In this document: positions 1 through 35,880 of the stretch, piece after piece
Numbering within the stretch: position 1 is the stretch's first letter
Layout of the letters: every line of letters starts with the position of its first letter
From: Thermococcus sp.
GTDB lineage: Archaea; Methanobacteriota_B; Thermococci; Thermococcales; Thermococcaceae
Length of the DNA: 35,880 nt
Direction of reading: 5' to 3'
Assembly: GCF_027008145.1 (NCBI RefSeq)
Contig: NZ_JALTCZ010000058.1
Location: 1-35,880 of the forward strand
Translations under genes and position numbers: made by a program
Notes under the pieces: model-generated
Databases searched by the model: none
The model's input: the letters and a program-made list of their open reading frames with translations, nothing else
What the model was told of the DNA's origin: nothing

Positions 1-492
1 TCCTCTCGTCCAATTGGAGGGGATTAACCTGGCTGTTACATCGTTCACCTTGAGGATATCAGGTGCGAACTTTACATCTCCCTCACAGTGGGGGTCATCG
101 TAGTCATAGACAGAGAGGACAACGTAACTGTAGGTCGCGTTGCCAACCCGGATGGCCGTTTCATTTATAACCGTGGAATTGCTGAGAAATAAGCGGGAAA
201 TGTTAGACAATGACCTTAAGACGTTCTCATTCTCTTTTCTGGATGCTGTGACACGATAAAGGGCCTTGGCCTCTTCGAGTTCGCTCTTCATGAGATCCAC
301 GGCGAGCCTGTAGGAGGGGTCTTTAAGCGTTACATTGTGGGCATCGTTAATGAGAGTCAGATTTCTCCCAGCTGGACACGCAACGGGCCTCAGTGAGATG
401 GTTGGCGTATTCTTATGGCCGTGAGCACCTATGCAACCTGCCGTGAATACCACCGTTATTAGGAGGAGAGGAAGAAGTTTTCGGGGGAGCAT
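1..492 (-). CDS. Lipoprotein of unknown function, partial (3' end beyond the left edge)
   Basis: This open minus-strand frame is missing from the ORF track because its stop lies outside the window; 164 codons are visible. It begins MLPRKLLPLLLITVVFTAGC, a signal peptide ending in a lipobox with the lipidated Cys at residue 20, so the mature protein should be anchored to the outer face of the membrane. The rest has several Asn-x-Ser/Thr sites, typical of secreted archaeal proteins, and a helical charged stretch near residues 65-95. I recognise no catalytic domain. A GGTGAT just before ATG at 492 supports this start, although the spacing is short. The best TATA-like element is near 626-640, which would give a leader of roughly 100 bases. 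Confidence 0.8.
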   Translation of the reverse strand, partial: MLPRKLLPLLLITVVFTAGCIGAHGHKNTPTISLRPVACPAGRNLTLINDAHNVTLKDPSYRLAVDLMKSELEEAKALYRVTASRKENENVLRSLSNISRLFLSNSTVINETAIRVGNATYSYVVLSVYDYDDPHCEGDVKFAPDILKVNDVTARLIPSNWTRG

Positions 493-623
493 GCGATCAC
501 CAGAGCTCGTAGTTTCCGGGATAGTAATGGGTTATTTGCACATCCACCATTGCCCCCAGGGTTTATCAACACCATGCAACCACCTTCGTGTCTTTGATTT
601 ACTTTTAGTTTAGATTTTGTTAT

Positions 624-640
624 ATTTAAATATCCCGACT
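624..640 (-). promoter_or_regulatory. TATA-like element for the left-edge lipoprotein gene
   Basis: Read on the minus strand the sequence is GGATATTTAAATATAAC, the strongest TATA-like stretch between the lipoprotein gene and the divergent nicotinate phosphoribosyltransferase gene. Transcription starting about 25 bases downstream would leave a leader of about 100 bases, long for Thermococcales. The assignment is by inspection only. Confidence 0.4.
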
Positions 641-693
641 CGTGATGGGATAATTTATCTCGACACTAAGGAATGGTATCATTTGCCCAGAAA

Positions 694-703
694 TCCTTTA
701 AAT
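694..703 (+). promoter_or_regulatory. TATA-like element for the nicotinate phosphoribosyltransferase gene
   Basis: The AT-rich stretch TCCTTTAAATCC ends about 30 bases before the ATG at 734, giving a very short leader that still contains the GGTGAT ribosome binding site at 724-729. This is the usual compact Thermococcales arrangement. Confidence 0.45.
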
Positions 704-733
704 CCAGAGGTATAATCAACCCTGGTGATTAAA

Positions 734-1906
734 ATGCGCGACTTTTACATCGCTCATGAGGAGGATATAAAAGCCGGGAAAACGACGGACGTCTACCTCA
801 TCAGGACGAGGAAGGTTCTGAGGGAGAAGGGGATACGCAGGAAGGTTTTCGCCGACGTTACAACGACCTCTCTGCCTAACGGCTGGAAGTGGGGTGTCCT
901 TGCTGGAGTTGAAGAGGTTGCGAAGCTCTTCGAGGGAATGCCCGTCAACGTCTACGCAATGCCGGAGGGGACGATATTCCACCCCTACGAACCGGTTCTC
1001 CAGATAGAGGGCTACTACGATGACTTTGGGATATACGAGACAGCATTACTGGGCATGCTCAGCCAGGCGAGTGGCATCGCTACGGCCGCCTTAAGGGTTA
1101 AGATAGCGGCCAACTTCAAGCCAGTCTATTCCTTTGGGATAAGGCACATGCACCCTGCCATAGCCCCTATGATAGACCGCTCGGCCTTCATCGGTGGATG
1201 TGACGGCGTCTCCGGTGTTTTGGGAGCGGAGATGATAGGCGAGAAAGCGGTCGGCACGATGCCCCACGCTTTAATTCTGACCGTTGGCGACCAGGTTAAG
1301 GCCTGGAGGTACTTCGACGAGGTGGTTGAACCCGAGGTCCCGAGGACGGCTTTAGTTGACACCCTCTGCGACGAGAAGTTCGAGGCCTTAATGGCGGCTG
1401 AAGCCCTCGGCGAGAGGCTCAACGCGATTCGCCTGGACACGCCGAGCTCAAGGCGCGGCAACTTCAGGAGGATAATAGAGGAGGTCCGCTGGGAGCTTGA
1501 TTTAAGGGGCTACAACTGGGTGAAGATACTCGTCTCGGGTGGTCTGAACGAGGAGAGCATTGTGAAAATAGCGGACGTTGCCGATGCCTTCGGCGTTGGC
1601 TCCGCGATAGCGAGCGCAAAGCCAATCGACTTCTCCCTGGACACAGTGGAAGTCGAGGGGAAGCCGGTCACCAAGAGGGGCAAGCTCAGCGGGCGGAAGC
1701 AGGTCTACCGCTGTGAAAAGGGCCACTACCACCGTGTTCCCGCGGACAAAAAGCTTGAGAAGTGTCCCGTTTGTGGAGCAAAGATTGAACCCCTCCTCAA
1801 ACCGCTCATAGAAAACGGTGAGATAGTGGCTGAGCTACCAAAAGCGAGAGAGATTAGGGAATACGTTTTAGAGCAGGCAGAGAAGTTCAATTTAACCCTC
1901 GATTGA
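734..1906 (+). CDS. pncB: Nicotinate phosphoribosyltransferase with C-terminal zinc ribbon
   Basis: The 390-residue protein should join nicotinate to PRPP to give nicotinate mononucleotide, the first step of the Preiss-Handler route to NAD. It begins MRDFYIAHEEDIKAGKTTDVY, the typical archaeal N-terminus, and carries the type II PRTase core with FGIRHMHPAI, GTMPHALIL, the LDTPSSRRG segment and the ILVSGGLNEESI strand-loop. Near residues 325-350 there is a zinc ribbon (YRCEKGHYH, then CPVCGAK) found in archaeal members. The track starts at a GTG at 725, but that GTG lies inside the GGTGAT ribosome binding site; the ATG at 734 follows it by four bases and is preferred. A T7 run directly follows the stop. 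Confidence 0.93.
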   Translation: MRDFYIAHEEDIKAGKTTDVYLIRTRKVLREKGIRRKVFADVTTTSLPNGWKWGVLAGVEEVAKLFEGMPVNVYAMPEGTIFHPYEPVLQIEGYYDDFGIYETALLGMLSQASGIATAALRVKIAANFKPVYSFGIRHMHPAIAPMIDRSAFIGGCDGVSGVLGAEMIGEKAVGTMPHALILTVGDQVKAWRYFDEVVEPEVPRTALVDTLCDEKFEALMAAEALGERLNAIRLDTPSSRRGNFRRIIEEVRWELDLRGYNWVKILVSGGLNEESIVKIADVADAFGVGSAIASAKPIDFSLDTVEVEGKPVTKRGKLSGRKQVYRCEKGHYHRVPADKKLEKCPVCGAKIEPLLKPLIENGEIVAELPKAREIREYVLEQAEKFNLTLD

Positions 1907-1913
1907 CATCCTA

Positions 1914-1920
1914 TTTTTTT
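1914..1920 (+). terminator. Poly-T terminator after the nicotinate phosphoribosyltransferase gene
   Basis: A run of seven T residues begins eight bases after the stop codon. Oligo-T tracts without a required hairpin are the usual intrinsic terminators in Thermococcales. The site lies between two convergent genes. Confidence 0.6.
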
Positions 1921-1957
1921 CAAAGAAAAGAATCCAATAGGGAAGGAAATGGAGGCA

Positions 1958-2167
<210 letters not shown>

Positions 2168-2194
2168 TCACCGCCTTTAAGTGGAGCCTGGACG

Positions 2195-2203
2195 AATATA
2201 AAG
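2195..2203 (-). promoter_or_regulatory. TATA box of the ferredoxin gene
   Basis: On the minus strand the sequence reads CTTTATATT, preceded by an A-rich CGAAAA stretch that could act as the BRE. It lies about 35 bases before the ATG, as expected for a short-leader, highly expressed archaeal gene. Confidence 0.6.
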
Positions 2204-2272
2204 TTTTCGTTCCGGAAACCGATGGTCTAGAACGGATTCATCTCCAGCGCTCTAAGAATGACCGGAAGGGAC

Positions 2273-2279
2273 AAAAAAA
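2273..2279 (-). terminator. Poly-T terminator after the MIP18-family gene
   Basis: Seven A residues on the plus strand are a T7 run on the minus strand, about 12 bases past the stop of the MIP18-family gene. It would separate that gene from ferredoxin, which has its own TATA box further on. Confidence 0.55.
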
Positions 2280-2290
2280 GGCAAAGATGG

Positions 2291-2824
2291 TCAGTAAAGA
2301 CCAAGTTTCTTCTTGTACTCTGGACTTATCCTATCGGGCGTCCAGGGCGGGTCGAAGGTCAGCTCTATTTCAGCGTCCTTAACTCCAGGGATTTCGAGTA
2401 TCTTGTCCTCCACGGCGCGAAGAATCCACATAGTCATCGGACAGCCCGGCGTTGTCATAGTCATCTTGACGTAGACCGTGTTGTCTGGTCTAACTTCAAC
2501 CTCATAGATCAGGCCGAGGTTGACAACATCGACTCCTATCTCCGGGTCTATTACCTCTTTGAGCTTCTCAAGGATCAGCTCCTTCGTCAGCTCGACATTC
2601 CCGCCTGTTTCCTTTACCTCCCTCTCGCGGTTTATCGTTATCAGGCCAACGCCTTCGAGCTTCCCTATCTCAGAATGGAGCTTAATGAGGACGTTGTCAA
2701 TGTCGGGGACGTCCTTGGCCAGGGTGACCGTGACGTTCCCCTTCTCATCGACCTCGATTGACCTGATGAACTTCTCGTCAACAACACCCTTAACAATCTT
2801 CTCAACATCTTCCCTCGTGACCAT
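2291..2824 (-). CDS. MIP18/DUF59 family Fe-S cluster assembly protein with an extra N-terminal module
   Basis: The C-terminal half (about residues 78-177) is a clear MIP18/PaaD-type domain: LKEVIDPEIGVDVVNLGLIY, then MTMTTPGCPMT with the conserved Cys, then a DPPWTPDRIS motif. Family members (SufT, PaaD, eukaryotic MIP18) help deliver Fe-S clusters to target proteins. The N-terminal 65 residues read like a degraded second copy of the fold (REDVEKIVKGVVDEKF, then GNVTVTLAKD) without the Cys motif. The track starts at a GTG; the ATG three bases downstream, preceded by GGTGGTGAG, is preferred. Its neighbour is ferredoxin, itself an Fe-S protein. A client or partner cannot be named from sequence. 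Confidence 0.85.
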   Translation of the reverse strand: MVTREDVEKIVKGVVDEKFIRSIEVDEKGNVTVTLAKDVPDIDNVLIKLHSEIGKLEGVGLITINREREVKETGGNVELTKELILEKLKEVIDPEIGVDVVNLGLIYEVEVRPDNTVYVKMTMTTPGCPMTMWILRAVEDKILEIPGVKDAEIELTFDPPWTPDRISPEYKKKLGLY

Positions 2825-2885
2825 CACTCACCACCGCTCAAGGTTTTAGAATACACATTTAAACCTTTTGGGGCATCTTTGGGAA

Positions 2886-3626
2886 CTACCTTGAGAGTAC
2901 GTCCATTATCAGCTCCGCCGCCATCTCAGGAGTTAACGCCCTGGCCCTCGTCTCCCTTAGGACGCGCTGTATCGAGAACCTCTTGGTCGAAGGAAATTTC
3001 CTGAAGAGCTCCCAGAGGAGGGGACAACCAAAGCTCAGCTCGTAGCTCCCGCCAATGATCTCTATGATCTCCCTCTTGTCGAGGGCGAGGAAGGCAGGGA
3101 GGTTGAGGGTTACGAGGCCATCTTTTTCGTATATTGAAACGAGACCGGAGCTCAATAGATCACCGGAGGCCACCACCATTATCCCATTCTCCCTCGCGTA
3201 GTCCTCAACGGCTTTCATCACCATCGAGTGACAGCGACCACATATCGGTGCTCCCTTGGTCATCTGGGCTTTTATGACCTCCAAATAGTTGGGAACGTCG
3301 ACGAAGACGGCTCCAGCCTCTCTCGCCTTCTTCACAACGCTCTCGCCCATCTGGGGGAGCTTGACCGTAACTGGCACAACTTCAAAGCCTGCCCAGCGGA
3401 GAATTTTCAGCGAGGCCGTGCTATCGGAACCGGCCGAGAAAGCGAGTGCCACCTCAATGCCCGTCGGGGAGCGCTCAAAGTCTTTGCCGGTCAGGCGATA
3501 CTCCAAGAGCGCCCTCAGGCGCGAATGAGCCCTCTCGCCAATCTCTCCCCTTACCCCCTTAAGGGCCTCAAGGCTGTACCTCAGGCGGTAGCGCTTAACG
3601 AAGTCATCTCCAGCGGGTTGTATCAT
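2886..3626 (-). CDS. PP-loop superfamily ATPase, function unknown
   Basis: The 246-residue protein has the PP-loop signature VALAFSAGSDSTASL (about residues 58-72) of the N-type ATP pyrophosphatase family, whose members adenylate a substrate before sulfur or nitrogen transfer. A CxxC motif follows (GAPICGRCHSM, about residues 124-134), as in the tRNA 2-thiolation branch, and there is a further Cys at SFGCPLLW. The zinc-finger ends of TtuA/Ncs6 are absent, so I do not assign tRNA thiolation. A TTTAAG element about 30 bases before the ATG and the lack of a clear ribosome binding site suggest a leaderless mRNA. It is divergent from bpsA. Confidence 0.75.
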   Translation of the reverse strand: MIQPAGDDFVKRYRLRYSLEALKGVRGEIGERAHSRLRALLEYRLTGKDFERSPTGIEVALAFSAGSDSTASLKILRWAGFEVVPVTVKLPQMGESVVKKAREAGAVFVDVPNYLEVIKAQMTKGAPICGRCHSMVMKAVEDYARENGIMVVASGDLLSSGLVSIYEKDGLVTLNLPAFLALDKREIIEIIGGSYELSFGCPLLWELFRKFPSTKRFSIQRVLRETRARALTPEMAAELIMDVLSR

Positions 3627-3731
3627 CGGAGAAAGTCCAACCCCCGGCTCTTAAACCTACCGCTGGGAAAACCTTAAAAGAGACCCGCCTTAACCCCGCT
3701 CACGAACCAGAGGCTTCTGGAGGTGCTTAAG

Positions 3732-4787
3732 ATGAAGGAGATAGTCGAGAAGGTCAGGGAGAAGACGAGCATCCCCGTTTACGAGAGAACGATTGAGAAC
3801 GTTCTGAGCGCGGTGCAGGCGAGCGGTGACGTTTGGAGAATAGTCGATCTCAGTGAGGAGCCACTTCCGCTCGTTGTAGCTGTTATGACTGCCCTCCATG
3901 AGATGGGCTACATAACCTTCGACGGCCCGAACGTCGTTCTCACAGAGAGCGGGAAGAAGCTTGTGGAAAAGTACGGGATAGGCCCGAGGATGGATTACAC
4001 CTGCTCCCACTGCCAGGGGAAGACTGTCGAGCTTTCGGCCTTCAGCGACCTCCTGGAGGAGTTCAGAGAGATAGTCAGGGACAGGCCGCAGCCAAAGCAC
4101 GACTTCGACCAGGCCTACGTTACGCCCGAGACGACCGTAGCCAGGGTCGCGTTGATGCACAGCAGGGGCGACCTTGAGAACAAGGAGATCTTCGTCCTCG
4201 GCGACGACGACCTTACGAGTGTTGCCCTGATGCTCTCCGGCCTGCCAAAGAGGATAGCCGTCCTCGACATCGACGAGAGGCTTGTGAAGTTTATCAAAAA
4301 GACCGCGGATGAGATAGGCTACGAGAACATTGAGATGTTCACATTCGACCTTCGCAAGCCGCTCCCGGACTACGCCCTCCACAAGTTCGACACCTTCATC
4401 ACAGACCCACCCGAGACGGTCGAGGCCATACGGGCCTTCGTCGGGAGGGGGATAGCGACTCTGAAGGGCCCCGGCTGCGCCGGCTACTTCGGCATAACGA
4501 GAAGGGAAAGCTCCCTCGACAAGTGGCGCGAGATACAGAAGCTTCTCCTCAACGAGTTCGGCGTTGTAATAACCGATATCATAAGGAACTTTAATGAGTA
4601 CGTCAACTGGGGCTATGAAGAGGAGACGCGCGCCTGGAAGCTGCTTCCAGTCAAGGTCAAGCCGTCCTACAACTGGTACAAGAGCTACATGTTCAGGATC
4701 CAGACCCTTGAGGGCTCGAGGGGCTTTAAGGACAGAATTACCGTCGGTGATGAGCTCTACAACGACGAGGAAGCGTCGACCACATGA
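3732..4787 (+). CDS. bpsA: N4-bis(aminopropyl)spermidine synthase (branched-chain polyamine synthase)
   Basis: BpsA transfers aminopropyl groups from decarboxylated S-adenosylmethionine onto the internal nitrogen of spermidine, giving the branched polyamines that help Thermococcus grow at its highest temperatures. The 351-residue sequence has an N-terminal winged-helix region (TSIPVYERTIENVLSAVQAS), a Cys pair (CSHCQG), a Rossmann core with EIFVLGDDDLTSVALML, the acidic AVLDIDERL strand, and the TFITDPPETVEAI active-site loop containing the DPPE signature. GGAGGTG lies six bases before the ATG at 3732, which is preferred over the GTG at 3723. The stop overlaps the next start (ATGA), so the two genes are translationally coupled. 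Confidence 0.94.
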   Translation: MKEIVEKVREKTSIPVYERTIENVLSAVQASGDVWRIVDLSEEPLPLVVAVMTALHEMGYITFDGPNVVLTESGKKLVEKYGIGPRMDYTCSHCQGKTVELSAFSDLLEEFREIVRDRPQPKHDFDQAYVTPETTVARVALMHSRGDLENKEIFVLGDDDLTSVALMLSGLPKRIAVLDIDERLVKFIKKTADEIGYENIEMFTFDLRKPLPDYALHKFDTFITDPPETVEAIRAFVGRGIATLKGPGCAGYFGITRRESSLDKWREIQKLLLNEFGVVITDIIRNFNEYVNWGYEEETRAWKLLPVKVKPSYNWYKSYMFRIQTLEGSRGFKDRITVGDELYNDEEASTT

Positions 4788-5470
4788 TCGGCCTTATCAA
4801 TTGCATCAGGCGATGGCTCGGCCGGGTTCCCGGCCTACACTCCCTAATTCTCTACGGCTCCCTCGTCAGAGGGGACTACCTCCAGGGGACGAGTGACGTT
4901 GACTTCTTCGCGGTTCTCGAAGACGATGCCAAGCCAGAGAAAGTTATCTCCAAGGTAAGGCCGGTTCTTGAGGAGTGCACTGAAAGCCTCAAGCCAGTTG
5001 AGGTTGATATCGCTTGGGAGTGGCTCTCAAACCTCCACGACCCGCTCAACCTCGGCTACCCCTACAAGTTCCTGACGGTTTACCAGGCCGACTTCAGAGA
5101 GAACCATCTCGTGGTTCTTGGTGAGGATATAACTGAACTCCTACCCGAATACCGAGTTGAGGATATCCTCCCCGGAAGACTGGATAGCATTCTGAGAAAC
5201 CTCGAGCGCTTCTCCGGAAACATGAAGATGCTCCACATCCTCGCGGGTGAGACTGCCAGGCTTATGGCCTTTCTGCATGGCTCAAGCCTGAGGAAAGGGG
5301 ATGTCCTAGAGAAGCTCGAAGAGCTCAAGGACGAAGAGGCTTTGAAAATCTACCGCTCCTACCTGATGGGAAGAAAGATGGAGTTCAGCGGGAGGTTCTT
5401 GAGGGACTTCATAACAAAAAGAGTTGAAAGGATGAAAAAGCTAAAGGCTACTTCCCGAACTTCCTCCTAA
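4784..5470 (+). CDS. Pol-beta superfamily nucleotidyltransferase
   Basis: The N-terminus carries the nucleotidyltransferase signature LILYGSLVRGDYLQGTSDVD (about residues 21-40), that is GS-x3-G plus the SDVD metal-binding pair; a third acidic position is plausible at VEVDIAW. The C-terminal half is helical, resembling the HEPN-like or KNTase C-terminal extensions of this superfamily. The substrate is unknown: members modify tRNAs, antibiotics or toxins. The ATG overlaps the bpsA stop as ATGA, which is strong evidence for one mRNA. The 3' end overlaps the convergent alpha/alpha-barrel gene by 23 bases. No partner HEPN toxin gene is adjacent, so a toxin-antitoxin role is not supported. Confidence 0.75.
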   Translation: MIGLINCIRRWLGRVPGLHSLILYGSLVRGDYLQGTSDVDFFAVLEDDAKPEKVISKVRPVLEECTESLKPVEVDIAWEWLSNLHDPLNLGYPYKFLTVYQADFRENHLVVLGEDITELLPEYRVEDILPGRLDSILRNLERFSGNMKMLHILAGETARLMAFLHGSSLRKGDVLEKLEELKDEEALKIYRSYLMGRKMEFSGRFLRDFITKRVERMKKLKATSRTSS

Positions 5471-7190
5471 CAAGGATTAAAGCCAATGCAACGGATATAA
5501 CCCCGATTCCAGCGTATAAACAGCATTCCTCTCCGCTCTCCTTTGGGGGAATCGCATTGAAGCCCGCAATGGGATAGGCCTTTATTACAAGGGGATTCTC
5601 TGACGGGTATATCACGACGTAGCCATCGATGCCATCGGGTAAGACCCTGCCAGTCGATTTGCCGACATATCTTGAGCCCTTCACGACGATGAAGGTCGCA
5701 TTCTTCAGCACTATCAAGTCTCCCTGTCTTTGGGGCTCTAGGATATCGGCGTAGAGAAGTCCCCTGAGGTAGGAGACTGCCTTCTCGTAGAGTTTGGTCT
5801 CAGTCAGGTTGACCAGCTGAAAGGCCCAGGCAACCTTAGCAGTCGACGTTATCCCAGCTATCGAACCCTGCGTATATGGAAAGGCCCCGTTGGGGTACTG
5901 CCTTTCCCCCAGTATCCTAAGCGTTTCGTTGAGTTCCTTCTCCATCTCAAACTCCTTGAAGACCACCACCGCGTAGGCGAAGTAGTAGGTGGGCACGTTG
6001 TAGTACCTCGGATTTCCGGTTCTTGGATCCTTTCCGAGCATCCAGGTGAGGTTCTTCGAGAGGTATTCAAGAGACAGGGAGTAGTTGTAGCTCACGTTGA
6101 GCCACCTGAAGACCCAGAGGACGTATTCCGTGTTGTAAAAGTCCCTCCAGATGCCGTTCCGGCTGGTGGAGAGGAGGTAGTTGACCTCGCCCGAGTAGTC
6201 CTCGCCGAGGAGGGCCTTAACCCTGGCCACCTCGGCAACCTGCCAGGGAAGGAGAGATGAGAGGTTCACGGGCAGTTCGGGTTTTCTACCACACGTCAGA
6301 TAGTAGTCCGCCAGAACGGCCTTTTCCCAGTCACTCCTCGGCCTTATCCTCCCTAAGTAGGGGCAGGCAATGCTCCGGAGCTCTTCAAAGCCCTTAACCT
6401 TGGAGACGCTCAGCAGATCGAGGACGCGGTAGTGTAGCTTTCCCCAGAAGCCAAAGTGCTCTCTCCCAAGGAGCTCTTCACGGTAGTTCTCGTTCCCAGT
6501 AGCGTAGAGAGCCATGGCAAGGGCCACGTTACTCGTAAAGTTCCCCTTTAGGTTGATCCTCTCCCCTAGGTAAGCCAAGGCAAAGGCTCTGTAAGCCACG
6601 AGCTCACCACTTACATTCATTTTTTCAAGCTCTTCCTTCTTCCCAAGGGCGAGGTAACCGAAGATTTTCTCAACGTCGTTCCCGGGTTGAACCCCCATGA
6701 GCCAGCCCGTTGCGCGGTTGATTGCCTCATCGACCTGCTTCCCGAAACCGCTCAGGCTCTCGTTGACGTAGCCCTTCCTGAACTCCTTGAGGGCCAATAA
6801 GGCCAGCGCCGTCCCCTCGTAGTCCTCCCACGAGCCATCTGGTTTTTGCTTGTAGATGAGCCAGTAAGCTGCGCTGTTCAAAACCCCGAGGTACCTTCCG
6901 TGGGCGATGTTCTCTCCCCTCATCAGGGCAAGCATCGCCATTGCGGTGTACTTTGCCCCCTGCTCCTTACCGTAGGCGTAGCCCCACGAGTCGAAGGGCG
7001 TCCTCAGCTGGAGGAGCCACTCACATCCCTCAAGAACCCTCGCGTAATCGCCACTCCGGTAAAGGGCCAGCACCGCGAAAGCTGTATCCGGAACCGTTGG
7101 GAAGTAGAGGTAGGGCTCGATTTTAGCGGAAGCAACGGCCGATGAGGAGATGAGAAACATGAGCAGACCTAGGGCGAGAAGCTTCCTCAT
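5448..7190 (-). CDS. Secreted, membrane-anchored protein with prenyltransferase/squalene-cyclase-like alpha/alpha repeats
   Basis: The 580-residue protein starts MRKLLALGLLMFLISSSAVAS, a clear signal peptide. The body has repeats such as QKPDGSWEDYEGTALALLAL and QYPNGAFPYTQG, which resemble the helical-pair repeats of the prenyltransferase/squalene cyclase and alpha-2-macroglobulin families. I see no DxDD or zinc-binding set that would prove catalysis. The C-terminus has one membrane segment (AGIGVISVALALILV) followed by RRKFGK, so the domain should face outside. The track start lies upstream of a GAGGTGG ribosome binding site; the ATG at 7190, five bases after it, is preferred. It sits 41 bases after the subtilisin gene on the same strand and is probably co-transcribed. 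Confidence 0.75.
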   Translation of the reverse strand: MRKLLALGLLMFLISSSAVASAKIEPYLYFPTVPDTAFAVLALYRSGDYARVLEGCEWLLQLRTPFDSWGYAYGKEQGAKYTAMAMLALMRGENIAHGRYLGVLNSAAYWLIYKQKPDGSWEDYEGTALALLALKEFRKGYVNESLSGFGKQVDEAINRATGWLMGVQPGNDVEKIFGYLALGKKEELEKMNVSGELVAYRAFALAYLGERINLKGNFTSNVALAMALYATGNENYREELLGREHFGFWGKLHYRVLDLLSVSKVKGFEELRSIACPYLGRIRPRSDWEKAVLADYYLTCGRKPELPVNLSSLLPWQVAEVARVKALLGEDYSGEVNYLLSTSRNGIWRDFYNTEYVLWVFRWLNVSYNYSLSLEYLSKNLTWMLGKDPRTGNPRYYNVPTYYFAYAVVVFKEFEMEKELNETLRILGERQYPNGAFPYTQGSIAGITSTAKVAWAFQLVNLTETKLYEKAVSYLRGLLYADILEPQRQGDLIVLKNATFIVVKGSRYVGKSTGRVLPDGIDGYVVIYPSENPLVIKAYPIAGFNAIPPKESGEECCLYAGIGVISVALALILVRRKFGK

Positions 7191-7231
7191 TGCAACCACC
7201 TCAGGGGGAAAAGAAGAGGGGTTAAAAGGCT

Positions 7232-9214
7232 TCACCCGTAGTAGACCTTAACGTCGAGCTGGTAGCTGGCCGTCCAGTAGTAGGTGTCGTAGGCGTAGAC
7301 GAGGAAGTACCAGGTTCCCGGGGCTGGGTTGGCATACTCGACGTGCTCGTTCGAACCGTAGTTCTCTGACCTGTCAACGAGGTTCTTGTTCGGGTCGTAG
7401 AGGTAGAGGTCGAGGTCGTCGTAGCTGCTTCCAGTTAAGTCGCCGGTTATCTTGGTTGCCCCGCTGTTGACGGTCATCTGGTGGACGTTGTAATCGTGGT
7501 AGCTGACGGTTCCAGTGAAGGTCTTCTCGTCAACGGTCGGCTGTGGGCTTGGACTCGGCTGCGGGGCGGGAGTGCTTCCTCCGCCGCTGCCCGGCTGAGC
7601 AAGTGAGCCGTCGCTGACGACGTCAACTTGATAGTTGGCGCTTCCACTGTAGCTGACGACCTTGAGCGTCCAGGTGCCGCTGGTCGGGTTGTAGTAGCCG
7701 ACCTTTTCAAAGCCGTAGTATGCTGTATAGGAGTAGTCAACTTCTTTGCCGTTCGGGTCGTAGAGGTAGAGGTCGAGGTCGCTCTTGCTGTTATCCCAGT
7801 AGAGCGTTGCCGTAACGAAGGAGGCGCCGCTTATCGTGAACTGGTGGCTTGCCTGCCCCTTGTCCGCAACTGAGCCGGTAAAGGTGAGCTTGGCGTAGCT
7901 GTCGTATTTTATGGCCTTGTAGACGTTGATCCTACCGGCACCGTAGGCAACCCCCGCTATCTCGGTCGGGGCGACTATGTCAGCGGTCTCGATGAAGGCA
8001 GTCTTTATCTTGTCCGGACTCCATGTCGGGTGGGCCTGGAGTATGAGGGCTGCGGCACCTGCAACGTGTGGAGTGGCCATGCTCGTACCGGAGGCCTTGG
8101 TGTAGTAGTCGTCGATCGGGGTGCCCATGCTGGTTCCGCTGGCCCTAGGGGCGATGATGTCAACGCCTGGAGCGACGACCTCCGGCTTAAGCCTGCCGTC
8201 CGCAGTCGGTCCCCTGCTGGAGAAGCTGGCTATGGTGTCAGTGCTGTCCACCGCACCGACCGTTATGACCTTGTCGGCGGCGGCCGGTGAACCGACGGTG
8301 TACTTGTCAGGCCCGCTGTTTCCGGCGGCGACACAGACGACAAGTCCAGATGCCCACGCGTTGTTCACGGCCTGGCTTAGGGAGTCGGTACCGTCGGAGC
8401 TCTGGCTTGAGCCGAGGGAGAGGTTGATAACCTTGATCCCGTACTTGTCCTTGTTCTGGACAACCCAGTCGACACCGGCTATGATGTCGGATATGCTACC
8501 ACTTCCCTGGCCATTGAGAACCTTGACACCGACGAGCTTCGCTCCAGGGGCGACGCCGATGTACTGTGAGTTGACCGAACCAGTTCCGGCAATGATGCCC
8601 GCAACGTGGGTTCCGTGCCCGTTGTCGTCATAGGGAGTGGTCTTTCCGTTGACGACATCGTGCCATGCCACGACTTTACCCTTAAGGTCGGGGTGGCTCG
8701 CGTCTATACCGGTATCGATAACCGCGACAACGATGCCACTGCCATCATAACTGAGGGAGTTCCAGACAGTGTCTGCCTGTATCTGGGAAACGGAAGTGGC
8801 GTCCGAAACCTGAACCTTGTAATCCTCCTGAATGAACTTTATTCCAGAAACCTGAGCGTTTCCGAAGAAGCCCGAATCTATCAGACCCGCTATCATGAGC
8901 AGGTTCCTTACCTTTATCCTAACCGCAACGGCGGGGATTATGCTGTAGTCGTACTTGACCTTGGCACCGAGCATGCGGAGGACCCTTATGGCCCTATCCC
9001 TGTCATACTGGTTGTCGAACATTATTATCGTGTTAACCTCTTGGTTCCAGTTCATCCTTTGAACCTTTTTGAAGAGGCCTGGAGTTAAGAGTCCATAGTT
9101 CTTCTCCTGGTGAACGTTCTTGACTTCCACGTGCTTGGGGGGTGCCGCGAGAACGCTCCCAGCCATTATTGCCACGAGGAAGACTGCCCATACAACTATG
9201 GCAAACCGTTTCAT
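7232..9214 (-). CDS. Secreted subtilisin-like serine protease (Tk-SP type) with two C-terminal beta domains
   Basis: The 660-residue preproenzyme matches the Thermococcus Tk-SP architecture: a signal peptide ([20 protein letters not shown]), an N-terminal propeptide (to about residue 135), an S8 catalytic domain, then two related beta-jelly-roll (PPC-like) domains. Catalytic residues are Asp167 (AVIDTGID), His200 (NGHGTHVAG) and Ser378 (SGTSMATPH), with the oxyanion Asn in AAGNSGP. The two C-terminal domains both contain a [10 protein letters not shown] calcium-binding motif and are joined by a Pro/Ser-rich linker. In the characterised Tk-SP the beta domain adds calcium-dependent heat stability. 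GAGGTG lies before the ATG and a TATA element at about 9275 gives a leader near 40 bases. Confidence 0.94.
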
Positions 9215-9274
9215 TTCAACACCTCCAGCAGAGATGTCCGGGGTTGGTTATCCTAGTATTTTAAAGTGCATTGG

Positions 9275-9282
9275 TTATAAAT
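9275..9282 (-). promoter_or_regulatory. TATA box of the subtilisin gene
   Basis: Minus-strand ATTTATAA lies about 60 bases before the ATG, with a second weaker candidate (CTTTAAAATAC) about 20 bases nearer. A start 25 bases past the first gives a leader of about 40 bases with the GAGGTG ribosome binding site. Confidence 0.5.
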
Positions 9283-9493
9283 TTTACGGCTTAGATGTCC
9301 TGTTAAAGGATATAATGCAACTTATTAAGCCTCACAGTACAAAATTTTTTTAACAAACAAACCAGCATGTTGCAAGTTTTGGAAAAAGCCATGACAACAA
9401 CTTAGAATTTGATCAAAAGTATAACAAGATTATCATGATATGAAAAGAACAACGATAAATTGGAGAAAAAGCAACAAATTGCACCAGGATTCA

Positions 9494-9549
9494 CGAAGAC
9501 CGGCCCGGCCACGTGGTGCCATTCCTTCCGACATTACTGCCGGCCTTCC
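9494..9549. ncRNA. Candidate structured RNA or leader hairpin, strand uncertain
   Basis: GAAGACCGGC at 9495-9504 pairs with GCCGGCCTTC at 9539-9548, a 10-bp helix (one G-U pair when read as RNA on the minus strand). An inner 4-bp helix (UCGG/CCGG) can stack on it, leaving a seven-base bulge. The element lies between the guide RNA and a minus-strand T5 run at 9466-9470, so it could be the 3' part of a processed transcript reading through from the signal peptidase gene. No ACA or box C/D signature was found within it. Structure alone does not prove a gene. Confidence 0.3.
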
Positions 9550-9613
9550 AAGCTTTCTCCTGTCGGGATTACCAGGGGCTCAACACAAAGGCATTTCTCG
9601 GGAACGCTGATAG

Positions 9614-9670
9614 AGGGTCAGGGGCCGATTAGTTCATCACGCCTCAGCCACCTACCCTCACATCATCCCC
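9614..9670 (-). ncRNA. C/D box guide RNA (sRNA) predicted to direct two 2'-O-methylations in 16S rRNA
   Basis: Read on the minus strand the elements are in canonical archaeal order and spacing. Box C is AUGAUGU (9666-9660, last base off consensus). A 12-base guide GAGGGUAGGUGG is followed by box D' CUGA (9647-9644), a 4-base spacer GGCG, box C' UGAUGA (9639-9634), a second 12-base guide ACUAAUCGGCCC, and box D CUGA (9621-9618). From memory of thermococcal 16S rRNA, the D' guide forms 10 pairs with ACCUACCCUC and the D guide 10 pairs with GGCCGAUUAG, both in the 5' domain. The fifth-base rule then places the methyl groups on the second C of ACC and of GGCC. Box C overlaps the stop codon of the signal peptidase gene, so the sRNA may be processed from that mRNA. 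The ends given are approximate. Confidence 0.85.
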
Positions 9671-10163
9671 CAAGGCCAAAGGCCTCGCGTATCCAGAGGG
9701 GTATCAAGCCGATCTTGGGGAACACCAGCTCAGACGTTGCCTCGATTGCATATGCTGGAACGCAACCCGCAAGCTCGCCGTTCGGTAGCCTCACCTCAAG
9801 TAAACCCTGGGGACTTGGATACGGCGGATCCGGGACGGGGTTGTTGTCCCCCCACGTTACAAAGCACTTCTCGGCTTTCCCGTTGATCTTGAGCGTGTAT
9901 ATGTACCTGACACGGTGGATTATCGGGTACTCGTAGCCGGGTCTTTTGTAGACGACAACATCGCCGACGTGAATCTGGTCGGGGTTGGTCACCCCCTTAA
10001 GCAGGACGACATCGCCCCTGTAAAAGACTGGCTCCATTGAGCCACTGACCACTATGACGAGCGGTGAATCAGTGTGGAGTGTGAACTTCAGGCCCTCCTC
10101 GAAAGCAAACACCGCTATTAAGGCTACCAGAAGCCACGCAACGTCCTTCTGCCACTCCCCCAT
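9663..10163 (-). CDS. Signal peptidase I (archaeal, S26B type)
   Basis: This 166-residue membrane protease removes signal peptides from exported proteins on the outer face of the membrane. One N-terminal membrane segment (WLLVALIAVFAFEEG) is followed by the catalytic serine in VVSGSMEPVF (Ser42), the conserved His in PIIHRVRYI and an acidic motif TWGDNN, the Ser-His-Asp arrangement of the archaeal/ER family rather than the Ser-Lys bacterial one. A C-terminal hydrophobic stretch (IGLIPLWIREAF) may be a second anchor. The gene overlaps the end of the DUF531 gene by 40 bases, and its stop codon lies inside the box C of the guide RNA. Many substrates are visible nearby, including the subtilisin, the CGTase and the envelope proteins. 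Confidence 0.92.
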   Translation of the reverse strand: MGEWQKDVAWLLVALIAVFAFEEGLKFTLHTDSPLVIVVSGSMEPVFYRGDVVLLKGVTNPDQIHVGDVVVYKRPGYEYPIIHRVRYIYTLKINGKAEKCFVTWGDNNPVPDPPYPSPQGLLEVRLPNGELAGCVPAYAIEATSELVFPKIGLIPLWIREAFGLGG

Positions 10164-10693
10164 TTTAACGCCCCCACATACGTTGAAATTTCAGCGACTA
10201 TGGCACCCATAGCAGTACAGGTCTCAAGGCTCACCCTCCTCCCCGTGACATCCATGTGGTACCTGGCCAACTTAAAGGTTTCCTTTGGTAGGCCGTGCCT
10301 CCCGAGGCCAACGAGAAGGAGAAAACTTTCCCCACCAACAAAGGCTTCAGCAAGCTGAAGTGGTGTAATCTCCTTTTCATCGGATGGCTTCCTCGTCGTC
10401 GCAACGGGTGTCCCGAACTGAGGAGGAAAGCCCCTCCGCGGGAAGTCGAGGAGGTGGAACCTGTTCGATAGCGCTAGCTCAATAAGGTATTTCCCGCCCT
10501 CCCCTATGGTCGTCTTTTCAGCGACCGCCTCTGCCACCTCTGAGGGCTTACCCTCGAGGGGGAAGCCGACGAGAGCAAGGTGAAAACCGTAGGCATATGC
10601 CAGCGGAGCGGCGCGGGCTATCGCCCTCAGGTGGGCATCGTGGAACCTCTTGACGCCGTAGGTGTTGTAGAGTGCAAGGGTTAGCGTTGCCAC
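10124..10693 (-). CDS. DUF531 family protein (predicted SPOUT-like RNA methyltransferase)
   Basis: This 189-residue protein matches the archaeal DUF531 family. Recognisable blocks are LTLALYNTYGVKRFHDAHLR, FPRRGFPPQFGTPVATT, FLLLVGLGRHGLPKE and SLETCTAMGAIVAEI. The GLGRHGLP and C-terminal blocks fit the trefoil-knot SPOUT fold, so an RNA methyltransferase role is likely; the target is not known to me. The track start at 10753 lies upstream of the TATA box and cannot be the start. The GTG at 10693, with GGAG just before it and the TATA centre 25 bases upstream, is preferred and implies a leaderless or nearly leaderless mRNA. Divergent from the M19 dipeptidase. Confidence 0.8.
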   Translation of the reverse strand: MATLTLALYNTYGVKRFHDAHLRAIARAAPLAYAYGFHLALVGFPLEGKPSEVAEAVAEKTTIGEGGKYLIELALSNRFHLLDFPRRGFPPQFGTPVATTRKPSDEKEITPLQLAEAFVGGESFLLLVGLGRHGLPKETFKLARYHMDVTGRRVSLETCTAMGAIVAEISTYVGALKWGSGRRTLRGFW

Positions 10694-10713
10694 GCTCCAA
10701 GAAGTTCGGGAGA

Positions 10714-10723
10714 CCTTATAAGG
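10714..10723. promoter_or_regulatory. Palindromic TATA box shared by two divergent genes
   Basis: CCTTATAAGG is a perfect 10-base palindrome in the 58-base gap between the GTG of the DUF531 gene and the ATG of the dipeptidase gene. Its centre is 25-26 bases from the first and about 33 bases from the second start, the correct distances for TBP-directed initiation on both strands, and no other TATA-like element is present. Confidence 0.65.
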
Positions 10724-10751
10724 GTTTTTTCCTATGTCCACCGGTGGTTCC

Positions 10752-11684
10752 ATGATATTCGACGCACACTCCGACCTTCCGACCTTCGTCTATGACGAGA
10801 GGAGGGAGGACAAAACGAGGGTTCTTGAGGGGAACTTCGAGAGGTTCTTCAACGGGATTGGGACAAGAGTAATGGCCATATGGACGCGACCCAACAGGAG
10901 GGGCGACGCGACCCGCTACGCCTTGGAGGTTCTAAACGAGTTTCTCAGAGATGTGGAGGAAAGTGACAGCTTCGAGCTGGTGGGGAACACCGGAGAGATG
11001 AAAAAAGCTATAGAGAGCGGAAGGGTCGCCCTCTGGCTGGGCTTAGAAGGTGGTGAGCCTATCGGGGAAAGCCTCGATCTCCTTGAGGTCTTCTACCGGC
11101 TGGGCCTCCGCGTCCTGACCCTTACATGGAGCCTGAGGAACGCGATAGGGGACGGTGTCTTCGAGAGAACCAAAGGCGGTCTTACCAACTTCGGCGTCGA
11201 GGTCGTGGGGAAGGCAGAGGAACTCGGCATACTGCTCGACCTGAGCCACATAAATGAAGCCGGCTTCTGGGATGCCCTCGATGTTACATCCTTCCCGGTC
11301 ATAGCCTCTCACTCGAACGCAAGGGCCTTATGCGACCACCCTAGGAATCTGACGGACGAACAGCTGAAAGCTATAGGCGAACGTGACGGTGTCGTCGGGG
11401 CCGTCGCGATACCGGGCTTTGTGGACAAAAACAGGCCGACCCTCGACAGATACCTAGAGCACATCTCCTACATGGTTGACCTGATCGGGCACCGGCACGT
11501 CGGCCTAGGCTTTGACTTCGTTTACTACCTAAGGGGCTGGAGCGGGAAGAGCGTTGAGGGCTTCGAGGACGAGTCCAAGATACCTGCTCTCCTGAAGAGG
11601 ATGAAGGAGAACTTCAGCGAAAAAGAAGTAAAGGCAATAACCTTTGAGAACTTCGGGCGGGTTTTTGAACGGGTCGTCGGATAA
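10752..11684 (+). CDS. M19 family zinc dipeptidase (membrane/renal dipeptidase type)
   Basis: The 310-residue protein is a TIM-barrel metallopeptidase of family M19, predicted to cleave dipeptides in the cytoplasm. Motifs in order: FDAHSDLP near the N-terminus (first metal ligands), LGLEGGEPIG (bridging Glu), LTLTWSLRNAIGDG, GILLDLSHINEAGFWD and PVIASHSNARALCDHPRNLT (the two histidine sites), and VGLGFDFVYY. No signal peptide is present. The track start at 10734 includes the ribosome binding site: GGTGG lies four bases before the ATG at 10752, which is preferred. The gene ends base-to-base against the convergent EamA gene. Confidence 0.88.
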   Translation: MIFDAHSDLPTFVYDERREDKTRVLEGNFERFFNGIGTRVMAIWTRPNRRGDATRYALEVLNEFLRDVEESDSFELVGNTGEMKKAIESGRVALWLGLEGGEPIGESLDLLEVFYRLGLRVLTLTWSLRNAIGDGVFERTKGGLTNFGVEVVGKAEELGILLDLSHINEAGFWDALDVTSFPVIASHSNARALCDHPRNLTDEQLKAIGERDGVVGAVAIPGFVDKNRPTLDRYLEHISYMVDLIGHRHVGLGFDFVYYLRGWSGKSVEGFEDESKIPALLKRMKENFSEKEVKAITFENFGRVFERVVG

Positions 11685-12104
11685 TCAGAGGGAAACAAGG
11701 AGCGCCCCGAGGACTATCAGAACCGCCCCCAGGGCCGTTTTCCAGTCCATGCTCTCCCTCAGGACCAACCATGAGAGGAGTATTGCGAGGGCGACGCTGG
11801 TCTTGTCTATCGCAACGACCGCCTGAACCCTCCCGTTCTTAACTGCCATGAAGTAGAAAAGCCACGAGAGGGCTCCAGCAAGGCCGGAGAGTGTTATAAA
11901 GGTAAGGGCCCGGGAGTCGAAGCCACTTATCGTCTTGCCCTGCCACATAAAGATAAGGAACAGGAAGAGGAACATTATGAAGGCCCGAACTGTGGTCGCA
12001 ACGGTTGAGTCAACGTCTCTGAGGCCCAACTTTCCAAAGATAGGTACGAGGGACGCGAAGAGTGCCGAGAGAAGGGCGTAGAAGATGTAGAGAGGAATCC
12101 TCAA
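11685..12104 (-). CDS. Half-size EamA/DMT family membrane protein
   Basis: At 139 residues with four predicted membrane helices (IFYALLSALFASLVPIFG, TTVRAFIMFLFLFLIF, TFITLSGLAGALSWLFYFMAV, and a last pair around SVALAILLSWLVL and ALGAVLIVLGALLV), this is a single EamA repeat, half the length of the usual ten-helix exporters, and would need to dimerise. The NGRVQAVVAIDKTSVALAILL segment is characteristic. The substrate is unknown. The start appears to be TTG at 12104: GGAGG lies seven bases upstream, overlapping the end of the glmM-type gene, whose stop is only one base away. The pair is probably one operon. Confidence 0.82.
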   Translation of the reverse strand: MRIPLYIFYALLSALFASLVPIFGKLGLRDVDSTVATTVRAFIMFLFLFLIFMWQGKTISGFDSRALTFITLSGLAGALSWLFYFMAVKNGRVQAVVAIDKTSVALAILLSWLVLRESMDWKTALGAVLIVLGALLVSL

Positions 12105-12105
12105 C

Positions 12106-13455
12106 TCAGGCCCTCCTTATGGCTTCTCTCACCAGCCTTTCAGCCTTCTCCATCAGCTCTTTAGCCTTTTCCTCCGTGCGCGCCTCAAGGGTTATCCTCA
12201 TTATCGGCTCCGTCCCGCTGGGCCTGAAGAGGATCCACCACTCGTCGTTCTCTATCCTAACACCGTCAATGTCTATCAGCCGCTTGTACTCGAAGGTTTT
12301 TAGGACTTCTCTCGCTATGATCTCCATCGCCTTGGTCTTCCTCTCGTTGGGGCAGGGAACCTTCGCCCTCAGCGTTACGTAGCGCGGGACTTCCTTCGCT
12401 AATTCACTTATCGGGCCGAGTTTATCAATCATCTCAAGGACTAAAGCTCCGGCGAATATTCCATCTGGAGTCAGGTTCCACTGGGGGATTATCCACGTCC
12501 CACTCGGCTCTCCGCCGAAAATCCCGCCGTTCTTCGCCAGCTCCTCCGCAACGGCAACGTCGCCAACGCGCGTTCTGACTACTTCCCCGCCGAGAGACTT
12601 CACGTAGTCGTCCAGTGCAAAGCCGGCATCTACGGTGGTTACAACTTTCCCCTTCCCGAACTTTCTCAGCAGGTAGCCGGCTATGAGGGAAAGCATCACC
12701 TCGTACTCGACGAAGTTGCCCTCGTCATCTACAACTCCAATCCTGTCTGCATCTCCATCGTGGGCTATGCCAACCTCTGCCCCCATAGCTTTAACGGTCT
12801 TTGCCAAAGCGGAGAGGCTTTTGGCGTTCGGTTCAAGATCTCTAACAAAGAAACCGCTCGGGTGGGAGTTGATGCTGATAACCTTGTTCCCGAGCCCGCG
12901 CTGGAGGTAGGGGCTCAGAATTGAACCTGCACCGTTGCCGGCATCGAGAACTACCGTGTAGGAGCTTTCAAGCTCGACCATCTTAAGAGCCCTTTTGATG
13001 TATTTCCCCCTCGGGTCGGCCCTCCTGACGGTTCCGATTTCGTTCCAGGGAGCTCTCTTGAAGTCCCCGGAATCTATTATCGCCTCAAGTTCGCCCTCCA
13101 TCTCCGGCGTGTAGGCCATCCCGTTCGGTTGCCAGACCTTAATGCCGTTGTACTCCGGAGGGTTGTGGGAGGCGGTGATGGTAACCCCTGCATCGGCACC
13201 ATAGAGCCTTATCGCAAAGCCCGTCAGTGGAGTTGGGGAGAGACCTATGTCTATGACCTCAACGCCAGTGCTTAGAAGCCCGCTTATCAGGGCGCTCTTC
13301 AGCATCTCACCGCTCGTCCTCGTGTCCTTTCCCACGACGACCATTCCACCATCCAGGTAAGTTCCCAAAGCCTTTCCGACCCTTAAAGCCAGTTCAGACG
13401 TGAGTTTTTCATTGACAACTTCCCTGATGCCGCTCGTCCCGAAGTACTTCCCCAT
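12106..13455 (-). CDS. glmM: Phosphoglucosamine/phosphohexose mutase
   Basis: A 449-residue alpha-D-phosphohexomutase that moves phosphate between C6 and C1 of a sugar. The signature sites are all present: the phosphoserine loop [15 protein letters not shown], the metal loop [10 protein letters not shown], the sugar-specificity loop [11 protein letters not shown], and the phosphate-binding [12 protein letters not shown]. The N-terminus [12 protein letters not shown] fits the archaeal GlmM group, feeding UDP-GlcNAc for glycans, but phosphomannomutase or phosphoglucomutase activity cannot be excluded. The track start is a GTG inside the ribosome binding site (GGGTGGG); the ATG at 13455 is preferred. 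A GGTTATATCG element near 13500 would be its promoter. Confidence 0.87.
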
Positions 13456-13534
13456 GATGCCCACCCGTGAGGGTTATGTTTGGTGGTTTGGAGAAGACGA
13501 TATAACCTTTTTCCTGCAATAAGAAAGAAAAGGC

Positions 13535-13993
13535 TCAGAAGAGGCTGAAGCGCGGGGCCTTGACCTTGATGCCGAGGCCTTCAAGGACTTTTTTCAGCTC
13601 CCTAACCCGTATCGTTCCGTCCCCAGTGTAGAACTTATGATTATCCCCTGCCTTGACCTCAAGCTCTCCCCTCTTCCCGGATTCGGAGTCATCGTTCTTT
13701 ATCTTGACCTCTCTGACCTCCCGGAGGGGTATCTCAAAGTTCTCCTCGCTCTCCTTCAGGATTTCCTCGGGCTCCATCCCATAGTACTCGTTCCAGTGCC
13801 CATAGACTTTAGTAACGCCCTTGAAGAAGCCTCTAACGCCTCCTTCAGCCTCTTTCTTCATCTTTTTGGCGAGTTCGGGTGTTAGGAATGCTACTATCAT
13901 CCTCTTTTCTGTTATGACGAGGTTCGCCCTGCTCTCCCTCATGAATCCTTTCCTGTAGTCAACGTTTCCGACGACGTAGAGAACCTTTTCCAT
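13535..13993 (-). CDS. Small PH-like domain protein of unknown function
   Basis: This 152-residue protein has no membrane segment. The pattern (RANLVITEKRMIVAFLT, then FEIPLREVREVKIKND, then a C-terminal RVRELKKVLEGLGI helix) resembles prokaryotic PH-like domains, which often bind membranes or partner proteins. This is a fold-level guess. The track start is a GTG within GAGGTGG; the ATG at 13993, five bases after that ribosome binding site, is preferred. It is the last gene of the minus-strand envelope cluster, 10 bases after the lipoprotein stop, so it could be the cytoplasmic partner of that cluster. Confidence 0.65.
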   Translation of the reverse strand: MEKVLYVVGNVDYRKGFMRESRANLVITEKRMIVAFLTPELAKKMKKEAEGGVRGFFKGVTKVYGHWNEYYGMEPEEILKESEENFEIPLREVREVKIKNDDSESGKRGELEVKAGDNHKFYTGDGTIRVRELKKVLEGLGIKVKAPRFSLF

Positions 13994-14003
13994 TTCGACC
14001 ACC

Positions 14004-14714
14004 TCAGCCTGTAAACTGTGCTATCTCCTCACCGCTAGGGCTCAGAACCCTGAGGAGAACTTTCCCGCCGAGTTTCTGAGACAGCTCCGACGACATCTTC
14101 CTGTAGGCGTTTTCAGCGCTTCCTATCTCGCCGGCACTGTTGAAGGAGCTCATTGCGCTTATCGTGTAAGGGTTGCTTCCATCGATGAATATGTCCCAAG
14201 GCCCTTTTCCGGCGAAGGAGACCGCGTAGTCGAGAACCTTTTGAGCTTCCTCCTTCTCAACCCCAGAGTACCAGACGGTTATTCCGTTCGACTCGACGTA
14301 GGCGTACTTGCTCTCCACGGAGAAGACCTCCTTTCCATCGCCGTTCAGGAGCTTCAGCGTGACGTTTGCCCCGTTGAAGACATCCTGGGACATCTTGGAG
14401 GCCATTATCCTAACGTAGAAGGCTGTTCTCCTGTCTACGTCGCTGGTACTCTTGTAGGGCGTCGTCACTTTGACGGTGTAAGAACCCCCGCTCTTCGAGA
14501 CGTAGACGTCGGTCTTTCCGTTTATCTGGAAGTTGTCCCTCACGAAGCTCAGAACTGCCTTGGCCTGGGAGAGCGTGATGTCTCCCGAGTAGTGCACGGT
14601 TACTCCATTTATCGTGAGGGTCTTCTCGGTTGTCACGCTCGTCTTTGGGCTTTCACATCCCGTCGCGACGACCAGAAGGGCCACCGCGAGCAGGGCAAAT
14701 ACGAACTTTCTCAT
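14004..14714 (-). CDS. Lipoprotein with an internally duplicated domain
   Basis: The 236-residue protein starts MRKFVFALLAVALLVVATGC, a signal peptide with a lipobox and Cys20 as lipidation site. The mature part looks like two copies of one domain of about 100 residues. Copy one runs from TINGVTVHYSG to KEVFSVE and copy two from ESNGITVWYSG to EEIAQFT. Each has an NG-(I/V)-TV-x-YSG strand, an alanine-rich helix, a second helix ending in an xxMSxxL-like stretch, and a final LxLLNGDGKE/LRVLSPSGEE hairpin. I recognise no family. GGAGG lies seven bases before the ATG at 14714; an in-frame ATG at 14720 is too close to it. Confidence 0.78.
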   Translation of the reverse strand: MRKFVFALLAVALLVVATGCESPKTSVTTEKTLTINGVTVHYSGDITLSQAKAVLSFVRDNFQINGKTDVYVSKSGGSYTVKVTTPYKSTSDVDRRTAFYVRIMASKMSQDVFNGANVTLKLLNGDGKEVFSVESKYAYVESNGITVWYSGVEKEEAQKVLDYAVSFAGKGPWDIFIDGSNPYTISAMSSFNSAGEIGSAENAYRKMSSELSQKLGGKVLLRVLSPSGEEIAQFTG

Positions 14715-14746
14715 ACTCATTCCTCCTTTTTTATGTGAAAACGAAA

Positions 14747-15130
14747 TCACTTCTTCTCAAGCCTGTAGATGCCGACGCTGACATTGTAGGAATCAACGTT
14801 GAGCGGGGCCTTATAGTCAATCCTGACTTGGAATGGCCTGCTTGAGCCATAGATCATGCTGTCCATTTTTGATTCCGTTAGAACGTTGCCGTTCTCGTCG
14901 AGTATCGTTATTTTCTCAACGGTTCCCTCACTGCTCGCCTTGATGTAGTACTTCCCGGGCTCAAGGACGTGCGAGAGGTAGAAGACGTTCCCGCTTACCG
15001 TTTCCGTTTTGACCTCGATGGGCACCCTGCTGTAGGCGTGCAGGTAGTAGTACTGCATCCCGAAGATGCCCGCAACTCCTATGAACAGGAGCAGGAAGAA
15101 GCCGACGATCAGCTTTTTGATGAGTCCCAT
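14747..15130 (-). CDS. Small membrane-anchored extracytoplasmic protein
   Basis: The protein is 127 residues, with an N-terminal anchor (KKLIVGFFLLLFIGVAGIFG) and a beta-rich outer domain of about 95 residues (TETVSGNVFYLSHVLEPGKYYIKASSEG and similar strands) that resembles a small immunoglobulin-like or PPC-like sandwich. No catalytic motif is seen. The track start at 15202 lies within the upstream gene; GGAGGTGAG precedes the ATG at 15130, which is preferred. It lies between the CGP-CTERM protein and the duplicated lipoprotein with short gaps on both sides, consistent with a single operon. Confidence 0.7.
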   Translation of the reverse strand: MGLIKKLIVGFFLLLFIGVAGIFGMQYYYLHAYSRVPIEVKTETVSGNVFYLSHVLEPGKYYIKASSEGTVEKITILDENGNVLTESKMDSMIYGSSRPFQVRIDYKAPLNVDSYNVSVGIYRLEKK

Positions 15131-15155
15131 TTTCTCACCTCCCTTCTTTTTGATC

Positions 15156-16883
15156 TCAACCCCTCCGCCTCCATAGAAAGAGCGGCAGCAGGGCAAGTGC
15201 AACGATAATCCCCGGCCCGCAGGTAAAGCTTATCGAATGACTGCCGATGCTGGAGGGGTTTTTGCCGATGTTCTCCTCAAAACTCCCGGTGCTCGAAGGT
15301 GTAGTTGAAGTAACCGTGCTCGACGGCGTTGAGCTGACCGTAGAGGTTGAGCTCGTTGGTATTGGCGAAGAACCGGGGCTCTGAGTGGCTGAACCGCCCG
15401 TCTGGTTACAGGCTTCCTTAATGTGGAAGTACTCGTTCGGATGGTCGTGGGCCCATACCTTCACCGGAGCGACCTTATACCACTCCCATGTCGGGAGGTC
15501 GTCAAACTCAAAGGACTCTTCAAAGTGGCCCTCCGCATAGAAGGGCACCTTCACGAACTTCACGTCGTCCCCGCCAAGCTCCATGATGTTCAAAACCCAC
15601 CTGCCAGGTTCACCACCTTTCGCCACGTAGTGGACGTCGTAGCCGGCGAACTCCATGTTCAAGCCGAGCTTCACGAATCTATCCGGACCGTGGGTGATGA
15701 AGAGGACGAAGCCTTCTCCAGAGCGGGCTATGTAGTGATCCGAGGGGACGATGTCGTAGTAGACCTTGATGATGTCTCCTGAAGGAGAGGTCTTAACGAG
15801 CGGGTGGAAGAAGACGTAGTTTCCGTCGTTGGTGAGAGCAAAGCCCTGCGGAGACTGCCCAGCCGGGAGGGTAGTGTTCCAGAAACCACTCCAGAGGACA
15901 TTCCCCTTCTTGTCAAGCTTCATCCAGATTGAGGCACCGTCATCGTACTTCCCGGGAAGGCCGTTGGTGTAGAGCCATCCGCCCGGGACGCTGTATAACA
16001 TCGGCCTAGAACCGGAGAGGCTGAAGAACCTGCCCATCTTCCACAGCTCGCTGCCCTCGACGGCCTGCTTGTATTCCCTAACCCATCTCAGGTTTCCAGT
16101 CTCGGGGTCTATGCCTATGAGCCCAAGATCGAGGCCCCAGCGTGGGGTTGAGTACGCTATGACGACCTCGTTCCCATCAAAGCCGACAGCCCAGACGTAC
16201 TCCGAGATGCCCTCCCTGCCGTAGATGTGAACCCACTCAAGGTTCCCGGAGCCATCGAACTTTATCGCTCCAACGTCGAGGTTGGAGGCTATGCGATCGC
16301 TGTCGGAGGGGTCGTCCGGGTTCTTGCGGTGCATGTGAGCGTAAATCGGGGCCATCACGATGGCCCCATCCCCAGTGGGCTGAGTCCTGATCCCCTTATA
16401 GCCACCTTTTGAGTTCTTGAAGGCCCTTGCCCAGACTGGATTTCCTGAGAAGTCGAACTTGACCAGCGTGAAGAGAGGATCTCCCTGCTCCCAGTCGCTA
16501 GGGGCCGAGACGTTAAGGACATTGGCCGTCATCAGGACGACGTAAATCCCGTCCTTTCCCACGGCAATGTCCTGTATGACCTGGCCCTGCCCATAGGGGA
16601 GGTTTAGGGGGAGCTTCTGGCTGAGGCTGAAGTTCTTCATCCAAAGCACTTCACCCATCGGCGAGAGGTGCATCAGGACAGCCAACCCGTCTCCGTGGCT
16701 TCCGAGGAGATAGTAATCCCCAGAGACCCCGGGAACGAAGGAGGCCGGGTTGTAAGAGCTGTCGAGCATTATCTTGTCATTCCGGACGTCGTAGATGACC
16801 TCCCATGCATTAGATGAGCTAACGAAGGGCAGGAATAAGCCCGAGACAATGAAAAGCGCAACCAAAACCTTAAGTTTTCTCAT
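15156..16883 (-). CDS. Secreted beta-propeller-like protein with a CGP-CTERM membrane-sorting signal
   Basis: The 575-residue protein has a signal peptide (LKVLVALFIVSGLFLPFVSS), then a long region of repeated blade-like strands such as LVKFDFSGNPVWARAF, AIKFDGSGNLEWVHIYG and WMKLDKKGNVLWSGFW, typical of PQQ-like beta-propellers. A Ser/Thr/Pro linker (about residues 500-540) leads to the C-terminus CGPGIIVALALLPLFLWRRR. This is the CGP-CTERM signal known from Thermococcaceae, where the Cys is presumed to be processed and lipid-linked. I see no enzyme signature. GGTGG precedes the ATG at 16883; the track start (GTG, 16892) is inside it. Confidence 0.83.
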   Translation of the reverse strand: MRKLKVLVALFIVSGLFLPFVSSSNAWEVIYDVRNDKIMLDSSYNPASFVPGVSGDYYLLGSHGDGLAVLMHLSPMGEVLWMKNFSLSQKLPLNLPYGQGQVIQDIAVGKDGIYVVLMTANVLNVSAPSDWEQGDPLFTLVKFDFSGNPVWARAFKNSKGGYKGIRTQPTGDGAIVMAPIYAHMHRKNPDDPSDSDRIASNLDVGAIKFDGSGNLEWVHIYGREGISEYVWAVGFDGNEVVIAYSTPRWGLDLGLIGIDPETGNLRWVREYKQAVEGSELWKMGRFFSLSGSRPMLYSVPGGWLYTNGLPGKYDDGASIWMKLDKKGNVLWSGFWNTTLPAGQSPQGFALTNDGNYVFFHPLVKTSPSGDIIKVYYDIVPSDHYIARSGEGFVLFITHGPDRFVKLGLNMEFAGYDVHYVAKGGEPGRWVLNIMELGGDDVKFVKVPFYAEGHFEESFEFDDLPTWEWYKVAPVKVWAHDHPNEYFHIKEACNQTGGSATQSPGSSPIPTSSTSTVSSTPSSTVTSTTPSSTGSFEENIGKNPSSIGSHSISFTCGPGIIVALALLPLFLWRRRG

Positions 16884-16895
16884 TTTTTCCACCTA

Positions 16896-17021
16896 TCACC
16901 CTCCTGTTATCCACTTCATGACCTTCCATCCAGCCCAGAGGAAAAGTCCCAGGACAGCTAAAAGGAGGAAAAGTCCCAAGAGTGAACCAACAACATGAAA
17001 TCCCGTGAGGTAGCTTTCCAC
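16896..17021 (-). CDS. 41-residue single-span membrane peptide (not in the ORF track)
   Basis: This minus-strand frame has a GTG start and TGA stop and encodes a short N-terminus, a hydrophobic stretch (VVGSLLGLFLLLAVLGLFLW) and a basic C-terminus (WKVMKWITGG). The positive tail predicts an N-out, C-in orientation. The GTG lies two bases after the stop of the calcium-loop protein gene, and GGGGTGA upstream overlaps that stop, a typical coupled start. The stop is 12 bases before the next ATG. It therefore fills the only gap in the envelope operon with intact signals at both ends. Function unknown; small single-span proteins often adjust or assemble larger membrane complexes. Confidence 0.7.
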   Translation of the reverse strand: MESYLTGFHVVGSLLGLFLLLAVLGLFLWAGWKVMKWITGG

Positions 17022-17023
17022 CT

Positions 17024-18256
17024 TCACCCCTCCACGTTCCTGTACGCTATCGTTATCCTGTGGGAGCAGTCACCGGTCTTCTCATGGTCTACGAGAGTGA
17101 AGACCGTGTAGGTTCCGTCCGAGTTCCTGTTGACGTAAACGTGGCCGGCCTTTATCTCACCACCAACCTCGTCGCTTGGATAGCCGGATGAAGGAATATC
17201 TCCAACGGTAACGTCCCCTATGCCCATCTCCCCGATGTCAACGTAGTGGCCGAGGACTGCCGGATAATCAACGCACCAGGGTTCAGCGAAGAGGTCAACG
17301 TCCTCCCAGCCGTTGCTCCAGCTGGCCTTCACCTCACCGGTCGAAAACTTTACTGCCATGGACCCGTCGGTGTTGAGGGTTACCCGGTGCACCGGGCCGA
17401 GCTTCCCGGTTACCGAACCCGAGGATGAGGTCGTTGAGGTTGAAAACGACTCGTAGCACTCCCTGGCCTGAAGGTAGATCTTGTAGGCCTTTACAGTTTC
17501 ATTGCTTGACTGGTTCTTCGCCATGAGCTGTGTCACGTTGTTGTAGGCCTGCACATAGAGCCTGTAGGCGTCTTCCTTGTTGTCTGGGCAGACGAAGCCG
17601 GCCACTCCGGAAGTGCTTCCGTTTTCGGGCGGGGCGATGGTCACGTTGGCCTGGAACTCGTCGAAGACCCCGTCGAAGTTGTAGTCGTGCAGATCGGGGT
17701 TCCCATCGTAGTCAACATCCCTCTCGTCTATGGTTCCGTCACCGTTGAGATCCCATGCGTCGGCCTTCCCGTCGCCGTTGGTGTCGTAAACATCGGGAAT
17801 CCCGTCCCCGCTCATGTCCCAGGAGTAACTTTTGACCCCGTTCAGCTCGGTTACCCAAGTGTCTGTCTTGCCGTTGTAGTCATTGTCGAGGTACGCTGTA
17901 TCAAGGTTCCCATCGCCGGTGGTGTCGAGGTATATGGCATCAACCACTCCGTCGCCGTTCCTGTCACGAGTTATGACGTAGCTCCCGTTGACGTTCACTG
18001 CCGAGAGACCCTTTCCAACGTAAACGTCTGAAATCCCGTCTCCATCAATGTCGTTCCATCCCTGTTTCAGCGTTGGCTGAGTTGATGTTCCCGTTGTGGC
18101 TGTGCTCGTAGGGGATGCGCCACCTCCAGAGGGTCCGTTTCCTGCCAAGTTGTCCTTTATGTGGATCACGTTGTCTATTATGTGAGGATTGGCGCGGTAG
18201 ATGTAGAGGCCCGCGAGGATCAAAAGGATCAGTATAATGGCGGTGAGTTTACCCAT
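17024..18256 (-). CDS. Membrane-anchored protein with calcium-binding DxDGDG repeats
   Basis: The 410-residue protein has an N-terminal anchor (LTAIILILLILAGLYIYR) and a Gly/Ser/Thr linker. About ten tandem acidic loops follow, such as DIDGDGISDVYV, DRNGDGVVDAIYLD, DTTGDGNLDTAYLD and DTNGDGKADAWDLNGDG, which match the calcium loops of dockerin, thrombospondin type 3 and EF-hand-like repeats (about residues 68-190). A C-terminal beta-rich domain of about 200 residues with paired Cys has no recognised family. The ATG overlaps the stop of the 648-residue gene (ATGGGTAA), and GGAGGTGGGG lies upstream, so the genes are coupled. No cohesin or scaffoldin is present, so a cellulosome role is not implied. 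Confidence 0.82.
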   Translation of the reverse strand: MGKLTAIILILLILAGLYIYRANPHIIDNVIHIKDNLAGNGPSGGGASPTSTATTGTSTQPTLKQGWNDIDGDGISDVYVGKGLSAVNVNGSYVITRDRNGDGVVDAIYLDTTGDGNLDTAYLDNDYNGKTDTWVTELNGVKSYSWDMSGDGIPDVYDTNGDGKADAWDLNGDGTIDERDVDYDGNPDLHDYNFDGVFDEFQANVTIAPPENGSTSGVAGFVCPDNKEDAYRLYVQAYNNVTQLMAKNQSSNETVKAYKIYLQARECYESFSTSTTSSSGSVTGKLGPVHRVTLNTDGSMAVKFSTGEVKASWSNGWEDVDLFAEPWCVDYPAVLGHYVDIGEMGIGDVTVGDIPSSGYPSDEVGGEIKAGHVYVNRNSDGTYTVFTLVDHEKTGDCSHRITIAYRNVEG

Positions 18257-20195
18257 TGCTCCCCACCTCCACGAAGTTCATCCTGAACCAGCCGCCGCCG
18301 ACGCGTTTGAACTTCTTGCCAGTCTCGTAGTCCTCGTAGATGCCCGGTATGGAAGTCTCGTGGAGCACGTAGCCGTTCCAGAGGATCCACCCCTGGTTGC
18401 GCTCCTCTATCTTCTTCCTTAGGTTAATGACGGCCCCGACCGTTGCATCCGCCATGTTGCCGAAGTAGCCCGTCGGGTCGAGGAGCTTTCCTATCTTTGT
18501 GGCTCCGTCGAGGACTATTATTGAGACCTTGGCGTTGTTCGGGAGGTTCATGTTCTTCAGGTCGTTGGCGTGGTCGAGGAGGGCCTTCGCGTCCAGGGCG
18601 ACCATGTAGACCCCGGCAGGGGTTGTGAAGAACTTGACCTTATCAGCTCCCTTGAGCTTGACTGTGTTGCCGACCTTCTCGAAGTTATCGGCGACAAACT
18701 TCGACCAGTCGAGGACTCCTCCTGAGTTGTACTGTCCGCCCACGAGCCACTTCGGAGGCTGAAGGATTCCGGTCAGGATGAGGTTCGTTATCGCCGCCTT
18801 TTCCGCCTCGTTCTTCGCGTACTTGTAGATGAAGTTCTCCATCTCTACGTCCCTCGCCACCGGGTCGTAGCGGTACTTTTCGGCTATCTGCCTCAGCTGG
18901 TAGCGCTTCTCAGGGTCGTTCGCGAATATCGAGAGGAGCGTCTTTATCCTCTGCTGACCGTAGACCTTCTTATCCATGTAGGCGTTCATCTCCTCTACCA
19001 TCTTGTCCGGGTCCTTGATGTTTCTGTCATGTATCTCCCTGAGGTCGTCCTCGTAGACGTTGTAGAGTGAGGTGTAGCCGGGGTGGAGGCTCTTGACCTT
19101 CTCAAGGTAGTTGATGTGGCGCTTCATTATGGATTCAGCCCATTCGAGCTTCTTCTCGTAAACACACTCGTCGCAGGTCGCTATGTCCGGGTCGTCGCAG
19201 TCAACCAGTCCATCCCCATCGTTGTCTATCATGTCCCCGGGCTTTTCCTCGTCGTTGGCGAGGGTTATGCCGACGCTCCCGCTCGCGAGGAGCATCTCCT
19301 TGGAGTCTATGGTGCCGTAAACCTCGACCTTGACGGTTCCCTTCTTGGGCGTGCTCAGGCCCGTGTTCTCGACTATCACGAGGTCGTCTATTGTGCCGTC
19401 GCTGTACACCCTCGCCCTACTCCTGCTACCGTCCGGGGAGGTTATTACCGCGTAGAGATCCTTTGCGTTGCTCTCCGAAACCTTTGCCTTCACTCCAATG
19501 ACGAAAAGGCCGAAGCCGCTGGAGGATGTGAACCTCTGCCCCTCAACTGGGGCGGCTATCGTGAGCTTAGCATTTCCGGTGGTTGTGGTAGTGCTCGTCG
19601 TTGTAGACGAAGTTGATGTGGCGTTGGAGCTGACCTTGGAGACCATGAGGTTCATAAGGGCCCTGCCAACGATGGGTGCCGGGTTGGAAACGTTGTAGAG
19701 GGCCCTTATTTTCACCTCTATCTGGACCACCTCATCAACGTTACCCCAGAAGGTCGGAGGATCTCCGCCGTCGCTCTTGCCTCCGATGACAGTCTGGGCG
19801 TAGTAGGAGCTAAAGTACTTGTAGCTCCACAACTTCTCGTCGAGCCAGGCCACATCGTTGGGACCGCTGTACGTGCACTCGATGGTCCTTTCGGAATGAG
19901 TGCACTTTGAACCCTGAGTGTTCGCACCCCCGCTGAGAACGGCTGATGATCCCTTTTTGATATAAAGGGTTATTTCCATCCAGTCTCCTGACCCGTAATG
20001 GGCCAAATAGTATCGGGTCTCATAGCTTCCGAAACTCTGATGATCGTGCATCTTCGCCCCTTGAAGCCCGAGGGCCGAGAGCTCGTCTACAGCTGGGAAG
20101 TAGGACTCAAGGCTGGATGAGGCTACTGAAAAGGGTACCCCCACAAGGACGGTAAGGATCAGTAGCGCCAGAAACTGTTCACCCCAAAAACCCAT
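18249..20195 (-). CDS. Large secreted protein, first gene of the envelope operon, function unknown
   Basis: The 648-residue protein has a signal peptide (FLALLILTVLVGVPFSVASS), a first beta-rich domain (to about residue 190), a Ser/Thr linker, an immunoglobulin-like domain (about 205-315), and a calcium loop (DNDGDGLVDCDDPD) with Cys pairs. A mainly helical region of about 300 residues follows, starting CVYEKKLEWAESIMKRHINY, and the protein ends with a small beta domain (GWILWNGYVLHETSIPGIYE). No membrane anchor is evident at the C-terminus. GGAGGCG lies six bases before the ATG. A 5-4-5 inverted repeat lies 28 bases upstream of the start. The helical domain matches nothing I recognise and could carry the activity of the cluster. 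Confidence 0.8.
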   Translation of the reverse strand: MGFWGEQFLALLILTVLVGVPFSVASSSLESYFPAVDELSALGLQGAKMHDHQSFGSYETRYYLAHYGSGDWMEITLYIKKGSSAVLSGGANTQGSKCTHSERTIECTYSGPNDVAWLDEKLWSYKYFSSYYAQTVIGGKSDGGDPPTFWGNVDEVVQIEVKIRALYNVSNPAPIVGRALMNLMVSKVSSNATSTSSTTTSTTTTTGNAKLTIAAPVEGQRFTSSSGFGLFVIGVKAKVSESNAKDLYAVITSPDGSRSRARVYSDGTIDDLVIVENTGLSTPKKGTVKVEVYGTIDSKEMLLASGSVGITLANDEEKPGDMIDNDGDGLVDCDDPDIATCDECVYEKKLEWAESIMKRHINYLEKVKSLHPGYTSLYNVYEDDLREIHDRNIKDPDKMVEEMNAYMDKKVYGQQRIKTLLSIFANDPEKRYQLRQIAEKYRYDPVARDVEMENFIYKYAKNEAEKAAITNLILTGILQPPKWLVGGQYNSGGVLDWSKFVADNFEKVGNTVKLKGADKVKFFTTPAGVYMVALDAKALLDHANDLKNMNLPNNAKVSIIVLDGATKIGKLLDPTGYFGNMADATVGAVINLRKKIEERNQGWILWNGYVLHETSIPGIYEDYETGKKFKRVGGGWFRMNFVEVGSNG

Positions 20196-20222
20196 GTATT
20201 ACGCCTCCTTTATTCTCCTATC

Positions 20223-20236
20223 GGTGTCTAAACACC
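20223..20236. promoter_or_regulatory. Inverted repeat, possible operator of the envelope operon
   Basis: GGTGT-CTAA-ACACC is a perfect 5-4-5 inverted repeat located 28-41 bases before the ATG of the 648-residue gene, where the transcription start would be if an AT-rich stretch at 20240-20258 is the TATA element. This fits a repressor site, but no regulator is known to me for this sequence. Confidence 0.35.
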
Positions 20237-20268
20237 CAAAAAATGAAATAATCCAATTGCCAGGGGTC

Positions 20269-20282
20269 GCTGAAAAATCAGC
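20269..20282. repeat. Short perfect inverted repeat GCTGA-AAAA-TCAGC
   Basis: A 5-bp palindrome with a 4-base loop lies 74 bases upstream of the envelope operon, just outside its presumed core promoter. It could bind a dimeric regulator or form a small hairpin in a transcript. Its short length allows a chance origin. Confidence 0.3.
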
Positions 20283-20638
20283 TCTCAGAGGAGGTATGCT
20301 CATGTCACCACCATCTTGCAAAACCATCTCGCGGAAAAGAAAAGCGGGACAGGTTTCGCGTTTCTTTTAGCAAATTACGCATTTCTGGGTAATAAGACTT
20401 TCGGAAAAGAAAATTCGACTAAAAACAACATAAAATGTAGATGTTATATCTCCGAAGATTCTTCAAGTTACCTGTTTCATAATCCCAAACATCTCAATAT
20501 AATGTTAATGACGAAAAGTTTCCAAGAAGATATTTAGAAGAAACCCAAAGCAATAAAAGAAGTAAAAACAGAAAATGAAAAGCCGAAGTGGGGGCAATAA
20601 AAGCAAACTCTTTGTTAGGAAATGAATAGGTGATGAAA

Positions 20639-22485
20639 GTGAACAAACTCGACCCAAAGATGGAGAATTTGCTTGGGATATTGAAACAGGCTGAAGATGG
20701 AAAATTAGTCCTTCCTCAGTTCCAAAGAGACTTTGTGTGGTCTAGGCAGGATATTGAGGATTTGCTTGTGTCTCTACTTAATGGATACTTTGTTGGTACC
20801 TTTCTCTTCCTCAGGACAGACCCCACTAACCCACCCTTTACTTGGAGACCAATTCAAGGAGTTACCCTTCCAAGAAACAGGGATGGAAAGCCCATAGGGA
20901 ATCCCGAGACCATGATTCTTGATGGTCAGCAGAGGATAACATCACTGCACTATGTGTTTTATGCACCCCCAAAGGAAGTTGTTACACCAAAGTACACCAG
21001 CAGGAGATATCTCTTCTTTTTGAAGCTTGAAGAGTTAGAAAAGGGTAATGTTAAAGAAGCTGTGTTCAGTATGAATGAAGATGATGCTAGAAAGTACCTG
21101 GACAAAGAATATCAATTTGAGCACAAAATAGTTCCATTCACAGAGCTCTCTAACAAAGAAAAGTAGAAAGACTGGATAGAGGAGTTTATAGAATGTCATA
21201 ATATATAGAGGAGAACATTGGTGAAGAAGTTAGCTATAAACAGGGCAGAGAACTCACCCAAGAGTACAAGAGACAACTTAAGGCAAAGGCAGACTTCTGG
21301 GAGAGGTACACTAACAATCTCCTAGGGTTCAAGGTTCCGGTCCTATATCTGCCAGAAATTGAACTAAATGACAGGGAAAAGCTTGGTGAAGTCTGCACAA
21401 TTTTTGAGAAGATGAACAGTACCGGGGTCAGGTTGTCTGTCTTTGACTTGCTAACTGCCAGGCTCTATAAAAACGGTATTGACCTCCACCAGACGTGGCA
21501 GGATACCATTGATAGGTTTGACAGTATCAAGAAACTTTCTGAGGAGAAGCCAGATCTATTTAAAGTGCTGGTACTCAGGGCACTGGGGCTTATGCGGGTG
21601 CTCAGAGACAAGAATAAAGACAAGGAAGAAAGGGAGATTACCGATGTCAAGAACAGATCCCTGATTAATCTCTCCCCGGTGGATTTTGAAGAAGATTGGT
21701 GGACTATAGCAGAATACTTTGACAGGGCCATTGGGAGAGTTATGAGTACCAACCGAGATGGGTTTGGGGCATTCCTGCCAAGGTGGGTCCCTTACAAACC
21801 CATGCTCCCAGTTTTGGCAGCACTTCTCTACTACATAGAGGGCACCAAGGATTTATCTCCAATAGAAAAGAGCAGGGCCTACACACTAATAAAACAGTGG
21901 TACTGGAGTTCAGTATTTACTGAGAGGTACAGCAGTGCCGTTGAGTCAAAGTCCTTGAGTGACACATTGGAGCTAATTGAAGCTTTTAAGAAGCCTGAAT
22001 TCACACCATCAATGGTTAATGAAGCCAGAACAAGGGTACCTTCTCTGAATCTGTATGCAGTGTCAAGGAGTGGTAGTGCAGTTTACAGGGGCATTATGAG
22101 CTTAATTGCATTGAACCATGCAAGAGACTTTCTCCAAGTTGATGCTATAGAATTCCACAACCTAGAGGACCATCACATATTTCCCAAAAACTTCCTAGAG
22201 AAGAAGATGAGGATTAAAGATAAATCTAAAATCAACACCATACTCAACAGAACCCTTATCACTGATGAGACCAACAGAAAAATCTCAGCAACATCACCAA
22301 AAGAGTATATTGACTGGATTCCCGGTGATTTGGAAGAGGTGCTTAAGCCCCACTTCATTAATCCCAAGTGCATTGAATCCATGAGGGAGAACAGTTATGA
22401 TAAGTTCTTAGAAAGAAGAAGAATGCTTATTCTAACCAAAGTGCAAGAGCTTATAGGCGAGAAGGAAAGTACGTCAACACATTAA
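20639..22485 (+). pseudogene. Broken DUF262/DUF1524 (GmrSD-like) protein gene
   Basis: The 5' part encodes a DUF262 domain (LPQFQRDFVWSRQDIEDLLV, ILDGQQRITSLHYVFY). The 3' part encodes the partner DUF1524 HNH region (HNLEDHHIFPKNFLEKK). These domains form the GmrSD-type, modification-dependent restriction nucleases. An in-frame TAG at 21164 falls where a Trp is plausible (NKEK-stop-KDWIEEF), and the sequence continues in the same frame to about 21205. It then resumes in another frame (NIGEEVSYKQGRELTQEYKR), which stays open to 22485. One nonsense and one frameshift change therefore break a single ancestral gene of about 610 codons. Base composition is AT-richer than the neighbours. The start is set at the GTG four bases after GGTGAT. 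Confidence 0.82.
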
Positions 22486-22499
22486 AGCCCTAAAGAAAC

Positions 22500-22504
22500 T
22501 TTTT
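22500..22504 (+). terminator. Weak poly-T tract after the DUF262 pseudogene
   Basis: TTTTT followed by CCTTTATT lies 15 bases past the pseudogene stop. It is short for a Thermococcales terminator but well placed. Confidence 0.3.
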
Positions 22505-22522
22505 CCTTTATTAATTACATTT

Positions 22523-22557
22523 TCCTCCCGAAAGCCTCACCCTTCAGGGCGGGGAGA
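22523..22557 (+). repeat. IS200/IS605-type right-end-like hairpin repeat, copy A
   Basis: The core GAAAGCCTCACCCTTCAGGG continues into GCGGGGAG. It folds as CCUC-CCC/GGG-GGGG around a UUCA loop with one A-C mismatch. It resembles the right end found behind tnpB in IS200/IS605-family elements, which is also the 3' part of the omega-RNA scaffold. No tnpA or tnpB sequence lies next to it. It is 40 bases past the DUF262 pseudogene and may mark the edge of the acquired segment. Its last bases diverge (GATATCGGC) from the GGTCAG of copies B and C. Confidence 0.5.
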
Positions 22558-22635
22558 TATCGGCAATGCTTCAGCTGATGATGCCTAAGAGATAGAATAG
22601 AAGCGGTCAATTCAATAGTAATAAAAACGGTAGCT

Positions 22636-23412
22636 TCAGAACCGGAGATTTTTCGCTAACTCAATCAGTTTCCTCGCCCTCCCCAGAGAAACTTCGTTTT
22701 CCACCTTCCCATCCCTCTTTATCCACGTCCCCACTATAAAGCCGTCCGCATGCTTCCACAGCTTTGGAAGGTTCTCGTAGCTCGTCCCGGAGCCAACCAG
22801 AACGGGAACGGGTGAGATTTTCTTAGCCAGTGAGAGCCTATCGATGTCGACCGGCTCCCCGGTTGCCCTTCCGCTTACTACGACAGCATCGGTCAGGCCC
22901 CTCTCAACGGTGTCCCTCAGAGAATCCTCAAAATCCAAGAAGTGGACGGCGTGTTTGACGTGGACGTCGGCGAAGACCTGAATTTTTGAGGGAAGGAGCT
23001 TTCTCAGCCTTGCAAGCTCGTGGGCGATGCCCTCTATGACGCCCTGATCCGTGTAAGCTACACCGCTCAGAACGTTCACCCTTATGAAGTCGGCTTTGAC
23101 CGCGTAGGCAATGGAGTAAGCTGCTATGCCATCGTTCCTGAGGACGTTTATTCCCAGCGGAAGGGAAACTTCGTCCCGGATTTCCTTTGCAACGGCTGTA
23201 AAGACTGCTACGGCTGTCTTATCAACGTACTTTGGAAAAGGAACGTCTCCGAAGTTCTCAATCATTATCGCGTCGAAGCCCGCTTCTTCAATCGTTTTCG
23301 CATCCCTGATCGCGGACTCAATGACTCCGTCAAGGTCGCCGTCGTAGCGGTATGAACCGGGGAGGGGGTTCAGGTGAACCATCCCTATGAGGGGCTTTCT
23401 CTCAAAGTCCAT
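22636..23412 (-). CDS. BtpA/SgcQ family TIM-barrel protein
   Basis: The 258-residue protein matches the BtpA family: an N-terminal IGMVHLNPLPGS, then GFDAIMIENFGDVPFPK, ADFIRVNVLSGVAYTDQG, AVVVSGRATGEPVDI, PVLVGSGTSYENLPKL, ADGFIVGTWIKRDG. The alternating strands and the glycine-rich phosphate-binding end (VGSGTS, VGTWIKRDG) indicate a (beta/alpha)8 barrel that binds a phosphorylated ligand. BtpA was named for photosystem I stability in cyanobacteria, but archaea lack photosystems, so the actual substrate here is unknown. No signal peptide is present. It stands alone between the pseudogene and the divergent PH-SHOCT gene. Confidence 0.86.
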   Translation of the reverse strand: MDFERKPLIGMVHLNPLPGSYRYDGDLDGVIESAIRDAKTIEEAGFDAIMIENFGDVPFPKYVDKTAVAVFTAVAKEIRDEVSLPLGINVLRNDGIAAYSIAYAVKADFIRVNVLSGVAYTDQGVIEGIAHELARLRKLLPSKIQVFADVHVKHAVHFLDFEDSLRDTVERGLTDAVVVSGRATGEPVDIDRLSLAKKISPVPVLVGSGTSYENLPKLWKHADGFIVGTWIKRDGKVENEVSLGRARKLIELAKNLRF

Positions 23413-23506
23413 GACAACACCCAGTCTAATTTTCCCCGAAAGTTAATGAGGTTTGCGGAGGAAAGCCTGATATACCACATTAACCAAAATCTAAAGGGTG
23501 ATGAAC

Positions 23507-24085
23507 GTGGGAAAGGAAGAAGACCCCGAGCTGCCGAAGTCAGTTTTGAGGCACCTAGAGCCAAACGAGAAGGTTCTCTTCTCGATAAAGAAGAAGATAA
23601 GCATGGAAAAGCCCAAGTGGCTCCTCATAACGGGCAGGAGGATAATATACCTCGACGAGAAGGTTTTTGGAAGGTACGACCTCAAGGCAATACCCTACCA
23701 GAAGCTGGAGCAGGTTACGGTGAAGCTTGGTATAATGTCCTCGGAGTTCATCATAGAGGGCGAGGAGAACATAACGCTGAAGCTCGGCTGGATGAACAAG
23801 GAAGAAGCCAGAAAAGCCATAAACGCGATTAAAGATGCTTTGAACGCGATAGCGGTTGAACCCGTCTCGATAGGAGTCAACAAGGGGCTGACGAGCGAGA
23901 CATGGGTTCTCAACAAGCCCAAGGAGTTCATAACGAGGACGATGCCGGCCTATCATGCCCAGTCTGTAAGGGAGGAGGAAGACCCGCTTGAGAAGCTCAA
24001 GAAGCTGAAGGAGCTCTATGACATGGGTGTCATAAGTCAGGAGGAGTACGAGGAGAAGAGGAAGAAGCTCCTGGATGAGATTTGA
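23507..24085 (+). CDS. PH-like domain protein with C-terminal SHOCT domain
   Basis: Residues up to about 120 form a bacterial-type PH domain (HLEPNEKVLFSIKKKI, KWLLITGRRIIYLDEKVFGR, YQKLEQVTVKLGIMSSEFII), of the class that includes stress-induced YokE-like proteins. The last 30 residues form a SHOCT domain (DPLEKLKKLKELYDMGVISQEEYEEKRKKLL), a short helical oligomerisation module common at the C-termini of unrelated prokaryotic proteins. No membrane segment is present. The track starts inside the GGTGAT ribosome binding site; the GTG at 23507 lies four bases after it, matching other starts in this window, and is preferred (192 residues). Function unknown. Confidence 0.8.
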   Translation: MGKEEDPELPKSVLRHLEPNEKVLFSIKKKISMEKPKWLLITGRRIIYLDEKVFGRYDLKAIPYQKLEQVTVKLGIMSSEFIIEGEENITLKLGWMNKEEARKAINAIKDALNAIAVEPVSIGVNKGLTSETWVLNKPKEFITRTMPAYHAQSVREEEDPLEKLKKLKELYDMGVISQEEYEEKRKKLLDEI

Positions 24086-24141
24086 ACTACGGGGAGTGGA
24101 AAACCTTAAGAGGGCTCCTCTCAAAGGTGTGACAGATAAAC

Positions 24142-27100
24142 ATGAGGGCCGGTCTAGTTTCACTTGCCGTGCTTATCCTTGCGTTTCTTATCCTTACCTC
24201 CTCCCTCGGTCAGCCTGGCCTGGCACCCCAGAGGGGTCCTGTGAAGGTCGGAAAAGGTCCGGAGCTACCCATACTCACAAAGAACCTCACGCTCACGGTC
24301 TACAATGCAACGCACGTCTCCTACCTAAGGGTCGAGGTCTTCGGGAACTACTCCGATGGGCACTGGATACCGGTCACTGCCAACTACTCAAAGAGGCCCA
24401 TCCTGAGTGAGCCCTCGCTTCCCCACCACACCGAGTTCGATAGGGTTGAGGTTAAGGCCGGCTTCGTGATAAACGGCACACTCCCCCTGCCGCTCAATAC
24501 GGTCAACGTGAGCGTTAGAACCCTCTGGGACAGGAACGGAGGCACGTTCAGAACAGTTGGGGAGATCGCCGAGTACAACTTCACCGCCGTGAGCTACTCC
24601 TATGACCTCCCGGTGCTCTTCAACCTGACCCCCGGGAAGCTTGAGGGATACCTCGCCATACCACCCGGACTCAGGGATGCCGTTCTCCCGATTGCCCTGA
24701 CCTTCAACAACACCGGCCTTGGAAAGTACTTCGAACTGATGAACCTCGTGGACTACCTCCTCTACTCAAAGAGGTACTCGAAGAACGTCACCTTCCCACA
24801 GGGGGTTGACAGGATTGCCTACTTCCTTGAAAACTCAAGCTACGGCACTTCCTATGACTTCGCCTCCGCCCTCGTCTTCCTGGCGCGCGCGGTGGGGATT
24901 CCAGCAAGACTCGTCAAAGGTTACAAGATACTCCCAAACCCGGAGAAACAGGTCATCAACGCGAGCAGGTTCTACTACTGGGTCGAGGTCTACTTCAACG
25001 GTATCGGCTGGCTGACCGTTGACCCGCTCGTCCCCCACCCCTATCCCGGGCAGTACGTCCCGCTCTCGGCCGTTCCCGTGAGGAAAACCATAAATGGAAC
25101 CGAAGCTAAGTTCCTGCTCCTCGACGTGAAGGGGAAAGCGAACCTCAGTGACCTGAGGGTTATAAGCCCCCTCAACGTCTCGATGGAGGTTTCAAACTTC
25201 TCCGTTAGGGTAACAGTCAGGGAGAAGCCGGGGAGAGGACTTTACCCAATAGTCCTGACAAACGGGGAGGGAAGGGCGGTCTATTCGCTGGCCTGGCTCA
25301 ACGCCTCGAGCGACGTCGAGCCACCAGGAATATTGAGGGCCATTGCCGGGGCTGGCTCCCGCTATTCACTCGTTCTCTGGGGGGAGAGCAACCTGTCCGT
25401 GGAAACCAGCAACTGGATAAAAACGCTGAACGTGATTTCGAGTGCCGGAAAGAGACGGCTGTGGTTCGCCATAACACCCCCTGAGGGAGCCAGACTCGGC
25501 CTGAACCTCCAGTGGATAAGGCTGAAATCTGGGGGGAAAAAGGAGACCGTCTACCTCCCCGTTTACGTGTCTGATGTTACCGCGGTGAACGCCAGTGCAC
25601 CCCTCTCAGCTACCGTTGGAGAGCCCTTCAACGTCACCGGGAACGTGAGGGGCATTGGAAGCGACGGACGGCCCAATGGAACTGTCGTATTCTTCTCCGG
25701 CGACGACAGATACCCAGTCATAGGGACGGGAAAAGCTAGAAACGGAAAATTCAAGCTGAAGGCCGAGTTTCCCCTGGAGGAAACGCCCGGTTTAAAGCAC
25801 CTAAACCTCTACTTCTTCCCGGAGGAGATGACCGGTCGCTACTGGCCCCTCTTCCCGGGGATAACCTTCATACCCATGACCGTCATCCAGAGAAGTTACT
25901 TCAACGTGAGCAGGGTAGTCATTACAAGACCCGGGGAACTGTCCCTGACCGGCAGACTGCAGGAGCCGGCCGGGAAGCCCATAGGGAACGCGACCTTTGA
26001 CTACTTCTGGGGCAACATGAGTGGTAAAGGCGTGACCAACGAGGAAGGGGAGTTCACCCTGAACCTCAACGTGAGCCTCGGAGAGCACCTCCTCGGGCTT
26101 GTATACACCGGGAACGCGCTCTACAACGGCACGTACGCCAATGTCCAGGTCTACGGCGTTCTCGTTCATGCCCCGGCGGTCGTTAGGGGCACCATAGGAA
26201 AGCCGATTCCCGTCTTAGCCACCGTTGAGGGAATGAGGAGCGGGACGATAAGGCTGACCTTCGGCAATGAGTCAAGAAAAATAGAGGTCGCCAACGGCTC
26301 CTTCTCGGTGAACATCGGGCCCTTCAGGCGAGCCGGGGAGTACGCCGTCTACCTATGGGGCACCTGGACGATAATAGGCACCCTTCAGGTCGTTGTAGTT
26401 TCACCTCTCAACCTGACCGTTGAGACAAAGGAGGTGAAGGCGGGAGAAAGCAACAGAATCGTAATAGTGGCAAGGGACGGCCTCGGAGACCCAGTTCCAA
26501 ACATACCCCTCCACATAACGGTTCCTGGATTCAACGGCACGATGTACACCAATGGAAAGGGGCAGGCCGAGCTGTTCCTCAACTTCACCAAGCCCGGAAA
26601 AGTAACCATTGAAGTTACCTTCAGGGGCTCGACTTTCTACATGCCCGCTGAAGTCAGGGCGACAATAGAGGTTGTCAAGGGCAGAAGCCCACTGCCGTAC
26701 CTTCTCCTGCTCCTGGCCATACTCCCCCCGCTCTTCCTCATGAGGAAGAGGAAAAAAACTGTGGAAGAAGATGCCGGCGGGATGCTCGTGGCAGGGGGGG
26801 TTCCGATTGTGAGGGAGGGTGAACCCTTCGAGGTCGAACTCCTCTGCGATGGCGAGCTCTTCGTGGACGGGAAGCCCGTAGGGAGGGGGAGAAAGTTTAA
26901 GCTCAGCCTGGAAAGCGGGAGGCACAGGCTTGAGGCAAAGTGCAGCAGGAGGCGCTTTGGGGTTGCGGTTGACGTATACCCCGAATACAGAGTGGCGGTG
27001 GAGGAGCTCTACGACGACTTCCTGCGGTGGGCCTCAAAGCTGATAAACGTTGGGAGCCTAACACCGAGGGAGATAGAGGCGACCCTTTCGAAGGTAATCC

Positions 27101-27225
27101 CGCAGGCGGGGGCGTTAAGGGACATAAGGGAGGCTGTTGAAGTGGCCCTCTACGGGGGCAGGGAGCCCAGCAGGGAGGCCTTCCTGAGGTTTTACAGGGC
27201 CGTTGAAAGGGTGGTGAACCAATGA
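24142..27225 (+). CDS. Large surface protein with a degenerate transglutaminase-like domain
   Basis: The 1027-residue protein has a signal peptide (GLVSLAVLILAFLILTSSLG) and a transglutaminase-fold core at about residues 230-300 (SYDFASALVFLARAVGIPARLVKGY, then YYWVEVYFNGIGWLTVDPL). The normal Cys-His-Asp triad is not intact: the Cys position reads Ser237 (GTSYDF), the His position Tyr278, and only Asp294 remains. Several Ig-like or carboxypeptidase-regulatory-like beta repeats follow, then a membrane helix near residue 850 (LPYLLLLLAILPPLFLM) and a cytoplasmic domain of about 150 residues that resembles the DUF4129-like tails of such proteins. Many N-glycosylation sequons support an extracellular location. 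First gene of a four-gene coupled operon; ATGA overlap with the next gene. Confidence 0.82.
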   Translation: MRAGLVSLAVLILAFLILTSSLGQPGLAPQRGPVKVGKGPELPILTKNLTLTVYNATHVSYLRVEVFGNYSDGHWIPVTANYSKRPILSEPSLPHHTEFDRVEVKAGFVINGTLPLPLNTVNVSVRTLWDRNGGTFRTVGEIAEYNFTAVSYSYDLPVLFNLTPGKLEGYLAIPPGLRDAVLPIALTFNNTGLGKYFELMNLVDYLLYSKRYSKNVTFPQGVDRIAYFLENSSYGTSYDFASALVFLARAVGIPARLVKGYKILPNPEKQVINASRFYYWVEVYFNGIGWLTVDPLVPHPYPGQYVPLSAVPVRKTINGTEAKFLLLDVKGKANLSDLRVISPLNVSMEVSNFSVRVTVREKPGRGLYPIVLTNGEGRAVYSLAWLNASSDVEPPGILRAIAGAGSRYSLVLWGESNLSVETSNWIKTLNVISSAGKRRLWFAITPPEGARLGLNLQWIRLKSGGKKETVYLPVYVSDVTAVNASAPLSATVGEPFNVTGNVRGIGSDGRPNGTVVFFSGDDRYPVIGTGKARNGKFKLKAEFPLEETPGLKHLNLYFFPEEMTGRYWPLFPGITFIPMTVIQRSYFNVSRVVITRPGELSLTGRLQEPAGKPIGNATFDYFWGNMSGKGVTNEEGEFTLNLNVSLGEHLLGLVYTGNALYNGTYANVQVYGVLVHAPAVVRGTIGKPIPVLATVEGMRSGTIRLTFGNESRKIEVANGSFSVNIGPFRRAGEYAVYLWGTWTIIGTLQVVVVSPLNLTVETKEVKAGESNRIVIVARDGLGDPVPNIPLHITVPGFNGTMYTNGKGQAELFLNFTKPGKVTIEVTFRGSTFYMPAEVRATIEVVKGRSPLPYLLLLLAILPPLFLMRKRKKTVEEDAGGMLVAGGVPIVREGEPFEVELLCDGELFVDGKPVGRGRKFKLSLESGRHRLEAKCSRRRFGVAVDVYPEYRVAVEELYDDFLRWASKLINVGSLTPREIEATLSKVIPQAGALRDIREAVEVALYGGREPSREAFLRFYRAVERVVNQ

Positions 27226-28109
27226 GGTGGGAAGTGCTTGAATACGCCGGCGTTGCCCTGGCCTGGGCAGGGCTTGTCTACTCGGGACTCGCACCGGCCT
27301 GGAGTATCGTCCCGGTAACCATCTTCATCTCATCGTTTTTGATTTCAGGTTTCTTCGTGGGCAAAACCAAATTAAGGATACGGTGGCTTGGAACCGCCTT
27401 TGCTTTCCTCACAACCGGGAGGTCTTGGGGAGTTGGGGGCGCGGTAATAGCCATCGGGGAACTGCTCAGGGAGGAGGGTTCCTCTGAGGAGTCCTTCCTG
27501 AAGGCGGGCCTCGGGGAGTCCCTGGAAATCTTCGGGACGGCCTTCATCTTTCCGGTTCAAGTGGCTCCCATCCCCCTCCTGGCCGGAGCATTCCTGCTCG
27601 TAGCTTATGCCCTCTCCCTCCGCTGGGAGGAGCTGAGGGGAAGCGTCCTGGCCTTCCCGGTAGTTGGAGGTGCCCTCGGCCTCTACATAATCGCCCGCCC
27701 TTACCTCCTCAGATACGGGCACTGGAGCATCGTCGAGTGGCTCGCCCTCCTCATAGCGGTTCTCTTCTCGGCGGGAATAGCGCTCAACTCAGTCCACTCA
27801 CCGGAGGACTACATGAGGGAGCTCCTCAGGGAGAGCAAAAGACCGACCGGAGAAGCTGAGAAAGCGGTTGAGGAGTTCCTTGTGGAGGGGAAGAGGGGAA
27901 AGCTACTCTCCTACGTGGCCTTCTACGGTTCCAAGGTGACGTCGAGCAGGAAAGAGCTTTTGGAGCTCATAGGGCCCCTCGCCGATTACGAGGCCAGAAA
28001 GCCGGGCCCGCTAACCCCCTACTGGCTCAGGAAGCTCCTCCTCAGGAGGGAGTTCGATAGGAGGAAGGAGATAGTCGAAAGCATAATGAAGAAACTGGAG
28101 GGCCTGTGA
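27222..28109 (+). CDS. Multi-pass membrane protein of the DUF58 operon
   Basis: The 295-residue protein has about six hydrophobic segments in its first 190 residues (for example YAGVALAWAGLVYSGLA, VPVTIFISSFLISGFFVG, LLAGAFLLVAYALSL and WLALLIAVLFSAGIALN), then a charged cytoplasmic tail of about 100 residues ending in basic helices. I recognise no family. Its ATG overlaps the stop of the transglutaminase-like gene (ATGA), and its stop abuts the DUF58 start, so it is translated in step with both. It may be the membrane scaffold that links the extracellular domains to the cytoplasmic tail domains. Confidence 0.75.
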   Translation: MRWEVLEYAGVALAWAGLVYSGLAPAWSIVPVTIFISSFLISGFFVGKTKLRIRWLGTAFAFLTTGRSWGVGGAVIAIGELLREEGSSEESFLKAGLGESLEIFGTAFIFPVQVAPIPLLAGAFLLVAYALSLRWEELRGSVLAFPVVGGALGLYIIARPYLLRYGHWSIVEWLALLIAVLFSAGIALNSVHSPEDYMRELLRESKRPTGEAEKAVEEFLVEGKRGKLLSYVAFYGSKVTSSRKELLELIGPLADYEARKPGPLTPYWLRKLLLRREFDRRKEIVESIMKKLEGL

Positions 28110-29246
28110 ATGAAGACCCTCATCGGCTACACCCTCTGGCTGGTCTTCCTCGGCGTTGTACTGCTCTCCCCATTCACCACCGCGTTAGCGGTTCTGCCCC
28201 TGACAGTTCTGGCGATAGGGTTCCTTGTAAAACCTCCCGGGGAAGTTGAAGTCGAGAGAACCTTCAAGCCCGCTGAAACGACCGCCGGAGGGGAGGTGAT
28301 CGAGGAAATCAGGGTGAAAGTGAAGGAAGGGCTCGGGATTGTTCTCCTCAGGCCGTCCCTACCGCCAGGCCTTGATGCAAAGGAAAAAACCTTCGCCCTC
28401 TTCAAGGGGCCCGGAGAGGGGGAGTTCAAGATCAGGAGACGGCTGAGGGTTAGCTCCCCGGGGAGGCACGAGGTTCCCGGTGTCGAGGTGCTGACCGCTA
28501 ACCCCTCCCTGACCCGCTTCAACTGGCTGATTGCCAGCGAGAGCGCCGAGCTGATCGCCACCTCCGGGAAGGTTCCTAGGAGGCCCAGGCTCAGAACCAG
28601 GGAGCGCCTCAGGCCATACTCAATAAGGGGTGCTCCAACTATAGAGTTCAGGGAAGTGAGGGAGTACAGACCCGGAGACCCGCTCAAGGTCATCAACTGG
28701 AAGGCGACCGCAAGGTTCGGCAGGACACTCGTCAACGAGTTCGAGAGAGAAGGCGGGAGGACCGTTATCATAGTGCTCGACGTGAAGGCTCTTGAGAGGA
28801 ACGCCGAGGCCTTCGAGGTAACATCAGCGCTCGTGAGCTACCTGGCCTCGAAGGACTACACTCTCGGCCTCTACCTTCTTGGCCTCGGAAGGCTCGTGCC
28901 TCCGATGACGGGCGAGAGGGCAGTGAGGGCAATACTGGACGAAGCCCTGAACTCCTGGAACGCCCCGGTAAAGGTCGTGAATGAATCTGCCAGGGTCAGC
29001 TCGGCTCTCCTCAGGTACTCCGCCAGACCGATCGTCGTTACGAGCCTCTCGGAGGGGAACTTCAAAGCTGTGGGGGAGATAGCAGGCATGAAAGGTGTTG
29101 TCGTTAACGTGCTCCCAGAGAGTCCACTTGAGAGGCTTGAGTCCCTTGGGCTGGCCATCATGCTTTCCGGCATCGCGAGAACGATAAACTGGGGGCGCGT
29201 TAGACCCTCAAAGGCCATAGCGACCGTCGCTGGTGAGGTCTCATGA
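28110..29246 (+). CDS. DUF58 domain protein (membrane-anchored, MoxR-locus type)
   Basis: The 378-residue protein has two closely spaced N-terminal membrane segments (LIGYTLWLVFLGVVLLSPF and TALAVLPLTVLAIGFLV), an extracellular or membrane-proximal beta domain, and the diagnostic DUF58 block VREYRPGDPLKVINWKATAR (about residues 182-202). The following region (TVIIVLDVKALERNAEAFEV) is von Willebrand A-like, but the MIDAS DxSxS motif reads DVKAL and is not conserved. DUF58 proteins normally sit beside MoxR AAA+ ATPases and transglutaminase-like proteins, which are thought to act together in assembling or activating membrane complexes. No MoxR gene is in this window. Confidence 0.86.
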   Translation: MKTLIGYTLWLVFLGVVLLSPFTTALAVLPLTVLAIGFLVKPPGEVEVERTFKPAETTAGGEVIEEIRVKVKEGLGIVLLRPSLPPGLDAKEKTFALFKGPGEGEFKIRRRLRVSSPGRHEVPGVEVLTANPSLTRFNWLIASESAELIATSGKVPRRPRLRTRERLRPYSIRGAPTIEFREVREYRPGDPLKVINWKATARFGRTLVNEFEREGGRTVIIVLDVKALERNAEAFEVTSALVSYLASKDYTLGLYLLGLGRLVPPMTGERAVRAILDEALNSWNAPVKVVNESARVSSALLRYSARPIVVTSLSEGNFKAVGEIAGMKGVVVNVLPESPLERLESLGLAIMLSGIARTINWGRVRPSKAIATVAGEVS

Positions 29247-29989
29247 AGAGCCTAGAGCTTGTGGAGCTCGGTCTCGCAGTTGTCTCAGCCCTCCTAGTGG
29301 GACTGGCCTATTGGAGCGTCTCCCCCCTGCTCTCGGCAGGCCTTTTCATGGCCCTCCTTGGCGTCGCCCTCGCCCGTTCCGTGGGGACAGCTGTTTTCCT
29401 CGCGACAATTGCCTACACGGCGCCCTTCGCAATGCTCTTTTCGTCCCTCATCCCAGCCCTCTCCCCTGAGAGCTACACCCTCATAGGTTCAATATTCAGG
29501 AACCCCTACCTCACGAGCCCGCTCTACGGGCTGACCGTTGTCTCGACAGCCCTTGCAACAGAGTTTCTGGAGAAGGCTAGAAGGTTCAATCTACCCGATG
29601 AGGCTGTCCTCCACACGATTCCGCTTCTCGCTGTGGGCATAGCAGTCTCCTCCGTCATGGTTGTCCTCGTCTACAGCGAGAACCTGAGGACAAGCCCCCT
29701 CCTCCTGCCCATCATTCTCCTCTCGCTTCCCCTCGTCCTCCGCACCAGCGGTGAAAAGGGCGGAAAAACCCGGGTCGTCGTCAAGTGCGACTCAAGTCCC
29801 GTCAGGATTGAACTGGAAGGAGAAAAAACCGAGCTCTGGCCCAATCCGCTGACAAAGCTTGACGACGGGAAGTTCCGGGTGGAGGTTCTAATCGAGAAAA
29901 GGCCGAGAGCAGTCTACTGCGGGGAGAAGAGGCTTAGAAAAATGGCGGAGGGGAAGAACGGGGAGGAGCGCTTCATCCTCTACGCCTGA
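29243..29989 (+). CDS. Membrane protein, last gene of the DUF58 operon
   Basis: The 248-residue protein has about six hydrophobic segments (ELGLAVVSALLVGLAYWSVS, LSAGLFMALLGVALARSV, TAVFLATIAYTAPFAMLF, later LHTIPLLAVGIAVSSVMVVL and LLLPIILLSLPLVL) and a soluble C-terminal domain of about 70 residues beginning TRVVVKCDSSPVRIELEG. That tail resembles the short beta region in the cytoplasmic tail of the transglutaminase-like protein (VELLCDGELFVDGKPVGRG), hinting at a shared module. Its ATG overlaps the DUF58 stop as ATGA. The 3' end overlaps the convergent CGTase gene by 17 bases. No family was recognised. Confidence 0.72.
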   Translation: MKSLELVELGLAVVSALLVGLAYWSVSPLLSAGLFMALLGVALARSVGTAVFLATIAYTAPFAMLFSSLIPALSPESYTLIGSIFRNPYLTSPLYGLTVVSTALATEFLEKARRFNLPDEAVLHTIPLLAVGIAVSSVMVVLVYSENLRTSPLLLPIILLSLPLVLRTSGEKGGKTRVVVKCDSSPVRIELEGEKTELWPNPLTKLDDGKFRVEVLIEKRPRAVYCGEKRLRKMAEGKNGEERFILYA

Positions 29990-32075
29990 AAATGAGAAAG
30001 CCAAGGAGGAGCAGAAGCGCCACTACAGGAAGATAGTTCCTCCCCTCCGAAGGGGGCTTTTCCGAGAGGAGAAGGGCTCCTCCGCCGACCTTTCCGTAGA
30101 GGGTCACATTGAGGGGCGTTAGAGCTCCCCAGCGCTCCCCCTCGTAGAGGCTGGCAGAAAGTGCAGTCCCGTTTGGGAGCGGAGCGACCGTGAAGTAGTA
30201 GCCGGTGGAGGACATGAGGAGAGACCTCGGCTCGGCTAGCTCCGGAAGGTTGTCCCTGAGCCAGAGCTGACCGCTCAGGTTTGTGGCGTTTACCACTAGG
30301 AGCACCGGGACGTCGCTTCCGGAGTAGTAGCGGAGCCTCGCCGGTTCGCTTCTCTTTCCGCCGGTCTCAACGACGACATCAACCCATCCCTCCAAGGTCT
30401 CGAGCCTTGGAACGCGGACGAGAACCTCAGTGGAGTTCCAGGAAATAACTTCAGCTCTCCTCCTCCCGATGAGAACCTTACCATCCTTTCCAAACCCCGC
30501 ACCGGCTATTAAAATCTCCTGACCTGGCTGGGCAGTGTAGGGCGTGAGGGAACCGATGAGGGGAACCCTTTGAGGGCGCTCGACATGGAAGACGTAGAAG
30601 CTGTTCCTCGGGAGATAGAGGGCAGACTTTCCACCCCTGACGGTTAAGATGGCCCCGTAGAGGGCATCCCTGTAAGTCCCGTCCGGCCAGTCGAGGGCCA
30701 GCGTGAGGTTTGTGGAAGAGCCCTTGTTCATCACAACGAGGAGCCTGTGGCTCCCGAAGGCCCTCTCAAAGGCCCAGACCGAGTAGTTCGCGTAGAGCGT
30801 TTTGAAGTCGCCGAAGGCCAAAGCGTCGTTGGTCTTCCTAAGTTCCGCCAGCGTCCTGATTATCCTCGATGCCTCCGTGAAGTTGTTGAAGACCATCATC
30901 GGCCTATTGTAGGGATCGCCCTTTCCCTCTTTGCTCACTAGGTAGCTTTCGTCGCCGTAATAGATGACGGGGATTCCCGGGAGCATCATCGTCAAAGCCA
31001 GGGCCATGTGGAAGCGCTCCAGCTTGTCCTTCCTGCCGGCAATGTTGAGAAAGCGCACAAGGTCGTGGCTGTCGAGGAAGTTGAGCCCCTTGTTGGGGTA
31101 GACGAAGTTGGAGTAGTAAGCCTCAAGCTCCCTCGCCAAAGCATCGAGGCCACCGAAGGTCGCGAAGGTTCTCACGATATCATTCCTTATCGGGATGTTG
31201 AGGAGGGATGAGACGTTGGAATACCTGTAGAAGTCGTAGAGGTCGGCCGTTCTCTCGGTGGAGAGGGAGTAGTACTCGCCGAAGATGAAGAGAGGTCTCT
31301 CTGAGTAGAGCCGGAGGTAAAAGCTCTCAAGCCAGCCGAGGTTCATGTGCTTGACGGCATCAACCCTGAAGCCGCAGGCACCGTTTTCAAGGAAGAGCAT
31401 CGCCCCCTCTGTGAGGTACTCGTCCACCCAGGGGTTGAGCTGGTTGAAGTCTGCTAAACCGTAGAGGTTCGCGTACTTGAGCTGAAAGCCACTCCACTCT
31501 GTTATGTCTCCGTTGTGGTGGTAAATCGCCTCCAAGCTGCCCGTGTAGGGGTTGAGCTTCGCCTTCTTGGCGTCGGCATAGTAATCCGTCACCTTCGTCC
31601 CGTTGTCGTAGAGGGAGCCAAACTCGCCGTCGGTGGCCGGATTTGAGTGGTTGGGCACATAGTCAACGATTATGCAGATCCCCCGCTTTCTCGCTTCCTC
31701 AACGAGCCTCCTGAAGGCCCTCCAAGTGCCAAAGTGCTCCTCTATCCTCTTGTAGTCCCTCGTCCAGTAGCCGTGGTACGGCGCGCTTCCGAAGGCCATC
31801 CTGTTTATGTTGTCGTTGATGGGCGAGACCCATATCATGCTCACCCCGAGGCTTTTGATATAGTCGAGCTTTTCGGTGAGGCCCTCTAGGTCGCCGCCCC
31901 AGTAGAGGCGGTAGTTTTTGTGGGAAGGGTCGTAGAAGGACCCGTCGTTGCTATGGTTTCCGTCGTAGAAGCGGTCGACCATCACCTGATAAACAACGCC
32001 CCTCTCGGGAACGGCGTGGGCACTTGCCAGCGGAGCGATAAGCAGAAGGATCAGGATGAACCCTAGATGGTGCAT
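29973..32075 (-). CDS. Secreted GH13 cyclodextrin glucanotransferase-like enzyme
   Basis: The 700-residue enzyme acts on starch or maltodextrin outside the cell. A signal peptide (FILILLLIAPLASAHA) precedes the GH13 barrel with conserved DYVPNHS, the nucleophile Asp239 (GFRVDAVKHM), acid/base Glu267 (IFGEYYS) and stabiliser Asp338 (LDSHDLVRF). The block YANLYGLADFNQLNP closely matches the central aromatic segment that favours cyclisation in cyclodextrin glucanotransferases, and a TIG/IPT-like domain (VPLIGSLTPYTAQPGQEILI) follows as domain D. Instead of a CBM20 starch-binding end there is an unassigned domain and a C-terminal anchor (PVVALLLLLGFLIFRRRG). A GGTGAT ribosome binding site lies in an exact TGM palindrome. 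CGTase versus amylase specificity needs assay. Confidence 0.85.
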   Translation of the reverse strand: MHHLGFILILLLIAPLASAHAVPERGVVYQVMVDRFYDGNHSNDGSFYDPSHKNYRLYWGGDLEGLTEKLDYIKSLGVSMIWVSPINDNINRMAFGSAPYHGYWTRDYKRIEEHFGTWRAFRRLVEEARKRGICIIVDYVPNHSNPATDGEFGSLYDNGTKVTDYYADAKKAKLNPYTGSLEAIYHHNGDITEWSGFQLKYANLYGLADFNQLNPWVDEYLTEGAMLFLENGACGFRVDAVKHMNLGWLESFYLRLYSERPLFIFGEYYSLSTERTADLYDFYRYSNVSSLLNIPIRNDIVRTFATFGGLDALARELEAYYSNFVYPNKGLNFLDSHDLVRFLNIAGRKDKLERFHMALALTMMLPGIPVIYYGDESYLVSKEGKGDPYNRPMMVFNNFTEASRIIRTLAELRKTNDALAFGDFKTLYANYSVWAFERAFGSHRLLVVMNKGSSTNLTLALDWPDGTYRDALYGAILTVRGGKSALYLPRNSFYVFHVERPQRVPLIGSLTPYTAQPGQEILIAGAGFGKDGKVLIGRRRAEVISWNSTEVLVRVPRLETLEGWVDVVVETGGKRSEPARLRYYSGSDVPVLLVVNATNLSGQLWLRDNLPELAEPRSLLMSSTGYYFTVAPLPNGTALSASLYEGERWGALTPLNVTLYGKVGGGALLLSEKPPSEGRNYLPVVALLLLLGFLIFRRRG

Positions 32076-32079
32076 TCAG

Positions 32080-32096
32080 TATCACCCAAGGTGATA
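32080..32096. promoter_or_regulatory. Thermococcales glycolytic motif (TrmBL1/Tgr binding site)
   Basis: TATCAC-CCAAG-GTGATA is an exact match to the TATCAC-N5-GTGATA consensus recognised by TrmBL1 in Pyrococcus and Thermococcus. It sits between the TATA element (32106-32115) and the CGTase start, and one half-site contains the GGTGAT ribosome binding site. TGM sites downstream of the TATA box repress sugar-uptake and starch genes when maltooligosaccharides are absent; upstream sites activate gluconeogenic genes. The position here predicts repression relieved by maltodextrin. Confidence 0.85.
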
Positions 32097-32105
32097 AAGG
32101 ATGGG

Positions 32106-32115
32106 CCTTAAAAAA
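32106..32115 (-). promoter_or_regulatory. TATA box of the CGTase gene
   Basis: Minus-strand TTTTTTAAGG lies 31-40 bases before the ATG. The predicted transcription start falls inside the TGM palindrome, so a bound TrmBL1 would block initiation. Confidence 0.55.
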
Positions 32116-32120
32116 GTTAC

Positions 32121-32161
32121 TTTTCCCGAAAGCCTCGCCCTTCAGGCAGGAAGGAGGTCAG
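32121..32161 (+). repeat. IS200/IS605-type right-end-like hairpin repeat, copy B
   Basis: CCCGAAAGCCTCGCCCTTCA continues as GGCAGGAAGGAGGTCAG. The left arm CCTCGCCC is intact but the right arm carries changes, so the hairpin is weaker than in an active element. The stop codon of the tldE gene (TCA on the plus strand) overlaps its right edge. An upstream TTTTCCC block is shared with the other copies. It lies in the promoter region of the CGTase gene, just upstream of the TATA box. Confidence 0.55.
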
Positions 32162-33435
32162 ACTAGACTCGCCTCCACCAGAACCCTCGGGGAGATGAAA
32201 GAGCCCCTCCTCTCGGCCTTCTTTCCGGGCTTAAGAGTTTTGAGGAGTTCGAAGATGTTGCCTGAGAGCATGTTGTCCCTGAAGGGCCTTAGCTCACCCT
32301 TCCTGACGACGTAGCCAAGGGACACCGTGAGCGAAAAGTCCCCGCTCACCGGGTTGGCAGTGTGCGCGCCAAGGGTGTCCTTAACAACCACCCCCTCGAA
32401 GTCCTCCAGATTAAGGTCTCCCGTGCCAACGACGATGTTACTCGTCCCTATCCTCGGAACAGAGCGGAAGCTCCTGAGGGCGTTGCCCGTGCTTTCCATT
32501 CCCAGAAACGATGCGAAGGTGTAATCGAGGAGGAAAGACCTCAAAATCCCGTCCTCAACTATGGTGGTTCTCTGGCCTGGGCTGCCTTCGCCATCGAAGG
32601 GATAGCTCCCGGGGAGGCCGTCGATGGTAGAATCGTCCTCAAGGCCTAAACCCTCGCTCCCAACTTCCAGTCCCCTCTCGGAAAAGCGACTCCTCCGGTA
32701 GTAAACCGTGTCCCCGAAGACGTTCTCCAGGAAGAGCCAGAGGATGGACTCGAAGGCTTCAGGCTCTAAAACCAGCTCCCTTCTGAATGGATCCAACCTC
32801 TTTGCCTTTCTGCCCAGCTCGGCATTAGTTCTGGCCTCGGCTATGCCCTTTTCGAGTTCTTCCATTGGCTGAAGGGATCTGTACGTCTGCTGGAATGAAC
32901 CGGTTCCAGTCCCTCTAACCGCGTAGATGTAAACCCCCATCCCGGTCGTTCTCGTCTCAAGCTCGACGCCGTTGGAGTTGACGACACCCTCGCTGGAGAC
33001 GGCAAAGGAGAGGGAACCCGAAAGGGTCTCGCCACCGGCTTTCACAGAGCGCATGAGGGAGGCAACTTCAAGAGCCATGGCGTGGGCTTCTTCAAAGGGT
33101 ATCTCGTCTATCCTCCTGTCGTAGAGCCCCCCAACCTTGAGAACCTTAGACGGAACCGGAAAACCCCTGAAGGGAACCTCGCTGACCCTGGCTAGCTTTA
33201 TTGTCCTCTCAACGAACCTCTCAAGGGTTTGCCTGTCGTGACTCAGGCCGGTGATGTATGAAAAGCCGAGCTTCCCCTTATAGCCGATCCTCAGCCCAAT
33301 CCCAGAGTAGAACTTCCTCTGGGAGCGCTCCAGGTTCTCTCGCTCTATCCCGAAGGAACCACTCCTTCCTTTCCCCCAGTAGAGCTCCCACTCAATGTCT
33401 TTTCTGCTCAGCAGTGAGGTGAGCTCGTCTATCAT
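32158..33435 (-). CDS. tldE: TldE/PmbA family protein (TldD partner)
   Basis: This 425-residue protein belongs to the TldD/PmbA (U62) family, whose TldD-TldE heterodimer is a metalloprotease that degrades unfolded or modified peptides in the cytoplasm. Family blocks seen are GIGLRIGYKGKLGFSYITG, LDPFRRELVLEPEAFESILW, SYPFDGEGSPGQRTTIVEDGI and VSGDFSLTVSLGYVVRKGEL. It lacks the HExxxH zinc motif, as TldE does, and so should be the non-catalytic partner that shapes the substrate chamber. GGTG lies upstream of the ATG. The catalytic TldD gene is 0.6 kb upstream on the same strand, separated by a ferritin-like gene and a hairpin repeat. Confidence 0.9.
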   Translation of the reverse strand: MIDELTSLLSRKDIEWELYWGKGRSGSFGIERENLERSQRKFYSGIGLRIGYKGKLGFSYITGLSHDRQTLERFVERTIKLARVSEVPFRGFPVPSKVLKVGGLYDRRIDEIPFEEAHAMALEVASLMRSVKAGGETLSGSLSFAVSSEGVVNSNGVELETRTTGMGVYIYAVRGTGTGSFQQTYRSLQPMEELEKGIAEARTNAELGRKAKRLDPFRRELVLEPEAFESILWLFLENVFGDTVYYRRSRFSERGLEVGSEGLGLEDDSTIDGLPGSYPFDGEGSPGQRTTIVEDGILRSFLLDYTFASFLGMESTGNALRSFRSVPRIGTSNIVVGTGDLNLEDFEGVVVKDTLGAHTANPVSGDFSLTVSLGYVVRKGELRPFRDNMLSGNIFELLKTLKPGKKAERRGSFISPRVLVEASLV

Positions 33436-33466
33436 CCCAACACCCGCGTTGACTCGGGCGGAGTGC

Positions 33467-33964
33467 TTAAAAGGTATTCGACTCTTGCGCGAGGGATTCG
33501 TATAGCTTGAAAAGCCTCCTGTAGGAGTCCTCCTTTATCTCCGCCAGGCGGGCGAAGAGCCCTGCCACCTTTTCGTCCTTGCTCATCCTCTGGAGCTTCT
33601 TATAGACGTCCCTCGCTATGGACTCCGAGAGGAGAACCATAGCCAAGGCATCTTCGGCATTCTTCGCCTTCATCAGCTCACAGCACAGCGGGAGGGCATC
33701 GAGAGGGGGTGCGTTGAAGTCTAGGGGCTCCAGACCCGGATAGAGTTCCTCAAAGAGCTGTCTTATCTGAACCACATGCTTCCTCTTTTCCTTGGCAAGC
33801 CTTCTTAGTTCCTCGGAAACAGCTCCCTGGGTTTTCCCGGCAAGCCATTCATAGGTCTCCGCTCCACACTCCTCGTTGCATATTGCATAGCTAAGGAGTT
33901 CGTGGCCGTTGAGGTTCCGGAGGAGGACTTCCACGTCATGAATAATATCAACCTCTATGGCCAT
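33467..33964 (-). CDS. Ferritin-like (rubrerythrin-fold) helical protein
   Basis: The 165-residue protein is all-helical with the pattern of a ferritin-like four-helix bundle: HELLSYAICNEECGAETYEW, then EELRRLAKEKRKHVVQIRQL, a third helix LLSESIARDVYKKLQRMS, and a fourth AEIKEDSYRRLFKLYESL. Metal-ligand positions are partly kept (Glu at the first and third helices, Glu and His at the second), but the fourth-helix ExxH reads ExxY, so a complete di-iron site is uncertain. Two Cys (NEEC and LPLCCEL) are unusual for the fold. GGTGAGG precedes the ATG. It is placed between tldD and tldE, suggesting a link to protein damage or redox stress; this is inference. Confidence 0.68.
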   Translation of the reverse strand: MAIEVDIIHDVEVLLRNLNGHELLSYAICNEECGAETYEWLAGKTQGAVSEELRRLAKEKRKHVVQIRQLFEELYPGLEPLDFNAPPLDALPLCCELMKAKNAEDALAMVLLSESIARDVYKKLQRMSKDEKVAGLFARLAEIKEDSYRRLFKLYESLAQESNTF

Positions 33965-34000
33965 CTACCTCACCAATTAAAAAGTAGAACTTTGACCTTT

Positions 34001-34043
34001 TTTTCCTTTTGGAAGCCTCACCCTTCAGGCCGGGGAGGTCAGC
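34001..34043 (+). repeat. IS200/IS605-type right-end-like hairpin repeat, copy C
   Basis: GGAAGCCTCACCCTTCAGGC continues as CGGGGAGGTCAG. CCUC-CCC and GG-GGGG pair around UUCA with mismatches. The right end GGAGGTCAG is shared with copy B, and a T-rich TTTTTTTCC precedes the hairpin in the same way. It lies between the 5' end of the ferritin-like gene and the 3' end of tldD (stop 27 bases away). No transposase or tnpB remnant is present. Confidence 0.55.
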
Positions 34044-34069
34044 TATATACCGGTTTCTCATGCAGACGC

Positions 34070-35422
34070 TCAGCGGGTTCCCCCGACGAGTGCCCTAGTA
34101 AGCACGTGCGGCCCACCATCGTCAACCGGGACGCTCTGTCCCTTGCCGCAGTAGCCGGGGAACTCAATCCTAACATCCCTCCCGATGGCCCTTATCCTCC
34201 CCAGCACTTCGAGGGTCTTGCCGGAGAGGGCAACGTCCCTGACCATCTCCCCTATCTCCCCGTTCCTTATAAGGTATCCCTCCTTTGCACCAAAGGTGAA
34301 GGTTCCGCCGGCTGTGTCCACCTGACCGCCCTTGTCGCCGACCATGTAGAGGCCATCCCTCACCTCCTCCAGCATCTCCTCAAAGCCCCAGCTACCCTTC
34401 TCGACGTAGGTGTTCCCCATCCTCACGAGGGGTTGATGGGCGTAGCTCTGAGCTCTGGCGTGGCCGTTTGGTTCAAGACCGAAGTAGACCGAGGTTTCAC
34501 GGTCGTTGAGGTAAGTCCTCAGGATGCCACCTTTTATTACCTCAACGCGCGCTGCCTTGACCCCCTCGTCGTCGTAGATGTAAGAACCAAACTTACCCGG
34601 CAAGGTGGGGTCGTCAACAACTGTAAGCTCTTCAACAGCCACCCTCTCCCCGAGCCTTCCGGCTAAGATGCTGTCCCCGTTCTTCACGAGGTCAGCCTCT
34701 ACGGCGTGCCCCAGGGCCTCGTGGATGAAAACCCCCGTTAGCTCGGGATCCATTATGACCTCGAACTCGCCTGATGGGGGACTTCTCGCCTTTAGGAGCT
34801 GGAGGGCCTTCTCCTCCACGAGGGAAGCCCAGTGGGGCAGGTCAATCCCCTCTACCAGTTCCCATCCGAGCGTCCCGCCGAAGGTCTTCCAGTAGGTCTG
34901 CATGTCGCCGTTTCCCCTGACGGTAACGGAGAAGCGGAGACCTATCCTGGGAACCCTCGTCCTTATCTCGCTACCAAGAGAGTTAACGTAGAGCGTTTCA
35001 ACCAGGGAATCCGCATAGCTGACTGATCTGCTCGGAGTCCCCTTCAGGAGGCCGTCAATCTCCCTCAGGAGGGAGAGCTTGTCGGAGATGTCCACATCAG
35101 TGAAGGGCTTCCTTGTCTTTATCTCGGCCTCCTCCTCAACAGGGTCACCGAGGTATATCCTGGCCTCTCCCCGGGAGAGCCTAGCTATCTTGAAAGCCGT
35201 CTCAACGGCCTTCTCAGCCCGTTTCATGTCGTTGGCACTCGAAAACCCCCAGGCCCCATTGAAGGCTCTCACCCCAATTCCCGTCTCGCCGTTCTGGGAG
35301 AGCTCGTCCAGCTGGCCGTTTTCCATCGAGAGCCTCGTTGAGGATACCTTCATGAGCCTGATTTCGTAGTAATCTATCCCATACCTCTCGGCGAGCCTCT
35401 CGGCAAACCTGAATAGCTCCAC
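34070..35422 (-). CDS. tldD: TldD metalloprotease subunit
   Basis: This catalytic subunit of the TldD/TldE protease contains the zinc motif HEALGH (in IHEALGHAVEADLV), plus the family blocks YYEIRLMKVSSTRLSMENG, GIGVRAFNGAWGFSS, VIMDPELTGVF and GGTFTFGAKEGYLIRNGEI. At 451 residues it is the normal size for the family. The track start at 35593 overlaps the divergent regulator; GGTGAGG followed three bases later by GTG at 35422 is preferred, with a CTTTTATGC TATA element near 35440. It is the first gene of a minus-strand group with the ferritin-like protein and TldE. A GTG start and close divergent neighbour suggest a compact promoter shared by both. Confidence 0.9.
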   Translation of the reverse strand: MELFRFAERLAERYGIDYYEIRLMKVSSTRLSMENGQLDELSQNGETGIGVRAFNGAWGFSSANDMKRAEKAVETAFKIARLSRGEARIYLGDPVEEEAEIKTRKPFTDVDISDKLSLLREIDGLLKGTPSRSVSYADSLVETLYVNSLGSEIRTRVPRIGLRFSVTVRGNGDMQTYWKTFGGTLGWELVEGIDLPHWASLVEEKALQLLKARSPPSGEFEVIMDPELTGVFIHEALGHAVEADLVKNGDSILAGRLGERVAVEELTVVDDPTLPGKFGSYIYDDEGVKAARVEVIKGGILRTYLNDRETSVYFGLEPNGHARAQSYAHQPLVRMGNTYVEKGSWGFEEMLEEVRDGLYMVGDKGGQVDTAGGTFTFGAKEGYLIRNGEIGEMVRDVALSGKTLEVLGRIRAIGRDVRIEFPGYCGKGQSVPVDDGGPHVLTRALVGGTR

Positions 35423-35451
35423 TACCCTCACCGCAGTGCATAAAAGGGAAG

Positions 35452-35462
35452 GTCTTATATGG
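35452..35462 (+). promoter_or_regulatory. TATA-like element for the right-edge regulator
   Basis: GTCTTATATGG lies about 45 bases before the ATG at 35505, in the 82-base gap that also holds the tldD promoter on the other strand. A divergent regulator often controls its neighbour, so tldD is a possible target. Confidence 0.35.
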
Positions 35463-35504
35463 CTTGCCATAGATGGTTGAACCACAGACTTTAAGGGTCG
35501 GAAG

Positions 35505-35880
35505 ATGGAGCGGAGGGACGAGATACTGAACTTCATCAGGGGGAGGCCCGGGGTAACTTTCAGAGAGCTAGCGAGGAAGCTTGGGCTCGGCATAGGCGAC
35601 CTCCAGTACCACCTCCGAAAGCTCGAGGGCGAGGGAAAGGTGTTCTCAAAAAAGGTGGGAAAGAGGCGCTACATATTCCCTGCTGGACTGGAGGAAGATG
35701 CTCAGAGGCTCATAGTGGCGATAGCCACCGGAACCCGGAGGAGAATACTCCTCCTGCTCCTTGAGAGACCAAGGAGTCAGGGCGAAATCGCTGAGGCCTT
35801 GGGCGTGAGCCAGCCGACGGTGAGCTACCACATGAGGGAGCTCGAAAAGCTGGGCGTCGTTGAGGGAGTTAGAAATGGAA
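35505..35880 (+). CDS. Double winged-helix transcriptional regulator, partial (cut by the right edge)
   Basis: The frame is open to the end of the window, giving 125 visible residues, and is missing from the ORF track. It contains two winged-helix modules. The first is RRDEILNFIRGRPGVTFREL followed by GLGIGDLQYHLRKLEGEGKV, and the second RRRILLLLLERPRSQGEIAE followed by GVSQPTVSYHMRELEKLGVV. Each shows the helix-turn-helix plus YH-(L/M)-R-(K/E)-LE recognition helix of ArsR-like regulators. The tandem arrangement is common in archaeal regulators, which then use the two heads to bind extended DNA. Upstream, AAGGGTCGG is a weak ribosome binding site; the ATG at 35505 is the first in frame. Confidence 0.75.
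   Translation, partial: MERRDEILNFIRGRPGVTFRELARKLGLGIGDLQYHLRKLEGEGKVFSKKVGKRRYIFPAGLEEDAQRLIVAIATGTRRRILLLLLERPRSQGEIAEALGVSQPTVSYHMRELEKLGVVEGVRNG

Follow-up and report, generated by a model that had tools for sequence, protein, structure and literature searches.

The C/D box sRNA sR36 at the 3' end of a Thermococcus signal peptidase gene: predicted 16S rRNA targets, a shared stop codon and probable repeated loss

The window (the whole stretch of DNA analyzed here, 35,880 nt of contig NZ_JALTCZ010000058.1 from Thermococcus sp.) carries on its minus strand a signal peptidase I gene, whose 3' end shares bases with a C/D box sRNA of the sR36 family. At 10124-10163 the signal peptidase gene begins within the last bases of a DUF531 gene (10124-10753, minus strand, PF04407), and owing to this overlap sR36 may belong to a single transcription unit with signal peptidase and DUF531. 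A subtilisin-like protease, which carries Tk-SP N-propeptide and PPC domains, is encoded at 7232-9214 (minus strand). The stretch downstream of the sRNA (9440-9612) shows similarity in one relative only and contains no conserved RNA. The features of the locus are as follows:

9663-10163, minus strand: signal peptidase I gene, 166 codons (TIGR02228 sigpep_I_arch, 122.3 bits, cut-off 51.85)
9663-9665, minus strand: TGA stop of the signal peptidase gene (ORF 9663-10163), inside box C
9616-9670, minus strand: sR36, the whole C/D box sRNA (RF01124)
9668-9669, minus strand: terminal stem, 5' side (stem of the C/D kink-turn), pairing with 9616-9617
9660-9666, minus strand: box C, AUGAUGU (from the sequence; conserved in relatives, with one degenerate copy)
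9648-9659, minus strand: D' guide, 12 nt, GAGGGTAGGTGG (from the sequence)
9650-9659, minus strand: paired part of the D' guide, GAGGGUAGGU; 16S target ACCUACCCUC, predicted 2'-O-methyl C112
9644-9647, minus strand: box D', CUGA (100% conserved in the main length class)
9640-9643, minus strand: D'-C' spacer, GGCG (from the sequence)
9634-9639, minus strand: box C', UGAUGA (100% conserved in the main length class)
9622-9633, minus strand: D guide, 12 nt, ACTAATCGGCCC (from the sequence)
9623-9632, minus strand: paired part of the D guide, CUAAUCGGCC; 16S target GGCCGAUUAG, predicted 2'-O-methyl C229
9618-9621, minus strand: box D, CUGA (91-98% conserved)
9616-9617, minus strand: terminal stem, 3' side, pairing with 9668-9669

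The Rfam search confidently assigned 9616-9670 of the minus strand to sR36 (RF01124; 78.7 bits against a gathering threshold of 55, E=1.4e-17), with a match that spans the whole model (positions 1-55 of 55); sR36 was the only Rfam family to reach its gathering threshold anywhere in the window. Read along the minus strand, the sequence is GGGG-ATGATGT-GAGGGTAGGTGG-CTGA-GGCG-TGATGA-ACTAATCGGCCC-CTGA-CC, i.e. the boxes follow in the order C, D', C', D, with two guides of 12 nt each and a D'-C' spacer of 4 nt. The window has a single instance of this four-box pattern, and 200 dinucleotide shuffles have none. Thermodynamic folding of sR36 alone yields a guide-to-guide hairpin (z = -1.8) and is uninformative, which is no surprise for an RNA that depends on proteins for its structure. 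By its sequence, the element is an ordinary copy of a family already known from heat-loving archaea of the Thermococcus type, and not a new RNA. The preliminary description of this DNA, whose author worked from the raw sequence, had correctly spotted a real guide RNA, with its boxes and 12-nt guides in the right places and the peptidase stop codon in box C, where the TGA at 9663-9665 indeed falls within 9660-9666. Its extent (9614-9670) agrees with that of the Rfam match at 9670, and its start lies 2 nt beyond the Rfam end at 9616.

The assembly of the window (212 contigs) contains no 16S gene, so that the match of the guides to the 16S rRNA of this very genome is deduced from relatives, whose 54 16S genes served for the target checks. 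The two 16S 10-mers that the preliminary description gave as the guides' partners in the 5' domain, ACCUACCCUC and GGCCGAUUAG, are present in 54 of these 54 genes, about 115 nt apart, and neither target site varies among them. In the rRNA operons of six relatives each guide forms 10 Watson-Crick pairs with the 16S rRNA, with the D+5 position paired. When the guides were permuted at random, 1.3-1.4% of draws (for each guide) still gave 10 contiguous pairs with an rRNA operon, which makes a chance origin of two neighbouring matches of this length very unlikely. No further perfect match of at least 8 nt was found for the guides in the one rRNA operon scanned. When G-U pairs were allowed, the D guide gained a single imperfect second site, in the 23S rRNA of 5 of the 6 operons; the third base from box D is mismatched there, and the site is a weak candidate. 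An archaeal "sR36" has been paired with SNORD60 (PMC3511168). Neither sR36 guide has a perfect 8-nt match to the 23S rRNA in the relative's operon searched, and the published pairing may rest on other evidence or on another naming.

The D+5 rule predicts modification of C112 by the D' guide and of C229 by the D guide, in the numbering of a 16S rRNA apparently from T. kodakarensis; in the alignment to the E. coli 16S rRNA these positions correspond to C132 and position 241, respectively. The two target regions fall in helices h7 and h11. According to the Rfam SSU structure alignment, target 1 lies in the 5' strand of h7, while target 2 takes in the last pairs of h7 together with the h11 5' strand, i.e. 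the h7/h11 junction, and the two sites are thus close in secondary structure. The arrangement in which the guides would bind opposite strands of h7 was considered and rejected, as site 2 covers only the last pairs of this helix and then enters h11. In one relative (locus L063, C1:1829924-1829976 of genome G024, presumably T. kodakarensis) the D guide is one C shorter beside box D and therefore the predicted D+5 site moves from C229 to G230; there sR36 lies downstream of the peptidase stop and shares no bases with it.

Full-length sR36 was found in 71 of the 94 genomes of the family, spread over six genera. Conservation of the locus, which the preliminary description had proposed as a check, therefore stands for most of the family; at least 15 relatives keep the signal peptidase gene without the RNA, a finding that the description had named as refuting, but it does not disprove sR36 elsewhere, since the RNA was lost there. 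Within the main length class (45 distinct sequences) all but one of the 20 paired guide bases are conserved to 96-100%, the exception being 9659 (76%), boxes D' and C' are invariant, and box D reaches the 91-98% listed above. The unpaired guide position 9649, the core of the spacer, position 9633 and the flanks are conserved to about 33-56%. The dips in box C come partly from one genus with a one-base insertion and partly from Pyrococcus-like copies, in which the box reads AUGAAGA or AUGAGGA. In the terminal stem the pair 9668:9617 is an invariant G-C, and the pair 9669:9616 occurs as GC (53), TA (8) or CG (1), with pairing retained in 62 of 62 distinct relatives; this compensatory change shows that the stem covaries. 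Selection, judged from the same comparison, falls on exactly the boxes and the paired guide bases. The internal motif is remodelled in 20 Thermococcus loci (L069, L071-L079, L081, L082, L088-L091, L093, L096-L098), which have CCGA as box D', about 5 extra nt between D' and C', and both guides unchanged; L099 combines the longer spacer with CUGA.

The signal peptidase stop falls inside box C in 53 of the 71 full-length copies, and in another 15 it is found about 7-16 nt upstream of an intact box C. One copy (L068) is inverted and faces the peptidase gene tail to tail, one (L017/L185) is unlinked from it, and one sits at a contig end. The unlinked copy (around 2870-2930 of L185, genome G021) has a membrane-protein-like ORF on one side and a malic-enzyme-like gene on the other, lies about 150 kb away from that genome's signal peptidase gene, and is apparently a relocated sRNA gene. 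The boxes and guides are kept where the stop is upstream and where the RNA is inverted or moved, which argues that selection acts on the RNA itself. TGA is the stop in 52 of the 53 copies that have it within box C; among peptidase genes that no sR36 overlaps, be it absent or uncoupled, the count is 18 of 32 (Fisher p = 1.4e-6, calculated with kinship ignored). The sole copy with TAA (L067, G049:C260) has its box C broken to AUAAUGG, and is either a decaying sRNA or an error of a draft assembly.

In 23 of the 94 genomes no full-length sR36 was detected, and a laxer search was empty as well; some of these are incomplete drafts, and G035, G075 and G078 are single-contig genomes. No boxes were present at the peptidase 3' end in the 15 sR36-less genomes examined in this respect, and no second copies of the guides with a C/D layout were found in sR36-less genomes; a match to the guide pattern in G001 was discarded, as no C/D layout surrounds it. 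The 16S targets are unchanged in all 8 sR36-less genomes whose 16S gene could be read. Mapped on the 16S tree, presence and absence require 4 changes, of which at least 3 are forced by well-supported branches, which makes repeated loss likely; to judge by this distribution sR36 was probably lost three to four times. Because about a quarter of the genomes have no full copy while the targets stay the same, the predicted methylations do not appear to be essential. The family thus provides a kind of natural experiment, in which a shift of the stop leaves sR36 in place, and the loss of sR36 leaves the peptidase and the rRNA targets in place: selection acts on the RNA as such, yet the RNA can be dispensed with. 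Since the linkage is uncoupled in some genomes and the RNA is lost in others that retain both the peptidase and the 16S targets, the sharing of bases with the stop codon is incidental to the function of sR36 and not needed for it.

We therefore consider it highly probable that the element is a double-guide C/D box sRNA, carried in the 3' tail of the peptidase mRNA, that would guide methylation of the 16S rRNA at two sites; family membership, boxes, complementarity, selection and covariation of the stem are shown by the sequences. Most likely, transcription of the signal peptidase gene would run on into sR36, and the RNA would be trimmed out of the 3' tail of this mRNA. With L7Ae on both kink-turns (C/D and C'/D') and with Nop5 and fibrillarin added, the RNP would be complete; from the D+5 rule, its D' guide is expected to place a 2'-O-methyl group on C112, in the h7 5' strand, and its D guide one on C229, at the junction of h7 and h11. 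According to PMC4247193, 54 C/D RNAs have been verified in T. kodakarensis; the main text of the circular-RNA paper (PMC9014305), which does not cover linear forms, does not contain the T. kodakarensis interval 1829924-1829976.

Other readings of the locus differ considerably in plausibility. That the 3' end of a coding region and the adjacent intergenic DNA merely resemble a C/D RNA by chance is practically negligible: UGA stop codons do readily seed C and D boxes, but the pattern is missing from all the shuffles, the Rfam E-value is far too low for such an origin, and conservation across six genera refutes it. It is very improbable, too, that the element acts in cis, as a kink-turn in the peptidase mRNA that binds L7Ae and controls the 3' end or translation, with the guides being incidental. 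That almost every copy lies at the 3' end of this one gene would fit such a role, and binding of L7Ae to kink-turns in mRNAs is described for archaea in PMC5539422; however, the paired guide bases are conserved as strongly as the boxes, the RNA persists where it is inverted (L068) or unlinked (L017/L185), and many genomes have signal peptidase but no sR36.

A stronger contender, though in our opinion still an unlikely one, is that the double guide serves mainly as a chaperone of rRNA folding, which, by pairing with both regions at once, keeps the h7 5' strand and the h7/h11 junction open or near each other while the subunit assembles, methylation being secondary. Such a role is conceivable because the targets sit on h7 and on the h7/h11 junction, and double guides directed to sites near each other in secondary structure have been proposed to be chaperones (PMC4644070). 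Against it, the targets are not opposite strands of one helix, and sR36 was probably lost on three to four occasions, its targets remaining as they were. Methylation of the 16S rRNA is retained as the most likely function, and any effect of sR36 on the order of rRNA folding is speculative. A wider proposal, which we regard as doubtful and offer only tentatively, is that through the shared bases the guide RNA constrains the stop codon and the last residues of an unrelated protein gene, that this linkage breaks by a shift of the stop, inversion, relocation or loss, and that the double guide may time the folding of h7/h11 in the 16S rRNA.

Much of what is seen at this locus has precedents, as the sR36 family, stop codons within box C and the general chaperone hypothesis for double guides (reviewed in PMC7994747) have all been published. 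The copy in the window has the same boxes, guides and spacing as RF01124 and differs from it in a few bases of the spacer and flanks. According to Tripp et al. 2017, as cited in PMC7994747, 25% of archaeal C/D genes overlap the 3' end of an ORF and carry its stop codon, in almost half of the cases within box C, and from what is reported there the sR36 locus shows no essential difference from these sRNAs. In comparison with that survey, as cited, a single family was followed here, with its uncoupling, inversion, relocation and loss, and this comparison adds that sR36 is found at the signal peptidase 3' end nearly everywhere. Among the double guides with targets that lie near each other in secondary structure, sR15 and sR17 of N. 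equitans are directed to opposite strands of one helix (h28, h30; PMC4644070), whereas sR36 is directed to the h7/h11 junction and to one strand of h7, the 5' one.

What the first reader, a model, noticed from the sequence alone, without database searches (positions are those of the whole stretch)
13535..20195. Seven-gene envelope protein operon with no recognised function
All seven genes run one way with overlaps or short gaps. Six of the products are extracytoplasmic or membrane proteins: a secreted calcium-loop protein with an unknown helical domain, an anchored calcium-repeat protein, a mini membrane peptide, a CGP-CTERM propeller-like protein, a small anchored beta protein and a duplicated lipoprotein. 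A cytoplasmic PH-like protein is last. The mix of anchors, calcium repeats and propellers suggests a multi-subunit surface assembly. None of the pieces matches a known secretion, pilus or uptake system.
Basis: partly seen in the sequence, partly recalled or inferred. Interest (0 to 1): 0.7.

Follow-up and report, generated by a model that had tools for sequence, protein, structure and literature searches.

The report
Exchangeable two-part archaeal surface cassette
In heat-loving Thermococcales archaea, species swap between themselves a block of surface-protein genes whose core is a secreted protein with a fast-changing front end and one of two tail types, each tail always paired with its own membrane-anchored partner, as in systems microbes use to fight or recognise one another.

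Summary
The seven same-strand genes are real. All but the last look extracytoplasmic or membrane-anchored, and apart from the CGP-CTERM anchor none matches a curated family. But they are not a fixed seven-part machine. They fill a chromosomal slot between BtpA and a phosphohexomutase whose contents are reshuffled across Thermococcales. The core is genes 1-2. Gene 1 is secreted, with a hypervariable N-region and one of two unrelated C-terminal domains: AC (18 genomes) or BC (30); only two genomes have both. Gene 2 has one N-terminal membrane helix and a partner domain: PA (calcium loops) or PB. Every intact AC gene examined is followed by PA (17) and every BC gene by PB (22), with no cross-pairing. 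On a tree of neighbouring genes the type switched at least 8 times. Mosaic genes show tail, junction and partner exchanged as one block. Two species share 96-100% identical cassettes inside about 90% identical flanks. Most likely this is a recognition or antagonism cassette organised like polymorphic toxins: the secreted protein is docked or neutralised on its own cell by the cognate partner. Pairing and exchange are shown; binding, toxicity and role are inferred. It resembles VARTIG and polymorphic toxins but is not shown to be a member of either.

The parts
18249..20195 (-). gene 1 (648 aa): secreted protein; signal/TM helix aa 8-26
   Evidence: ORF; hydropathy; 18 genomes carry its C-terminal domain
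19584..20117 (-). gene 1 hypervariable N-region (aa ~27-204)
   Evidence: mean pairwise identity of N regions 37% (A set) and 35% (B set) against 74% (AC) and 60% (BC) for the tails; dN several-fold above the tail in nearly all close pairs
19260..19583 (-). gene 1 Ig/PKD-like beta domain (aa ~205-312)
   Evidence: AF2 beta-sandwich, local pLDDT mostly 48-76; best PDB analogues are PKD/Ig-like, none significant
19161..19247 (-). calcium-loop linker DNDGDGLVDCDDPDIATCDEC (aa ~317-345)
   Evidence: sequence; sub-threshold NF033662 match
18252..19172 (-). gene 1 C-terminal domain type A (AC, 307 aa), unknown helical + alpha/beta domain
   Evidence: alignment A1, mean column identity 81%; no Pfam/PDB match
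18249..18256 (-). 8-nt gene1/gene2 overlap ATGGGTAA, type-A junction
   Evidence: same 8-nt overlap in nearly all type-A loci, 4-nt in type B (coordinates)
17024..18256 (-). gene 2 (410 aa): membrane-anchored partner, N-terminal TM aa 1-22
17600..18070 (-). partner domain PA: calcium-loop repeats
   Evidence: alignment A5; always directly follows AC
17027..17599 (-). C2 domain of gene 2, four invariant Cys, shared by PA and some PB genes
   Evidence: alignment A4; 27 genomes including remnants
16896..17027 (-). gene 3: 43-aa LTGF membrane peptide
   Evidence: tblastn relatives directly after gene 2 in about ten other loci
15156..16892 (-). gene 4: CGP-CTERM anchored, probably propeller
   Evidence: TIGR04288 above cut-off; about 14 genomes with near full-length relatives
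14747..15130 (-). gene 5: small anchored beta protein
   Evidence: 55 of 94 genomes
14004..14714 (-). gene 6: lipoprotein with internal duplication
   Evidence: hhalign of halves E 6e-10; 29 of 31 genomes with it carry a module
13535..13993 (-). gene 7: soluble protein, cytoplasmic by absence of signal
   Evidence: 24 of 26 genomes with it carry a module
12106..13464 (-). slot flank: phosphohexomutase
   Evidence: Pfam PGM_PMM I-IV; flanks the slot in most genomes
22636..23412 (-). slot flank: BtpA family gene
   Evidence: Pfam PF03437; next to the module in most genomes

Best explanation
The locus is a horizontally exchanged surface cassette in a fixed slot. Its core is a secreted protein (gene 1) with a hypervariable N-terminal region and one of two interchangeable C-terminal domains, plus a cognate partner (gene 2) anchored in the membrane by one N-terminal helix and exposed outside. 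The tail and partner domain form a specific pair, which is inferred to bind. Gene 2 thereby holds or neutralises gene 1 at the producer's own surface, while the variable N-region contacts neighbouring cells or other targets. Organisation and inheritance are those of polymorphic effector/immunity cassettes, so the most likely role is recognition of or antagonism towards other cells. g3, g5, g6 and g7 are accessory envelope and cytoplasmic parts carried with it. Shown: topology by sequence, obligate pairing, block exchange, cassette transfer, N hypervariability. Inferred: physical binding, docking or neutralisation, and role.
For: Pairing: AC-PA 17, BC-PB 22, no exceptions in fetched loci, with type-specific gene overlap (Fisher p 2e-11 ignoring phylogeny); partner follows tail type in 6 of 6 phylogenetically independent contrasts (p 0.03) with at least 8 A/B switches on a flank tree. 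Genome-wide, PB occurs with BC in 29 of 30 genomes; the exceptions are a PB remnant and a 53%-complete genome. Block swap: L034 (A) and L172 (B) are 90-97% identical over the first ~80 aa of gene 1, unrelated in tail and PA/PB, and 62-90% identical again over most of C2; L025 (A) and L160 (B) share BtpA 90%, N 52%, g4 80%, but tail and partner are unrelated. Cassette transfer: G015 and G068 are 94-100% identical (mostly 96-100%) over the cassette, 90-92% in the PGM flank and 82-92% towards BtpA; module dS is mostly below BtpA dS. Topology: no TM in any tail; an N-terminal TM helix in every complete gene-2 protein.
Against: Only two tail types, both under purifying constraint, whereas classical polymorphic toxins vary at the tail and here the N-region varies most. 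No toxin, nuclease or other catalytic family match. No tandem orphan immunity genes; orphans are decayed remnants. The shared C2 domain and linked g6/g7 suggest more than immunity. No binding, killing or localisation data exist. AF2 models are low confidence (mean pLDDT 47 and 44).
Confidence: 0.55

Rival explanations
1. True toxin-immunity system of the colicin M kind: the tail kills by acting on the outer face of the membrane or envelope of related cells, the variable N-region binds a receptor, and gene 2 is an anchored immunity protein acting outside the membrane.
For: Tail plus adjacent cognate partner swapped as a block; partner anchored by one N-terminal helix, the topology of colicin M immunity protein (own knowledge); horizontal exchange; few genomes carry both types.
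Against: No toxin homology; no orphan immunity arrays; only two, strongly conserved tails; accessory genes and C2 not needed for immunity.
Confidence: 0.33
2. Display system without toxicity: tail-partner docking presents the variable N-region as adhesin, kin-recognition tag or decoy against viruses.
For: N-region is the fast-evolving part; one type per genome in 44 of 46 carriers; PA weakly resembles dockerin calcium loops; Ig-like domain precedes the tail.
Against: Dockerin similarity is weak (E 0.0055) and PB has none; nothing shows display or homotypic recognition.
Confidence: 0.4
3. Fixed multi-subunit envelope machine of seven parts.
For: Compact gene order; g6 and g7 associate with modules.
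Against: Parts are reshuffled and individually absent in most genomes.
Confidence: 0.08
4. Nutrient-acquisition or hydrolase complex exchanged for substrate range.
For: Secreted plus anchored proteins with beta and calcium domains are common in such systems (own knowledge).
Against: No CBM, hydrolase, transporter or binding-protein family in the cassette.
Confidence: 0.07

Closest known systems
VARTIG (VARiable Thermococcales IG) module, Makarova et al. 2021, PMC8416519
   Same: Thermococcales-only, hypervariable, leading large secreted protein with Ig-like domain, followed by small membrane proteins; exchange between species at a conserved place; likened to polymorphic toxins
   Different: VARTIG variability is in the C-terminal Ig domain with a DNNxxxGG C-terminal motif, exchanged on several occasions next to an RNase III-like gene; here 0 of 40 gene-1 proteins have the motif, the variable part is N-terminal, tails are apparently non-Ig with obligate partner domains, and the slot is BtpA-PGM
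Polymorphic toxin systems / contact-dependent inhibition (CDI, Rhs)
   Same: C-terminal domain and adjacent cognate gene exchanged as a unit; secreted; horizontally spread
   Different: N-region not conserved; two tails only; no known toxin fold; no orphan arrays
Colicin M / Cmi and S-type pyocins (own knowledge)
   Same: variable receptor part, few effector domains, cognate neighbouring immunity; Cmi has the same single-TM anchored topology
   Different: no sequence similarity detected; domain of life, envelope and additional cassette genes differ
Cohesin-dockerin docking
   Same: calcium-loop domain used for docking; PA weakly matches dockerin chain 5lxv_B
   Different: PB partner lacks it; no cohesin found

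Membership tests
Polymorphic toxin system | C-terminal domain exchanged between otherwise similar proteins | tested here: met
   exchange of AC/BC behind related N-regions; toxicity itself not tested
Polymorphic toxin system | cognate immunity-like gene directly downstream, following tail type | tested here: met
   17 AC-PA, 22 BC-PB, no exceptions; 6 of 6 independent contrasts
Polymorphic toxin system | recognisable toxin fold in the tail | tested here: not met
   no Pfam/NCBIfam/PADLOC/PDB match
Polymorphic toxin system | conserved N-terminal trafficking region | tested here: not met
   N-region is the most variable part
Polymorphic toxin system | orphan tails or immunity genes in arrays | tested here: not met
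   only decayed remnants
Polymorphic toxin system | inhibits sensitive neighbours, protected by partner | not testable with these tools
   needs co-culture
VARTIG | C-terminal D[ND]NxxxG[GD] motif | tested here: not met
   0 of 40 gene-1 proteins
VARTIG | C-terminal half made of Ig domains | tested here: inconclusive
   AC predicted helical then alpha/beta with Ig-like fold only before it, but model confidence is low to medium
VARTIG | arCOG07710 membership | not tested
   arCOG profiles not available
CGP-CTERM anchored proteins (gene 4) | TIGR04288 above cut-off | tested here: met
   30.4 against 21 bits
Dockerin (PA) | two F-hand calcium loops recognised by cohesin | tested here: inconclusive
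   E 0.0055 to 5lxv_B only
PH-like (gene 7) | match to a PH family | tested here: not met
   no Pfam match; hhalign to bPH_3 neighbours probability 9.6%

The most novel reading that the evidence does not exclude
An undescribed archaeal self/non-self system: a secreted protein with a hypervariable recognition region is displayed by one of two interchangeable lock-and-key anchor pairs, and cassettes are traded between species by recombination in the flanking genes. All core domains (AC, BC, PB, C2) would be new families confined to Thermococcales.
Probability: 0.35. Interest if true: 0.8.

Novelty: new variant of a known kind. Interest (0 to 1): 0.62.

Why it matters
Conflict and recognition systems of archaea are largely unknown. 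This cassette gives a compact, testable pair (AC-PA against BC-PB) with natural cross-type controls, in about half of the Thermococcales species searched (46 of 94). One of them appears to be the genetically tractable Thermococcus kodakarensis: G024 is a single contig of 2,088,737 bases, the KOD1 length from memory. It also explains why seven genes here look like a machine with no name: they are the current content of an exchange slot.

Tried and rejected
Known secretion, pilus or uptake system: no family match. Mobile element or virus: no tRNA or Rfam hit around the slot, no relatives of AC, BC or C2 in viral contigs and none of AC in plasmids; no integrase was noticed in the slot, though its singleton ORFs were not all annotated. 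AC homologous to BC, or PA to PB: hhalign says no. PB or C2 derived from g6: no. Bacterial promoter/terminator scan: not above shuffles and not meant for archaea. Literature: VARTIG found and distinguished; the archaeal polymorphic-toxin paper of 2019 is not held; no paper in the library mentions TK2180-TK2184 (that these are the KOD1 module genes is an inference).
Full report
Observation. The window lies on contig 58 of a fragmented Thermococcales genome, G000. The seven minus-strand ORFs are at the stated places, tightly spaced or overlapping. Six have signal peptides or membrane helices and the last has none. Library searches return nothing above cut-off except the CGP-CTERM anchor of g4. 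The g6 duplication is real. The g4 propeller is only suggested, and the PH-like call on g7 is not supported.

The slot. Neighbourhood maps of the window and 56 fetched stretches show these genes in one chromosomal slot between a BtpA-family gene and a phosphohexomutase in most carriers. Exceptions lie elsewhere (for example L031, L041, L171, L173) or next to BtpA on its other side (L027). What fills the slot varies: genes 1-2 of type A, genes 1-2 of type B, both, or neither, with g3-g7 present or absent. Many genomes keep only g5 there. Order-wide, g5 is in 55 of 94 genomes, g6 in about 31, g7 in 26 and g4 in about 14. g6 and g7 are strongly associated with having a module (29 of 31 and 24 of 26); since they share the slot, physical linkage may explain part of this.

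The core pair. Gene 1 begins with a signal or TM helix and ends in one of two unrelated domains, AC (307 aa) or BC (about 237 aa). Gene 2 has one N-terminal TM helix followed by PA (calcium loops) or PB, and in all complete PA and some PB genes by C2 with four invariant cysteines, which argues for an extracytoplasmic place. In every locus with an intact pair, AC precedes PA (17) and BC precedes PB (22). The overlap is 8 nt in nearly all type-A junctions and 4 nt in type-B junctions wherever the start codon was called correctly. AC is in 18, BC in 30, PB in 30 and C2 in 27 of 115 genomes of the phylum, all Thermococcales. AC and BC occur together in two genomes only. G026 has a PB remnant without BC, and G054 (53% complete) has BC without PB.

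Exchange. On a tree from up to eight flanking genes the A/B state changes at least eight times, and the presence pattern is no more clustered than shuffled labels. A tree from BtpA alone gives nine changes. Partner type follows tail type in 6 of 6 independent contrasts. Mosaics show the exchanged unit directly. L034 (A) and L172 (B) are 90-97% identical over the first ~80 aa of gene 1, decay to background before the tail, are unrelated across tail and partner domain, and recover to 62-90% over most of C2. L025 (A) and L160 (B) share BtpA (90%), N-region (52%) and g4 (80%) but nothing in tail and partner. G015 and G068 are 94-100% identical (mostly 96-100%) over the cassette but 90-92% in the PGM flank and 82-92% towards BtpA. 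Synonymous divergence of module parts is mostly below that of BtpA between the same genomes, though not in every pair (L179/L182 is the other way round). The simplest reading is recent transfer of whole cassettes by homologous recombination in the conserved flanks.

What varies. N-regions average 35-37% identity against 74% (AC), 60% (BC), 73% (PA), 61% (PB) and about 86% (PGM). In close pairs dN of the N-region is mostly two- to ten-fold that of the tail. dN/dS stays below 1, so diversifying selection is not proven.

Function. Shown: a secreted protein and an anchored protein (by sequence) inherited as matched pairs and exchanged as blocks. Inferred: matched pairs bind. Two mechanisms fit. 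In one, gene 2 protects the producer against a toxic tail acting outside the membrane, as in colicin M and its single-helix immunity protein (own knowledge). In the other, gene 2 is a dock that keeps a variable recognition protein on the surface. The few, conserved tails, the absence of orphan immunity genes, the shared C2 and the accessory genes lean slightly to docking; the block exchange leans to immunity. Both are recognition or conflict functions, which is the committed reading. The two rivals listed separately are the two branches of this reading, so their confidences overlap with that of the best explanation. Structure prediction gave only a beta N-region, an Ig/PKD-like domain at about 205-312, a helical bundle at 342-475 and an uncertain alpha/beta end, without informative fold matches.

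Known systems. The nearest described thing is VARTIG (PMC8416519), also confined to Thermococcales and compared by its authors with polymorphic toxins. None of 40 gene-1 proteins carries the VARTIG C-terminal motif; the variable part, the tails and the slot differ. Polymorphic toxin membership fails on a recognisable toxin and a conserved N-region, and is untested on toxicity. So it works like such a system in its genetics but is not filed as a member.

Limits. Gene calling outside the window was a simple script. A/B counts rest on 39 intact pairs from about 40 loci of 94 genomes, and closely related genomes are not independent, which is why the 6 contrasts matter more than the Fisher value. 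Genome identities are unnamed, and the Thermococcus kodakarensis identification rests on genome length from memory. Only 21 non-Thermococcales genomes of the phylum were searched.

Noticed in passing
window 20630-22485 (+): A GmrSD-type (DUF262) restriction gene, apparently split into two ORFs in different frames (GmrSD_N in the first, weak GmrSD_C in the second), sits inside the slot between BtpA and gene 1; not seen there in the other fetched loci.
   Followed up: partly
L027 (gene between the g5-like gene and gene 2), L175, L188, L189: The same slot in other genomes carries a ~945-aa CGP-CTERM propeller-like protein next to g5-like genes, another alternative cargo.
   Followed up: no
L176:1098-1442, L171, L193, L027, L031, L189: A longer membrane protein sharing the YLTGFxxxGP start of gene 3 often lies just upstream of gene 1, so LTGF peptides occur on both sides of the pair.
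   Followed up: partly
window 24142-29989 (+): Transglutaminase-core protein with bacterial Ig-like domains and three following genes next to the slot; present in some genomes at this place and replaced by other genes in others.
   Followed up: no
G041:C2:218873-218998 and G029:C1:942447-942581: C2 remnants with internal stops beside g5, suggesting module loss by decay leaving g5.
   Followed up: no
window 9663-10163 (-): ORF whose sequence resembles an archaeal type I signal peptidase (by eye only).
   Followed up: no
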